64,000 bases of DNA, from the NCBI GenBank assembly GCA_017506865.1, contig JAFCMP010000059.1, positions 62,001-126,000 of the forward strand, written 5' to 3'. The DNA is from Tribonema minus. Its lineage: Eukaryota > Sar > Xanthophyceae > Tribonematales > Tribonemataceae. The translations under genes were made by a program, and so were the position numbers. How positions within the stretch are numbered: the first letter of the stretch is position 1; each line of letters opens with the position of its first letter. Shown here piece after piece: positions 1-64,000 of the stretch. The notes beneath the pieces were generated by a model that made no database searches, was not told where the DNA came from, and was given only the letters and a program-made list of their open reading frames with translations.

Positions 1-3000
1 TGAACGAGTGGAAGCCGAGGGACGACGAGCCTTGGTGTCCGGCGTGGCGGCTGGCGTTCATCATGGCGCCCATTGTCTGCAGGCGTTTGGCGACCGCACA
101 GGCGAAGCGCATCTCGCCGCCGATGTCGGACATCAGCAAACGGTACACGGGAGCGGAGGTCTGATTGGAACGGTGAGTGCGACCGAGCTGCTGAACCGCC
201 TTGTCTGCGCTCCAAGGCAGTTCTAGGGTGATGTGCACTCGACGCCTCTGGTTGGCAACGCGTCTGTCTGCCTGGAGCGATATTCCGACCGAGGCGGCAT
301 CGGAGATGATGGCATACAGCTTGTTTCCATTTTGAAACGCCTGTTTCTCTACCATGTTCCGATTCTTCATGGCCGTGTTCTTGGCGTTGCGTTTCTCCAT
401 GTGAAGTGAGCCATCTGGTGATCTGACGAGCCGTTGCGTGCGCCCGGTGAGTTCGGCGACTTTGGCAGGGCCACCGAGTCGATCTGCGCTCGCAGAAGAG
501 GACGCGATTGAGTCAAGTTGAGTCGCAGAAGAGGCTGCGATTGAGTCAAGTTGAGCCGCAGAGGCTGCGATTGAGTCAAGTTGAGCCGCAGAGGATGCGA
601 TGGAGTCAAGTTGAGCCGCAGAGGATGCGATGGAGTCAAGTTGAGTCGCAGAGGATGCGATGGAGTCAAGTTGAGTCCATGAGTGGTACATGCAAATGAA
701 GTAGCGAGGCAGACTCACCGAGTAGAATGTCGAGAGGGTTACCAGGGAGCGCGAGCGCCATGGCCTTGGTCATGAGACGGTTGAAGCGCTCGACCTTGAC
801 ATTGCGCGACTCGATGGACTCGGTCGCATCGGCGGACTCCGTTGCATCGGCGGACTCCGTTGCATCATCGCACCTGTCTGCATCCTCGTCTGCACTCGCC
901 TCGTCTGCATCATCGCACTCGTCTGCACTCTCGTCTGCACTCGCCTCGTCTGCATCTTCGCATTCCTCTTCATCGTCAGATGAATCAGCCGCAGTCTCGG
1001 TGACGGCATCGCGGCGAGCCGCTTCGATGCTGCCGCCGGCGGCGACCTCGTCGTCGGTCCAACACGCCTCCTCCTCGTCCACGGTCTGCACGGCGGCTTC
1101 GCTTGAGTCTGACGACGAGTCGTACGTTGTGTACGCTGCGCGGGCCACGCGAGGCCGAAGCGTCCTGGGTTGCAGAGAGTCCGTATCCGACTCATCGTCA
1201 CTGACCTCCGCGGTCCTCGTTACCTTGTGGCTCTCGTGACGGGGGTACTGCGCGCCTTTATACCTGATAACGCGACGACAAAGACTGCACTCAGAGACCT
1301 GGACTTTGACAAGAATGCACTCATGAAGCCGAGGTCAGGACACTCGCCAGAAGAGCCGAAATATCGTCGTCTTGAGGACCTCGTGGGGCGCCGAGATGAA
1401 GTCGTCGGTAGCCTCGTCGGCACCGATGGCACTCGAAGTGCGAGCTTCGCCGGTCGACTGAAGCCCGATGACAGCGCACATGCCGGACTCAACTGCCGCA
1501 GTCGCCAACTTGACGGCGCGGTCGACCTTCATGGCCATGCAGAGACTGCAGGCGCAGAGAGACGAGGTCAGCTGGAGACGAGCGTGCATAGACACAATGC
1601 ATTCACTCGACCCTACTGAATCTGTGTCTCACCTCTTGAAGAACGTCTGGTGCGCGCTCCAAAACAGCTTGCTCAAAGCCGAATCAGTCGGACCCTTGAT
1701 GACGATGCCGTCCCTGTTGTGCACGATAGCTCCGGGCTGCAAGCAGATTCAATCGGGTCCGAGCGAATGTCAGTGTCTACGACGCATCTAGCCTGAGGCT
1801 GTGGCGAGTGCGGCAACCGAGTCTGTGAGTCACCTGCTGCACAATGTCCAGCGTCCCATCTGCGACGCCCCTGTTGAATGCTGTCAAAATATCTTGCCAC
1901 AGCTCGACGGCGCTGTCGTACACGGCAGAGTCAACGTCGATCCTGTCCAGCTTGAACTCCGCGTTGTCGTAGCTCAACGTGCGACACACGAGCGCACCCT
2001 CCTCCTTCAAGTGAAGCGCCGTCAGCTCCATCGTGCCGATGCCGCATGCACTGACGGAGTCCTTCCAGCACTTGAAGCTCGCCTCGAAGTCGTCTTCGTC
2101 TGCACAACCGAGAGAGAGGGCACACAAAAGGTCAACGCACGACACGGCGCACACAAAAGCACAGTAGCCCGCGTACTCACCGAAGCACGTCCCCGGACCC
2201 CAAAGTCCCATCCTGGTCATGTAAGCAAGATTGCTCGGCTCAGAGACCGCCGTGGCACTGCAGTACACGATCCTGGCAGAGGGAAGCTCGTCTTGTATGT
2301 CGAAGATGGCCTTCCCGGTCTTGGTCTTCTTCTCCAGATTCTTTGCCTGCGAGCAACAAAATGGTCAGTGCGCGTGTGTGCAATCGACAATATCAGAGCA
2401 TCGTGGTACACACCTTGTGAGACTCGTCCAGCATGATCGGTCCATCAAAGCCTCTCCCCAACCACGAAAAAATCTGTTTGAGACGCGCCCGGTTGGCCTG
2501 ACCGAGGGTGGTGTACGTCGTGAACAGCACGCCATGCTCGATGTCAATGTCTCCCGATGTCTTGAAGCCCGAGTGCAAATGAATCGGTATGTGCTCCGCG
2601 CCGATGTCAGACATGTCCCTTGAAGCGTCACCAACAAGTCGGCGCCCGTGCTGATCCAGATGGCGCGACGCCTCCCCTTGAGCCAGTTGTCGTAGATGAT
2701 GGCCGCGATCTGTCGACCCTCTGCATGCAGCGCAACAGATACGAGCACGCGTGGCGTCTAAGGCACAGCTCGCGGACTGGTGTCATGCATACAGATCAGT
2801 AACACTCACTCCCGACACCGGCGCCGTCGCCCAGGATGAAGCCTCGGCGGGTACCGTCCATGTTGAAGCGCTCGTGGATTTGGCCGGCGTAGACAACAGA
2901 CTCCAGCTGCAGCCCAGAAATCCCAGTGCGGAGCGTGTCGGCTGGCAGACTGTGCCTGTACGTGATGTCAGGCGGCGTCACGTTGTGCAGCGCACCACTC

Positions 3001-3377
3001 TCCACGACTGCGTCAACAAGAAATAAAAAAGTGTAAGCCGTCGAGCCAAGTGCAGCGAGCGGAGACGCGTCCACAAACTCACCGGCGTCAGGATGATCCT
3101 CGCACCCTTCTGTGATGAGCTCCACCGTCGGACTGTAAAACGAGTATTTGAGCTCAATCGCCTCCTCGTACTCGTCGTGGTCTTCAGCCTTGCCGTCGGC
3201 CCTATCCACCGCCTTGATGCTGGCGCCCAAGCGCTTCACCACTGTGTTGCCCTCAGACACAGTCATCACGGCGTCGTCATCACTACTGTCGCTGAAGTCG
3301 TAGTCGCCCATCTCTTTACCGGACAACGCGGCGTCACCGTATGGCTCTGAGGAGATGTGTGGCTGAGCTGGTGCCAT
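1..3377 (-). CDS. SBNO: Strawberry notch-like SF2 helicase, 3' end cut by window, one apparent frameshift
   Basis: Homologue of the Strawberry notch (SBNO) family, nuclear helicase-like transcription/chromatin regulators. Reading from ATG 3377: an acidic N-terminus, then the P-loop GDGAGVGKGRQ assembled across an intron, DESHK (DExH box), [26 protein letters not shown], a long Asp/Glu-rich insert, and the C-terminal helicase block with [16 protein letters not shown] and [21 protein letters not shown] introns that restore the family's frame: 3008-3082, 2721-2809, 2347-2413, 2100-2180, 1737-1833, 1546-1632 and 484-718. Another intron must lie near 1225-1345 but its ends are unresolved. Near 2630-2640 the frame must slip by one base to pass from AIWIST to DMSDIGAEH, so either a base is missing or the gene is decaying. 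The intron number suggests a host nuclear gene, although giant viruses also carry SBNO-like helicases. Confidence 0.88.
509..683. repeat. 30-33 bp minisatellite inside an SBNO intron
   Basis: About six head-to-tail copies of a unit built on GAGTCAAGTTGAG followed by a CGCAGAGGATGCGAT-like half, 30 bp long (33 bp in the first copy). The array fills most of the 484-718 intron, whose donor (GGTGAGT) and acceptor (GCGCAG) lie just outside it. Open frames across it on both strands are repeat artefacts. Confidence 0.85.
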
Positions 3378-3783
3378 CTACAAATTTCCAACGGAAAAAC
3401 AAAATGAATTATTATATCGTTTCAAACCAAAGGACAAAATGCCGAGCGGTCGCTCGGGCAATACCGAAGCTTAATGTCGGCAAAAAATGCACCACTGTGT
3501 TGCCGTCGGACGCAGTTCCCACGGCGAGAGACAGCGAGCAGTGACAGCGAGCAGGGAATGCGGGCTGGGAAAAGACATCGCTACACAGGAACACATGCAG
3601 CCTTTGGAATGCAAACACAAGCAACACTCTCGGCAAAGTTGTCAATCGGTGTTGTAATCAATTCATTGCGAGTGTAGCAACGTCGCCACTGGGGATATTG
3701 CAACTATACTAACTCAAGGTGACGACTGTAGCGCCGGCTGTTAAATGGGCATTGCCACGGTCGTCACGGTTGGCGCCACACAG
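3378..3783. other. intergenic, no gene seen
   Basis: AT-richer spacer between the start of the helicase gene and the 3' end of the ankyrin gene. It presumably holds the helicase promoter and the ankyrin 3' UTR; no coding or repeat signal is recognised. Confidence 0.5.
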
Positions 3784-5827
3784 TCATATCCACTTTTTGG
3801 TGCGTGTGATAGGGCGCACAACAAGTGCGTCGTTTCTGCTGGACGTTGACTCCGGCGAAAACGCGCTGGAGCTGGTAGCGCTTGCATGCACGCACAGCTT
3901 ACTGTGTGCAGCAAGCAGTGCCTTTGCGCGGAACCTGTTCAAGCCCAGTTCAGCAGCGAGTGCGTCCATGTCTTCCTTGTCTAACACGACCAGCGCCGCT
4001 TCGGTGCCTACGCCCATCTCATGCATGGGTCCCCAGAGCTGCTGTACCTGGTTGAGACAAGGACGCATTACAAGTATGGTTAGCTATCGCACAAACTATG
4101 CAACAGACATTATCACAAAGTCGAGGAAGCACGTGCCACCAGGCTCAAGTCATATACTTGCAACTGACCTCTTTGTCCGTGAAGCCGTTGGCCAGCAGCC
4201 ACTGTGCCAGCCAATCCTCCTGTGCAGTGGCTCCGGTGGTAGTCGGCAACGAGGTATCCGTGCGCTTGCTGAGCCGATCCTCGACTCTGAACATCCACTC
4301 CTGCATAGCTTTTGCCTCATGAGCAAACTGCTGCTCAATGCGCTCAAGGCGTGCATCGCTGCCAGCGTACATGAGCTTCAAGTTAGCAATTTCCATATCG
4401 ACGCGGTCGAGGTGTTGGTCGCTTGTGGCGCGGGGAACCCGCATCGTTGCTGATTGTCTCGCCAGCTCCTTGCTGATCTGGCTAACGTCCTGGACGGACT
4501 TGGTGGCTCGGAGCATTTGGGCTAGGAGCACCAGACTCATAATGTCGGAGCAGGTATCGTTGCTGAAGGTTTCCTTGAGGCTCACAACCTTATCTTCGAG
4601 TTCTGCGGTCATAGCTTCTTCTACGGTAAGGCCATCGGCCGCGCGAGCAGCACACAGACGCTCCTTACATGGCAGGCTGAGCAGCCACCTGACCATGGCA
4701 AGATCCTTATTCTCCACGGCCACATGTAAGAGAGTCTTGTTGGACTGCTGCTGCACTGTCATTGGGTCGGCGCCAAGCGCAACCAGCAGCTTGGCGATGG
4801 AGACTGCGCCAGATACGACCGCATTCATCAGTGGAGTGCGGCCATCCATGAATGACTCGAGTGCATGGCCGTCCTTGATGTGCGCAGTCACGCCATCCTT
4901 GAGCACCTCCAACATGGCACACTGGATGGCCTCGTTGCTATACTCGTTGTAGCCTGTTGCAGTCGGAAGCAACAGAGAACAACGATCAGAGAAGACAGTG
5001 AATGCCAGTGCTGCCTGATGTGTGCCATTGTACAGAAGCAATCAATCATGCCATGGCCAAACAAAAAAATCACTGAATTGGCGCCGCAGGCTGTACATAC
5101 CATATCGGTCTGCCGCCAGTCGCGCCATCGCTTTCGCCACAGGGTGTAACTGGTCGAGGCTGACGTGCTGCTTGTTGTCGGCGAAGCGAGCCCCTGTAGC
5201 GGACGCGGTCGACGACGACATGGCCCCCACAACATTTGCACTGCCGCTTCTGTTTGACGATTCTGCGACGGCCGCCCGGATTAATTTCCATGCGTGTTTG
5301 CGGAGCATCTCCAGATCATTCCTGGTGATGTCCTGATCTCTTGCAACTTTGAAGAGCACGGCCCCCAAGTCAGTCGCATCTGTCCCGCCGCCGACATTTA
5401 TGCTACGGTACATCCATGCAGGCAAAAGCTTGTTACCGTGCGGTGGCAGGACCAGCCTGTACCCGTTTGACGTCGATTTGTCTCTGACGTATTGCCCTTT
5501 AAATTTCTCGACAGCCTCCTGAAGTATGTCATCTGCGTGATTGCGGAGCATCTCCAGATCATTCCTGGTGATGTCGTGATGACAGTCGATTTTGCTGAGC
5601 ACTCCCCAAAAGTTCACCGCATCTGTCCCACTGCCGACCGCGACAGGCGTGCGCATCCATCCCTGCAGCACGCCATCGAGCGGCGGCAGGACCGGCTTGT
5701 ACCCGTTTGGAGTCGATTCGTCCCTGACGTACCGCACTTCAAATTTGACAACAGCTTGCGTGTGGGGCCACTTAGGAGAAAATGCTAGGACGGAACAGCT
5801 GTCTTGGATGAGTTTGTGCAGCGCCAT
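3784..5827 (-). CDS. ankyrin-repeat protein with duplicated N-terminal domain and SAM-like C-terminus
   Basis: Three exons, 5101-5827, 4169-4953 and 3784-4047, joined by GT-AG introns 4954-5100 and 4048-4168 that keep frame (RYG/GYNEYSNEA and TDKE/VQQLWGP). The N-terminal exon contains a tandem duplication of a roughly 75-residue unit, each copy carrying YVRD-S-NGY, VLPP and DITRNDLEMLR. The middle exon has ankyrin repeats (DGRTPLMNAVVSGAVSIAKL, KTLLHVAVENKDLAMVRWLL) followed by a likely coiled coil (RVDMEIANLKL to EQQFAHEAKAMQEW). The end, WLAQWLLANGFTD plus LDKEDMDALAAELGLNRFRA, resembles a SAM domain. Probably a cytoplasmic or nuclear scaffold; no specific function can be assigned. Confidence 0.72.
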
Positions 5828-6561
5828 TGAGCTCGTGTCGTGTCGTTACAACTTGTTGAACGTTGCCTGCAAAGGCATGGGTAGAAGAACCAGCAGGTGA
5901 GCAGCGAGGCGGTTGTCTCACACATACTTCGCGTCAAGCTCCGTAGACAATATACCTAATTGCAGGCCGCAGCACATGATGACATCGGAGCCAAGCGAGG
6001 CCGTCTGTCAACAGTCAACAACCACCGATACACTATTGCATCATGTAACGCCATTGCCAGCGTCAAGGCCACAGCAGAGTCACCATCAAGCACCATGACG
6101 CAGAAGTCTTAGCGAAAGCGTGCATCAGTAATAGCCAATAAGCCGATCGTCAGCTATCGGCATGTAGCGGACCTCATCTGCACTGCCACCGCCGTCGTCG
6201 ATCGTATCGTCGCTACAGCACTCTCTTAAGCCTCTACTTATAATCTTCACGAGGCGCATTGATTGTCATCAGAATTTAGCCGATAAGCGAGTGCGGGCGG
6301 CGCGAGCCCTCACCTCAAGCAGCTTTGGCCTCTAGAACACCAGCAGCACTTGGCACGCTCCGTCCGCGTTGAAACAAACTTGTGCAGCTCTGTTTTTCGC
6401 GCTCTGATTTATCAACAACGTACCCCTGACCCGCCGGTTCAACTCAAGCGGGGTACGAGTCATTTTTTATTCGATAGTTTCCGCGAACCGTCAACGACTC
6501 GGACTCGTTCTCGTCAAGTTGTGTGTATGTTTATGGTAGTTATTCAGACAACAGGCGCAAG
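5828..6561. other. divergent intergenic region, no gene seen
   Basis: Spacer between the divergently transcribed ankyrin (minus) and LRR (plus) genes, expected to hold both promoters. Short open frames here have no family-like features. Confidence 0.5.
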
Positions 6562-8033
6562 ATGAACAATAGGGCGGCGGAGATGGTTGCTGAGGTGCAG
6601 GGAAGGGAGAGGGTCCTGAAGGCTTTTCAGCACGTGGCGTCCTTGGGTCGTCTCCCTCGCACCGCCTGGTGCCTCAACCGGACTTTCCGCTTCAACGTTA
6701 TGCCTCTAGTTCCAAAGCAGGCGGTTGTCTGCTTGCTGCGGGAGCAGCAACCGATGACAGGCCGACTACACGCCGCAGTGCGCCTGCCCGGGCTCGTCCG
6801 ATTGGAGGTGCAAGGCCGCGATTGGCAGGCTCATAGGCATGAGGACACCCAGGCGGTGATACTGCACTGTCCATCGCCCTACCTTGTTGGCCGTCTCAGG
6901 CTCGACGAGGACATGCCTCGCGAGCTTTGTGCACCGGCTTCACTGACTTCGCTGGTGGTGACCACCTGCGGCGGTGAGATTACTTTTTCGACTATTCCCG
7001 GGTCAACATCGCAGCACAGGCTGCAGATTGGCGATACCATTCTTACGTTGCCGCAGTCACTCGAACCCCGCAAGTGCAAAGTTCGGTACCATTTCGGCAA
7101 AGGGAGACCTGGCCTGCCGCCTCATCACGGCAAAGGGATACCAGCTTTGCCGCCTCAGCTAGTAGACCTTGACATCAAATTGCACGCGGTGAGGTCCCTT
7201 GTGCTGCCACTGCCTCCACGTCTGCGCCTTGTGACGATGGCAACGTTGTGGCTGGATTCCAGCCACGAAATACAGTTGCGCAGGCAACTGGTAGAGAACC
7301 TGCCCGCCAGCGTCAAGGAGCTACGGCTGAAGTATGCACTGACACGCTTCAAGAAACGGGCAACCATCGACGAGATCAGAGATATCAAGTGGCCCGACGG
7401 CTTACGGCGTCTTTTTCTCGTCCACTGGAGGGTCAGGATGGACCTGCCACCTCGCATTACATCGCTGATCGTGGTGGACGCAGAACCGGACCCTCTGACA
7501 TACCTTCTCAAGTGCATTGCTTCGAGTGCACTGGAGTCGCTCTACATTGCTGGTCGCGACTACCAGTGGGGTGAGGTGAGCCCCGCACCGCGCCCATCGC
7601 ATACCACACTGCCACCGGTGGACAAACGCTCCTCACGAATACGTTTGCCCCTTCGCCTCAGGTGTCGTTGCCGATCACTCTCCGGCAGCTGACCCTTGGA
7701 CGTGGCATCGACGGAAGCGGCGTTAACGCCATCTTGAAGCACGGCTTTCCTCCCAGGCTGGAGGAGTTCAGGGTCGATGCGCACTCGGACTTCAACGCTC
7801 CCCTTGTGGATTTGCCGTCGACGCTGCGCGTCCTGCATCTTAACGAGAGCTTCGACGCGCTGCTGGCGAACATCCCCTCCAGGCTACGGGAGGCGGTCCT
7901 GCCAGCGAGCAAAATACCGCTTGTGGCTGCAGGCACTCTGCCGGCTGCGGCGCGTGTCTCTTTCTTCAAACAACAAGAGCTACCTGCGCAAGCACAGCAA
8001 GCAACGGCTAGCCAGGGAACAGGGCGTCACTGA
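6562..8033 (+). CDS. leucine-rich (FNIP-like) repeat protein, two exons
   Basis: Exons 6562-7575 and 7662-8033, about 461 residues, joined by an 86-bp GT-AG intron (GAG/GTGAGC ... CCTCAG/GTGTCG) in phase 0. The protein begins with an F-box-like stretch (LGRLPRTAWCLNRTFRFNV) and continues as repeats of the form LPxxLxxLxL (LPPQLVDLDIKL, LPASVKELRLKY, LPPRITSLIVVD, LPITLRQLTL, LPSTLRVLHL), the pattern of FNIP/LRR proteins of protists and giant viruses. ATG 6523 is an alternative in-frame start 39 bases upstream. The last 90 residues resemble the ORF at 54127-54624, so a paralogous family exists in this genome. Likely a protein-binding adaptor. Confidence 0.7.
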
Positions 8034-8100
8034 CTTCTTGAACTGCAATCGCGTTTACTTGACACATCAAAAAAATGTATGCGACAGACAAGGTCAACCA

Positions 8101-8340
8101 TGAAAGACCGTGCCGACTTCTTCTTCATGCCCAGCCTGTCGCCTGGAAAAGATGCGCTCAAGTTCATGGTTGGAACGTCTGTGGGGTCTGTGTTGGTCGC
8201 CATTCCTTGCCAGATCACGTGGCTGGAATTCATCGGTATCTGCCTGCTGTCGTATTGCGCGATCGCGTTCTTATTCAAATTGTGCGCATGCACTGCGTGC
8301 AGAAGATGTCGCAGCATGACCAACACGCTATACAACTCCA
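8101..8340 (+). CDS. possible small membrane protein
   Basis: From ATG 8101 the frame encodes a basic N-terminus, two hydrophobic stretches (MVGTSVGSVLVAIP and EFIGICLLSYCAIAFLFKL) and a Cys-rich CACTACRRC segment. The frame does not stop where the signal fades but runs on antisense to the methyltransferase up to 8813, so the gene may be frameshifted or spurious. Confidence 0.28.
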
Positions 8341-8945
8341 CCCCAAAACGTGTTGCCCGGACAGTGGTACGTCTCCGTGTTGACGAGGCCGATCTCGTGA
8401 CTGAATACGATCTTCAGTCCTGCCTCCTCTATGCCATCCATAGTGCCTCTCTTGACGTGCACCCAGTCGCATGCCCAGTCGTCAATCATGATGATCACTC
8501 GCCTGTCGAACAGCGGCTTGAAGTGAGTGATGGCGCGCTTCTGGTCCTTGTAGTTGTGCGCTCCGTCGTACAAGAAGATGTTGATCGGAAGCGGCACATC
8601 TTTCTTGGAGATATCCCAGCAATTCTTGTCGTGAACGATCATCGATGCCTCAGGTATGAATCTCTCCGTGTTGCGGAAGAAGTCGTCCCGCCCGCCGAAC
8701 TCGGACCAGTTGTCGACGCAGAAGCCGGTGCACTGGTCGTTTTCGTACATGGCGGACACGAAAGAGCTGCCTTTGAAAGTGCCGACCTCGAGATACCTGG
8801 CCCCCGGGAGTGAGCACATGTTATTGTACAGGTGCCGAGTCTTGGAGCCTGACATACCTTGCATGTTCAACACGTCATCCGTCAACTTGGACTTGTTGAT
8901 GTACGCTGACAGAATGGAGTTCTTGACGTGCGTCACAAGGTCCAT
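8328..8945 (-). CDS. class I SAM-dependent methyltransferase (Methyltransf_24-like)
   Basis: Intronless, 205 residues. Motif I is seen as RYLEVGTFKGSS (AdoMet-binding loop) at about residues 50-60, an acidic turn as FCVDNW, and the family-typical YDGAHNYKDQKRAI followed by VIIMIDDWACDW. This is the pattern of PF13578 methyltransferases, common in viral and bacterial genomes and of varied substrate. Start ATG 8945 has an AT-rich tract (AAAAAATATTTCAC on the minus strand) about 20 bases upstream, like other genes of the island. First clearly intronless gene after the LRR gene, so it helps place the island's left edge. Confidence 0.75.
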   Translation of the reverse strand: MDLVTHVKNSILSAYINKSKLTDDVLNMQGMSGSKTRHLYNNMCSLPGARYLEVGTFKGSSFVSAMYENDQCTGFCVDNWSEFGGRDDFFRNTERFIPEASMIVHDKNCWDISKKDVPLPINIFLYDGAHNYKDQKRAITHFKPLFDRRVIIMIDDWACDWVHVKRGTMDGIEEAGLKIVFSHEIGLVNTETYHCPGNTFWGGVV

Positions 8946-8973
8946 GGTGCATGTGAAAGAGTGAAATATTTTT

Positions 8974-9534
8974 TCAAGCTAGACTAGCACATGACTGCGA
9001 TGTCGCGGCGATGTACAGTTTCTGAAGTTTTCTCTTGACCGCGGTAGTACAACTAGGGGACGTGTACAGCTTGGGCCCGTTGTAAGACAGTTGCCAGTCG
9101 ATGCCGACGCATTGCCTGCTCTCGATGAACGACGGCACTCCATTCGCATCGATCTGAACCAGCATCGGCGACTGTGCGCCACTGGCAGCAGCGAGCTCCG
9201 ACACGGGGCGCATCGTCTGATTCATCGCGGCGTACGTGGTCCTGCTTTTGGCGTCCACGAGGACTAGTGAATTGCCCATCGGCATTGTCGTGAACAGCAG
9301 AGCTTGTTTGATGTTCTTTGTCAGAGTGAGAGGTGCGTTCTTACTGGGGACCCAGAGCCATTGACAAGATTTTCCGGCGCCGAGCGTGGCAGCAGGGTCT
9401 GCGAGTTTGCACATGAGAAGGTACCTGTTGGGCGCAGCGCCGAGGGCTCTCCTGCTTACGAAGTACATCCTCAGACCCAGTCCGCTCAAGAGAAGCAGCG
9501 CTGCGTATATGCCAGCTATCAGACCAGGGTGCAT
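8974..9534 (-). CDS. unknown protein with N-terminal membrane anchor
   Basis: 186 residues. Residues 5-27 (LIAGIYAALLLLSGLGLRMYF) form an uncleaved signal-anchor followed by VSRR, so the rest probably faces away from the cytosol. Four later cysteines (CKL, SCQW, QCVG, SCTT) could form disulphides. No family recognised. Lies 29 bp from the methyltransferase start on the same strand; a membrane-anchored virion or envelope protein is one possibility. Confidence 0.6.
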   Translation of the reverse strand: MHPGLIAGIYAALLLLSGLGLRMYFVSRRALGAAPNRYLLMCKLADPAATLGAGKSCQWLWVPSKNAPLTLTKNIKQALLFTTMPMGNSLVLVDAKSRTTYAAMNQTMRPVSELAAASGAQSPMLVQIDANGVPSFIESRQCVGIDWQLSYNGPKLYTSPSCTTAVKRKLQKLYIAATSQSCASLA

Positions 9535-9551
9535 CTTTCTTTGCTAAATTC

Positions 9552-9983
9552 CTACATAAAAATGTTTGGGATCTCGTGCTTTGTGGTCGTAAGCACGGGC
9601 GTCAGCAGAACGGGCTTTGTAGACGTCGCGGGGGGAGGTACGAAAGTGTAGTTCCACTTCCTTGTCAGTCTTGCTAACGTCTCATCCGTCATCTGTTGTA
9701 CTGTCGCTTGGTGAAATATGTGCGCCTCGAAGACAGCTCTCATGACGTCGTCCAGGTCATACACCATCACGTTACGGTCCACGTTCGTGGCACCGGCGCT
9801 CGCCTTCCCCCAGATGTAATCACGCATGTTCATCCATTGGCTCCACAGGACCGCTTCGCGGGAGTCCGTAGTTTCGTAGGCGCGCTCTCGTGTGAGAACC
9901 GACGACACCGCGTTCGTGCGGAGAGACAGCGACGGCCGCAACTTACCGGAAGCATCTTGCTTGCCTCCGAGATAGTATACCAT
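9552..9983 (-). CDS. unknown protein, 143 aa
   Basis: Intronless frame from ATG 9983, 17 bp upstream of the anchored protein gene on the same strand. Soluble, with a Thr/Pro-rich tail (FVPPPATSTKPVLLTPV). No family recognised. The spacing suggests the tight packing of the island rather than a host gene. Confidence 0.55.
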   Translation of the reverse strand: MVYYLGGKQDASGKLRPSLSLRTNAVSSVLTRERAYETTDSREAVLWSQWMNMRDYIWGKASAGATNVDRNVMVYDLDDVMRAVFEAHIFHQATVQQMTDETLARLTRKWNYTFVPPPATSTKPVLLTPVLTTTKHEIPNIFM

Positions 9984-10015
9984 CTGTGCGCGTTACATGA
10001 ATACAACAAAATAAG

Positions 10016-10168
10016 TCAGGGTATCAATGCAACGAGTGGTAGCAGCTCTTCGCAGGCTTCCTTCATCAGTTGAAGTATTGACTGATCGCGGCACCCGTTT
10101 TCATCCAGCAGGTCGATGCAACTCTGCAGGCAAGCGATGGCATTCTTGGCGTCGTGTCGGTGATTCAT
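10016..10168 (-). CDS. small helical protein, 50 aa
   Basis: A 51-codon frame, easily missed because of its size: ATG 10168, stop at 10016-10018. The product is almost wholly amphipathic-helical (NAIACLQSCIDLLDENG, ILQLMKEACEELLPLVALI) with four cysteines. It sits 32 bp upstream of the 9983 gene on the same strand, filling what would otherwise be an empty gap. No family recognised. Confidence 0.5.
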   Translation of the reverse strand: MNHRHDAKNAIACLQSCIDLLDENGCRDQSILQLMKEACEELLPLVALIP

Positions 10169-10204
10169 CGGGTTTAATCAGACTGCCTCATCACAAATAT
10201 TGGA

Positions 10205-10221
10205 CAAAAAATATATTGTTG
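10205..10221 (+). promoter_or_regulatory. candidate AT-rich promoter element
   Basis: AAAAAATATATTGTTG lies about 20 bases upstream of ATG 10242. Similar A-tract plus ATATTG or AATAATG stretches precede ATG 28105 (AAAAATATTGTTGCG), ATG 20860 (CAAAAATAATGTG) and, at 11673-11685 (AAAATAATATATTG), lie between the divergent starts 11632 and 11703. This suggests a shared promoter box of the island. It is an eye-made comparison, not a statistical motif. Confidence 0.3.
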
Positions 10222-10241
10222 TACATGTAAAGACACATACC

Positions 10242-10661
10242 ATGGCGCATGTGACCCCTGGTGCAAGAGCCTACATCAAACCCGACGATTTCTATGGCGA
10301 CGTCGTGCGGACGACCGTCCTGAATCTAGCGAACAGCCCGGTGGTGCAGCGCGACGACGGCAAGCTGCGTGCGTTCATGGGTCAGGAAGTAGCCGAGGTC
10401 GTCAACAAGGAGACGAAGAGCGATGGTGTAGAGACCGTGGACGATCTGCCCCTGGACGTCCGGATGGTCGGCATCGAGCTCATGAGCGCAATGGGAATTC
10501 CCCAGGAGACTCAGGCTCTGATGTTCAACAACTGGCTGTCCAAGCTCACCAAGGAGCAGCGCACGGCCTACACTACGCAGTTCGCAGCTGTGGACACCAA
10601 CGACGCTGCCGCCGTGGGCGCATTCATCACGGCGATGACAGCGGCCCTGACGGCTCTCTAA
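10242..10661 (+). CDS. unknown soluble protein, 139 aa
   Basis: Start chosen at ATG 10242 (context ACCATGG) rather than the in-frame ATG 10200, because the latter would place the AT-rich promoter-like tract inside the gene. Acidic, helical, with an Ala-rich C-terminus (AAAVGAFITAMTAALTAL). Its stop codon ends one base before the 64-bp palindrome. No family recognised. Confidence 0.6.
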   Translation: MAHVTPGARAYIKPDDFYGDVVRTTVLNLANSPVVQRDDGKLRAFMGQEVAEVVNKETKSDGVETVDDLPLDVRMVGIELMSAMGIPQETQALMFNNWLSKLTKEQRTAYTTQFAAVDTNDAAAVGAFITAMTAALTAL

Positions 10662-10662
10662 G

Positions 10663-10726
10663 TGTGCGCCCAGGTGGTCAATGCAACGCATTTCGAAATG
10701 CGTTGCATTGACCACCTGGGCGCACA
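10663..10726. repeat. perfect 64-bp palindrome, candidate telomere resolution site
   Basis: Two 32-bp arms with no spacer, exact in every position: left arm 10663-10694 (starts TGTGCGCCCAGG), right arm 10695-10726, centre GCATTTC/GAAATGC. Symmetry stops abruptly on both sides (G10662 against T10727), so it is not the tip of a longer fold-back. It sits between convergent genes and encodes the last codons and stop of the minus-strand gene. Size and perfection match the targets of phage telomere resolvases (about 50-60 bp perfect palindromes), and such an enzyme is encoded at 15498-16628. A bidirectional 3'-end hairpin, as in mimiviruses, is the main alternative. Confidence 0.85.
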
Positions 10727-11007
10727 TAAGCTTCTGATTCCGCGAGACTCTCAAGCCTCCTGAGCCCATCATCAGCTTCTGCGTCCACGTACTGATCGTC
10801 CTCGTCATCTTCATCGGCGTCGTGTGCATACCCGGGGCGCTGACTGGTGTACTTGTAGCACAAGTTAACAAAATCCTCAAATGACAAGTTATCCAGCAAT
10901 ATCAAGCCCTCATTCTTGATGGCTTGTTGCATTTTGTAGTACATGTGCCAGACGCACTCTTCAACGTCAGGCCTCATCATGTAACCGAAGACGTTGTGTT
11001 CGGCCAT
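10678..11007 (-). CDS. unknown protein, 109 aa, C-terminus encoded in palindrome
   Basis: Start ATG 11007 is preferred to the in-frame ATG 11082, which would overlap the end of the dNMP kinase gene; an A9 tract lies at about 11037-11045. Contains a predicted helical domain (VEECVWHMYYKMQQAIKN, LSFEDFVNLCYKY) and an acidic linker (DADEDDEDDQYVDAEADD). The last 16 codons including the stop lie in the 64-bp palindrome, so those residues may be fortuitous. No family recognised. Confidence 0.5.
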   Translation of the reverse strand: MAEHNVFGYMMRPDVEECVWHMYYKMQQAIKNEGLILLDNLSFEDFVNLCYKYTSQRPGYAHDADEDDEDDQYVDAEADDGLRRLESLAESEAYVRPGGQCNAFRNALH

Positions 11008-11068
11008 GCTATGCAGAGTCCGTTCATGACAGAAGATTTTTTTTTCAGCTAGGTATAACGCATTTCCA

Positions 11069-11632
11069 TTAAAGCTCGGCAACCAGCCTCATCAGTATCC
11101 CGCAAGCCTTGGTCTGCAGATCCTGTACAGTCCCGTCGTTGAGTACGGTCACGTCGCAGTTGATGTCGGCGATGGCGCTCTCGGATGCGTGCTCATCCCT
11201 GACGTCCGTTGAACGCGGCCTCGTGATGCGTATCAACACCGCACGACACCCTTCGTAATCCCTCAGGAATTGCGCTTCGTTGTGAAAACGCACATCGGTC
11301 ACGATCGCAATCTGTGACTGACACGCATCCAATCTCATCCTGAGGTGCCTGATCCAGTGATCCTCGCCGAAGTTGGCGCGCACACACTCGGTGCCGAGGA
11401 CCTGCATCATTTTCCTTCGCGATACTCCCCACCGGTCGTCGACGGACTCCTTCTTGACGCGATCCTCGAGGTCGTCCACGTCCAACGAAAATATTGATCT
11501 GCATGCGGCCTTGATCGGGTCTGCAAAACTGAGCTTCGCGAAGTCTTTGGCGTCATCCCCCACCGCGTTTGCAAATGTATCCTTGCCGGCAGCCTTCGGA
11601 GCGACCAGGCCAACGATCAGACGAGGTGCCAT
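11069..11632 (-). CDS. deoxynucleoside monophosphate kinase (dNMP kinase)
   Basis: 187 residues. P-loop-like VGLVAPKAAGKDTFA at residues 7-21, then LSFADPIKAACRSIF and RKMMQVLGTECVR, with VTDVRFHNEAQFL and a late IRITRPRS Arg-rich segment. This layout is that of the phage T4 gene 1-type and giant-virus dNMP kinases, which phosphorylate dNMPs to dNDPs for DNA synthesis. A nucleotide-metabolism gene supports a viral origin of the island. Divergent from the secreted-protein gene at 11703, the 70-bp gap being AT-rich. Confidence 0.82.
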   Translation of the reverse strand: MAPRLIVGLVAPKAAGKDTFANAVGDDAKDFAKLSFADPIKAACRSIFSLDVDDLEDRVKKESVDDRWGVSRRKMMQVLGTECVRANFGEDHWIRHLRMRLDACQSQIAIVTDVRFHNEAQFLRDYEGCRAVLIRITRPRSTDVRDEHASESAIADINCDVTVLNDGTVQDLQTKACGILMRLVAEL

Positions 11633-11702
11633 CCGGTCACGCTGAGTGTGACAGCTCTCTCACCGGCTGAGAAAATAATATATTGAATGAATAAAAGATT
11701 TG

Positions 11703-11990
11703 ATGAGACTCTGTCTGTATGTCGTTTTGCTAGCGCGAATCTTCGCCGTGGACGTGGCAGACGCAGTAGTGCGCGAATGCCGGGCGCAAATCTTGAGATG
11801 TACACAGAGCGCGGCATGCACGTTCTGTTTTGACGTGTTTCGTGCCCCAAAGCTTCCCGACACAGAGCGCATGAGAAAGCTGATGTACCACATAGAGAAA
11901 GGTTTCTCAGAAGACTGCGACCTCAGCGACACGTCTATGAGCGCCCTCATGCTGTGTGCAATGACGAGTACAGTCAAACACAACACGTAG
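11703..11990 (+). CDS. small secreted or ER-lumen Cys-rich protein, 95 aa
   Basis: ATG 11703 opens a clear signal peptide (RLCLYVVLLARIFAVDVADA) followed by a short domain with several cysteines, including VRECRAQILRCTQSAACTFC. No family recognised. Divergent from the dNMP kinase; the shared gap carries AAAATAATATATTG. Confidence 0.5.
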   Translation: MRLCLYVVLLARIFAVDVADAVVRECRAQILRCTQSAACTFCFDVFRAPKLPDTERMRKLMYHIEKGFSEDCDLSDTSMSALMLCAMTSTVKHNT

Positions 11991-12188
11991 TTGCTCGTGC
12001 GGCGCCGTGTGACCGAGACGCAGACAAATGCAATATGACGGCAGTCGACAAAGCTAGCGCTACCGACGCTGCTGCTATGGTGTAAGTGCACTCTACAAAC
12101 TCCTTGGCGCTCGAGCAATCACGCCATCAAGGCATTCTCCTGCGCAGGGACAGCGATCCGTTCGAGCGCGCTCGCGTTGGGTCAAGAG

Positions 12189-13037
12189 CTAGAGCGATGT
12201 CTTTTCGAGGATCCTAACGAACTCTTCACGTTTCTCCCGCATCTGCTCCGGCGTACACAGCAAGTCGTTGACTTCGGCGACACCTGCTGAACTGCTGCCG
12301 TAGTACTCCTGTAGGAACTGCGAGCACAGCAGCATGGAGTCCAGTCGGGCAATGTCATCTACGGAGTTGATAAGTACAGTCAAGTCGTACAGCTTCGCCA
12401 CCTTGCAATCCACGCTGGCATCACCAAAGTATACAGTGCGCGACGTGTCTACGAATTGGACATGAGGTGGCTCGCAGATCGCATTGCCGGTGTGCAGGTC
12501 TCCGTGAACGAAACCGCTAGCGTGCAGGCTCTTGAGTAGCTGCGCACACACTTGCATCAGGCGTCTCGCGCCAACGCGACCACTGGCGAGGACGGCGTGC
12601 AAAGACTCAGTGCCCACATCTCGCATCAGCACGAACCCGAAGCTGACACCTGCGCCGCCCTTCACCACACACGCATCGAGTATCTCGGGGAATATGCCGG
12701 GCGCGCCGAGAGCTACCGCATGAAGCATAACGATCTCACGTCTGAAACTCTTGATGTCGGTCACAAACCAAGGTTCGCCCAGCACATTCATACCCGTTGC
12801 GCTGCTCAGGTTCACCAGCTTGGCGACGACACCAGCATCTTCGTCGGTCCTGCCGGCCAGAACTACACCGTAGCTCCCCCTGCCTCTCACATCAGTGATG
12901 CTATACCTCTTCCTGCTCGGCAAACGTTGCGATATAGCGTCGCAAACGTTCAGCCCGGCGCGCGCCGCAGCTGATATCCCCAGCACGCAAGAAAAAGTCA
13001 CGGCACTCAGATGCGATTCTACAATCACCTCGACCAT
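12189..13037 (-). CDS. protein kinase-like protein
   Basis: 282 residues with a hydrophobic N-terminal stretch (AVTFSCVLGISAAA). Kinase features in order: Gly-rich loop VRGRGSYGVVLAG at about residue 50, Lys in GVVAKLV, a Glu in KSFRREIVML, catalytic loop FVHGDLHTGNAI (HGDLHxGN, typical of aminoglycoside-kinase-like, ABC1/RIO-like and viral kinases) and the metal-site Asp in QFVDTSR instead of DFG. Key catalytic residues are present, so it is probably active; whether protein or small molecule is the substrate cannot be said. Confidence 0.72.
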   Translation of the reverse strand: MVEVIVESHLSAVTFSCVLGISAAARAGLNVCDAISQRLPSRKRYSITDVRGRGSYGVVLAGRTDEDAGVVAKLVNLSSATGMNVLGEPWFVTDIKSFRREIVMLHAVALGAPGIFPEILDACVVKGGAGVSFGFVLMRDVGTESLHAVLASGRVGARRLMQVCAQLLKSLHASGFVHGDLHTGNAICEPPHVQFVDTSRTVYFGDASVDCKVAKLYDLTVLINSVDDIARLDSMLLCSQFLQEYYGSSSAGVAEVNDLLCTPEQMREKREEFVRILEKTSL

Positions 13038-13198
13038 GCGGATGCATCGCCTTCTTGTGAGTGCTAACCCGTCTAATTTGAATACTCCTCAGCCACTTGT
13101 CAAAGTCCTCCCCTGTGCCTTTCTTGAGCTCGATCAGCTGCGGCATGCTTCGCAATGTCTCAAGACCAACTTTTTTTTTCTGTCTCAAGATCAAAAGC

Positions 13199-14452
13199 AT
13201 GTCTGAAGCAGTATCGCCGCCCGCCTCTGGTCCTGAAACATCTTCACAGGAGTGTGCAATTTGCCAGCTCACCAACTCGGCACTCGTCGCGACTTCGTGC
13301 GGTCACAATTTCCACCTGTCGTGCCTGCTGAAATGGAATCAAAGCCAGTCTCGTAGGGGCTACCCCACCACGTGTCCAACATGCCGCCAGCATCTCATAG
13401 ACTCCAACACGCCGAGCGTGCCCATTGTGCACAACACACCGGCACCTAGTGTACCTGGACCAGCGCAGTTGATCGAGAGCATCTGGTCGTTCCACGCACC
13501 CGCCACGACGCCCGCTGCAGGCGCTTCCAGAAGCGATGCCCAGCGCATGGCAGACACAATGTTCGCCATGCTGAATGTGCCCCCGATCACCACTACGCCC
13601 CCCGCAAACCCTACCGCTGCTACACCTCCTCCCCCTGCGCCACCAGCCGATGCTAGTGCACCGCCCCGTGACAATCACGTCAATCTCGGCCCGCCGCCAG
13701 ATGATGTCGACTTGGAGATCGAATACGACATGCTCATGTATGCGCTTTCAGAGGGCGATCACGTCACCATGCGCCAAAGGATCTCGGAGTGCCCCGCCGT
13801 CGTCCATTGCCGTTCCGAGGACGGCACCACCGCCCTTCATCACGCCATCGCGCGCGACAACCAAGAAGCGGCTGAGACGTTGCTCGCCAACGATGCGTCT
13901 GCGAGAGCGACGACCAACTACGGAATCGCGCCGCTTCATCTAGCAGCCATGCGCGGAAGCGCGGACCTAGTGACCAGACTCGCGTTTCAAGGAGGTTTCA
14001 TCGGTGCCAGAGACCCATCCGGCAACACACCTCTGCACTACGCGATCCGGAACATGGACGCCATCATGACCGTCAAGCTCATCGCTGGATCTGCGTCCGT
14101 CGACGTCCCTAACCTGAAGGGCGAGACGCCACTACATGTGACTGCGCGCCACGGTTCGCCCGTCATGAATGCCGTAGTCATCGGAACGTCACGTCACGTC
14201 GACAAGACCGACCACCAGGGTAACAATGCCCTGCACGTCGCAGCGCGGTACCAGAACGTAGACTTTGCACGTCGCATCATCGAACGGGCTACGTCCATGA
14301 TACGGTTCGCAAGGAACTTGGAGGGAAGATCGCCCTCGGATATCGCCTTCGCTTCCAGTAACGTGCTCATGCACAATGTGTTCTCCGCTGCACAGACAGC
14401 GGACACGATGGACGACACCGATGACGATGATGATGAGGACAGCTTCGAATGA
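13199..14452 (+). CDS. RING-H2 finger plus ankyrin repeat protein, likely E3 ubiquitin ligase
   Basis: 417 residues from ATG 13199. RING-H2 finger near the N-terminus: CAIC, then CGHNFHLSC and CPTC give C3H2C3 zinc ligands. A Pro/Ala-rich linker follows, then about six ankyrin repeats (GTTALHHAIARDNQEAAETL, IAPLHLAAMRGSADLVTRL, NTPLHYAIRNMDAIMTVKL, ETPLHVTARHGSP, NNALHVAARYQNV) and an acidic tail (DTDDDDDEDSFE). The usual start at 13097 in the same frame is less likely. Such RING-ankyrin fusions are used by large DNA viruses to steer host ubiquitination; that role is inference. Confidence 0.8.
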   Translation: MSEAVSPPASGPETSSQECAICQLTNSALVATSCGHNFHLSCLLKWNQSQSRRGYPTTCPTCRQHLIDSNTPSVPIVHNTPAPSVPGPAQLIESIWSFHAPATTPAAGASRSDAQRMADTMFAMLNVPPITTTPPANPTAATPPPPAPPADASAPPRDNHVNLGPPPDDVDLEIEYDMLMYALSEGDHVTMRQRISECPAVVHCRSEDGTTALHHAIARDNQEAAETLLANDASARATTNYGIAPLHLAAMRGSADLVTRLAFQGGFIGARDPSGNTPLHYAIRNMDAIMTVKLIAGSASVDVPNLKGETPLHVTARHGSPVMNAVVIGTSRHVDKTDHQGNNALHVAARYQNVDFARRIIERATSMIRFARNLEGRSPSDIAFASSNVLMHNVFSAAQTADTMDDTDDDDDEDSFE

Positions 14453-14524
14453 GCAAAAAAATCGGTATTTTATTTAATAATTAAAATGTTGTCCTATGTA
14501 TAGAGATCGGCACCACTCTTACAA

Positions 14525-14800
14525 ATGTTCGGTATCGTAATCAAGGATCGCAACACGTGCACGCGCGGCATCGTGCTGGCGCCCACAACGGCAAACAAGA
14601 ACACTCGCGAGACCTGTGTACTGAAGAAGTCCATGCGCGACGCCACACGCCTCAAGAAGCTGAATGACCGCAGGGACGCCAAGGAGACCATGAGGCGTGT
14701 CAATTTGAAGGAGAAGTTCGGCAAGCCGCCCGTGAAAGGATCCGCATCGCAACAGAAGCTGCTGAAGCTTATGCGCAAGTCTTCGTCAAACAGCATGTAA
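14525..14800 (+). CDS. small very basic protein, 91 aa
   Basis: Rich in Lys/Arg (RDATRLKKLNDRRDAKETMR, LKLMRKSSSN), about a quarter basic residues, no hydrophobic segment. An AT-only stretch at 14467-14485 lies upstream. It could bind nucleic acid or be packaged with DNA; no family recognised. Confidence 0.5.
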   Translation: MFGIVIKDRNTCTRGIVLAPTTANKNTRETCVLKKSMRDATRLKKLNDRRDAKETMRRVNLKEKFGKPPVKGSASQQKLLKLMRKSSSNSM

Positions 14801-14846
14801 AGTGAGGTTCTGAGCAAATAAAATAACATTGCTAAACAAAACCGAG

Positions 14847-15494
14847 ATGCGAGTATCTCTTGCAATTGATGTCTCAGGGCTTGATGACGATTGGCTGTCG
14901 TCTGATGAAGAGTTAGATGCAGACATTGAATCAGGATCCGAGAGAGGTTCGGTTTCAGCTTCCGATCGGACCGAATCCACGGAACCCTACGAGTCCATGA
15001 GTGTCTCCATCGTCGACACGGACACCGAATCGGACGCGGCCTCCACGTCTGTCACTCCGTCCACGACGGAGACCAAAGTTTTCTTTGACGGCGCGAAGAT
15101 GTACCAACAACTTGCGGAGCGGATGTCGATGTCGATATATGATGCGTGCGGCGTGGAGCGCGGGGACGTGCCGCGTCTAGAATCTGTGTTTGAAGTCAAC
15201 TTCGGCAAGACCACTGTCGCTGCGAGGTTCGCCAGGAAACTGCGCACCACCGAGGCAATGTTGCAGCTGGCGCTAGATACGATCAGACTCACGTGCTTTG
15301 CGGACGACAAGGTGGTCGCGGTGGAGAAGCGCACGAAAGCATGCAATGTATCGAAGCTGGCCATCGCGGTGCTGGAGTCGGCAGACCACGACGACCACGA
15401 GGATGAACTCGTCACGAAGGAGGTGGACTTCTGCATAGACTACGTCGTGGACCTGCTCGAGCGAAAAGCCTACGTCGCATCCCTGACGGTCTAA
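14847..15494 (+). CDS. unknown protein with acidic Ser-rich N-terminus
   Basis: Start at ATG 14847 (the frame opens earlier but without ATG). Residues 10-75 are acidic and Ser/Thr-rich (DDDWLSSDEELDADIESGSE), then a folded helical part (YQQLAERMSMSIYDACG, AARFARKLRTTEAMLQLALD). Ends 3 bases before the ATG of the telomere-resolvase-like gene, on the same strand, so the two could be co-transcribed. No family recognised. Confidence 0.55.
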   Translation: MRVSLAIDVSGLDDDWLSSDEELDADIESGSERGSVSASDRTESTEPYESMSVSIVDTDTESDAASTSVTPSTTETKVFFDGAKMYQQLAERMSMSIYDACGVERGDVPRLESVFEVNFGKTTVAARFARKLRTTEAMLQLALDTIRLTCFADDKVVAVEKRTKACNVSKLAIAVLESADHDDHEDELVTKEVDFCIDYVVDLLERKAYVASLTV

Positions 15495-15497
15495 ATT

Positions 15498-16628
15498 ATG
15501 TTGGTGTACTTGTGTCATATGATGAGCACCGAAATACATCTGTTTCTGACGGCCTTCCTCGAAGACACCAAGGACGCAAGCGCAGTCCTCGATTGCATCA
15601 GCCAGAAGTGGCCGAAGTGTAGAGCGACATACTTGTCATGCGTGAAAGCCGCCTGGATGGCGCAAGAGATTTACTCTGAGGAGTGCGTCGCCAAGATGGC
15701 TGACATCGATGTGCTACTCAAGAAGAAACTGACAGGCTCACGGGGCAAGACGAGAGACTCCGTCAAGCTGGCCATCGACGACTACGCAAAGTTCAAGGCG
15801 TTGTCGCTCAAAGACAAGACCGGAGTCCAAAAGTTGTTGCGTCAGCAACCGTTGACTGGACTCGAAGACGTCGATGCCGCCATCCAGAAATTACCGATCT
15901 TGCCCCAGTACGTTCGTGACTTGCACCTGACGAAACAAGAATCTGATGACGCCGCGCGTAAATCGATGGAGGCGCTCGCTACCAAGAGCGTGAATTCGAT
16001 CAACATCGATGCCAGCGACTTGATCGCAGAGTGCGAGAAGACGCTGCACAACGCAGAGAGCAACGCATTCGATCTGGCGGCCGCCATAGCGCTGACTTGC
16101 GGCAGACGGATGGTTGAGATCTTCAGCGTCGGGTCATTTGACGTCGTCGCCGGTGACCAGCGCACTCTAGCATTTGCCGGTCAAGTCAAGAAACGCTTCG
16201 GCAGTGACGATTGCACCATGCACATCCCGACCCTCACGGAAGCGTCCGCGGTGCTAGCCGCGATCAACAGATTGCGCTCAGAGAAGAAGTGCGACGGGCT
16301 GTCCAACAGAGACATCAACCTCAAATACAGCAACTCATGTCAGAGCGCAGCCAGGCGGTTGTTGGGCAAAAATGGCCATTTCCACGAACTGAGGGCCATG
16401 TACGCCGTGATAGCCTTCAATGCGACGCTGCCTCACTCGTACTCGCTCAATGCGTTCGTGTCACGCGTGCTGGGACACGTGGGACTGGGCAACTCCCTCA
16501 CGTACGCGTGCATCAACGTGTGCAACCTTGCGAGCGAGCACAAGTTTCGGTGGTCGCACCTCGACGCTTGTGGCGTCACGGCATCCCCGAAACGCAAAAC
16601 GTTGCGCGAGGTCATCCACAAGACTTGA
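15498..16628 (+). CDS. telomere resolvase (protelomerase)-like tyrosine recombinase
   Basis: 376 residues. The C-terminal half has the full tyrosine-recombinase residue set: Arg204 in CGRRMVEIFSVGSF, Lys231/232 in FAGQVKKR, His296 and Arg299 in HELRAMYAVIAF, His327 in VLGHVGL and Tyr336 in SLTYACINV (His to Tyr 9 residues). The GRRxxEI-GxF and GQxKxR wording and RAxYAxIA after the HxxR box follow my knowledge of the telomere resolvase family (TelK, ResT, TelA) rather than ordinary phage integrases. The N-terminal half is helical, as in those enzymes. They cut a palindrome and join each half into covalently closed hairpin ends. Co-oriented with the 14847 gene. Alternative: a divergent integrase. 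Confidence 0.68.
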   Translation: MLVYLCHMMSTEIHLFLTAFLEDTKDASAVLDCISQKWPKCRATYLSCVKAAWMAQEIYSEECVAKMADIDVLLKKKLTGSRGKTRDSVKLAIDDYAKFKALSLKDKTGVQKLLRQQPLTGLEDVDAAIQKLPILPQYVRDLHLTKQESDDAARKSMEALATKSVNSINIDASDLIAECEKTLHNAESNAFDLAAAIALTCGRRMVEIFSVGSFDVVAGDQRTLAFAGQVKKRFGSDDCTMHIPTLTEASAVLAAINRLRSEKKCDGLSNRDINLKYSNSCQSAARRLLGKNGHFHELRAMYAVIAFNATLPHSYSLNAFVSRVLGHVGLGNSLTYACINVCNLASEHKFRWSHLDACGVTASPKRKTLREVIHKT

Positions 16629-16762
16629 ACTGAACACGCAGAACCACGGCGTCTCGCTACCACGGCCGACCACGCTGGTGTCAAGGAGTCTGATCGACTG
16701 CTGGAGCACCATTCGCACTACGCCTAGCAACGCCGCCAGCACGAGCATCTGGATGAACACAG
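16461..16762 (-). pseudogene. 3' part of a membrane-protein gene split by the IS4-Fanzor transposon
   Basis: On the minus strand an open frame enters from the transposon edge and starts with a hydrophobic helix (FIQMLVLAALLGVVRMVL), running open to a stop at 16461. Its frame is exactly that of the truncated gene 20428-20820 once the transposon and one 8-bp target copy are taken out, so both are pieces of one gene. Its last 170 bases overlap, convergently, the end of the recombinase gene, so the true C-terminus is uncertain. Confidence 0.65.
16755..16762. repeat. 8-bp target site duplication, left copy
   Basis: GAACACAG directly precedes the left end (CAATGGTGGCAACTTAG) and recurs at 20434-20441 directly after the right end. 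Confidence 0.8.
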
Positions 16763-16784
16763 CAATGGTGGCAACTTAGTACAA

Positions 16785-17885
16785 ATGTCAACTTTGAGAC
16801 TTTTTTATATGCACGTGATATCAAAACACATGTTCAAAACCATGTATAACGAGTTCGAGAATGCTACATGGCAAACGAGACGGAGAAAAATCTCCACTGC
16901 GAGCGTTTTTTCATATCTGGTATCTGCATCTGTTGATGACAGGGGATTGCGGCATGTTATGAGCAGAGATGATGCCTCATTTTCGCATCAAGCACTATCC
17001 AAGGCACGTGCCAAGATACCCGAAGGCTTCTTCAGGCAGATCAACCGCAAAATGCAAGTTAAGCGAGAACCAGGGACGAGGATTGTTGCAATTGACGGGT
17101 CTAAAGTACGTGTTCATCCTTCATACATGTCAGAGGGCTACAAAAGCACGTCGTGTAGAGATTATACGAGACGGCTGATGTTGTTGTCATCAGCGTTAGA
17201 TGTTCACTCTAGAACTTGTTTTGACGTCCAGTTCTCAAAATCATTTGATGAGAGGGCGTGTGCAAGGTCACACATGGAAACACTGACACGTGGCGATACC
17301 ATGATATTTGACAGGGGTTACTTCTCATTTGCACTGTTAAAAGCCGCTAATGAGAAAGGACTCAGGGCACTTTTCAGGGTCAGAAACAATGCTTGCAGGT
17401 CCGTGAAGTATTTCTACAAGCAATGTGCCACGTACCGAAAGGTTATGGTGATACAGGATGGGGACCTGACACCGATGTGGTTGTACAAGTACTACATCGA
17501 CGGTGTGAAGTATGTATGTGCCACAAACTTCGAATCTTCTGTTCAGCGCGTGCAGTCGCTTTACAAGCTTCGCTGGAGAGTTGAAAGTAGCTTCAAGAGG
17601 CTTAAAGGCGTGCTTAATCTTGAAAAGAGTCATTCGCGGACGGCTGCAGGCTTCGCACAAGAGGTTGAAGCTAGAATCTTGTTTGATACAGTATGTGTCA
17701 ACCAGTGTGATGAACCTACATCAGGTTACTTGAAGTCTGTCGATATGTGCAACACAGTCTGTAAGGTTATGTTGATATGTGCAGAGACCATGTTATCATA
17801 CAAAAGCTTCCGCAGCATACTAGCAACATACCACACACATATTTACACAAAGCTCATGAGACCATCGCCAGTGCGTTTAAAATAG
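16785..17885 (+). CDS. IS4-family DDE transposase
   Basis: 366 residues. Catalytic Asp104 in VAIDGSKV, Asp176 in IFDRGYFS, and Glu267 in YKLRWRVESSFKRLK, which fits the IS4 YREK signature exactly: Tyr260-(2)-Arg263-(3)-Glu267-(6)-Lys274. The enzyme would cut and paste DNA bounded by the CAATGG... ends. The coding sequence is more AT-rich than neighbouring genes, a sign of separate origin. Start ATG 16785 lies 22 bases inside the element. Eukaryotic IS4-like elements (IS4EU) are known from algae and other protists. Confidence 0.9.
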   Translation: MSTLRLFYMHVISKHMFKTMYNEFENATWQTRRRKISTASVFSYLVSASVDDRGLRHVMSRDDASFSHQALSKARAKIPEGFFRQINRKMQVKREPGTRIVAIDGSKVRVHPSYMSEGYKSTSCRDYTRRLMLLSSALDVHSRTCFDVQFSKSFDERACARSHMETLTRGDTMIFDRGYFSFALLKAANEKGLRALFRVRNNACRSVKYFYKQCATYRKVMVIQDGDLTPMWLYKYYIDGVKYVCATNFESSVQRVQSLYKLRWRVESSFKRLKGVLNLEKSHSRTAAGFAQEVEARILFDTVCVNQCDEPTSGYLKSVDMCNTVCKVMLICAETMLSYKSFRSILATYHTHIYTKLMRPSPVRLK

Positions 17886-18012
17886 GCAATTTATTTTCTC
17901 TTTCTAAAGTTAATTAACGGGACAGTCGTCTGATGGTATTTTATTAAACATTAAATAAACAGACCCTGCCAGTCTCTCCTTCACACCCCATCTCAAAGAG
18001 GTCGATCAGACG

Positions 18013-20328
18013 ATGCCGAAAAAACGACCCAAACGTGAACTCACGGCAACAGAGATAGAAGAGAGGCGCAAGGACGTAGCAGATAAGCGCAAGAAGAAGA
18101 AAGAAGACACATCGGTCAACAACTATCGCAATCGCCTCATCCACGCTTTCGGCGAGCGCGTCGTGCAGAAGCTGGATAAGGATGGCGTTGTGCAAGGGCT
18201 GTACAGCGAGTCTCAGGACCAGGAGGAGTTGTTCTTGCGTGCCTTCGACCGCATGAGGAACAAACACTTTGTCCCTCGGCATCGCGTCGTATCCATCGGA
18301 CTGCGCACGGTGCTGAAGGATACGGCCCTGAAGTACGACATACTGTGCAAGATGAACGAGTTAGTGGAGTACTTCTCAAAGGTCCGCGTGTATGCATCGC
18401 TCTTCTCCAACTTCGTCGTAATCAGTTGCCTGGACTCGACGACACCCCTACCGCAGATCGACTCGGCGTTCTTCAGGGACTGCTTTGGCGTTTTCTGCTA
18501 CCCGACTAGGCAAAATCCCCTGTCGGAGTACATGGAGAGATTCACCAGTCTGACGGACTTACCAGCGTTTCCTGCACCACCTCTTACCAAGGAGGTCAAG
18601 AACGATCAAGCCACCAAGCTCTGGACTGCCACGAAAACCAGGATGGAAGTCCATTACCAATCGCGCGTGAAGGGCATTTCAAACTGGGTGCTCCGCAGCC
18701 TCATCCGTCCTCACCACACCGACATCACCGACAAGGCATTCTCCGCGAAGATCCACAAGCTGGTCACCTTCATCGACACATGTGCTTCCAGCGAGGGAGT
18801 AGATGCGAAGCTTGAAGAGCTGGGGTTCGACAAGCCACCATACGTGGACGCCGTGAAGACGTTTGCGGAGCGGGCCAAGAAGCAGACCACCGTCACCAAT
18901 CAGATACAGCACTGGTACGACCTGCAGAAAGAGTACGTGGATGAGCCGAGACGCAGGTTCGAGCTGATGGTGAGGATAGCCATCAAGATGTATCCTGGGA
19001 AGGACAAGGCCAGCAAGACTGCCCGATCAACTTATCTCAAAGCGCAGCTCATCGGCAAGGCGCCCCCCAAGATCTTGGCTCCTCTCCCGATGGCTTCTCC
19101 CAAGGCAGCTTTCATCCGCATCGATAAGTCTACAATGAAGGCGCTCTTCCCGTCTCTCGACATACAGATGGGACCATGGGGGTATAGTGCATTTCTTGAT
19201 CCCTACAGCAAGCTGGCTAACATCAGGTGCCTGCGCAACTCGACATGGGGCAGGAGCGAACGCGGAATGATGGCCGCGATCGGCAATCAGGACATGACCG
19301 AGTGCCCGTGGCTCGTAGCTCCCACGTTTGAGACCGATGGTCATCAGATGAAGCTATGCCTGCTGACGTCTGACGCGACCAACGGTGGAGCTCCCGGGGT
19401 GAGATACCTCAACGACGCCGGCTACAAGTTGCGCACCAAGAATGTCCCTTTGCAGACGATACTGGATCTCGGGAGGGGCGTCTACAACGACACGGGCATC
19501 ATCTACGGAGGGCGCGAGGCAGTCGATGACGTGTACATAGGAGGGATCGACCCGGGCATCATCAAGCCTATCAACTGCATATACGGTACAGGGGCTGCAT
19601 GGAGAGACATGAAGGGCGCACTGACACACGACACCGCTTTCGAGTATGTCGTCGTCACCGAGGATGACATCAAACAGATGTACAACCGGGGGCGAAGCAG
19701 CCACAACGAAGCGGTCATGCGTTCCCGTACACCATATGGACAGGCCTTGAAGACGCTGTGGAAGTATCGCAAGAAGTCATCACGTCTCCAAGACATCATC
19801 GCCTACTGCCGTACCTGGAGGTCTGTCGAATCACTATATTGGGCGGAGATACTCAAGAAAGTGCGCAAGGTACGGAGGTTCGAGCGGTTTCGCAACATCC
19901 AGACCCAGGTGCAGAACATCAGGAAGAAGATCACGACGCACCTGCAAGGGCGCAGGGGGCTCCTCGTCTTCGGCAATGGCTCTTTCAAGGCAAAGAAGGG
20001 GCACATATCTGTGCCACGCAAACAGATAGTGAGGGCATTGGCAATTGAGTGTGCTGTAGTTATGGGCGACGAGTACGGATCTAGCAAGTACAGTCCCCTG
20101 TGTGGACACGAGTTAGTAAACCTCGACAACGGAGAAGGCAGGCGTACAAGGGTGTGCTCAATTCCCCTTTGCCGCACTGACACGTTCGATAGGGATGATG
20201 GTGGCGTGGGTGGTATTGTCAAGACGTTCTTGAGTCGCTTCGGCGCTGGGTCGTGTAGGAGGCGCAGAGTAGAACAAGACGATGGGTACTCCACCGAGGA
20301 AGAGTCGTCCGACGTTGAATTGTGGTAA
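18013..20328 (+). CDS. Fanzor, eukaryotic TnpB-like RNA-guided nuclease
   Basis: 771 residues. A Lys/Arg-rich N-terminus (KKRPKRELTATEIEERRK, possible nuclear localisation signal) precedes a long helical region. The RuvC centre is in the C-terminal third: Asp513 in IGGIDPGIIKP, Glu687 in VVMGDEYGSSKYS, Asp728 in TFDRDDGGVGG. Between the last two is a zinc ribbon that looks degenerate: the first CxxC pair reads SPLCGH (Ser for the first Cys) and the second CSIPLC (four residues between). TnpB and Fanzor proteins cut DNA guided by an RNA from their own transposon end. Length and linkage to a non-IS607 transposase suggest the Fanzor1 group. The guide RNA would be sought around 20329-20433. Confidence 0.85.
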   Translation: MPKKRPKRELTATEIEERRKDVADKRKKKKEDTSVNNYRNRLIHAFGERVVQKLDKDGVVQGLYSESQDQEELFLRAFDRMRNKHFVPRHRVVSIGLRTVLKDTALKYDILCKMNELVEYFSKVRVYASLFSNFVVISCLDSTTPLPQIDSAFFRDCFGVFCYPTRQNPLSEYMERFTSLTDLPAFPAPPLTKEVKNDQATKLWTATKTRMEVHYQSRVKGISNWVLRSLIRPHHTDITDKAFSAKIHKLVTFIDTCASSEGVDAKLEELGFDKPPYVDAVKTFAERAKKQTTVTNQIQHWYDLQKEYVDEPRRRFELMVRIAIKMYPGKDKASKTARSTYLKAQLIGKAPPKILAPLPMASPKAAFIRIDKSTMKALFPSLDIQMGPWGYSAFLDPYSKLANIRCLRNSTWGRSERGMMAAIGNQDMTECPWLVAPTFETDGHQMKLCLLTSDATNGGAPGVRYLNDAGYKLRTKNVPLQTILDLGRGVYNDTGIIYGGREAVDDVYIGGIDPGIIKPINCIYGTGAAWRDMKGALTHDTAFEYVVVTEDDIKQMYNRGRSSHNEAVMRSRTPYGQALKTLWKYRKKSSRLQDIIAYCRTWRSVESLYWAEILKKVRKVRRFERFRNIQTQVQNIRKKITTHLQGRRGLLVFGNGSFKAKKGHISVPRKQIVRALAIECAVVMGDEYGSSKYSPLCGHELVNLDNGEGRRTRVCSIPLCRTDTFDRDDGGVGGIVKTFLSRFGAGSCRRRRVEQDDGYSTEEESSDVELW

Positions 20329-20433
20329 AGCGGTAGTATGAAATTCCTTGACGGTCAGTGCGGACGACATGGGGCTGAGGGAGAGGAGACACATGAGGCT
20401 ACTTTGTCGTCTTTGCTTAAGTTGACATCAATG
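20329..20433 (+). other. transposon 3' end, place to seek the guide RNA
   Basis: Non-coding 105 bases between the Fanzor stop and the right terminus. In TnpB and Fanzor systems the guide RNA usually comes from the nuclease gene's 3' end and the adjoining element end. No fold was computed; location is inferred from the family. Confidence 0.3.
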
Positions 20434-20820
20434 GAACACAGCTAGGATACACTCAATGAGCGGCGTGATGCAGCGCTTGCTGATTTCGACGTAGCCGATC
20501 TTCTTCTCGTTCAAACCGTTGATCACAGACGCAAGTTCGCTCACCGTCGTCAGCACCGTCGGAATGTCACCGAGCGTCACCTGGCCATCTGCGAAGACGC
20601 CTCGCATGCACCTCGAGACGCACTCTTGTACGTTAGCACGGACATCCCGCTGACTGATAAAGTCATGAACAGCAGACACGTCAGCGGTGCTCATGATGAC
20701 GTTGACCGTACGAAATGCATCGTCTGGCTTCACCAGAGGCGCCTGCGACTCCGGTGTGATGTCGTTGAAAGCATCGCGCGCCATGCTGTAGACGGCGAGC
20801 GTCAGCGTATCGAGTGACAT
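20428..20820 (-). pseudogene. 5' part of the gene split by the transposon, 130 aa remain
   Basis: From ATG 20820 the frame runs through a helical protein (SKRCITPLIECILAVF) and stops at 20428, where the last two codons are made of transposon end sequence. Skipping the element restores an open frame that continues at 16762 with a hydrophobic helix, so the intact protein would have been about 225 residues with a membrane segment. No family recognised. A truncated soluble product could still be made. Confidence 0.7.
20434..20441. repeat. 8-bp target site duplication, right copy
   Basis: GAACACAG follows the right terminus (…CATCAATG) and matches 16755-16762. Confidence 0.8.
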
Positions 20821-20859
20821 GTTCAGAGCCCAGACAACATTTTATCGGACGCAAAAATA

Positions 20860-21168
20860 ATGTGCGCCTATGAACGAGAAATGGTATTCACGTATGGCAG
20901 GCTCGTCAAGCTGTCACAACCCAGCACACTCGCAGTGCAACCAAAGCAGAAGGAGCCAAGGAAATTTTCGAAGCATTGCGACTTCTGCCACAAGCGAGTC
21001 GCTGTATCTGCAGTCATAAAGTGCAGATGCGGTATGACGCTGTGTCACAGACACATTCATTCGGAGACACACAGCTGTGTCCACAATTACAGGCAGCACG
21101 AGCAGCAAAGAGCGGTGAAAGAGATGCTGGCGTTCGGCACCTTGGTGCACAAGGTTGTGAAGATATAA
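20860..21168 (+). CDS. AN1-type zinc finger protein
   Basis: 102 residues. Zinc ligands follow the AN1 spacing: CDFC, KCRC, then CHRHIHSETHSC (C-x2-H-x5-H-x-C). AN1 proteins act in ubiquitin/proteasome stress responses. The N-terminal 40 residues are unstructured and basic. Preceded by CAAAAATAATG, a promoter-like tract seen near other island genes. With the RING-ankyrin and ePHD proteins it forms a set of probable host-control factors. Confidence 0.8.
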   Translation: MCAYEREMVFTYGRLVKLSQPSTLAVQPKQKEPRKFSKHCDFCHKRVAVSAVIKCRCGMTLCHRHIHSETHSCVHNYRQHEQQRAVKEMLAFGTLVHKVVKI

Positions 21169-21319
21169 TACAGTTCCCTTCATTTAAAGACACTCGATCG
21201 CGCTCTCTCTTCGACCGGTGTCTGTAACACGAGGGGCGCTGGAGTCGATGGTGATAGTTGTACAAGTGTCTGGCGACTGCGCCGAAATGCATGGAGAGCA
21301 CTACACGACATATGCTACA

Positions 21320-22114
21320 TCAGGCGTCCTGAGCAGGAGCAACGTGAAAACGGCGAGGCAGGCCGTGAAAAGCCCATGGAACCACTCCAGGCGGGGCGTG
21401 AATGGCGTGGACGCTTTCCTTAGCCACAGAGAACGCCTCCAACATATTGATGCGGTAGCCGCTGCACTTCTCTGTCTGCCATTCGTTATTCTCGGCCGCT
21501 TTAGTAAATTGAGCTAGCCAATCTGCTATCAGAGTGTGCATCTCGGCCGTTTGACTGGTCCATAATTCTACAGCTTCATCCGAATGGCCATCGTCTCTGC
21601 GAAGGACGCCGTACTTCATGATGGAGTCGGACACAACAGCGGGTTTCCCGTCGCATTTAGCAATGACGAACTTGTCCAGTGCGAGGTACAGCGCAAACAG
21701 CGTCTGAGTATGACATGCGAAGGCGCCTTGGAATTTAAGTACGAGATCTCGCCCTCCCGCACCGCTAGTCACCTGCTTCTGAACCTCGACGAAGGCGACC
21801 AGATGGCGCAGCATCAAGAACACCATAGCGTCGAAGAAGGCATACACGACGTCCAGAACGCCATCGCGAGGAGTCAGGTACTTCGGCGGAGGCCTCGATT
21901 TCCTGCGCTGTTGAAGGGCGACGATGGAGTCGATTGGAGTCGGGAAGCGGAAAGGAGTGGGTCCCTGCATCGAAAACGCTTCGGACGTCGGCGGTGGTGG
22001 TGGGTCAGTTGGGCTCGCCGGCGTGGGAGGAGACGTGGCCGAGAAGCAAGCCTGAGGTTTCAAAGCTTGAATGGCGAGCGTGCTCATCATTTCCGTTGCT
22101 GCCGTGGTGGGCAT
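21320..22114 (-). CDS. unknown protein with Pro-rich N-terminus
   Basis: 264 residues. Residues 25-60 are low-complexity (SPPTPASPTDPPPPPTSEAF); the rest is helical with one hydrophobic segment (VLDVVYAFFDAMVFLMLRHLVAF) that may span or line a membrane. No family recognised. Tail-to-tail with the AN1 gene. Confidence 0.6.
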   Translation of the reverse strand: MPTTAATEMMSTLAIQALKPQACFSATSPPTPASPTDPPPPPTSEAFSMQGPTPFRFPTPIDSIVALQQRRKSRPPPKYLTPRDGVLDVVYAFFDAMVFLMLRHLVAFVEVQKQVTSGAGGRDLVLKFQGAFACHTQTLFALYLALDKFVIAKCDGKPAVVSDSIMKYGVLRRDDGHSDEAVELWTSQTAEMHTLIADWLAQFTKAAENNEWQTEKCSGYRINMLEAFSVAKESVHAIHAPPGVVPWAFHGLPRRFHVAPAQDA

Positions 22115-22947
22115 CGGCGGGTGTGGGCGTTACTACTCTAGAATTCAGCGGCTGAGCTGAGCGGGTGGCGGACTTTTTAGGGCCGAGGGTGACGCAGGCC
22201 GTTGCTGTGGGTGGCATAATGGCGGGCGGACGATGCTGAGCGTGCTTCACCAGGGATGTGAACACTCGGCGTGCTGATTATTCCCAGTCGGTGCGTGTGC
22301 AGTGGTGTTGTGAATGCTCGGGCTCAGTCGAGGGGCCGCGGGAAATTATGACGTCCGTTAGCGGGTAGAAGCAGCTGTCCCCCAGAGTGACGTATGTGCG
22401 GGCGCTCTTTGGAAAATCAATCGCAACTTGAAGGCGTCATAACAGAAAGGAAATGGCCAGATTGAGCCAGCTGGTGGGGCTGACACAGAAGACCGACGGC
22501 GGCTTCAGAGTGAAACGCGTGCTGTATGCGTCAGCGTCGGTTGGCGGTTGACACGTATTAGCGTCATCGTCTGTGCGATGTGGCTGCTGTGGCAGGGATG
22601 TTTCACGACCAGCGCCGTCCAGCGCCGTCAGCAATTGTGCGTCCGCGCGTGTTGAACATGTAGACTCGCATGTACATTCCGAGGTGCTGGTTGCCCGGCC
22701 CGACCTCTCATTGAAATGATGTCTTTTGACGGCTACATACTTCGATCACCATGGCGTCGATCACGTTAAACGCACAGCTTGCAGAGGCACACCTGACACC
22801 ATGGCAATCAAACCGGCTGTCAGATGCCTTAAAGTACCTCGGCAATTTGTAGGCGCCATCTGCATCTGAATATTCAGATAAATACCGAAGGCTAACCGTT
22901 TGATCGAAAAGCCGAGCTCTCCTCTCTCCTCTCACAACTGAACGAGC
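22115..22947. other. gap without convincing gene
   Basis: Divergent region between the Pro-rich gene (minus) and the ePHD gene (plus). A 65-residue minus frame at 22437-22634 lacks family-like features. Largest empty stretch of the island; it probably carries regulatory sequence. Confidence 0.4.
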
Positions 22948-24222
22948 ATGGAGTGCTTTTACTGCGAACAGGACACCACCTACGAAGCCAAATGGCACGA
23001 CAGAGATGCGCCTCTGGGGCTCCCGATCATGGTCCCCATCGACCGCGAGAAGGCCACCCGCGCCCACGGAGTCTGCGCCATGTTCTTCGGCCTCTACACC
23101 AAGCGCCCGGTAACGTGCGGTCTGTGCAATAGCCCCTCCAACGCAGCCGTCAAATGCACCCATCCGCACTGTTCTGAGTACGTGCATCCATGGTGCGCGT
23201 CCAAGCTCGTCCAAGGCCGCGTCAACCTGACCATTCAGTGCAACACGGTCTTCCGCGAGATCTACTGCGAGCTTCACGGCAACGGCAGGTTCAACTGCAC
23301 CCCGGAGGATACTGTGCTGGCGATCTGCGACACCGCCAGGTACATCGAGGGCTTCTACGGTGCCAGCGCTTTGGAGAAAAACCTTAACCAGACCGTCGTC
23401 AGGTATCTCTCTCCCCAGTCCAGAACACAATTCATGTGCGCCCGCGACTGCTTCGCGACCATAGAGAATACGATCGCCAACACTCTGGGGTTCGCTTACG
23501 ATACCAGCAGCTACATCCACACAGTCCTTAAAGACGCCATCAAGGCCGCAGATAATGCCACGAGGGGATTCGACGATCAGCCGGCTACGCTGGCGCTCAG
23601 CAACGTGCCGGTCAGCTTGATAACTGCTCCAGTACAACCCGACGATTACGTGCTCCCCCCCCTGCCCAGGAGTGACAATCCGTTCTTCATAGACACCATC
23701 AAGCAGCACTTGGTGCTCGACCAGTTCATAGAGGGCGAGCTGGAACATATGGGTCCTGTCGTGCAGGCAGCGCCCATAGCGTCCGTAGCGCACGCAGCGC
23801 CCGTAGCGCCCGTAGCACCCGTCGCACACGTAACGCCCGTAGCGCCCGTAGCGCCCGTAGCATCCGTAGCGCCTGTAGCGCCCGAAGCGTCCGTAGCGTC
23901 CGTAGCGCACGCAGCGCCCGTCGCGCAACTCCAGTCAGACGTAGTCGTGAAGCACGAGCCGGAAGAGCAAGAGCCGACGTTTGTGTGTTTCTTTCGTGGC
24001 TGCCACCAGCAAGCTTTCTGGAGCGGAGCGTTCATCTTTGACGACATCAAGCTAGACCAGTTCCTGTGCCCCGCTCACAGCAGCTCCACTCTCGACCCCG
24101 CAGCCCATGGCATCAACGCCGCCACGGTCGCCGATCTCGATGAGCTGATCAGGACCGCCGCCCTCGAACCTGCCGTCGCCGAAGCCATGGTGTCGCTCCT
24201 GGATGTCCTGGCATTCGCTTAG
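22948..24222 (+). CDS. extended PHD (ePHD) finger protein with APV repeat
   Basis: 424 residues. The first 110 hold Cys/His pairs in the order of the extended PHD module of JADE/BRPF/MLL-type chromatin readers: [42 protein letters not shown] tract at about residues 272-330 repeats (A/S)PVAPVA some fifteen times, then an acidic patch ([10 protein letters not shown]). The C-terminus has a second Cys/His cluster ([18 protein letters not shown]). Likely binds chromatin or host transcription machinery; overlaps the thioredoxin gene's end by 4 bases. Confidence 0.72.
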
Positions 24223-24575
24223 AGCTCCGACACGCCAGCCTTGATGTTGTCGTACGTGCGTGGTCCCGTGTACGTCTGTGTGGAAGCGCCGCGCGCAAAT
24301 ATAATCGTCGGAAAAGACTTCACACCTCTCTTCTCTTGCATCGCCTTCGCTTCTCCGGTTCCGTCCTCGTACACTTGCACCGTATAACCGTCTTGATCGT
24401 CCACCAGCTTCCGAATCTCGCCGTAGATGCTTCTGCAGTGCGGGCACCAGTCAGCGATGTATATCTCGACGCACGCCACCGCATCATTCTTCATGTATCT
24501 AGCGAGACAAGCGCCCGCGACGCATACGCCCGCAACGGCCGGCAAGAACGACATCGTCTTCGTAGAAACAAACAT
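24219..24575 (-). CDS. membrane-anchored thioredoxin-like protein
   Basis: 118 residues from ATG 24575 (ATG 24554 also possible). N-terminal hydrophobic anchor (FLPAVAGVCVAGACLARYM), then a thioredoxin fold: VEIYIADWCPHCRSIYGEI with the WCPHC redox centre, and VKSFPTIIFARG with the cis-Pro. Probably a thiol oxidoreductase at the ER or virion membrane, as many large DNA viruses have for disulphides in virion proteins. Divergent from 24603, only 27 bp apart. Confidence 0.8.
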   Translation of the reverse strand: MFVSTKTMSFLPAVAGVCVAGACLARYMKNDAVACVEIYIADWCPHCRSIYGEIRKLVDDQDGYTVQVYEDGTGEAKAMQEKRGVKSFPTIIFARGASTQTYTGPRTYDNIKAGVSEL

Positions 24576-24602
24576 TTTTTTTGTTGTCGTGTGGCATATG
24601 CC

Positions 24603-25250
24603 ATGTTCGACGTTTCTGCTGCAGTGCGAGCTTGCGCACCCGTTTACTACTTCGATCACAGGGAAATAGAGTCGCCAGTCAACCTCCAAAAGTTCGTCAT
24701 GACCAAAGCGGAGGTCCCGGACAACACCGTCAGCGCGGTCTTCACACCATCGGCGGACGGCGACGGCGGCTTCATTCATTACTTCCTGTTCTTCATGAGG
24801 GACGCTGGGATGAGCGTCTTCGGCGTCAACCTGGGCTCGCATCGATATGACATCGAACAGACGATCGTGCAGGTGAACGGACAAGGTAAGATCGTGGGAC
24901 TGCAGTTCATGCCGCATAACGTCAAGGAACACTTTTGGATCAAGGACACGTACGACCTGGCCATGATCGTGAGAGATGGTCACCCGCAAGTGTACGTGTC
25001 TCTCGGAAAGCACGGGTGTTACCCCGTGGCCGGCACCGTCACCAGGTACCTGGGCTTCTTGAGCGACGTGTGCGACAACCCTGTCCGGCAAACATTGGAA
25101 GCGGTGATTCTCTCAGACGCCATGGTGAAGTTAAAGTACATCGGCGCCGGGTTTCAGGGCATCAGATCCAGGCTGACGGTGAACAAGTCTGTGCCGACCA
25201 TCCGGTTGTCCGACGTGAGACTTCACAACGTGCTCCCCGTATTCAGGTAG
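24603..25250 (+). CDS. VPS62-like protein
   Basis: 215 residues from ATG 24603. Signature phrases resemble the VPS62/DUF946 family: APVYYFDHREIESPV near the start, FIHYFLFFMRD, GSHRYDIEQTIVQVNG, and HPQVYVSLGKHGCYP near residue 135. That family is found in fungi, plants and protists; its biochemical role is unclear. Intronless here. Confidence 0.55.
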   Translation: MFDVSAAVRACAPVYYFDHREIESPVNLQKFVMTKAEVPDNTVSAVFTPSADGDGGFIHYFLFFMRDAGMSVFGVNLGSHRYDIEQTIVQVNGQGKIVGLQFMPHNVKEHFWIKDTYDLAMIVRDGHPQVYVSLGKHGCYPVAGTVTRYLGFLSDVCDNPVRQTLEAVILSDAMVKLKYIGAGFQGIRSRLTVNKSVPTIRLSDVRLHNVLPVFR

Positions 25251-25294
25251 AGATTATACCTGCGACGCTTCGCTATCTTGTCTGGCGGATCGGC

Positions 25295-25444
25295 CTAAGG
25301 CTTGTCGAACGTGATGCGCAGAGGCTTGCAGAACTTGATGAGGCGAACCGCAGCCTTGGACGGAATCGTGTGCTTGTGATGAACAATTTTCGTTGTCTTG
25401 CGTGTTCTGTTCGGCCGTGGCGTGGGAGGACGAACGTTTCTCAT
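25295..25444 (-). CDS. small basic protein, 49 aa
   Basis: ATG 25444 overlaps the stop of the 25441-25608 gene (ATATGA), a start-stop overlap that suggests linked expression. Rich in Arg/Lys/Pro (RPPTPRPNRTRKTTK) with KAAVRLIKFCKPLRI at the end. A longer frame opening at 25621 contains it but its first half reads as an artefact of the overlapping gene. Confidence 0.45.
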   Translation of the reverse strand: MRNVRPPTPRPNRTRKTTKIVHHKHTIPSKAAVRLIKFCKPLRITFDKP

Positions 25445-25608
25445 ATCTCCACCAGAAACCCGATCAGGATACCCAACATCACAGAAATAAAAAACAACAG
25501 CGCCTTGCCGGACCACCTGTCCTTCCTCACGTTCTTCGTGCGCGCGACGGCCAGCATGAACGACGCCGCGATCATGACAACGTTCTCTAGATCTTCCGAG
25601 TACTTCAT
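25441..25608 (-). CDS. small membrane protein, 55 aa
   Basis: ATG 25608 to TGA 25441. One hydrophobic stretch near the N-terminus (VVMIAASFMLAVA), a positive loop (RTKNVRKDRW) and a clear transmembrane helix (ALLFFISVMLGILIGFLV). Typical of small virion or membrane proteins of large DNA viruses. Overlaps the next gene by 4 bases. Confidence 0.55.
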   Translation of the reverse strand: MKYSEDLENVVMIAASFMLAVARTKNVRKDRWSGKALLFFISVMLGILIGFLVEI

Positions 25609-25646
25609 GTCTCGGCCTCACAGCTCAAGCTGACACTAATGATTGC

Positions 25647-26417
25647 TCAACATTTTTTGAACGCTTCCAAGGCCTCCATCAATTGCCTCTGCGCGTCCCT
25701 GACTCCGAGAGAGGTGCGGATCCTCAGCACCTCTGACGCCCTCTCACAAGCCAGCTGCGTCAGTGAAGGCGGACGTCCCGGCTGAAACGAAGCATCGGTA
25801 TCTGCGCGATAGCAGAACTTTCGGGGCCCGTCTGGTATCTCAGAGATCATACACGCGAGGTCCGCTTCCAGACTTTCTTTCGTCTTCGTCAGCTCGTCCA
25901 CTGTCGATAGAACGCCGACCGATGTCCACCTCTCGACGTCTCTGGCGATGCAATCTATGCGCAGCTTCAATGAATCGATCGAATCGATAGGCTCGAGCTC
26001 GCACACGTCGTCGCGGACCATCACGACCTCGCCCTCTGCCATGTCCCTGGCGGATATGACTGCGACCGAGTCCTTGTTCGGCGAGACGCACAGGACGCAG
26101 TTCCTCTCGTCGGCGGAGAACCTCAGCAGCCTCGTCACCTGACATCTGAATCTCGGCACGTGCGACAGATGCGACGATCGAGCCCTCGATTCAAGGGATT
26201 GACCTGAAGCTATGCACCATCTGGTTGCCGCTGGCTCGATGACGGTACAAGCGAAATCGCGCGCTTCAAGGCTGTACTCGTCAAGCCCGGCGGGCTCGTG
26301 TACGACAGCGCGCTCGAACAACAGCATCGTGTCCTTCGCCACGCTCATCCGCAGCTTGCCGCCGTCGCTACAGAAGCGCAGCGCCACGTGCCTCAATGAG
26401 TTGCCGCACCTGAACAT
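25647..26417 (-). CDS. unknown protein, 256 aa
   Basis: Start ATG 26417 is preferred to the upstream ATG 26525, because the latter would run through a hairpin and the shared promoter region. Contains a probable coiled coil (LKLRIDCIARDVERW, VDELTKTKESLEADL) and a helical tail (RDAQRQLMEALEAFKKC). No family recognised. Divergent from 26505. Confidence 0.6.
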   Translation of the reverse strand: MFRCGNSLRHVALRFCSDGGKLRMSVAKDTMLLFERAVVHEPAGLDEYSLEARDFACTVIEPAATRWCIASGQSLESRARSSHLSHVPRFRCQVTRLLRFSADERNCVLCVSPNKDSVAVISARDMAEGEVVMVRDDVCELEPIDSIDSLKLRIDCIARDVERWTSVGVLSTVDELTKTKESLEADLACMISEIPDGPRKFCYRADTDASFQPGRPPSLTQLACERASEVLRIRTSLGVRDAQRQLMEALEAFKKC

Positions 26418-26447
26418 GTCTCGTTGTCCGTTTGAGCGTACATCTAC

Positions 26448-26484
26448 AAAAAAAATGCACTGCGTTACGCGCAGTGCTTTTTTT
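26448..26484. promoter_or_regulatory. hairpin with A and T tails between divergent genes
   Basis: GCACTGCG (26457-26464), loop TTACG, CGCAGTGC (26470-26477), flanked by A8 on the left and T7 on the right, so a stem of 8 bp can extend by seven A-T pairs past one bulged T. It lies 40 bp upstream of ATG 26417 (minus) and 28 bp upstream of ATG 26505 (plus). Could be a shared promoter operator or a hairpin transcript boundary. Confidence 0.5.
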
Positions 26485-26504
26485 CTCGTGTGTATCCCAA
26501 TGAC

Positions 26505-27419
26505 ATGTCCGCCTGTGGAACGCACAGCGTTATGCGTTCACGGTCTATAGATCTCGTCACGGAGTCCTGGAATAGCCTGCGCGAGCTGCTGAGCGACGAC
26601 GGCATATCCGAGCAAGATCTCGAGTGCGCGTGTCGCGATGCAGTCACGACAGCATGTGACTCCCTCGAGTCGAGTGATGTCACCGCCTACGCGACGTTGC
26701 ACGATATCGGCAAAGTCTTCGTGGCAATAGATCTGTGCGCGGTCAACGCACATCTGGCGAGGGTGTTGGCCGATAAGTATGCTGCAGCAGCCTTGATCAG
26801 GGTCAAGCGAGACGCCACGCGTCTCTTGACTCACACGGTGCAGGTGCTCGATCGCGTCGGCCCCGAGACCCAGACACTGGAATCTATGCTGGCGGGTCTT
26901 ATGCACCTGCAGCTCTCATCCCTGCCTAAACTGAAGGCAGAGACTCCTCTGCTTGCAGCGCTCGAAGACACCGAAGCGATTGAGTCTAGAGCTTCTGAGG
27001 GCGGCGTGAACGCCGACCTCCTCGCCTCTCTGCGTTCCGACTCCGTACATCAGCTGATGAAAAATACCCAACGACTCGCCCGCGATATCGCCGAGTGCTT
27101 CGCCATCCCCGCACACGCGGCATACGCCAAGGTCTTCGATCGCAACCTACACAACTTGTGGTCAGCTCTGGTCGGCCCGCGCGTCTACGGATCTGCCACA
27201 GACTCCATCAAGTGGCGCGTGTGTCTTGGCATCATAATAGGCGACGACGACTCGGTCAAAGACATCGTCGCTCTCTTCATGTACTTTACTTATCTGAAAG
27301 AAATACTAATCAACAGAAAAGGTCGCGCGGCGCGCATCAAGGGGTGCGATCGCGTGCGGAAATGGGCGATAAACAGAAAAAATGCTGGCGAAAAAATACC
27401 TGAGATTTTGTTAAATTAA
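26505..27419 (+). CDS. unknown helical protein, 304 aa
   Basis: Start ATG 26505 (ATG 26532 also possible). Mostly alpha-helical and soluble; ends with a basic segment (INRKGRAARIKGCDRVRKWA). No family recognised. Followed by an AT-rich 46-bp gap and the 27466 gene on the same strand. Confidence 0.55.
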   Translation: MSACGTHSVMRSRSIDLVTESWNSLRELLSDDGISEQDLECACRDAVTTACDSLESSDVTAYATLHDIGKVFVAIDLCAVNAHLARVLADKYAAAALIRVKRDATRLLTHTVQVLDRVGPETQTLESMLAGLMHLQLSSLPKLKAETPLLAALEDTEAIESRASEGGVNADLLASLRSDSVHQLMKNTQRLARDIAECFAIPAHAAYAKVFDRNLHNLWSALVGPRVYGSATDSIKWRVCLGIIIGDDDSVKDIVALFMYFTYLKEILINRKGRAARIKGCDRVRKWAINRKNAGEKIPEILLN

Positions 27420-27465
27420 ATGATCTCGGTCGGATCGCACTCGCAGTCATCACCCCGGCAGCATC

Positions 27466-28078
27466 ATGAGCGACGATGATGCTCCCGACATGATCGACGA
27501 TAGCCATCTGAACGGCGACGAGTTCCCCGACAAAGTCAAGCAGTGCGCCGCCTCGCTCATGGCCCAACGAGACACCTGGCTGACCGCAATGGACGCTCAC
27601 GACTCGAGTTTACATAAGGATAGCGACCACCTCATCGGATTCTGCTCGTATGGGTTTTCGCGTTACATGACTGAGAACCGAAAACAAGAATTTCAAGACG
27701 TCATCGGCGTTGCCGAGACCAAGGATCCCATCACACGCGATCAATTCGACGCCGGCAGCGCTCAGTTCAACAGACTTGTCGTGACGCTCGTTCAGCTAGT
27801 GTACGCTCAAGTCGCGTGTTCCACAACACCAGAGAAGCAGCACCTGCTGGATCAAGTGAATCATCTAGTCAGGGTGTTGCAAGAGCGGCACACGACATCG
27901 ACCGATGACCTGATGGACCTGACATCGTGGAAATTGCTGGCGGGCTCATACGCTGCGTCGGACGTGCCTAGATGCCTCGATCAGGTCAAATTTTCCAGAG
28001 CGAATCGGACGCGCAGATGCTCGAGCTCGCGCTTTTCGCCATCGACAGGCAAAAAATGCTGAAACGTCTCCACGCGTA
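27466..28078 (+). CDS. unknown helical protein with C-terminal frameshift
   Basis: The first 175 residues read as a helical soluble protein (DKVKQCAASLMAQRDTW, NRLVVTLVQLVYAQVAC). After DVPRCLDQ (about 27990) the current frame turns into Arg/Ser-rich nonsense and ends at 28062. The +1 frame instead gives a protein-like helix (MLELALFAIDRQKMLKRLHA) to a stop at 28078. One missing G in the run at CAGGTCAA would explain it, either a mutation or a homopolymer sequencing error. No family recognised. Confidence 0.6.
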
Positions 28079-28104
28079 AAAATATTGTTGCGTAAATACA
28101 AAAG

Positions 28105-28719
28105 ATGTCCGAGTCCAAACCCGTCTACATGTTTCTGCTGCTTGCTGCTATTTGCACCATCGCATTCGTGGTTCTCAGCGAGACGAGCGTCACTACGCGT
28201 TCCGTCAATGCGTCAACAGTTTCAGTGCTCAGCGCCGCCGCCGAGGCTGCGCCAGTGCAACGCAAGGCCGAACCACTGAAAGGCTCCACGCCGGTAAGTC
28301 AAGGCGGGTTCGGCGTCGTACCTTGGGGCGGCGCCTCTCAATTCATCGACCCTACTGCCACCTGGCTATGGACGCAGACGAACGCGCGGTTCTCTGCACC
28401 GGCAGGCACAGTAGACTTCAGCACTCTAATCACTAACAGCTCTCAGCAGGACAAGCAAGCACTCATACATATGCTGGTTGATAACGACGCTGACGTTTTT
28501 TTGAACGATGCCAAGGTCGGCTCTGGCTCAATGGGATTTAGTGTGCGTGAGTACGCCAAGATCCCAATAGCATTGCCCTGGGGCACCAGCACGCTCAGAT
28601 TCAGGTGCGTAAATAGCGGCACCGGGCCCGCCGGTCTACTCGTCGCAGTCGTCGACGCTGCATCAGGTGTGACCATCGTGAAATCTGACCCCAGCTCGTG
28701 GGTGTTCAACGTCGTGTGA
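28105..28719 (+). CDS. signal-anchored extracellular or virion-surface protein
   Basis: 204 residues. Hydrophobic residues 7-26 (VYMFLLLAAICTIAFVVLSE) act as signal-anchor. An Ala/Val-rich stalk is followed by a beta-rich domain with FIDPTATWLWTQTNARF, VDNDADVFLNDAKVGSG and WGTSTLRFRCVNSGTGPAG, wording like carbohydrate-binding or tail-fibre beta-sandwiches. Preceded by AAAAATATTGTTG. A surface role is inference. Confidence 0.55.
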   Translation: MSESKPVYMFLLLAAICTIAFVVLSETSVTTRSVNASTVSVLSAAAEAAPVQRKAEPLKGSTPVSQGGFGVVPWGGASQFIDPTATWLWTQTNARFSAPAGTVDFSTLITNSSQQDKQALIHMLVDNDADVFLNDAKVGSGSMGFSVREYAKIPIALPWGTSTLRFRCVNSGTGPAGLLVAVVDAASGVTIVKSDPSSWVFNVV

Positions 28720-29268
28720 TCACCCACCCAGTAGCTCGTGAAGATACTCGGCGTCAGCAGCGTCGCCGATCCACTGGTGCAGATCGATGCCCTTATTGAG
28801 GCGAAACCAGACGATGCGGAGCATGGCATCGTGTGAATCATAGTTCGTGTCGAGGTCGTTGCTACATTTTCTTTCGTTTTGTGATATTGGCCGGCGCGCT
28901 GCGTCCAACAACGATGACCGTGCTGGCAGCGTCAACGTTTTTACACTCAGGACGTTCCAGACACGGTCGAAGCGCTGAAAATCGCCTGCCTCGATGAAAT
29001 GCTGCAGCACGAACAGCACGTCATCGTTCGTCAGCTTGCGGTGATCGAGTCTCTGCCATATACCGTCGAGAACCTGCGTGTGACCGATGGCAGCCATTTC
29101 CAACGGTGACCTCGCCATGACCGTACCATCTGCAAGCTTGTAAACAATAAGGTGCAAAACGCTGGGGTCGCTCCACAGCTTACACCCAACTAATATTGTA
29201 TGGTCACCGGTGTGGACAGCTCGCAGTACTGTATCCTCTGTTACCAGACGCAAACAGCGGCACCTCAT
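28720..29268 (-). CDS. unknown protein, 182 aa
   Basis: Convergent with 28105, its stop abutting that gene's stop. Contains CKLWSDPSVLHLIVYKLADG and DVLFVLQHFIEAGDFQRFDRVW. No family recognised. Its 5' end lies 11 bp from the mini-element inserted at 29280, so its promoter may have been displaced. Confidence 0.5.
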   Translation of the reverse strand: MRCRCLRLVTEDTVLRAVHTGDHTILVGCKLWSDPSVLHLIVYKLADGTVMARSPLEMAAIGHTQVLDGIWQRLDHRKLTNDDVLFVLQHFIEAGDFQRFDRVWNVLSVKTLTLPARSSLLDAARRPISQNERKCSNDLDTNYDSHDAMLRIVWFRLNKGIDLHQWIGDAADAEYLHELLGG

Positions 29269-29279
29269 GGTGACCTACT

Positions 29280-29504
29280 CAATGGTGTCAACTTTGGATA
29301 TCACGTCTCCTGGTTGATTTCCGGAAAGGCAGCGTGGTGCAGCTGGTGAAAGCCAGACTGTTACTGTGATGTCTGGGGTTCGAATCCCTTTAAAGACTAG
29401 TGTTGTGATTTATCCTTTACCAGTCATTCCTTGGGTCATATACTTGGCAGTGTGGCTGCTGAGCAGAGGATGATGCCGCTTCACTTCCTAAGTTGACGCC
29501 AATG
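29280..29504. mobile_element. 225-bp non-autonomous element with tRNA-like A/B boxes and 8-bp TSD
   Basis: Ends CAATGGTGTCAACTTTGGA and (reverse-complemented) CATTGGCGTCAACTTAGGA match at 16 of 19. Flanked by GACCTACT at 29272-29279 and 29505-29512, a perfect 8-bp TSD. Ends match the IS4-Fanzor element, whose transposase could move it. Inside: TGGTGCAGCTGG (A-box-like) and GGGTTCGAATCCC (B-box). A tRNA cloverleaf does not close (acceptor halves GGCAGCG and TAAAGAC), so it is tRNA-like rather than a tRNA gene. About 95% identical to 56948-57172. Confidence 0.82.
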
Positions 29505-29522
29505 GACCTACTGTTCAAATAA

Positions 29523-29756
29523 TATATTATTTATTGTATTGAGAACACGCACCCATTTCTTGCGTTTAATTTTTCGGGGGCTCAGAGTCTGGCTCATTGG
29601 TGGACGGTCCGATCATACATCAGATCGTGCGACACTTGTGAGGGCGATCCGCTCGCGGTCTACGGTGCCGTCTGTCTGAAGATCCCGTACAACTTGTCGG
29701 CACTGCACATGACCGGTCAGCTGCGTGAGTGGCTCGTAGCTAACACGACGCTGTGA
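29523..29756 (+). pseudogene. orphan 3' coding fragment
   Basis: Open frame without ATG near its start, ending TGA 29754-29756, with protein-like wording (CDTCEGDPLAVYGAVCLK, SALHMTGQLREWLVAN) and a CDTC pair. It begins 18 bp after the mini-element, so it may be the tail of a gene lost or cut there. No family recognised. Confidence 0.4.
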
Positions 29757-29931
29757 GGGTGACACGATGTTCCAGCATGAGCAGCGACGTCGGCATATAG
29801 GGGACAGGCGGGCAGGAACTCTTCGGTGTTTATAGGAAAATACCGGTAACTGAAAAATATAAATTGCGAATATTGATTTTTGGTGTCATGTCGCGGCTGT
29901 GCGATGGCACTGCTGCTAGCGACGTCGGATC

Positions 29932-30315
29932 ATGGCCGAAGAACAAGATCTGGCTTGGACGAGAGGATTGGTATGGCTTATAGAGATCCTCGCCGGCGAC
30001 CAGACCACCGACATCGTCCGATGGGTGAAGCGATTGCAAAGCAGCGGCAATGACTGGGAGACGGCGTGGGTGGCGCGCATAGAGACCGACCGGCTGGCGG
30101 CGTGCTGGGGCATGTCGGCGTGTCAGTTGCGATATCACATGTCGAAGGCAGGAATGACGTGTGAAGACAGAGCCGCGGCAGATGTTTGGTATCACGAGTC
30201 GTTCCAACCGGTACAAGATTGTCCGACGGCAAACATTCTGTTTCCCGAGGACGCGCAAGACGAGTCAGACGGGATACGATGGCTCGACGACTTAAATGAA
30301 ATGTTTTTATTGTGA
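29932..30315 (+). CDS. unknown protein, 127 aa
   Basis: Last dense, island-type gene. AT-rich leader (29848-29880) precedes ATG 29932. Trp-rich helical protein (LVWLIEILAG, IVRWVKRL, ACWGMSACQLRYHMSKAGM, perhaps a helix-turn-helix) with acidic tail. No family recognised. Confidence 0.5.
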   Translation: MAEEQDLAWTRGLVWLIEILAGDQTTDIVRWVKRLQSSGNDWETAWVARIETDRLAACWGMSACQLRYHMSKAGMTCEDRAAADVWYHESFQPVQDCPTANILFPEDAQDESDGIRWLDDLNEMFLL

Positions 30316-30383
30316 GTGTGCGTGTGATTCGCCTGCAGCTGTGCCCCGGCGCCGCGAGTGCTTGTGTCCTCGACCGCATAGTG

Positions 30384-30620
30384 GGCATCGCCTGCATCGC
30401 ATCAAGTGAGGGCGGCGGTCACATGGTCTGTCATCGCCTGCAGACCCTAAAGCTGCAATTGCCTGCAGAGCTCATAGGTGCTATCGTGTCCATCGCATCA
30501 AGGGAGGCCGGCGTGTCACATGGTATGCCATCGCCTTCATAGCCCATAGGTGCTATCGTGTCCATCGCATCAAGGGAGGCCGGCGGTCACATAGTGTGCC
30601 ATCGCTTCCATTGCGCAGAG
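30384..30620. repeat. three imperfect 60-90 bp repeats
   Basis: Three copies built on GCATCAAGGGAGGCCGGCG followed by TCACATGGT and GCCATCGC. Marks the change from the gene-dense island to satellite DNA. Confidence 0.6.
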
Positions 30621-32935
30621 CCGAGCACATCACGTCTGAGATCACCATTTACATCAGGTCTGAGATCAACGTGCATATCAAGTCCTGATGTCTGAGGTCG
30701 CCATGTACGTCATGTCTGAGAGCATCAGGTCTGAGGTCGCCATGTACATCATGTCTGAGAGCATCAGGTCTGAGGTCGCCATGTACATCATGTCTGAGAG
30801 CATCATGTCTGAGGTCGCCATGTACATCATGTCTGAGAGCATCAGGTCTGAGGTTGCCATGGAATGTACATCATGTCTGAGGTCGTCATTTACATCATGT
30901 CTGAGGTCACCATGTACATCATGTCTGACAGCATCAGGTCTGAGGTCGCCATGTAATGTACAGCATGTCTGAGGTCACCATGTCCATCAGGTCTGACATC
31001 ACCATGTGCATCAGGTCTGAGATCACAATGTACATCATGGCTGAGAACATCTCATGCCTGAGGTCAACACAAAGGTCAAAGACCGATACAGTTGTCCATT
31101 ACTCCAGCAGTCAGGTGCAGTTAGGCGTCTTATATTACTACAGTTAACACCGCCGACAATCATTGCGACTTAAATAAAATTCCCGACTGCACGCCATCTG
31201 ATGGACCTGTCGGTAATAGTTTCACAGAAAGCGATCCCAAGGTTTGCTTTTCAGCTGACTGAACGTCGCTCGGACTTCTTTCTAATAATATTTGAATATT
31301 ATATGAGAAGTAAATAACCGTCAGTATTGTTGTACATCCCAAATCCTTGCCCAATCCTGTAAAAATAAAGTTGGCCGATTTGGAGCTCTCCGAGTGAGCA
31401 CTCATGTGACCCGCGTAGAACTACATGTCACTAGGTGAAATATCGGGTCGTCGGTTGACGGATGTGAGGGGCAGTGTGCGTGGTATACGTCCTAAGCTGG
31501 TCCGGTATAGTCTAGCATCATGTCTGAGATCAACACATGCATCATGTCATCATGTTGAGATCATCATGCACATCAGGTCTGAGATCACCATGCACATCGC
31601 GTCTGAGAGCAGCAGGTCTGAGGTCGCCATGTACATCACGTCTGAGAGCGGCCGGTCTGATACATCATGTCTGAGAGCATCAGGTCTGAGGGCGCCATGT
31701 AATGTACATCATGTCTGAGGTCACCATGTACATCACGTCTGAGAGCGGCCGGTCTGATACATCATGTCTGAGAGCATCAGGTCTGAGGTCGCCATGTAAT
31801 GTACATCATGTCTGAGGTCACCATGTACATCAGGTCTGAGGTCGCCATGCACATCACGTCTGAGAGCAGCCGGTCAGATACGTCATGTCTGAGAGCATCA
31901 GGTCTGAGGTCGCCATGTAATGTACATCATGTCTGAGGTCACCATGTACATCAGGTCTGATACATCATGTCTGAGGTCACCAAGTACATCAGGTCTGATA
32001 CATCATGTCTGAAAGCATCAGGTCTGAGGTCACCATGTAATGTACATCATGTCTGAGGTCACCATGTACATCAGGTCAGAGGTCACCATGTGCATCAGGT
32101 CTGAGATCACAATGTACATCATGGCTGAGAACACCACATGTCTGAGGTCAACACATAAGTCAAAGACCGATGCAGTTTTCCATTACTCCAGCAGTCAGGT
32201 GCAGTTAGGCGTCATATATTACTACAGTTAACACCGCCGACAATCATTGCGACTTAAATAAAATTCCCGACTGCACGCCATCTGATGGACCTGTCGGTAA
32301 TAGTTTCACAGAAAGCGATCACAAGGTTTGCTTTTCAGCTGACTGAAAGTCGCTCGGACTTTTTTCTAATAATATTAGAATATTATATAAGACTTAAATA
32401 ACTGTCAGTATTGTTGTACATCCCAAATCCTTGCCCAATCCTGGAAAAATAAAGTTGGCCGATTTGGAGCTCTCCGAGTGAGCACTCATGTGACCCGCGT
32501 AGAACTACATGTCACTAGGTGAAATATCAGGTCGTCGGTTGACGGATGTGAGGGGGCAAAGTGCGTGGTATACATTCTAAGCTGGTCCGGTATGGTCTTG
32601 CAATATGTCTGAGATCAGCACATACATCATGTCATCATGTTTGAGATCATCATGCACATCAGGTCTGAGGTCGCCGCATACATCACTTTTGAGAGCAGCA
32701 GGTCTGAGGTCGCCATGTACAGCATGTCTGAGAGCTTCAGATCTGAGGTCGCCATGTACATCACGTCCGAGAGCATCAGGTCTGATACATCATGTCTGAG
32801 AGCATCAGGTCTGAGGTCGCCATGTAATGTACATCATGTCTGAGGTCACCATGTACATCAGGTCAGAGGTCACCATGTGCATCAGGTCTGAGATCACAAT
32901 GTACATCATGGCTGAGAACACCACATGTCTGAGGT

Positions 32936-33209
32936 TGAGATATTGACATCGCGCAAATCACCGTGCAGAGGAACCTGAGCTTGAGCCATCACAGCAACAA
33001 GTCACGCACATGTGCTAGTGTGTAGGAAAAGAAGTGGTATTACAAAGCACAGCAAGCCTGGGCATTCCAGCTCAGGATTGCTGAGTCATGCATGCAAAAG
33101 ATCTCGAACTGATCTCGAATGATCTCGAACAGATCTCGAACAAACTGCAACGTCAAGTGCATAACTTCAAGTGCAACCTGACTGCTACAAAACAGTGCTC
33201 ATTTCAACA
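32936..33209 (-). repeat. copia 3' LTR
   Basis: 274 bp, practically identical to 37424-37697; contains clustered GATCTCGAA repeats. Confidence 0.93.
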
Positions 33210-33316
33210 CCCTCCCCCAGTCAAGACTCCCCCAGAGCTTGACTGTCAAAACTGAAATGACAACTGTGACAGAGCCTGGTGCCTTACTCTGCGCTGCCAC
33301 TAAACAACAACTGCAA

Positions 33317-36300
33317 TCATGCGCTGCCCAAAAGCGCCGCTGTGTGGAAGTGGTGCTGAACTGCGCCTAGCACTTTGGTCAGCACATCTGCATGCTGCTC
33401 CTGTGTGCGCACTGACTCTACTGAAACTAGTCCGTTCTGCACTTGCTCGCGCACATAATGGTACTTTACATCAATGTGCTTAGTGCGCTGCGAGGCACCT
33501 GCGTCCGCAGCTAAATGGATCGCAGCTGCGTTGTCCTCCATAATGCGCACCACCCCTTGCTCCGCGCCAAGAAACTCCAGCAGCTGCGCCAAAGGCCGCA
33601 CCTCCTTGCTAGCCTCGCAAAGCGCCACGTACTCCGCCTCTGTTGAAGAAAGCGTGACGCAAGGCTGCAGCTTTGACCGCCAAACTACCGCCGCTCCGCA
33701 GAGCAGAAACGCGTAGCCGGTCTGACTGCGCCGCGTAGAGCTGTCGCTGGCGAACGACGCGTCCGCATAGCCGACCAGCTGCAGCTGCGCTCCCTCCTGC
33801 CGCCTGTAGGTGATACCTGTGGGGTGGCCCATCAGATAATGCAGCACGCGCTTGGCTGCCTCCATGTGGCACCGCTTGGGCTGCGCCATGTGCCGCTGTA
33901 GCTGCGACACCGTAAAGCTGATGTCCGGCCGCGTGCAAGTGGCTATCCACTGCAGCCCGCCAACCATGCTCTGGTACTCTGCTACTTGAGCTCCCTCCAG
34001 CTGTGCTGACTCCTCTGCTGCAATAGCCGTTGTCGCCGCTGGGGTGTGTGCCGGATGCGCGCCTAGCTGGTGGTGACGCTCCAGCAGCGTGTTGATGTAG
34101 TCTGGTTGCGAGACCGTGATGCTGCCATCGTCGTGGCGCGTGAAGTTGATGCCGAGGAACCGCGTGGTAAATCCCAGGTCCTTGATGGCGAACTCGCTGG
34201 CGATGAGGTCAACGGTCGCCTGCAACACGCCGCTGTCCGTGCTGCCCGTTGTGAACACGTCGTCCACGTAGATGACCACGATGACTCCGTTGCTGCAGTT
34301 GCGCAGCACGCAAGCGTCCGCCGGTGACTGAACAAAGCCGTGCTTCAGCAGGAAGTCGATGAGCTTTCTGTGCCAAAGCGCTGGGCTCTGGTGCAGGCCG
34401 TAAAGTCCCTTGCGCAGCTGCATCACAAGAGGCTCGCCGTCTGCTCCGCGCTGCACGTAGCCCTCTGGCTGCCGCACGTACGTAGGCTTGTCGATGTCGG
34501 CTTGGACGAAAGCGTTCATGACGTCGCAGATGTGTAGCTGCCAGCCGTGATGAGCAGCTAGCGCCACAACAGACCGTAGTGACTTGATGTCTGCGGTGGG
34601 CGCGTAGACGTCGTCGAAGTCGATGCCGGGTCGTTGCTGATCGCCCCGCACTACTAGCCGCGCCTTGTGACGAACAACCTCGCCTTGCTCGCCGAACTTG
34701 GTCTTGAAGACCCAAGTGCAGCCAAGCACTTTGGCGCCCACCTCCACCTCACTGCGTGGAATGAGACTCCAAGTGCCCCTGCCCTGCAGCTCCGCAATCT
34801 CGCGATCGCATGCCGCCCGCCACTTGCCGCCATCAGTGCCCGAGACAGCCTCCCTGTACGACTTGGGATCTGCTGGCACCTGCTCCGCCAAGGCAGCAAA
34901 TCTCGCGGCAGGCTGAGCCGAGTAACCGCGCCCGCTGCGCGTACGCGATGCCTCAGGTGCTAATCGGGCGCCCTCCCCAGGCTCTGCTGCGTCCACATCT
35001 GCTGCATCTGCTGCTGCGTCGGCTGCATCTGCTGCTGCGTCTGCTGCATCTGCTGCTGCGTCTGCTGCATCTGCTGCGTGCGCGCCAGTAGGTTCAGGCT
35101 GCTGCTGTTCTCCCTCCCCCACTGATGGCGCGTCAATGTTGACAGGCGACTGTCCGGGCGTTTCTATGAAGGTGACATTCCTGCTGACAACTACTTGCCG
35201 GGTGCGCTCGTTGTAGATAAAGTAGCCTCCGCGAACAGCCTCTGACCAGCCGACCAGCCGCCCGCGCCAGCCCTTATTGGTCATCTTGCCCTGGTCGCCC
35301 TCCGCGCACACGTACGCATAGGAGCCAAACACCCGTATGTGCTCCAGGTTTGCCACCTTGCCCGTCCACGCCTCGTACGGCGTCTGCCCTCCTATGGCTG
35401 AATGAGGGCTCCTGTTGATGAGGTAAACTGCCGCCTGCACTGCATGCTCCCCTAGAAATAGTGGGAGGGAAGCATGCTGCAGCATGCAGCGGGCCTTGCT
35501 GTTGATGGTGCACCAAGCCCGCTCCGCGATGCCGTTGGACTCCGGAGTGTACGGCGAAGAGTGGCTGAGCAAGTACCCCGCCGAACGCGCGTGCTCCTGA
35601 AGATCTGCACTAATGAACTCCTTTGCACAGTCCATGTGCAATTCGTGCATATGCACCGCTGCAGGCGCCAGAACCTCCCCGCGCAGCCGCTCCACGTCTG
35701 CCACCTGGTCACCCTTGAGCCGGTGACAATAAACTACATGGTACCTAGATACCTCGTCGATGAACACCCGAGCGTAGAGACTCCTGTTGCGGCTCTCCAT
35801 CTCGTAGGGCCCGGCTGTGTCCGAGTGCCAAAGCTGTCCTTTGGCAGTAGCACCCTGTCTGGCCTGAGGGGGGTGCGGCTGGTGAGCTGCCTTGCCCAAA
35901 TGGCAGGTCTCACAAGGCTCCAGCTCCCCAACTGGAAGTTGAACTCCGGTCCCCTCCGTATCTGCAAGCCTCCGCATGTCCGCCAGGTTGAGGTGCCCCA
36001 GCCGCTGATGCCATCGCTGCAGAGAAACCTTCGCTGCATAAGCGGCTGCGCCCTTCTTATCGCCTCCAGCAAGCTGTGCGGCTTTGCTGTCCAGACGCAC
36101 CCTGAAGCGGAAAAGGCCTCCGTATGGCTCCAAACGTACCTCCTCGCGAGGTTCTCCCGGCAGAATTAACTTGGAGTGATGCGTGCTGAGAATGACACTG
36201 CCGCCATGCTTGGTCAGAAGTGAGGCACTGAGCAGTAACTGTCCTGACCCGGGAATTACTACCGCCTCCCGCACCAGCAGCTGCTCCTCGCGCCCATGCT

Positions 36301-37417
36301 TGACTGGCACCTTGATGTGCAAGTCGGCTACGCCCACCGACACTGTGACCTCCCCAGAAGTTGAAGCATGAGCAGTCTCCACCGGGATACGATCGGGCCG
36401 CCATGCTGAAACTACTGAGCTCAAGTCGACCCCAAGCTGCAAAGGGTCTATGATGTGCCGGTTTGCTCCACTGTCGACGTAAATGTAGACATCGCCAGAC
36501 GCCTGCTGCTGCTGAGGCACCGCTGCTATAGCAGTGCCCTCACCCTGCGACTCGCCGACCCGAGCGATGCAAGCCCGTGTAGGATCCTCGCCGCCTGCCT
36601 CTTGCTGACGACGCTGCTGCTTCGCCAAGGACCTCTTTGCCGCAACTGACCCTGGCGCCGGCTTCTTGCCGGCCTTTTTCTGTTTGCACTCGTAGGCCCA
36701 GTGACCTACGCGCCCGCACCAATGACACGCGCCCTTAACTTGAGGCACGCTCCTGTCCAGACCCTTGCCTGGAACCTGTGCTGCAAAGACTGATGCGCCC
36801 TTGCCGGTCCTCGCAGCTGCAACCTCCGCGTCGTAGTGCGCCTTGAGCTGCCGCTCCGCCTCATCCAAGTCCATGCGTGGCATGCACCGGAAATTAGTAG
36901 CCACCATCCGGTAACCTTCCGTGTTGGGGAGACCCCGCAACAAAAGCAGCAGCAGCTCGCCATCAGCCATCGCTATGCCCAGCGTGGCCAATCTGGACCG
37001 CAGGTAGCGCGCGTGACCGAAATACTCCGCCACCGAGCGCTCCCCCATCTCCAGAGAGTGCAGCTGGTCGGATATTGCCATGGCCGTACTGACGCTCCTC
37101 GGCTCGAACCTCCGCTGCAACGCCCTGAAGGACTCCCTTCCGTGCCTGTTGTTCCCGTCGCGTAGTAGGATGTAGTGAACGTCAGTCGCCTTGCGGGACA
37201 CGCAGGCGACCAACGCTGAGTAAATACTGACGTCCAGCTCGTCGTAGACGCGCTGGTTGCTGACCCGCAGCCCAACTTCGAACTGCTCTCCCCATTGCAC
37301 CATGCATGCCGGGACTCCTTCGCATAGCAGTGCCGACTCGAACGCGTTGGCGAACATAGGCCAATCCTCCTCCTTGCCGTCGAATAACTCTAGCTTCAGC
37401 TTGAGCTTCAGGCTCAT
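33317..37417 (-). CDS. copia Gag-Pol polyprotein
   Basis: Single open frame of about 1,366 residues from ATG 37417 (the frame also opens at ATG 37480 inside the LTR). Order: Gag (UBN2-like), zinc knuckle CHWCGRVGHWAYEC, protease YVDSGANRHI, pre-integrase HQRLGHLNLADM, integrase core with WHSDTAGPY and SSPYTPESNGIAERA, an Ala/Asp repeat linker, reverse transcriptase with VVIYVDDVFTTG, RNase H with SSTEAEYVALCEA. All parts are intact, so it could be active. The 37417 ATG lies inside the presumed primer-binding site. Confidence 0.95.
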   Translation of the reverse strand: MSLKLKLKLELFDGKEEDWPMFANAFESALLCEGVPACMVQWGEQFEVGLRVSNQRVYDELDVSIYSALVACVSRKATDVHYILLRDGNNRHGRESFRALQRRFEPRSVSTAMAISDQLHSLEMGERSVAEYFGHARYLRSRLATLGIAMADGELLLLLLRGLPNTEGYRMVATNFRCMPRMDLDEAERQLKAHYDAEVAAARTGKGASVFAAQVPGKGLDRSVPQVKGACHWCGRVGHWAYECKQKKAGKKPAPGSVAAKRSLAKQQRRQQEAGGEDPTRACIARVGESQGEGTAIAAVPQQQQASGDVYIYVDSGANRHIIDPLQLGVDLSSVVSAWRPDRIPVETAHASTSGEVTVSVGVADLHIKVPVKHGREEQLLVREAVVIPGSGQLLLSASLLTKHGGSVILSTHHSKLILPGEPREEVRLEPYGGLFRFRVRLDSKAAQLAGGDKKGAAAYAAKVSLQRWHQRLGHLNLADMRRLADTEGTGVQLPVGELEPCETCHLGKAAHQPHPPQARQGATAKGQLWHSDTAGPYEMESRNRSLYARVFIDEVSRYHVVYCHRLKGDQVADVERLRGEVLAPAAVHMHELHMDCAKEFISADLQEHARSAGYLLSHSSPYTPESNGIAERAWCTINSKARCMLQHASLPLFLGEHAVQAAVYLINRSPHSAIGGQTPYEAWTGKVANLEHIRVFGSYAYVCAEGDQGKMTNKGWRGRLVGWSEAVRGGYFIYNERTRQVVVSRNVTFIETPGQSPVNIDAPSVGEGEQQQPEPTGAHAADAADAAADAADAAADAADAAADAADVDAAEPGEGARLAPEASRTRSGRGYSAQPAARFAALAEQVPADPKSYREAVSGTDGGKWRAACDREIAELQGRGTWSLIPRSEVEVGAKVLGCTWVFKTKFGEQGEVVRHKARLVVRGDQQRPGIDFDDVYAPTADIKSLRSVVALAAHHGWQLHICDVMNAFVQADIDKPTYVRQPEGYVQRGADGEPLVMQLRKGLYGLHQSPALWHRKLIDFLLKHGFVQSPADACVLRNCSNGVIVVIYVDDVFTTGSTDSGVLQATVDLIASEFAIKDLGFTTRFLGINFTRHDDGSITVSQPDYINTLLERHHQLGAHPAHTPAATTAIAAEESAQLEGAQVAEYQSMVGGLQWIATCTRPDISFTVSQLQRHMAQPKRCHMEAAKRVLHYLMGHPTGITYRRQEGAQLQLVGYADASFASDSSTRRSQTGYAFLLCGAAVVWRSKLQPCVTLSSTEAEYVALCEASKEVRPLAQLLEFLGAEQGVVRIMEDNAAAIHLAADAGASQRTKHIDVKYHYVREQVQNGLVSVESVRTQEQHADVLTKVLGAVQHHFHTAALLGSA

Positions 37418-37423
37418 AACCGT

Positions 37424-37697
37424 TGAGATATTGACATCGCGCAAATCACCGTGCAGAGGAACCTGAGCTTGAGCCATCACAGCAACAAGTCACGCACACG
37501 TGCTAGTGTGTAGGAAAAGAAGTGGTATTACAAAGCACAGCAAGCCTGGGCATTCCAGCTCAGGATTGCTGAGTCATGCATGCAAAAGATCTCGAACTGA
37601 TCTCGAATGATCTCGAACAGATCTCGAACAAACTGCAACGTCAAGTGCATAACTTCAAGTGCAACCTGACTGCTACAAAACAGTGCTCATTTCAACA
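37424..37697 (-). repeat. copia 5' LTR
   Basis: 274 bp, the upstream LTR in the element's direction; ends six bases before ATG 37417. Confidence 0.93.
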
Positions 37698-39028
37698 GAG
37701 GTCAACACATAAGTCAAAGACCGATGCAGTTTTCCATTACTCCAGCAGTCAGGTGCAGTTAGGCGTCATATATTACTACAGTTAACACCGCCGACACTCA
37801 TTGCGACTGAAATAAAATTCCCGACTGCACGCCATCTGATGGACCTGTCGGTAACAGTTTCACAGAAAGCGATCACAAGGTTTGCTTTTCAGCTGACTGA
37901 AAGTCGCTCGGACTTTTTTCTAATAATATTAGAACATTATATAAGACTTCAATAACTGTCAGTATTGTTGTACATCCCAAATCCTTGCCCAATCCTGGAA
38001 AAATAAAGTTGGCCGATTTGGAGCTCTCCGAGTGAGCACTCATGTGACCCACGTAGAACTACATGTCACTAGGTGAAATATCAGGTCGTCGGTTGAGGGA
38101 TGTGAGGGGGCAATGAGTGTGGTATACATCCTAAGCTGGTCCGGTATGGTCTTGCAACGTGTCTGAGACCAGCACATGCATCATGTCTGAGAGCATCGGG
38201 TCTGAGGTTGCCATGTACATCACGTCTGAGAGCAGCAGGTCTGAGGTCGCCATGTACATCACGTCTGAGAGCAGCCGGTCTGATACATCATGTCTGAGAG
38301 CATCAGGTCTGAGAGCATCAGGTCTGAGGTCACCATGTAATGTACATCATGTCTGAGGTCACCATATACATCAGGTCTGAGGTCGCCATGCACATCACGT
38401 CTGAGAGCAGCCGGTCTGAGGTCGGCATGTAATGTACATCATGTCTGAGGTCGCCATGTAATGTACATCATGCTTGAGGTTACCATGTACATCAGGTCTG
38501 AGGTCGCCATGCACATCATGTCTGAGAGCATCCGGTCTGAGGTCGCCATGCACATCATGTCTGAGGCCATGTACATTATGTCTGAGGTTACCATGTGCAT
38601 CAGGTCTGAGATCACAATGTACATCATGGCTGAGAACACCTCATGTCTGAGGTCATGAAATAAGGCAAAGACCGATGCAGTTTTCCATTACTCCAGCAGT
38701 CAGGTGCAGTTAGGCGTCATACATTACTACAGTTAACACCGCCGACACTCATTGCGACTTTAATAAAATTCCCGACTGCACGCCATCTGATGGACCTGTC
38801 GGTAATAGTTTCACAGAAAGCGATCACAAGGTTTGCTGTTCAGCTGACTGAAAGTCGCTCGGACTTTTTTCTAATGATATTAGAATATTATATGTGAGTT
38901 AAATAACTGTCAGTATTGTTGTACATCCCAAATCCTTGCCCAATCCTGGAAAAAGAAAGTTGGCCGATTTGGAGCTCTCCGAGTGAGCACTCATGTGACC
39001 CGCGTAGAACTACATGTCACTAGGTCGT

Positions 39029-39644
39029 CATTTATTGGACGTGGGATCTCAACACAGCTGGAGAAGTGCAGGCTTTTGCTGAGGGATGGAAGAGATTGAA
39101 GAAGGCGACGCGATTGCGCACGTAGCATCGACGTATGCGCTGGATGCAATTTTGCATAGACAATTATCAAAGGTTGACAGTGGCTTCCGTGGCTGCTGGT
39201 CGTGTCAATCGTGTCATTGAAGCAACGAAGCACTGGATTAATTTCGGCACCTAGAAGCGATGTGCATCGATTGCATGCACTCGGCACACAGACACAGCGA
39301 TGCGCATCATCGATGTCATTGATGTCATTGATGCAATCGCTTTCAGATTGTGGCGCTTGGTGTCGATTGTGTCATTGAAGCAAAGAAGCACTGGCACAGT
39401 TTGGGCGCCTAGAAGCGATGCGCATCGATTGCATACACTGATGCGCATCGATTGCATACACTGCGCGCCTGGCAACATCCGTTTCTGCATGTCACGCGAC
39501 TCAGGTGCATGCCTGCGTCGGTTGTTGCTGTTGTGACAGACTTGAAATGTTGGCATAGAGCATTGAGATGTCTCAAGTTGCGTGCAACGCTCTGTTACGC
39601 AAGCTCATGAAATGTCAACGAGATCTAGGGAAGGCAGCATCCTG
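39029..39644. other. non-coding, short CATCGATTGCAT repeats
   Basis: Several copies of GCGATGCGCATCGATTGCAT and of a 'GTGTCGATTGTGTCATTGAAGCAA' type unit in parts; no gene seen. Confidence 0.45.
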
Positions 39645-41330
39645 TCACTTGCGGCTGAGCCTGGCGATGCGGCCGCTGCGGCGTACACCGGCATTGCATG
39701 TGCAGTGACCGTTGTTGTGCAGCCACCTCACGACTTCCTCGTGCTCGCCGGCGACCGCGCTGCACAATACTTCACAGCTGTTGGCTACAGCCGACGACGC
39801 CGCATACTCCGCCAACACCCACTCAGCAGCGGCATCGTGCCCACCCAACACAGCGCAGGCAAGGCAAAGCGCAATGTTAACCTCACACTTGCACCGCTTG
39901 AGTGCCGCCAGCATGTTGGTGTTCCCGACCGCCGCCGCGAAACCCCACGCCACAGCAATGAGGTGTGTGCGCACTTTCTCGCTGAGGCCGTTAAGATGCT
40001 CGCTGAGCATCCACACGAGAATGCCCGTGTGACCGTGCTCGGCCACATACTCAACCACGTCCTGCGCCAGCTGAGGGGTGTCTCGCGCAGCGAGGAGCCA
40101 CTTAAGTGCACCGACATGGCGGCATACTGACACTGTGGCGATGAGCAAGGGGGTGTCGGCGAGGCGCTGGCGAAGAAAGGAGATGCGCATGTGGCGCGTG
40201 GCAAGAGCCAAGACGTGGGTGATGTCATGCCGAGGACACGCCATGAGCAGCGCGTTGGCCAACGCATCCTTCCCGCGCCGCATGGCAGTGACTATGGAGC
40301 TGTACAATACATCATCCATGACTGGGCACCCCTGCTCGACCGCCGAGAGGAGTTCATCTATGTGCCCCTTCTTGCATAAGGCAGTGGTCGTGTGCACATC
40401 CCAGCCGCAATTATGCTCGCGTAGCACACGCAGCATGTGCATCTGGTTACATGCGACGGCCACCGTGCACATGAACGGGTAGCCACTGTGACCCTGTCCG
40501 CTGAACCACTCCACAGCCGCCGCATCGCCGACTGCCGCGGCAAATGCAACTGCTAAATACGGTCCAGACCCGTCAGGAACTTGGAGCACTCGCCTCATCA
40601 AGGCAATCTTGTCCGCTACATTGGTCACTGTAGTAAAATCTGCGATAGACCGGTACTCCTGGGACGCCTTTCTCATTACGTAGCGGCTGACGTCTATTCT
40701 GCCATACGTGAGTGCGGTGATCACGCACCCGACAATCGTACGTGCACAATCGCGGCTGCGGCCGGTCAGCTGGAGCAGCTCAGGTGGCTGAGGAGCGGGA
40801 ATAGCCCGTGCGGATGGGACGCCACCACCTGCACGGCTGCAGCAGCTGGAGGTCACCTCGCGGTGCTGGACTGGTGCCGCACAAACCAGTGCCCGTGCGA
40901 CGAGGAAGTGGTAGTGGTGGCCGGAGCCGCGAAGGGCAGGTGGGAAGTGGTGCGCTACGCATTCAACCACGGTATGTGCGCCGCTGTGGAGGATGTGGAG
41001 CGCCTTCAGCACGTCGCTCTTGCTGGCGGAAGCACGCAAGTGTTTCACCTGCTTCAAAGAGTGTTGTGTTTCCCGATCGTCCCGGATGATGTGACCCGCA
41101 TCCTCCACCGCCCACTGCAGCAGGCGCACGCTGCCGTCCCTGATGACCGCTTCGATGCTGCTCTCCATGGAGAACTGGCCGCGGTACGCCTCAGATGGAG
41201 CTGCTCCTACAGCTGCTGCCGCAGTGACTGCAGCTGCTGCTGCTGCTGCTGCCGCTGCTGCTGCTGCTGCTGCTGCCGCTGCTGCTGCTGCCGCTGCTGC
41301 CGGTGGTAGTGGTGGTGGTGCTCGTGTCAC
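39645..41330 (-). CDS. divergent ankyrin-repeat protein with poly-Ala N-terminus
   Basis: 561-residue frame. Residues 11-43 are almost pure Ala, encoded by a GCT/GCC repeat (41200-41300). From about residue 195 to the end it reads as degenerate ankyrin repeats (YLAVAFAAAVGDAAAVEWF, MLRVLREHNCGWDV, LLIATVSVCRHVGALKWLL, LCLACAVLGGHDAAAEWVL). Residues 55-80 are also ankyrin-like. Between them (41060-40743) the sense strand appears to be the plus strand, an internal inversion. Expression state unknown. Confidence 0.5.
   Translation of the reverse strand: MTRAPPPLPPAAAAAAAAAAAAAAAAAAAAAAAAVTAAAAVGAAPSEAYRGQFSMESSIEAVIRDGSVRLLQWAVEDAGHIIRDDRETQHSLKQVKHLRASASKSDVLKALHILHSGAHTVVECVAHHFPPALRGSGHHYHFLVARALVCAAPVQHREVTSSCCSRAGGGVPSARAIPAPQPPELLQLTGRSRDCARTIVGCVITALTYGRIDVSRYVMRKASQEYRSIADFTTVTNVADKIALMRRVLQVPDGSGPYLAVAFAAAVGDAAAVEWFSGQGHSGYPFMCTVAVACNQMHMLRVLREHNCGWDVHTTTALCKKGHIDELLSAVEQGCPVMDDVLYSSIVTAMRRGKDALANALLMACPRHDITHVLALATRHMRISFLRQRLADTPLLIATVSVCRHVGALKWLLAARDTPQLAQDVVEYVAEHGHTGILVWMLSEHLNGLSEKVRTHLIAVAWGFAAAVGNTNMLAALKRCKCEVNIALCLACAVLGGHDAAAEWVLAEYAASSAVANSCEVLCSAVAGEHEEVVRWLHNNGHCTCNAGVRRSGRIARLSRK
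40743..41060 (+). other. inverted segment with ankyrin repeats on the opposite strand
   Basis: On the plus strand this stretch encodes four good ankyrin-type units (CTIAAAAGQLEQLRWLRSG, CTAAAAGGHLAVLDWCRTN, VAGAAKGRWEVVRYAFNHG, HVALAGGSTQVFHLLQRV), the known GHLxVLxWxR style. The surrounding gene is ankyrin-like on the minus strand. Flipping the piece would give a continuous repeat protein. Confidence 0.55.
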
Positions 41331-42117
41331 TATGTAAATTTTGTCAAGATGATTATGATGAATTTGAGGTTCTCAAAATTGTGACCATTTGTCTTAGTGT
41401 ATGTGTGCTGGTGCTGGCAGCATCATCCATTGCATGATGAAATGACGAATTTGTGCACTAAGTAGTGCACTGCATGACACTGCATGACATCAACAAATCC
41501 AGAAGCTGTATATACTGCAGAGCACGAATTATCAAAGTCACAATGTGCCATATAAAGCAGACTGACTGCAGACGTCATCCACAGGCAACATCATGTGATG
41601 AGTGAATTCTACTGCTTTGCCAAGCATGTTTGCTGCAGCCAATGATGAGTTTTTCCCCAACAATGTCATTTCGTCATAAATGACGTTTGGTGCTTGGTTG
41701 GGGCTCTATAGTGTGCTTGTCTGGGATGCTTCTGCATGAAATGTCGGCTGTGAAGTGGCGGCGGCGTTGGAGCGAAATTTCCTCTTTTTCTCCTTTTTCT
41801 TCCCCTTTTTTTCCCCCCCCCCTCAAACCCAAACAGCTAAAAATTTGCCGGAAACCCTCTATTCCCGGAAAAAGTCCTGCAGGTTTTCTGTCTGAGCCTA
41901 AGGTGCATCGTGTGCGTAGTTTCAGTCTATGATGTTACACCATTGAACTTCACCTAAGTTTACGGAGGTAATCGCCCCGAAAGGCTTCCAATGTAGTCTG
42001 TCCCTGCCACGTATCAATTCGTCAATCGATCCGGCACGAAACGTTCGATTCGTCACCGCGACGTATGTGAACCAACCCGGTACGTTTGGTGCCATGTACG
42101 CGAGCACTCGGGCGGGT
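41331..42117. other. non-coding flank of hAT element
   Basis: [21 protein letters not shown] short repeats, pyrimidine tract 41785-41825, then from about 41995 a segment similar to 53105-53195. No gene seen. Confidence 0.5.
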
Positions 42118-45100
42118 TAGGCTCCGGCACAAAACCTGCAGGACTTTTTTCAGGAATTGGGTGCACTTTTTGAGCAAAACAGGATTTTCAAGATTTTCGT
42201 TGTAAGCGCTGTTCCTTGTGCTTGTTTCGTCTGCTGAGTTGTGCATCTGATAGCACGCAACGAGCTGCATCGATGCACCACTTCCTAGTCGAATCTGTGG
42301 TGTAACACTGGTGTTGGGAGTTAGGGGGGGCTAGCCCTAGTTCAAGTTAGCCCGGGTTCAAGTTTCGAATGTTTTTCGCGCAAGTTTCCGAAAACACGAC
42401 TCAAATCACATCACAGGAGGAGATCTGATGGTGCAGCGCTGGAGTGGCCCCTGTGGCGGCTGCCGCATGCTGCTGCGAGAGTCGCACCATGGCTGTGAAG
42501 GGTGCGGTGTAGCCATGCATGCGTTCTGCGGTGCGGAGGGCACAGCAGGGCCAGCAGAGGGCTCTGGTGCCATGAGGATCTGCCCAAGCTGTATGCCTGG
42601 CAAGGCGCTGGTGTCCGCTAATAGGCCTGTCTCAAGGCGCAGAGGTGCCTCAAGAACGGCAGCGACACCAACGCTGGCAGCTGCGGCTGCTGCTGCTGCT
42701 GCAGCTCAGCCAGCATCGCGGGCAGTTGTGGCTGCTGCAGCAGCTCAGCCGGTTGCGAAGCCTGCCACTGGAGGCATCAGAAGCTTCTTTGCGAAAGAGA
42801 GCAGGGCTGTTGACAGGTCTGGAGCAGCGCCTACAAAAGGAGTCAACAAGGGGCTCACATTGTCCCAGCGTCTTGAGCAACCAGAGAAGTCGCTCAAAGC
42901 ACGGTCGAGGCGTGTTGCCTCGAACCCCTCCCGGTAAGCTGGAACTCTGTTCGTTCTGTGCAGTGCAGTCACATCATCATCATCAACTTACTCTACCGCT
43001 CATGTCTGACTTGGTCAATGGTGCACCATTGCCGTGCAGACACGGTCACGACGCGATGGAGGTGGTCATCAGCGATTCCGCTGATGATGGCAAGAGGGCC
43101 AACGGCAGTGGCAGCGACGGCGGTGGCAGCGATGGCGGTGGCAGCGATGGCGGTGGCAGCGATGACAGTGGCAGTGCTGCTGCAGCCAGGCGCACAGCCA
43201 GCATCGAGAAGCGTACTGCTGTCAGCAGTGGTGTCAAGAAGCGCGCTCAGCCTGCACCTCCTGTGGGGATCAGGACAGGGAAGCGCCGCATGCAAGTCAG
43301 TGCGAAACAGGTGAGGCAACTTGCATAGCTCACGTGGAAGTTGACGTTTACACTTGAGCACCAGTAGCAGCATGTGCCTTTGACCGTCTCTCCTTGCACT
43401 GCTCGCGTATGTTTGAGCAGGTGGCCAAGCGCATCAAAGAGCACCCTGACGTTTTGGCAGCGGACGCGGGCAGGCTGTGGTGCCGCCTCTGCAAGACAGA
43501 ACTTGCTGAGGACAAGACTTCTGTGGACCGCCACATCGCTACCACCAAGCACATCAGCGCAGCAGAAAAGGACGCTGCGAAGGTTGCGCTCGGGAAGACT
43601 CGCAGTCGGCTCCTCAGCGAATACTTCGCTGAGACTAACGCCAAAGGCGCCAGCCTGACGGATGCCCAGCAATTATTTCGGGTGGACACTCTGCGCATGC
43701 TGCTCATAAGTGCCATCCCGCTCCACAAGCTGGAAGGGCCCCTGCGTGGCGCTCTGGAGCGCGGCGGCCACAGCCTCACCAACTCCTCGCACATGGCTGA
43801 GCTTGTGCCATTTGTTCTCCGGGAAGAGATGGCTACCTTGCGGCAAGAGATCGCCGGCAGGAAGCTGAGTGTCATCTTTGATGGCACAACACGTGGCGCT
43901 GAGGTGCTGGCAGTTGTGCTGAGGCAAGTGCATTTTTCTTGATGTTGCGTGAGTTAAATTGCTTGGTCAGTACATGTACTGCTGCAATTACACAGTGCCC
44001 CCCTGCCCACGTTACAATGCCTAACACAAAGGTTCATGGCCGTGATGACACTGCTGCTGCAGGTATGTCAATGACGACATGACCATTCACCAGCGGCTGG
44101 TCCAAATGGGGCACTATGCCCGTTCGTTCAACAACCGGGAGCTCTCTGGTAAGCTCAAATGAGAAATACAGTCTCTGCCTTTCTCGCTTGCTACTGTGGC
44201 TGGCATACGCGTATAGTCCAATGCCATGCCATGCTTGTCTGCTAATTGTCGCTGCATTGTTCGCCAACATTTGCTGGTGCTGCAGGTGTGCTGGTGACGC
44301 TGCTTATGACCACTCTGGCTGTCAAGGCAGATGATGTCATCCAGTTTCAGATCGACAGGTCTGAAACAGGGCTAGTGGCAGTGGACACCCTGCAGAACAT
44401 CTACCACAGCGCATCAGCTGGTGCATGCTTGGCACATACACTCGACCACTGCGGAGAGCATGTGTTGCTTCCCACAGCGCAGACCTTCTGCAGCAGCCTG
44501 AGCGCATTGCTGTCTAAGAGCCTGGTGGCTAAACAGGTGTGGCAGGCAGAAACTGGCACCACGCTCCAGTCAAAGTCAAAGACAAGGTCAGTTCGCTATG
44601 AGGTTTTGCATTTGATGGCCCTTTATTTATGATGCAGCACATTCACCACGTATTACGTGTGTCTATGCTGCATGTTGCCGTGACAGGTGGTGGTCCGAGT
44701 TCGAGGTGCTCATGCAGGTGCTGACTTTGGAGCAGCAGTGGGAGGCAGCTTCCAGGGGCAGCGCCATAGCAGCGTTCCTTCAGAGCGCCGCTGTCAAGCT
44801 GCCCAAGAACGACACCGTGACCAAGAGCTTGATTCCCAAGTAGCGCATCACAGCTAATCAGCGTGCCATCACATTCGAGCTTGTCTGTCTTCAGGCTGCA
44901 GCCAAGCCTTTCGTACAGGCTACGTACCTGCTCGAGGGGGATGGGCCGCTCGCGATGATCACGTATGACTTGATCCAGGGGCTGGACAGCGCCAGGCGGG
45001 ACCTGCTGCCTAACATGCTCTTCCCTGCCGTCCAGCAGCTTGCGGCAAAGTATGGGCGAGCAGGCAAGCCCCCCCCCGAAGCTGCAGCACAGGTACAATA

Positions 45101-46533
45101 CTAGTATATACCCATCTGATTGTCTTCAAGCACCTCCCTCATGCGTGCTTGATGATGTACGCTTTTATGTACACAACATAGCGTACTTGCTTCTGCCAGG
45201 TACTAGCCACACTTCTGGAATGCTATTTGGAGGTGATGCACTGTAGAATGCATCCCTCAACTTTCCTGCCTGACCGCGCTGCACTCAATGTGGTCCTCAT
45301 GCATGCCTGATGTGCACTTTCTGAATTGAATGCGCTGCACCCAACGTGCCTCTTGCATGACTGAAACAAGCTTATATAAGTGCGCCGCACTCAGGCTGCA
45401 GACGGTGTGCCTCATGCATGGTGGACATATGTTTGCTTACATCAAAGCTTATCTGGTGCCCACATCTTCAACCACATTGTCTTTGACACTGTCTGCATGC
45501 GCTGCACTGCAGAATGTGAGGTGCAACCGTGCGCCCCTGCAACGTGCAGAGATGCAGGCAGCCAGCACCGCAGCCAGGCAGATCGCAAGAGCACAGCAGA
45601 ACCCGTTGGAGCTTCAGTGGCTGCAGTACGGTATGTACCTCATTGCGGGGTGCTTCAGCTACTTCCACGCAACAGTCATGCTGCACCTGGCACCTCACCT
45701 ACTGCTGTACAAGGCAGCAAGGCTTTGTCACCCCTTGCGCATGGCTGACCTGCGTGTCAGCGCGGAGGATGTGCGCACTCTCCTTTCCGATGAGGGTCTA
45801 CTCGAGTTTGCACCATTCTTGCGTGCTTTCTCAGTAGACGACCTTGTCATTGAGCTAGGTGCGTACAAGGCTGCAGTGGAGGACCTGGGGGGGGGTGATC
45901 CGGAGTTTAAGACCGAGCACATAATGCCCTTCTGGGCTAGGCACCGCCTTGACCTGCCCAACTGGTGTTCGCTTGCCCGGGCATTTGCCACAGTGCAACC
46001 ATCCTCTGCAGCAGCTGAGCGCGCGTTTTCCATCCTCAAAGCATCATTTGGAGACCAGCAGGGTAATGTCCTTGAGGACTATGTGGCCAGCAGCTGCATG
46101 CTGCAGTACAACACGCGCACTTGCTGATGTGCGTGCCTTCTCCCTGTACATATTTTTCCGTCATACAGTCCAACCACTCCAGCCACGTGTGCATAGCCTG
46201 TTGCTGGCATGCGCATTTGTTTTGTCTGCTGCAATGCTGCCCCTTGCGTACTTGTGCTAATACATCCACACGTACGTCAAAGCGTTGCATGCTGCAATGG
46301 TCCTCCTTGTGTTGTGCTTGTACTTGTATTATATGTTGTGCTTGTACTATATGCTAGATCTGAACCGGTCACTTTGCATATGTTTTACAAGCACCTGGGG
46401 GGCTGTTGGGGGGCTGGTAGGGCAGCTTTCAGTAGCAGGAAAAACAGGATTTTGTTCAGGATTTGGGTCACTTTTGAGCAGGAAAAAAAAAAGGAATTGG
46501 GTGGAAAAAAAACAGGTTTTGTGCCGGAGCCTA
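42118..46533 (+). mobile_element. hAT-type DNA transposon (4.4 kb)
   Basis: Inverted termini TAGGCTCCGGCACAAAACCTG at 42118-42138 and its complement at 46513-46533, followed inward on both sides by related AATTGGGTG and poly-T stretches. Encloses a gene with a BED-type finger and a hAT dimerisation domain. No clear 8-bp TSD was found, so exact ends are provisional. Its flanks match the two halves of a segment at 53105-53420, an apparent empty paralogue. Confidence 0.72.
42428..46127 (+). CDS. hAT transposase, multi-exon, with N-terminal zinc finger
   Basis: Exons recognised by protein wording: 42428-42937 (CGGCRML, HGCEGCGVAMHAFC, CPSC: PHD/RING-like finger, then Ala-rich), about 43003-43310 (acidic Gly/Ser repeat GSDGGGSDGGG), 43421-43920 (BED-like finger LWCRLCKTEL...DRHIATTKH; VIFDGTTR with first catalytic Asp), 44064-44150, 44286-44585 (ACLAHTLDHCGEH), 44686-44840 (WWSEFEVLMQVL), 44895-45090 (YLLEGDGPLAMITYDL), about 45512-45631, and to 46127 (LPNWCSLARAFATVQPSSAA then ERAFSILKASFGD, the hAT dimerisation region). 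Several joins are provisional, one may use a GC donor. Frames look intact. Confidence 0.72.
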
Positions 46534-46539
46534 GCCCGG

Positions 46540-46780
46540 CCCCGGCGGGTTGGTTCAGCAAAATAACAGGACCGATTGGCAGCGCTTGCACGAGGGGGCG
46601 GTCTAAGGCTAGCACGGTGGCGCAGGGGGCAAGGGTTGCACTAGGACAGGTGAGACGTTGAATCTGACTGACTGATTTGCTCCACGAGGGCCGCATTCGT
46701 GGCTTGATTGGTTTAATTGAAACTGCACGTGCGGAGGGAGATGTTTGCCAATCAAGCAAACGAGGGTGAGTGTGGCGTTG
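46540..46780. repeat. segment paralogous to 53195-53420
   Basis: Shares GACGAGGG or CACGAGGG, GAGGGCCGCATTC, CAATCAAGCA-ACGAGGGTGAGTGTGGC with the later copy. GAGG/GTGAGTG could be a splice donor, so both may be old 5' gene regions. Confidence 0.5.
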
Positions 46781-47167
46781 GAGGCATGGTGATGTTGCTC
46801 AGCAGGATCAACGTCTCCTCACTCATCATGGTTTTCCTAGCAAAGGTGTGTGCCGCGGCTCTCAGCAGCAACATCGCATTAGCTTATTGTCGCAAAAGCG
46901 CCTGGACACCGAGGTAGCACAGTGTTGCGAGGTAGCGGCTGGCAAGGCTGTACCTGGCTGGACAGTAGCATGGCAATTACACCCTTCTACACCAGCACTT
47001 GCAAGTCCGACAACCTGCTGTTGAGCTTGACCCCACTGCTGCTAGTAACGCCGAGTGTGCGTGCACGACGAGTTCGGCCTGCAGTCCAGCTTGCAGGGAG
47101 TGAAGCGTAGTCTTATGCACCCGCGTCATGCTCTCTGCCCTCTCAGCCGCTACTCCTGACACTGCTG

Positions 47168-50100
47168 GTGCTATACGTCCATGTCTTTACTGCTGCAGGC
47201 GGGCTCAGTGCGTGCTCAGCAAGCATGTGGCTCAACCTCGTGGTGATGGTGTTCTGCTGTGCAGTCGACACCGTCGCGGAGGCGACTTTGCGGGTGTCGC
47301 AACTGGCCGACAATCAAACATTTGACGCGGCCGGCGACGTCTTTTGCAACGGTCAGACCTTCTTCTCGGCGCAGTCTGCAGGCGTCTGCAACATGGTGAA
47401 CAAAGATTTCGCTCTAGGTTCAGCTATGGATCTGATGGCGGCGGCACGCTTCCGCACGTTCGACCGAGGCGAGACGCGCGCGGTTGTGCACTTGAACGGC
47501 CAAGCGTCATTTATGTGGGAACCTGATGTGCATCACTGTATTCCCATTCCGCAAGGCATGGCTGCCAGGGCTAATCCGCGCTTGTTGTTGCACCTGTCAC
47601 TAATTGTTCATGACCCCCCACAGACGCACCGGCGCTTAGCACTGATCCTCGCATCATGGGCGTGGTGGCCGATTATGTCTTCAAGGCGACGGAGTACACC
47701 TCTCGCATGGACGTGGCAAAACGCATTGCAGCATCCTCTCAGGTACGAACTTTTGCAGCGCAATTTGACTCGTCCTGGAACGTGCTTGGTGCCACTGTAC
47801 CAGCTTGGTTCCAAAGTATGGAACATGATGATTTGAAGACGGCGAGCTCTGATCAGCACCGACTGCACCCAACATCTGGCTCTTTGTTCCGCAAATGCCA
47901 GGTGGATCTGTTCCTGTGCTCCGACGCCCAGTGCACGGTGATGGCAGATCTGACGCACGTCATGTCTGGCGGCGGCACAGTCATCGGTCGCGATGTAGGC
48001 ATGCCCACGCTCGCCATGGGCTTCAGTCGACTTCCCCTCAGCATGGTGGCGCTGCCGACCCGTTTCCTCAACCCCCGCATGACGAGCACCGTCACCCCTT
48101 TCAAAAGCAGTGCGCGCTACCCGGTGCAGAAGGTGGCGTGGACGATGCCGGAGGAGCCGCAGTGGTTGCGACCGGCGCCGGTCATGGCAGAGCTTGGCGG
48201 CCTGGCTCGCACCTTCTCCATCAACAGCAACATCGACTGGAGCAAGCTGCGGATGGGCAACTACCACATCAACTTGAGCAACACCTGCGCCACCGTCATA
48301 TCGTTCGTACACAAATATATGGACAACATGGGATGGAATAAAAGTGATGACTGTGAGCCTACAGCCCTTTACATCTTCAACTCCTACCTGCCGCAGGCGT
48401 ACATTGAGCTGGGCGACACCCCAATAGCGGAGTATGCGGAGGGCGGGTACGGCAAGAACATACGCGACCCTGAGCGCACCACAATCGGCATCCTGAATAA
48501 CATCAAGGCGATGAGTGCCAACAAACCCACGCTGACCACCATGTCCGAACCGGATCGACTGCCAGGGTTGCCATTGACTGCCCTATATTATTGGGGCGTG
48601 AATTACTTTTGTCGAAACGGTTTTGGGCCGAACGCCGCCGATGTGTGCACATTTAGTGATCAGTACGACGGCATCATTGAACACACCATTCCCGCAGCAG
48701 CCGTGATGGTAGGCAAAGCGCCTGTACTAGTTTATGACGTCACGGACGCTGACCTCGCGGAGAAGGGGCTCAACTTTCCTGGCGGGGATTATGCAGCCAA
48801 GGAGTTGGTAGGACCGACTGTGGCACAGCTGTTGGTGGCTCTCGTTGGCATGTCAGAGCTAAATTATCATGGCATGCCGTGGTGCAACATGGATGTTGGT
48901 GCCGACTTACATTGGCGCATCAACGTGCGCCAAACCTTGCCGGATGGCCGCCAGGGCGTCAGGTGAGCACTGCGTTAGGTCACGCACGCTGCTGCATGTG
49001 AAGCGCAACTGCCTTACTCTGTCCTTTCTCTGTCGTGGGAATTGAGCTTGAGACTAAAGCATGTTGAGTTGCTACTTGGCCTAATCACACACACTGCCTT
49101 CCCGCGCTCCTGTTGCACCTGCTTCGCATCGCATCGCATCTCTCGCCAGGGACATGCGCGATTGCCGCGCCACCTGGGTCGCCTATAAGTGGGGCGTGGT
49201 AGACTCGTCAGCAGAAGTCCCTGCCACAACTGGCGCAGAACTGTTACATCAGTTGCCAGTGAACTGGGTCAACATATCTGATTCAGCTGTCGGTCTTGGT
49301 ATCGAATCGGGTCGCTCTACTAACATGGGCACAGGTGAGCAGCGCTTGACCTGTTAGTTGGTGACACGACATGCGTTGTTGCTGCACCCACCGCATGTTG
49401 CGCCACACCTTTGCTGTCGGAAGAGATTGCTATCTCACATGTGATCTATGCGTGTACTCAATGATCTATGCGTGTACTCAATGTCGCATCGGCTGCTGCG
49501 CCCTCGTAGGGTTCAGCGGCTACGCTCCTCCTAGACCGACCGACATACACGCCGCAGCGGAGTCCGTACTGCGCCTAGCCACAGGCAGCATCGGCGAGCA
49601 GCTGGTCTTGGAGGTGGCTAAAGCTGATGAGACCCTAACCTGGACTGGGTCTTTGGTGGTGTTGAGCACGACGCTGGTGGCCGTGCTCGCTACATGTAAG
49701 CAGCAATGGCGCTTTACAGCACACACCTAAAGTACATTAATAAGCATGTGCATTTCGTATATTGAGCACGACGCTGGTGGCCGTGCTCGCTACATGTAAG
49801 CAGCAATGGCGCTTTACAGCACACACCTAAAGTATATTTAATAAGCATGTGCATTTCGTATACCGTGCTCGCTGTGGTGCAGTCGCGCGCAGCGCATCCA
49901 CAGCAACATCGCTATGACCCCAACACTGACAGACATGCACAGTAGGAGTATATCATGCGTGATTTTACAGAATAGTTTATGTAGCATAAGTTATGTATTC
50001 ACTGACTGTCGAGTGACTCGCAGTCTAAGCATGCTGACATCGCTGCAAAGCTGCGGCTTGCGCGTGCAAAGTGCCATGCATCATTGGACTTGGTGCTTTC

Positions 50101-50619
50101 ACGTGGCTAATGCCGTGCGTGCTCCTCCTGCACTGCGTCTGTTCAGACGCCGGACGGAAAGACATTCAACACATCGTCCTCAAGGCTACACCGCTGTGCC
50201 TGGCCAAGTCTGCGGTCGTCCTTGCCAGCCTCGTCGCCGTCGCATTGCCGGCAGTAATGGTCGCGATTGGAGAAGTGAAGGCCAGAGGCAACAATCCTGA
50301 CGGAACCACTGCGGCCATCTCGTGGGTGTACGCTGACGCAGCCGTAGACAATGGCTATCGCCTGGTGGCAGCTGTATCCACGACATTCACGGCGGAGTAT
50401 GATGCGTTTGCGTGGGTTCTTGTCTGGGTGAACCTTGCAGTGTCACTGGTGGCGACTGTTATCATCGCATATGTGGTGTTGCAATTAACGCCGACCACGC
50501 TCAGGTCCAAGTTGCCAGTGCTGGCCCGTCGCGCAACGATTACGGAGTCACAACAACCGCGCAGATCACACTCCACGAACAACTTCGACATGCTAGAGGA
50601 GGTTGCACCTTGCGTGTGA
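47168..50619 (+). CDS. multi-exon membrane protein of unknown function
   Basis: Exons inferred from frame and splice signals: about 47220-47550, 47627-48962 (donor CAG/GTGAGC), 49151-49336, 49501-49696 (acceptor CCTCGTAG; donor CAT/GTAAGC), about 49881-49945, and 50147-50619. The N-terminal part has a hydrophobic segment (WLNLVVMVFCCAVD). A 430-residue exon reads as a folded luminal or extracellular domain with about ten Cys (CRKCQVDLFLC, DDCEPTALYIF, GVNYFCRNGFG). The last exons hold three membrane helices (SLVVLSTTLVAVLA, SAVVLASLVAVALPAVMVAI, VLVWVNLAVSLVATVIIAY). No family recognised. True start lies somewhere at or before 47168. Confidence 0.5.
49662..49862. repeat. 100-bp tandem duplication over an exon end and splice donor
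   Basis: Units 49662-49761 and 49762-49862 differ at a few positions. Each contains the exon end GTGCTCGCTACAT and its donor GTAAGC; a fragment (CCGTGCTCGCT) starts a third time. The second copy gives an alternative donor inside the intron. Confidence 0.85.
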
Positions 50620-51589
50620 TATAATGTATAAAGTTCAGTAGCATTGGGGAAGTGTGACTCTTCGTTGTGAGCCCTTCCTCGCAAATGTAACTTTTTGCTG
50701 TGTGAGAGTGTATGTGCTGGCGTGAGCTTCACAACGCGATGCTTCTGCTGTATGATCATCTAAGTGTCATATGTATGTATAGGCACCGACACAAACACAA
50801 TGTGACCCTCGTCCTGAAACCATGTGATGTTACACTGGTTATGTGTTCAATTGCTGGAGTCCGCTGGGCTCTGCTCATTGCGTGTGCCTGCTTGCGCATG
50901 CGCCTCGCGCGCTGCTGCCGCTGCGATTGTTGCCATGTTGCCGTTGCTGCTACCAGGCTTGCTTCCCGCCTCTTCTCCTCTCGTGTGATCGGCAGCACGG
51001 GCATCTCTGCCGCCGCAACGATTTTTTTGCCAGCACGCACCATGATCAAAGCGTGTTTGCAAGCACAACGGCATCAATTGCTAGAGCGCGCAGCGGCTGT
51101 GTGCCTCGTGGAAACGATCAAGCTTTTGCAAGTTTATGGACGTCGTTGGGTGCGCAGCTGTGGTGATGAAGGCGACACTGCAATGAGCGTACTGTCAGCA
51201 GCTCTTGACAATGGTGCGCACGGGCTGTAGGTGCTTGCGACCGTTCGGCGTGCCCATATGGGCCACGCCATAGTATGACTGCCAAGGTTTGAGATGCGCT
51301 ATTGTGATTGAGATGCGCTATTGTGATTGACCCAGCAGCATGCTCTTGGGTTTCTAAAGCGGTGCAATATAGTAAGAGTTAAAGCCTTGTGGCCAGCTGG
51401 CACTGCAAGTCAGGCCCTTGTGCGTATGTGAAGGACATCGGTCATCCAGTTTCACGCGTGACCACCAATAAGATATAATGCATCGGCCACCATCTTATCC
51501 TGTATGTGCGCAGGCGCCGCGTTCCTGGGTCAATCTGCACAATGCTGCATGGCATCACAACTAATGTTGGTTCCATTGATTGCACAGAC

Positions 51590-51725
51590 ACCAGCTTTGC
51601 CATGCTTGCCACTTGCGCCACGCTTGCCACTTGGGCGATGCTTGCCGCTTGCGCCATGATTGTCACTTGGGCCGTGCTTGTCACTTGCGCCATGCTTGAC
51701 ACTTGTGCTATGCTTGCTACTTTCG
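51590..51725. repeat. 15-18 bp minisatellite
   Basis: About eight units of the type CTTGCCACTTGCGCCATG with small changes; the frame over it (MLATCATLATWAML...) is a repeat artefact. Confidence 0.75.
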
Positions 51726-51894
51726 GGTCATGCGAATCAAATGGAGTCAATAACGTTGAGTGTGAGAGAACCACTGGAGTCACTTGAGTCAGTGGAGTGC
51801 GTTGACTGTGTGGTTTGGTGTTGAGTGTGTTGATTTCCGCGACGTGTGCGAAGCCCACACATAGAAGCTGTTGTGTGGAATGAGGCTCTTGAGT

Positions 51895-52505
51895 CTAGTG
51901 TGCAGTGAGTCTATTGAGTGCAGCAAGTCTATTGAGTGCTTGCCTGTGCTGTGTTGAGTGATGCTTACGCGTGTTACATTGAGTGCGTTGGTTGACAGAA
52001 CCAGTCCAGTCTGCGAGCGCATGCAACTACCAAGTCTGTCGCCACACTTGCGTCAAGAGATGCAATTGAGTTAATTGTCACAAATGCCGCACGCCGCCAC
52101 TACACCCAAGTGGTTCGATTGAACACACAGACTCCAACCTTGCCGCTCTTGCCAACAGCCACTGACATGTTGAGGCGTTGTGTGCGTTGAGTGCATTAAA
52201 GCTATTGACTGCATTGAGTGCGTTGAGTGCATTGAAGCTATTGAGTGCGTGGAGTGCGTTGAGTGCATTGAAGCTATTGACATGTTGAGGCGTTGTGTGC
52301 GTTGAGTGCATTAAAGCTATTCACTGCATTGAGTGCGTTGAGTGCATTGAGACTATTGAGTGCGTGGAGTGCGTTGAGTGCATTGAAGCTATTGACTGCG
52401 CGGACGGCGTTGAGAGCATTGAAGCTGATGACTGCGGTGACTGCGTTGCGTGCATTGAAGCTGACTGCGTTGAGTGCATCGAGAGGCTCGAGTTTGTTGA
52501 GTGCT
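51895..52505. repeat. 'ATTGAGTGCGTTGAGTGC' minisatellite
   Basis: 9-bp based units (TTGAGTGCA/G, TTGAAGCTA) in two main runs, 51895-51990 and 52178-52505, the latter with a higher-order unit near 110 bp starting CATGTTGAGGCGTTGTG. Confidence 0.75.
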
Positions 52506-53104
52506 TCTAGAGAGCCTGCAAGCGCACGTGTTCACCAGAGTCAATCAGCAACTATAGAGTCAACAGATGCACATCAGTCAAATGTCACCGTCGGGTCACG
52601 TTCATGTCACCAGGCACAGCACTATTGGACTCAATTCGTTCGCTCGAACGCACAGGCTCAAACGCTAGCCGCGCTAGTTACACAATCTGCCCTTCACAAC
52701 ATGCCAGCAGACAACGGCACCATGGCCATCGATACAGCTGCCTTCTGCACTCGCTAGGAAGGACTCGAGGTAATCGTGGTGGTAGAGGTGATCACAATTA
52801 CCTAGTCTTGTCTGCCCGGTCGACCAATTCAGGGTACTACCAATTATAATGTGAATATACTAAAAGTGTCAGTAATGTGGTATACGCAAAAAGCTGGCAC
52901 GTCTCCGGTGAAAAACTGTTAGAGCCAGATGAGCTCTCCTAGTGACGTACCGGATGAAGTTATTAAAGCTGCTGAGTAGGCGAGCACGTACCAGAGTCTG
53001 TCACAACATTAGAGTTGAGAGATGCACACCAGTCACATGTCACGAGTCAGCGCACCAACAGACTCACGAAGTTTACCCCGCAGAACAGTTTCCAACCTGT
53101 CCGA

Positions 53105-53420
53105 ATCGGTCCGTCCGTCCCTGCCGTATCAATTCGTCGATCGATTCAAAGCGAAAAGTTCGATTCGTCACCGCGACGTATGTGAATCAACCAGGCACGA
53201 GGGGAGCGAATCGATTGGGGTCGATTGGTGGCGCGCGCACGAGGAAGGGACCTGAGGCTAACGCGGCGGGGCACGAGGCGAAGGAGTCACTAGGCACAGG
53301 TGCGTGACCGAATCAGCTTAACCGATTCGCTTGACGAGGGCCGCATTCACGCTTGCCATCAGTTTGATTGGTGAGGCGCGCGCGAATCGAACAAGCAATC
53401 AAGCAGACGAGGGTGAGTGT
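53105..53420. repeat. paralogue of the hAT insertion site region
   Basis: Left half matches 41995-42085 (TTCGATTCGTCACCGCGACG), right half matches 46540-46770. It appears as the copy without the transposon. Confidence 0.55.
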
Positions 53421-54126
53421 GGCACTGTGGCCATGGCGATGTAGCACAGGAGGAGCAATGCGTATTCAGTCATCGCGGTCCCTAGCACATGTGTGATTTC
53501 GGCTGCCCTGGCCCAGTTTTCTTCACCGGTCTCGGTGTCATTGGTGAGGCCCTCTGACAGTAGGATGTGCTTGGCCATGCTGCAGGACCTTCGGTTCTCT
53601 ATATCGCGGAGCGATTTGCTGCTGCTTTAGTTGTGACGGCTGCGGTGGTTGTGATGTAGTGCAAGCACTTAACCCGATCAATTAAGTTTATTCCAATTTA
53701 ATTATTTACCAATTGTCGGCAAATACCGGCCTTTTTGAACACCGATCGGTCTTTACAAGGTGTCGCCAAAGGGCACGAGGCATCAACTGCAAAGCAACGA
53801 AGGCACAGACTTGAACACAGGCAAGCAGCAGCAGCCACAGAGCGTCAGTGCCTGCCGCAGCAGCAGCTCAAGGCCATGGACAGCCCTGACCACTTCGAGA
53901 ACGAGCCGCCGTTTTTTCCCAGTCCCTGCCTCCAGGTACCCCTCTCCTACTCGCTGGCATGGCAGGGACTCGCCGCCCCACAAGAGGACCGCCCACCAGC
54001 CCTTCTTCAGCCCAGCTTCGCCAGCTTACAGCCCCAGCAGCTCCAGGTACAATTGCCCTTCACCCCCAGCCTACCCCATCTCTGACTTGAAGGCCGTGAA
54101 GCAGCAGTAGGCGCCCGCTATTGGCT

Positions 54127-54624
54127 ATGGGGGCTTGGGATGTATCATACAGCACCCTCACAGATGATGATAGTGGCGCTGAGACGCTGGTGTACAATGT
54201 CAAGGACCTAGCTCGAGGTGATTGTGCCTGCCCGACGCCCGCACCTCAGCACTATCAGGATTTTCCGTGCTGCTTTAACAATGTCTGCATTGGCGGGCCG
54301 GCCGACACCATCCCGGCCCTGCCCAACGTTCGCAACATGTTCCCGCACCAGCCCAACTATGCGGAAGGGCTTGGCAGAGTAAGCATCACCGGCATTCAAG
54401 GCATCAAAAAGGGAGGCCTGCCGCCTGCTCTCATGGAATTCACCGTAGTCAACTGGAGCGACTTCAACCTCCCCATGGAGGGGTTCCCGAGTTCTTTGAG
54501 GGTGCTGCGTCTGAACAAAGACTACAGTATGCCTCTACCGCCCCTGCCCGTGGTCTTAGAGCAGGTGGTGCTTCCGAGGCGGTTCAGGGTGCCCCCGCTC
54601 GCTCGCGTATCTTACATTGGATGA
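54127..54624 (+). CDS. LRR (FNIP-like) protein fragment
   Basis: 165 residues from ATG 54127. The second half (LPPALMEFTVVNWSDFNLPM, FPSSLRVLRLNKDYSMPL, PPLPVVLEQVVLPRRF) parallels the end of the LRR gene at 6562-8033 in order and spacing. The first half has a Cys pair (DCACP, CCFNNVC). Lacks the expected upstream repeats, so it is a short paralogue or remnant, perhaps with an upstream exon in 53735-54110 (low-complexity Pro/Ser). Confidence 0.5.
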   Translation: MGAWDVSYSTLTDDDSGAETLVYNVKDLARGDCACPTPAPQHYQDFPCCFNNVCIGGPADTIPALPNVRNMFPHQPNYAEGLGRVSITGIQGIKKGGLPPALMEFTVVNWSDFNLPMEGFPSSLRVLRLNKDYSMPLPPLPVVLEQVVLPRRFRVPPLARVSYIG

Positions 54625-55249
54625 TACGCATGAGTAACGTCATATGGCGGCCACTGGCAGGCACAATCACGATTACAGAGCGATAGGCGCCTACAGGCGC
54701 AGGAGTCTTGAAGGTTCAACCGGTGGCGAGTAATGTACCATGCATTTTCAACTCAAACTGCGATCAAACATGTGTCGTGAGCGCTCCGCTGTTGGCAGAG
54801 ATCAAACATGTGTCGTGAGCGCTCCGCTGTTTGCAGAGACATGTGCTGGTGCATTGTAAAATCATTGGTGTGTGCTCATGGACAGCGCATTGTGCGCCTC
54901 ACCAGCATGCATGCAGCACATGTGTACAACATCATAGCTGCACCAGCAACGCAGCATCAACAGCATCTCTACTAAGAGTATAACTTGACGTCATGGTGGT
55001 ACTGCTGGTCACCAACTGCTGGTCACCAACGTATAAATTCTTCTCGGCACGTGCGAGACGGTGCGTTTCTGGTACGCAAGACGCTTTGAGTCTTGTGGTC
55101 GCAAAGAGTGTTCAGTGCGCTCGAGATCTGAGTGTGCAGACTTTGGAAGTTGGCACCCCCCACGTGACCACCCGGCGACGGCTGGGATTGCGTTTGGAGC
55201 AGCGGGATTATGCCTTGGACCTTCGCGCCTCCCCACCTTCGCTCGGGAG

Positions 55250-55522
55250 CGCCTGATGGAGACCTTCCTGGGGGCCATTAGTAGCACAACTGCAGTAAAA
55301 ATGAGCCGACGCAGCCCTGGAAAGCCCCAGAGCACGACCCAGCAGGTGGCTGTGGGGATTTACAGTGCAGTGCAAATTGCGGCAATATTTACCCCGGTGG
55401 TGAATATTTCAGTGGCATCATCTGTTGTGCTCACGGGCGTGTTCTCCGCCACAGCAGCGATGACGTATACGTTTGGTCGAGACTGTATCATTGAGTGGAG
55501 GGCAAAGAAACATGCAGCATAG
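55250..55522 (+). CDS. membrane protein fragment, possibly PgsA-like last exon
   Basis: Within a longer frame opening at 55061, the part from RERLMETF to the stop reads as a last exon: SRRSPGKPQSTTQQVAVGIY, then two hydrophobic helices and MTYTFGRDCIIEWRA. The RE-M ... GK-x-T-x-Q pattern recalls phosphatidylglycerophosphate synthase C-termini, but the catalytic CDP-alcohol motif is not in view. Could be a remnant. Confidence 0.3.
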   Translation, partial: RLMETFLGAISSTTAVKMSRRSPGKPQSTTQQVAVGIYSAVQIAAIFTPVVNISVASSVVLTGVFSATAAMTYTFGRDCIIEWRAKKHAA

Positions 55523-56947
55523 TGTGAAGCAATTCAGCACAAAGTCGAGTAAAGGCATAGTTCAAGGGGGGCTTGCTACACCACCTTCAGTTGGTTGTAT
55601 TTTGGAATGAAACGCCAGTCTCTTGTTCATTCTCTCGAAGAGCAGCAGCGCCCTGCTTGTACTATAGTCCTGCTTGTACTATAGTAGGGGAGGTTTCATG
55701 CAGCGTTGTACGTGCCGCTGGCGAGGTTGCAGTCGGACACTGTTTTATCTGCTGTGCCAAGAACCACGCACTTGGGTGTATATCCTCACAGCATGCACAC
55801 TGACGCACATGTATAATAACACAAACTGATTCACCAATAGAAGCGTTTAGCATGTCCACATTTGTATTCTTGCACACTGTGAGGATTTCTTCCATGTTCT
55901 GCATCTTGTGCTTTGTGGCAATGTCTCTCTAAGGTCACTGCATGGAATTCTTTTAGAGCCTGCTGCTGGTTTGTGTTGATTGTGCTACCAACATTGCATG
56001 CGGGTGCAAACGTTTCCTCGGTACACTCACTCTCCAAACTGCTGTAGTGTAGTGTAGTGTAGCATGCTCATGCATTCACTCGGCACACTTCAAACCACAT
56101 TTTGGCGTTCACTCTCGAACAGAACCCTCAGCCTGAAAGCACATCATGCGATGGATTGCATCTGTTGTATTGGATCAAGCTGCGCTCGACTCAATGGAGC
56201 ATTAACCCTCTTCCAGTTGCGTGTAACGCTCTGTTGCGCCAGCCCATGGAATGTCAACGAGGTCTAGGCAAGGCAGCTTGGCTCCAGCAAGGTGATGATG
56301 CACAATAAAGCATTTGTGTCCTTGAAGCACTGTGACAATTGCTCCCGCTTATCACTAAGAAGCCATGTCAGGAGGTGGGCTTCGCCCACATCGCCGAAGG
56401 CGATCTCTTCGGTCCTAGCGATTTGCATCAATGGTGTGCATGTGTGCCGTCGCAGACTTGCCAGGTGCACGGTTGCTGCGCTGCACACAATGGACACACT
56501 GGATGCGATCGCTTCTGCTTGTGGCCATTGTGTCCTTGTAACGGTTGCAATGAAGCATTTGTGTCCTTGAAGCACTGAAGCAATTGCTCGCGCTCATCAA
56601 CAGGAAGCTATGGCATCAATAGTGTGCATGTGTGCCGTTGCAGACTTGCCAGGTCCATGCATGCATACTGCGCTGCACACAACTGACACAATAGATGCAA
56701 ATTGCTTCTGCTTGTGGCCATTGTGTCCTTACGTATCGGCTGCACTCGTGTCCTTGAAGCACTGAAGCAACTGCTCGCGCTCGTCAACAAGAAGCTGTGG
56801 CATCAATAGTGTGCATGTGTGCCATCGCAGACTTGCCAGGTGCATGCTTGCTGCGCTGCATACTCGGACACACTGTTGCTCCCATCGTTCGAACTAAGTA
56901 TCGGCAATTATCATTTACATGTTTTATGATCGGTAATATGACTCTTC
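55523..56947. other. non-coding host DNA
   Basis: No gene supported; holds the tandem repeats at 56300-56890 and a short GTAGTGTAGTGTAG run at 56044. Confidence 0.5.
56300..56890. repeat. about 190-bp tandem repeat, three copies
   Basis: Each unit contains GTGTGCATGTGTGCC, GCAGACTTGCCAGGT, CTTCTGCTTGTGGCCATTG and GTGTCCTTGAAGCACTG. Copies begin near 56427, 56620 and 56808 with earlier partial sequence from 56300. Confidence 0.75.
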
Positions 56948-57172
56948 CAATGGTGTCAACTTTGGATATCACGTCTCCTGCTTGATTTCCGGAAAGGCAG
57001 CATGGTGCAGCTGGTGAAAACCAGCCTGTTACTGTGATGTTTGGGGTTCGAATCCCTTGAAAGACTAGTGTTGTGGTTTATCCTTCACTAGTCATTCCGT
57101 GGGTCATATACTTGGAAGTGTGGCTGCTGAACAGAGGATGATGCCGCTTCACTTCCTAAGTTGACGCCAATG
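56948..57172. mobile_element. second 225-bp non-autonomous element with tRNA-like boxes
   Basis: Same ends, length and internal A/B-box-like sequence as 29280-29504, about 95% identical. Flanks GACTCTTC and GATAGACC do not match, so its TSD was lost or an exchange occurred. Ends 142 bp before the tyrosine-recombinase-like gene. Confidence 0.8.
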
Positions 57173-57313
57173 GATAGACCAAATGCCGACAATTCATGGT
57201 AAATAATAATACCACTGAATATTTTCAATTTTATTTTTTTGTGTAGGCACCTGACAGGCTCGCACTCACTTCTCATCTCACAAGCAGCAGCAACCAGCCA
57301 CAGCCCAAGCGCC

Positions 57314-59809
57314 ATGACCATCACGAGCATCGTCAACAACAGCGACCAGGGTGCGAGACTTCTCGCAGCTGCCAAGGCCCAAGCCGAGAAGATCGAGAAG
57401 GCCAACCGTTTCGCGCCACTCTCTGCTGCTCAGCTGGCGGAGTGGAAGGATGCGCCGCTCTTCCGCTTCCAGAAGCAACCCGGGAAACATCAGGCGCTGG
57501 TCGTCGAGTTCTACTATTGCGCTACAGTGAAGGCCGCGGTGGAGGCTGGACACGAGATACCGACCCCCAACGCCTCCAAAGATGCTTTTGAGGACCTCGC
57601 GTCTGAGGCCCAGAATGCGTGGACCAAGCGCACCGCATCTATGGCATCGATGGTGCTGTTCTCGCTTTGGAGTGTGGTGATACCGCACTACATCAACGAC
57701 CGAAGCAAGGGAGACCCCAAGAGTCAGTGGAAGCCTCTGTCCCAATCGTCGCATCTGAGAGAGCAGCGCCGGGCCATGTACGAACTCGCCAAGACCGTTC
57801 CCGCTTCAGACTTCGTCCGCGGAGCGCCGTCAGACAAGACGCTGCTGGAATACTACGACTACACCTTTGAAGAAGCTGATGAGCGCATACGCTTCCTGCT
57901 GGACAGGGATTTCGCAGTTGAGGGCAAGCCGACTGCTGGCGACCAGCCAGCTTCACAGGCCGCCAAGGGCGTCGCGAGCACATATGTCCGCGCCATGTGG
58001 GCAGCTTGCATCGTCTTGCAGCGAGAGCCTCATGCAATCTCCGCGGTGCGTCCCCTCACGGCGGCCGAGTACACCATCCTCACCGTGGGCCACCATGCGC
58101 CGGAGGACCTGCTGATAGGGAGCCAGCCAAATGTGTACATCAACTACTCCACCTTAGTCCACCAGGAGAAGGACTTCGTCATGTGCAAGGAGCTATCGTT
58201 CTTGGCGACCATGACCGAGGGACCTTTCTTCAGCGACCTATTCATGCATCAAGTCTTCTTTGTGGCGCGCGCATGCCACATGGCTGCAGAGGCGGTCGGC
58301 AGAGGTGAAGACATCTACGACCTGACGAGGACCATCTACAACGACACCAACAGCAACACCAAGGCGGGGTTCGTGACGAATCTGGCTACGGTTTTTGGAG
58401 CGTTGAAGCGGTCTCCAGACCGCTTAAAGCCCGACTCAAACGACCTTGCCGCCCTCAGAGCCTATCTGCCCAGCGTAGACCTCAGCGCCATCGAAGCTTC
58501 GGGTTCCACTTTGGCCTACACTCTCAACAAGTACCTCAACATCTTTGCGGAAGACTTCCTCGTGAGGCGGCGCAAGATCCGCGCGGAGGTCGTGCAGACC
58601 AAAGCGCTCGACAGAGGCGGCCTTAAGGCGAAACAGGCGGCGGGACGCCTTCCTGTACACAATTGCCAGGTTCTGCAGACGATGATCAGCGGCCTCAAGG
58701 AGCAAGTCTGGCAGCCCATCTGGGACGAGGCGATCACCCCGTGGCTACTCGCGCACACCGCCTCCAAGACCGTCTCCACTCAAGACTTCCTGGCGGCGTC
58801 ACTCGATGGAGCCGGCGACTTGATGGCGTTTGCGAGCGCGAAAGGCGTGACGAAGGAGGACTACATCAACCTACAGAACGTCTTGAAGATCCACCTGTCC
58901 GCGCTGCGCTCGCAAGTCTTCAGGGACTCGCTCGTTTCGGAGTACAAGTTGCAGGAGAGGGAGGGGCGGCGGGGGTACGTGCTCGACATGACTCGGGCGT
59001 TCAAGACCTGCACCGCTGATTCGCGCGACGGACTGCCTCACCTCACGAGCTGGGCTCTCAGCGAGTACGAGAGCGGCTTGATCCACGCCATCAAGCTGTT
59101 ACGTCCGTTGGCGACTCTCGGAGCCGGTGGCGTCAGCGACCACATGTTCCTGGACACTTCAGGCAAGTTCGTACCGCAGCGCGAGATGGCGAAGGACTTC
59201 TGGGCCATCGGACGCGAGTGGGTGGGCGTACCACGCCTCGGACCTCATTCGCTTCGCACGATGTGGCTGTCGTGGATCGTCAACAACAATCCGCTCATCT
59301 CGGACAGGGACATCGAGGCGCTCGCAGCGTACGTTCAAGTTTCACGGGCGACCATGCTCGATTCGTACGTTACCCCGAGTCATAACGGGCCGGCACAGCG
59401 CGCGGGCCAACAACTGCGCGACGGCGGGTGCGACATGGAGGCCTCAGGGGCTGACGGCACAGCAGCGGGCGAAGACGGCGCGGCGGCATCAGATGCCGAG
59501 GACGAGGCGGAGGCTGCTGGCGACTCGAATGCTGGGAGAAATGCTGTGCAATTGGGGCGGAAGCGCAAGGCTCTGTTTCCGGACGCACTGAGAACAGTGC
59601 AGGCCTACGGGGGGGATATCCGCACAGCATTCAAAGCACTCGTTGCTAAGCGCTCGCTTGGGGAGGACGGCAGGTACTTGTCTGAGGATGAGAAGTGGTT
59701 TCTTCGAGCAACCACAGAGTTCCAAGACAATGGCTTCCGTAATTTCAAGCGATGGATAGATGCTAAGGGTGAGCCCATCAACAAGAAGCCGCGCCGCGGC
59801 TCAACTTGA
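57314..59809 (+). CDS. tyrosine-recombinase-like protein (Crypton-like?)
   Basis: 831 residues, intronless, from ATG 57314. Near residue 645: GPHSLRTMWLSWIV, the HxxR box (His645, Arg648), then ALAAYVQVSRATMLDSYV with Tyr685 as candidate nucleophile; the usual His nine residues before it is absent. A basic helical region (SALRSQVFRDSL) may carry the first Arg. An acidic Ala-rich linker (about 715-745) leads to a basic C-terminal domain (GRKRKALFPDALRTVQAYGG). Eukaryotic single-gene Cryptons have this layout. Ends not found. Polyadenylation signal AATAAA near 59860. Confidence 0.5.
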   Translation: MTITSIVNNSDQGARLLAAAKAQAEKIEKANRFAPLSAAQLAEWKDAPLFRFQKQPGKHQALVVEFYYCATVKAAVEAGHEIPTPNASKDAFEDLASEAQNAWTKRTASMASMVLFSLWSVVIPHYINDRSKGDPKSQWKPLSQSSHLREQRRAMYELAKTVPASDFVRGAPSDKTLLEYYDYTFEEADERIRFLLDRDFAVEGKPTAGDQPASQAAKGVASTYVRAMWAACIVLQREPHAISAVRPLTAAEYTILTVGHHAPEDLLIGSQPNVYINYSTLVHQEKDFVMCKELSFLATMTEGPFFSDLFMHQVFFVARACHMAAEAVGRGEDIYDLTRTIYNDTNSNTKAGFVTNLATVFGALKRSPDRLKPDSNDLAALRAYLPSVDLSAIEASGSTLAYTLNKYLNIFAEDFLVRRRKIRAEVVQTKALDRGGLKAKQAAGRLPVHNCQVLQTMISGLKEQVWQPIWDEAITPWLLAHTASKTVSTQDFLAASLDGAGDLMAFASAKGVTKEDYINLQNVLKIHLSALRSQVFRDSLVSEYKLQEREGRRGYVLDMTRAFKTCTADSRDGLPHLTSWALSEYESGLIHAIKLLRPLATLGAGGVSDHMFLDTSGKFVPQREMAKDFWAIGREWVGVPRLGPHSLRTMWLSWIVNNNPLISDRDIEALAAYVQVSRATMLDSYVTPSHNGPAQRAGQQLRDGGCDMEASGADGTAAGEDGAAASDAEDEAEAAGDSNAGRNAVQLGRKRKALFPDALRTVQAYGGDIRTAFKALVAKRSLGEDGRYLSEDEKWFLRATTEFQDNGFRNFKRWIDAKGEPINKKPRRGST

Positions 59810-60760
59810 TTTGATGTAGCTTTCGTTGGTGGATTTCGTTTGTGGACATGCAGATTGTGAATAAAAGACTTGCTTGCTCGTATGATGTGAGGGTCAATGT
59901 ACTTTTTCTACTGTCTTGTGCTCATCATCTGCGCATGGTTTTTGATTGAAGGAACACATCTATTCATGTCTGAGGATATTTCATAGAACAAGCACTTCCA
60001 AAGCCGCGCGGGACCAAAGTGGCATGCTTCGTGCAATGAAGCTTGCACGTGCAGATCCTTAAGCTCGTGTGTACTCAAGGGTTGGTGGGGAACATGAGCA
60101 TGACCTGCATCGTAGATACAGTGCAGCAGCCAGAAGTCTTGAACACGACGCAGCAGCACCGCAACACAACGTGCAAATGTAGTACTTGCGTCATGCGCTG
60201 TAATCACGAGCAAGGCACAGACCAGAACAGGCAGGGAAAACAGGAGAAGATACTTCAACAGGTGCACAGAGTGCAGATCCGATTTACCATACGGAAGGCT
60301 TTCAATGAATTACCAACTGCCTGTGGCGCTACCACATCCCGTGAAATAGAGCGTCCGTGGCACTGAGGAACTGTTGCAGCTGTCGCCAACGTGCTCCCAA
60401 TTGCTCCAGAAACTCTACCAGCTCAGCCTGCTGTCGGCAGCAACTGTGGATCTGAACCAAACACCTCGTGCGCTCCTCTGACCTGGAAATGGTAAAGGCG
60501 AAGCGCGATGAGATTTCTGAGTGGTGATGTATACGGTGCTGTGTCAATTGCACTACGTGTTCGAGTGAGCCCATCTACCAGCGCTGGACCCCAAGATGCA
60601 ACGATCTGAAACGCTGCAACCCGCTTTGTAAGCTTCTGCGCAGTTCAGTCAAATTGATGTGCATACAATAGCGGGTCGGCCACGCAATTGCTACAGCAAA
60701 CAGCACCGACCACTGCACTCATCGAGCTCCGCTTGCTTACCAGCATGCGGGCAGCTCCGG
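59810..60760. other. non-coding, no gene seen
   Basis: AT-richer stretch after the recombinase-like gene; short frames lack family-like features. Confidence 0.45.
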
Positions 60761-61261
60761 TCAACGCGCCAGACGCGCATGAAGGGCATCGTCGCCACGC
60801 TGAAGCAGCCACCTGTACATGGTGTCCAGCTGACACTTCGCTTTCTTCCGAGCGGCTGAGCCTGCACCCCGCTTCCAGTCCAGGTAAGAGATCAGCATCT
60901 CCACCTTGTCGGCTTTGACGTGTTCCGTGAAGGGTGGATTGCCTGCAGCTGGAGTTTGGAGCACCACTGAGTCGAAGAAGGCGGCCTGCAAGCTGGCGGT
61001 GACGTAGAACTGACTGCACTCATGGTCCGACATACCCCTCCTGTCCACACCGAGTACGTCGAACTTGTGCTCCAGGTGCTCCACCACGACCAGTTTGAGT
61101 AGCAAGTCGCCGTAGAAAGCATGGTGGGCCTGACTGCAATGGTCCGCTCCGTTGCTGACACTCAGCATTTCATTGAAAGCCTTCCGCAGGGAAGCCGGAT
61201 CCACATCCTGCGCCGCACCGCCTTGAGTGCGCAGACTATAACGTGGAGGGCGCTCTCGCAT
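60761..61261 (-). CDS. hypothetical protein or exon, 166 aa
   Basis: Open frame with balanced composition (LRKAFNEMLSVS, FYGDLLLKLVVVEHLEHKF, KVEMLISYLDWKRG) and a basic end. Reads as a real globular domain but no family is recognised. Could be the last exon of a larger gene or part of a repeat family. Confidence 0.35.
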   Translation of the reverse strand: MRERPPRYSLRTQGGAAQDVDPASLRKAFNEMLSVSNGADHCSQAHHAFYGDLLLKLVVVEHLEHKFDVLGVDRRGMSDHECSQFYVTASLQAAFFDSVVLQTPAAGNPPFTEHVKADKVEMLISYLDWKRGAGSAARKKAKCQLDTMYRWLLQRGDDALHARLAR

Positions 61262-61499
61262 CGCTCGCCGATTCAGCTAATATGTGACAGGTGAGTTCAA
61301 TCCGGTTAAATTGCAAAGCACGGTAGACTCAACGGCAGCCGGCGAAAGTGCATTCAACGGAAAAGATACGAAACCACTCAGGACTCAACGGCCGCCCATG
61401 AGTATGCAGTCAACGGAACTCCACAAGTAACGGTCGGTACCACTGCAGACATGCAAACTGAACAGGCAGCAGCAGCACCGAGTGAAGCGATCACAGACT

Positions 61500-62640
61500 A
61501 GCGAGTGTATACTGTCATGTCATTGCGCACTCGTGAAGTGCTGCCATGAACGGAGCTGCCCTCGATATTGCAACGCGGTAAGTTTATAAATTCACGGTTT
61601 CCGCCCTCGTGTGTCATGTCCTCGTTAAGTGGGACGTGGTAAGTGTCAATACCACGTTCATTGCGCCCTCGTGAACTGCTGCCCGCGTTTAGTGGGACGT
61701 GGTGAGCGTGCAAGCCCACGATCTTTGTGCCTCGTGAACTGCTGCCCTCGTTAGGTGGGACGTGGCAAGTGTGTGAATCCACGATTATTGCTCCTCGTGA
61801 ACTGCAGCCCTCGTTAAGAGGGACGTGGTAAGTGTGTAAATCCGCGATTATGGCGCCCTCGTGAACTGCTGCCCTCGTCAAGTGGGACGTGGCAAGCGTG
61901 TGAATCCACGATTATTGCTCCTCGTGAACTGCTGCCCTCGTTAAGCGGGACGTGGCAAGTGTGTGAATCCACGATTATTGCTCCTCGTGAACTGCTGCCC
62001 TCGTCAAGTGGGACGTGGTAAGTGTTAACACCACGTTCATTCCGCCCTCGTGAACTGCTACCCTCGTCAAGTGGGACGTGGTAAGTGTTAAAACCACGTT
62101 CATTGCGCCCTCGTGATCTGCTGTCCTCGGTAACACAACGTGGTAGTGTGCGGTGCCACGTTCATTGCGCCCTCGTGAATGGCTGCCCTCGTTAAGTGGG
62201 ACGTGGTAAGTGTGTAAATCCACGATTATTGCGCCCTCGTGAACTGCTGCCCTCGTTAAGTGGGACGTGGTAAGTGTTTAAATCCACGAATATTGCGCCC
62301 TCGTGAACTGCTGCCCTCGTTAAGTGCGACGTGGTAAGTGTGAATACCACGATTATGGCGCCCTCGTGAACTGCTGCCCTCGGTAACACAACGTGGCAAG
62401 TATGATGTACCACGTTCATCGCTCCCTCCTGATTGCTGCCCTCGCTGACGCAACCTGTTAAGTGTGTGCTGCCACGTTCATCACTCCCTCCTGATTGCTG
62501 CCCTCGCTGACGCAACCTGTTAAGTGTGTGGTGCCACGTTCATCACTCCCTCCTGATTGCTGCCCTCGTCAAGTGGGGACGTGGTAAGTGTCAAAACCAC
62601 GTTCATTCCACCCTCGTGAACTGCTGCCCTCGGTAACTGG
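61500..62640. repeat. 64-bp minisatellite with internal hairpin, about 17 copies
   Basis: Unit: CGTGAACTGCTGCCCTCGTT, AAGTGGGACGTGGTAAGTGT, then AAATCCACGATTATTGCGCC. ACGTGG and CCACG in each unit face each other across 12-14 bases and can pair. Copies drift toward the 62400-62560 end. Minus frames across it are repeat artefacts. Confidence 0.85.
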
Positions 62641-64000
62641 AACGTGGTAACAGCGGTTTCGGCGCAACGTTACACATTGCGTTGAAGTTCCACAACTTGT
62701 GCAACTAACCACGATCTGGAACCACGCTCGATCATGGTCGAAACCTGACTCAGCCAATAAAATTCGCCGAAATCAGTGACGGTCCAATAAAACTCGCCGA
62801 AAATGGTGACGTCACCCGAACGGTCCAATCAACAGTCGTGGCGAAACGTGCACGTGGTCAAAACACGTGGTCTGCCACGGTCTAAAGGCCCTTAGTTATA
62901 TGAGCAGGCCTGGGGGAACACGACAGGTCAAAGGGCCTATAGAAGTATGATATTTGTGGACACGTCAATCAAAGGGCGACCACCTAGGGGCAGAGTCAGG
63001 TCCCGCTGTGCGCCGCGCCGGAGCTGATGGCGCGCCGCATGATGCTTGGCGCGGCAGGCTACTTTCCTACGCATTGTTTTTGATGGTGTGTATTGACAGT
63101 GTCAAAGTACTTACACCCTCATGGTTGTCTGCCATCTCATCCTCCTCTGCAGAAGCTCTCATCCATTCCATCGATAAATTTTGCAAATCTGCATGGAACA
63201 CCCACTGCTGATGGTTGTCGCTCCATGCGCACATTGGCTGTCCAGAGTTGCCAGTGGGCTTCAGGTGCTTGCCCGCAGGCAGCGTTGCTCAAAAGGCCCC
63301 CCCTTCCGGGTCCTACTGGGGGATGCTTCTTTGCGGTGACGTGCATTCAATTCAAGTTGCCTCCATTGCTGCCACGGCTCCGTTGCTGATATGGCTGAGG
63401 TATGCTTCTGACGACTGCCGCATGCGCTTGCACTCATGTAGAAGTGATTGAAAGCAGAGAAGTTGCCTCGGCATCGTAGCATACCGTCCGGAGCACAGCT
63501 GCATTCAAATCATGGGCGTCAAGCGATGAAAGTGGCAACCCAAATATGTATGTGCGTCTCTATAACGCTCACTTGCTGAGAGAGTGGTGACCCAGCTAAC
63601 CCTGGCTAACCCTCGTTGTGAGAGCGAGTATAGATTCGCAGCACTGAGTAATTGGCGGCAAAAACTGACGATTTGAAAAGCGTGTGTGTTGAGAGACACG
63701 CACATTGCAATTGAGAGCAGACCCTGGCCAGCGCCAGCGCTGAATCAAGCCTGCAACAACGGCTTCTCGCAGAGCTTTGCCGCCCCCGCTTTACCTGAAG
63801 GTGAGACAGGCTCTCTTATGCTTTTCCTACAGAAGTTTGGATCAATCCTTGCCACCAGTGTTCATGCGAAAAAACATCTCTGCTGGCGTGTCTTACGCGT
63901 GCCTGATGCGTTTATGGCATACAATCGTCGGTGTCGGCGGTTATGTGTGGCGAGACACCGGCACTTGGTGTATGCCATCACTGGGTCTTTCCTTCGGTCA
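62641..64000. other. non-coding host DNA
   Basis: Starts with direct repeats of CCAATAAAA-TCGCCGAAA near 62757-62810; no gene recognised to the window end. Confidence 0.45.

Follow-up and report, generated by a model that had tools for sequence, protein, structure and literature searches.

The window considered here, a 64,000-nucleotide stretch of Tribonema minus DNA, contains a perfect 64-bp palindrome and, about 4.8 kb away, a recombinase gene of telomere-resolvase type. Is the palindrome the site on which the encoded enzyme acts? Palindrome and gene are each far beyond chance, and doubt concerns their functional connection only. The answer reached here, with high confidence, is that the resolvase gene of an endogenous xanthovirus and an unrelated MITE palindrome lie 4.8 kb apart, and that the palindrome is not a substrate of the resolvase.

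The palindrome and its repeat family

The palindrome occupies positions 10663..10726 and consists of two arms of 32 nt (10663-10694 and 10695-10726) that are 100% complementary and have no spacer, exactly as an earlier note on this DNA had described it. A perfect 64-bp palindrome in 64 kb of such composition has a chance expectation of about 5e-15; an inverted-repeat scan of the window found no other of equal quality, the five further inverted repeats being longer-spaced and at 82-91%. The element is composed of two terminal inverted repeats, TGTGCGCCCAGGTGGTCAATGCAACGCATTTC, head to head, and is bordered by a 4-bp target-site duplication, TAAG, at 10659..10662 on the left and 10727..10730 on the right. 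It stands directly behind the stop codon of ORF 10200-10661, the TAA of which is overlapped by the left duplication, and a minus-strand ORF (10678-11082) terminates within it. The start of the resolvase ORF is 4.77 kb away.

The 21-nt end of the palindrome has 281 exact copies in the T. minus genome (158 Mb), and the reversed control has none. Forty places were examined, five of which lack a pair of ends; 29 of the remaining 35 measurable copies have exact 4-bp target-site duplications, against a mean of 1.7 and a maximum of 7 when flanks were re-paired as a control (1000 trials). Because two pairs of copies have common flanks, the count for distinct insertions is 27 of 33. Six of the 35 copies have no exact 4-bp duplication; at the other lengths compared, 2 bp gave two exact duplications, whereas 3 bp and 5-9 bp gave none. 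The paired copies span 60-270 bp with interiors that are unlike one another, the terminal repeat extending in longer copies to ...CGACCTGTACGACAAT, and many copies are on contigs where no strong resolvase locus occurs. One candidate for an autonomous parent transposon, L103, was rejected as a tandem duplication; pairs of ends on C35 and C65 are further candidates.

Related islands allow the same position to be compared. The syntenic island of C112 has the same surroundings and keeps the resolvase; the palindrome is absent, leaving a clean empty site with a single TAGG where the window has TAAG twice. This is the situation, gene present and palindrome missing, that the earlier note had itself named as evidence against a resolution site. 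Around the resolvase gene of C524 (94% identical), 18.5 kb contain no palindrome with arms of at least 18 and a spacer of at most 20. The family is dispersed, multicopy and short, with terminal inverted repeats, a fixed 4-bp duplication and an empty site, the features that define a MITE. The palindrome is a non-autonomous DNA transposon made of two fused terminal repeats, which a transposase put behind the stop codon of the island gene, duplicating TAAG, either following integration or within this viral lineage.

The resolvase gene and its relatives

The gene at 15498..16628 (plus strand) is an ORF of 376 aa, with a likely start at Met9 (15522), as judged by eye. Telomere resolvases have an active-site set of Arg, Lys, K/HxxR, His, and Tyr; here the catalytic R-K-HxxR-H-Y is intact as R204, K231, H296/R299, H327, and Y336, and the ORF carries GRRMVEI, GQVKKR, HELR, LGH, and a downstream Tyr, which bears out both the residues and the GRRxxEI / GQxKxR motifs first reported for it. 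The match to the Pfam catalytic domain ResT-TelK_cat (PF16684) scores 97.6 bits against a curated cut-off of 27, and TelA, TelK, and ResT are matched among PDB sequences. In a fold search with the predicted model (mean pLDDT 80.4, pTM 0.56), the eight best PDB matches are all TelK, TelA or ResT, with TM-scores to the protelomerases that are modest (0.32-0.48 by query length); the next match, and the first integrase, is that of Tn1549 at E 0.026. The score for the NCBIfam TelA equivalog, 37.8 bits, is far below its threshold of 800. Telomere resolvases rank first whether the comparison is by Pfam, by NCBIfam, by PDB sequence or by fold, and the concern that the protein might align better with ordinary integrases was not borne out. 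Judged by sequence and predicted model, the gene is a telomere-resolvase homologue and not an ordinary integrase; its putative cutting activity is taken from homology alone, since the scans did not reveal the true resolution site.

The T. minus genome has 12 strong resolvase loci. R-K-H-R-H-Y is kept at all 12, the aligned part is free of stops in 11, and PF16684 is matched by each of the 11 relatives aligned, one of which has an additional stray NEPRO_N match at 0.007. Three of the four close pairs are under strong purifying selection, with dN/dS of 0.15 (C59-C524), 0.04 (C90-C179), and 0.05 (C223-C181); the fourth, C1-C346, has a value of 0.46 that is based on few changes. Damaged copies also occur, that of C90 containing a stop and that of C21 being split over two frames. 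Proteins with weaker PF16684 matches were also looked at as possible additional resolvases. Of six that were aligned, five have lost the first Arg, Lys, the His of HxxR, the His of LGH, and Tyr, retaining the second Arg alone, and most of those compared lie inside dispersed repeats longer than the gene. Scans of viral contigs found no relative, and thus no free virus carrying the gene for comparison; an alignment search aimed at phaeovirus homologues (7996 candidates scored) gave six proteins, all already close kin.

Viral context and the search for a resolution site

The earlier note proposed a virus-like island, and part of the resolvase family does sit near giant-virus hallmark genes: at 5 of the 12 strong resolvase loci, a capsid or VLTF3 gene is no more than 60 kb away. 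Neither gene is matched on the contig of the window, and this copy of the resolvase may therefore be a dead fragment. Synteny and the resolvase are what suggest a viral nature for the window's own island. Its other genes include a deoxynucleotide monophosphate kinase-like gene at 11069..11632 (minus strand; Pfam DNMK, E 1.7e-21), a weakly protein-kinase-like gene at 12189..13037 (minus strand; Pfam Pkinase, E 0.0012, below cut-off), and a gene for a RING finger and ankyrin repeats at 13097..14452 (plus strand; Pfam). Just behind the resolvase gene, at 16763..20433, is a 3.67-kb DNA transposon with an IS4-like DDE transposase at 16785-17885 (NCBIfam IS4, 114.5 bits, cut-off 115) and imperfect terminal repeats, CAATGGTGGCAACTT and AAGTTGACATCAATG. 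It is flanked by an 8-bp duplication, GAACACAG, at 16755-16762 and 20434-20441, corresponds to a single GAACACTG in C524, and is missing from the C524 and C112 islands.

When the same palindrome scan is applied to three control phages, it locates a telRL-type site a short way upstream of the gene for the enzyme in two of them: the annotated telRL of phiKO2 is recovered exactly, and PY54 has a gapless 50-bp repeat 115 bp upstream of tel. For the third, HY01, the scan gave no clear site, which means that it may miss imperfect sites. No convincing telRL-type site was found around the gene in the window, where the sole strong palindrome is the MITE, or in limited stretches read near its relatives. 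Several candidates were set aside. One near the C445 resolvase, L108:6065 (gapless, 20-nt arms), is part of a repeat present at a minimum of 40 places including its own, with 40 of the 64 candidates scored. L108:5694 is low-complexity sequence of GCAGCAG type, three candidates in L047 are weak and GC-rich, and one in C524 (at 2042 in the joined stretch, with arms of 20 nt and a spacer of 7 nt) resembles by eye the MITE variant L094. A hairpin at 26450-26484 of the window, with 15-nt arms, is terminator-like and too weak. ORFs at the L108:6065 locus read as hAT-like from their sequence alone.

Alternative readings and known systems

The palindrome has the size of a telRL site, is perfect, and lies 4.8 kb from a true resolvase homologue; since phiKO2 and PY54 have such a site beside the gene, it could be taken for a telRL-type resolution site kept in the integrated copy. 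That its family is dispersed with 4-bp target-site duplications, many members being on contigs that lack a strong resolvase locus, that the syntenic C112 island has an empty site, and that the 18.5 kb around the C524 gene contain nothing comparable make this extremely improbable. A hairpin that ends transcription where two viral genes converge is hardly better placed: the palindrome does abut one stop codon and the opposite ORF does end inside it, but C112 has identical flanks with no palindrome between them, and the repeat is spread over the host genome with target-site duplications.

For the enzyme, the alternative is a tyrosine recombinase that serves viral integration and excision rather than hairpin formation. 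Its 376 aa compare with 640 aa for the phiKO2 enzyme, the palindrome scan found no resolution site near the gene, and phaeoviruses are proposed, in the portion of PMC13236599 drawn on here, to integrate via a tyrosine recombinase. The same portion describes integrase and resolvase of phaeoviruses as two separate conserved genes (PMC13236599), and profile, sequence, and fold comparisons all place telomere resolvases ahead of integrases; an integrase is thus unlikely, though less so than either alternative for the palindrome.

On the favoured reading, the gene encodes a telomere resolvase that belongs to an endogenous giant virus, one of the xanthoviruses, which are the sister group of the phaeoviruses. 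In the active virus the enzyme would cut and reseal a palindromic telRL-type site, so that replication products, whether circular or dimeric, become linear molecules closed by hairpins. On the strength of the enzyme alone, such linear hairpin replication is possible. A broader proposal is more tentative and somewhat doubtful: xanthoviruses, for which the only evidence is genes integrated in yellow-green algae, may replicate in linear form with hairpin ends, as does N15, one of the telomere-resolvase phages (TelN), through the conserved resolvase and an unseen site, with host repeat elements having picked up relatives of the enzyme as catalytically dead proteins that may bind viral telomere sites. 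A tempting false telomere is removed, a perfect palindrome near a true telomere resolvase being a transposon. What is left is a group of related resolvase genes in a xanthophyte genome, most of them intact and under selection, several near giant-virus hallmark genes; the question of hairpin ends is widened from phaeoviruses to their sister group, with several copies available for locating the real site.

The MITE is an ordinary one. It is like palindromic or fold-back MITEs in its shortness, terminal inverted repeats, fixed-length duplication, and many internally differing copies, and differs in that a parent transposon was not found (one candidate examined). The Tribonema gene has the catalytic domain and active-site set in common with TelK, TelN, and Tel (of phiKO2, N15, and PY54), TelA (Agrobacterium), and ResT (Borrelia); the protein is shorter and only 15-30% identical to the phage and bacterial enzymes and, unlike those of phiKO2 and PY54, has no palindromic site beside its gene by palindrome scan. 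Among microalgal giant viruses, the coccolithovirus ehv387 has a predicted resolvase according to the part of PMC10222054 concerned. The passages of PMC13236599 on Tribonema report tyrosine recombinases, not resolvases. For the Ectocarpus phaeovirus EVEc, those on telomeres describe a telomere resolvase and a telRL-like site, with long reads that turn back on themselves at an inverted repeat, for which the authors allow replication intermediates as an alternative source (PMC13236599); in the Tribonema window, by contrast, the only strong palindrome is the MITE. Both would be endogenous giant viruses of related algae with a resolvase gene, and the Tribonema resolvase adds to a kind already known from published phaeovirus resolvases with a telRL-like site.

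Resolvase gene and its relatives in the genome

The ORF at 15498-16628 (+ strand) encodes a 376-aa member of the telomere-resolvase enzyme family with an intact active site. The recombinase motifs that the earlier note had read there are present in the translation, and the telomere-resolvase identity that it proposed is supported by Pfam, in which ResT-TelK_cat (PF16684; 97.6 bits against a cut-off of 27) is the sole domain over the cut-off. The NCBIfam match is TelA, far under the TelA cut-off; solved structures related by sequence are TelA, TelK, and ResT entries only (7 distinct sequences). Among phages, 42 records match; the 10 that are listed include proteins annotated as protelomerases in phiKO2, PY54, and others. 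A search of 5.8 billion proteins found 10, and PF16684 is present in each of them. Apart from the window's own protein there are nine, of which three bear the name of an alga (two Tribonema, one Heterococcus), and some Tribonema homologues are already labelled telomere resolvase domain proteins in UniRef. The eight best PDB matches of the predicted structure (mean pLDDT 80.4, pTM 0.56) are TelK, TelA, and ResT; the alternative of an ordinary integrase is not borne out, since integrases rank after the protelomerases in the PDB fold search (E 0.026 or worse). TM-scores of the model are modest, so the fold match backs the sequence result and is no substitute for it.

In the 158-Mb eukaryotic assembly (554 contigs), a cut-off of E <= 0.001 gives 34 family matches: 12 are strong, with E <= 1.3e-17, and the remaining 22 are weak, at E >= 1.4e-6. 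R204, K231, H296, R299, H327, and Y336 are conserved at all 12 strong loci; the aligned part is stop-free in 11, the exception being the copy on contig C90 with one stop, and the copy on C21 is divided between two frames. Close copies are under selection: dN/dS is 0.15 for the window against C524 (376 codons), 0.04 for C90 against C179 (355 codons), and 0.05 for one C223 locus against C181 (345 codons); the value of 0.46 for C1 against C346 comes from a very close pair with few changes.

A second set of resolvase-like proteins comprises the 22 weak matches and further ones (loci L022-L038 and L052-L067). Their reading frames, measured at 15 loci, stay open for 237-481 aa; five of six aligned proteins retain the second Arg and have lost the first active-site Arg, the Lys, both His, and the Tyr. 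Most of the loci compared lie inside dispersed repeats of at least two families; the similarity is mostly 75-99%, runs over 2-3.4 kb, and extends past the gene. These proteins may be dead resolvases that host mobile elements carry. The protein at L029:1105-2331, which retains GRR and LGH...HY and adjoins an rve integrase ORF, is perhaps another kind of tyrosine-recombinase element.

The palindrome is a MITE insertion

The 64-bp palindrome at 10663-10726 is exact and without spacer, as first described, and about 5e-15 such palindromes are expected in the window by chance. The earlier note took it for the resolution site of the enzyme; it is a MITE insertion. A 181-base query around it has at least 112 genome matches (40 of 211 candidates scored). 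Apart from the window's own, none of these matches reaches outside query bases 57-136; the palindrome takes up 64-127 of this interval, and the rest is its nearest flank. Its 21-nt end occurs exactly 281 times in the genome, the reversed control not once. Two outward ends were found in 35 of 40 places sampled, the window among them, and 29 of these 35 measurable copies have exact 4-bp flanking duplications (TAAG in the window); the other six have one mismatch (four copies), two (one), or four (one). Random re-pairing of flanks (1000 trials) gave a mean of 1.7 exact 4-bp duplications and a maximum of 7. In the copies as they stand, exact duplications of other lengths occur in 0/35 (3 bp and 5-9 bp) or 2/35 (2 bp). 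Flanks are common to copies in two pairs, leaving 27 of 33 distinct insertions with an exact duplication. Many copies carry unmatched sequence between their arms, and in longer ones the terminal repeat extends to ...CGACCTGTACGACAAT; the window copy is perfectly palindromic probably because both arms stop at the same base.

The assignment as resolution site also fails on a relative that keeps the resolvase (80% identity) and has an empty site at the palindrome position. Colinearity of the C112 island with the window spans window 8343-14043 and continues through the resolvase; the main blocks have 71-77% blastn identity, and C112 has about 4.7 kb of additional sequence between window 11964 and 12304. 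The island reads CTCTAGGCTTC in place of the window's CTCTAAG-palindrome-TAAGCTTC, and the window flanks joined without the 64 bp and one TAAG align to it there free of gaps. The C524 island (resolvase 94% identical) diverges from the window at 10980 and is therefore uninformative on the exact site.

Other mobile elements also lie in the window. An IS4-like DDE transposon (16763-20433), with an extra 771-aa ORF and an 8-bp target-site duplication, lies directly behind the resolvase gene and is missing from the C524 and C112 islands; a Copia-type retrotransposon polyprotein of 1387 aa (33317-37480) lies right of the island genes. An AAA_34 NTPase domain fragment (E 9.7e-19) occupies 2796-3377 on the left side.

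Viral surroundings and candidate resolution sites

Some resolvase loci have viral surroundings: a match to capsid or VLTF3, giant-virus hallmark genes, lies within 60 kb at five of the 12 strong loci (C179, C90, C21, and both on C223), whereas, by calculation, no more than about 1.4% of positions would lie that close to one. On C112 and C445 such a match is about 190-440 kb from the resolvase; contigs C59 (the window's own), C524, C181, C1, and C346 have no capsid or VLTF3 match.

Three stretches of phage DNA, each about 12.7 kb long, served as controls for a palindrome scan. It ranked the annotated telRL of phiKO2 top at its exact coordinates; in PY54 it found a gapless repeat of 50 bp, which lies 115 bp upstream of tel, and in HY01 it gave no clear repeat. 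In the 15 kb on each side of the window's resolvase gene it showed, besides the MITE, just one hairpin, a weak one of 15 nt, and 18.5 kb around the C524 resolvase contain no palindrome with arms of at least 18 and a spacer of at most 20. When the scan was made stricter and run on the window plus 70 loci, such palindromes were confined to MITE loci. A looser scan covered 18.5 kb (C524), 13.1 kb (C112), 8.0 kb (C445), and 8.6 kb (C179), plus about 4 kb at each of eight loci, a small fraction of islands possibly hundreds of kb long, and yielded five weaker spaced candidates and one gapless candidate; all were rejected, the gapless one as part of a host repeat.

On the C179 and C90 islands the VLTF3, capsid, and resolvase genes stand at nearly equal spacing. 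The two go back either to sister integrations or to segmental duplication, and offer the best prospect for locating the true resolution site.

Proposed function and known viral resolvases

As judged from its sequence, the enzyme would act on viral telomeres and resolve them. Xanthoviruses, described as the sister group of phaeoviruses, are known from integrated genes only, in xanthophyte algae (PMC12993054, PMC13236599). Excerpts of the cited literature mention tyrosine recombinases for Tribonema and no resolvase. In 2026, telomere resolvases of phaeoviruses were described in print, together with a telRL-like site at which reads fold back; the authors allow that replication intermediates may be the source of these reads, and their PCR on particles pointed to packaging in circular form (PMC13236599). 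Coccolithoviruses have a predicted telomere resolvase (PMC10222054). The idea had been reported for EsV-1 in 2008, in a paper stating that experiments had so far not succeeded (PMC2373305). The Tribonema resolvase thus joins a known kind, beside an ordinary MITE.
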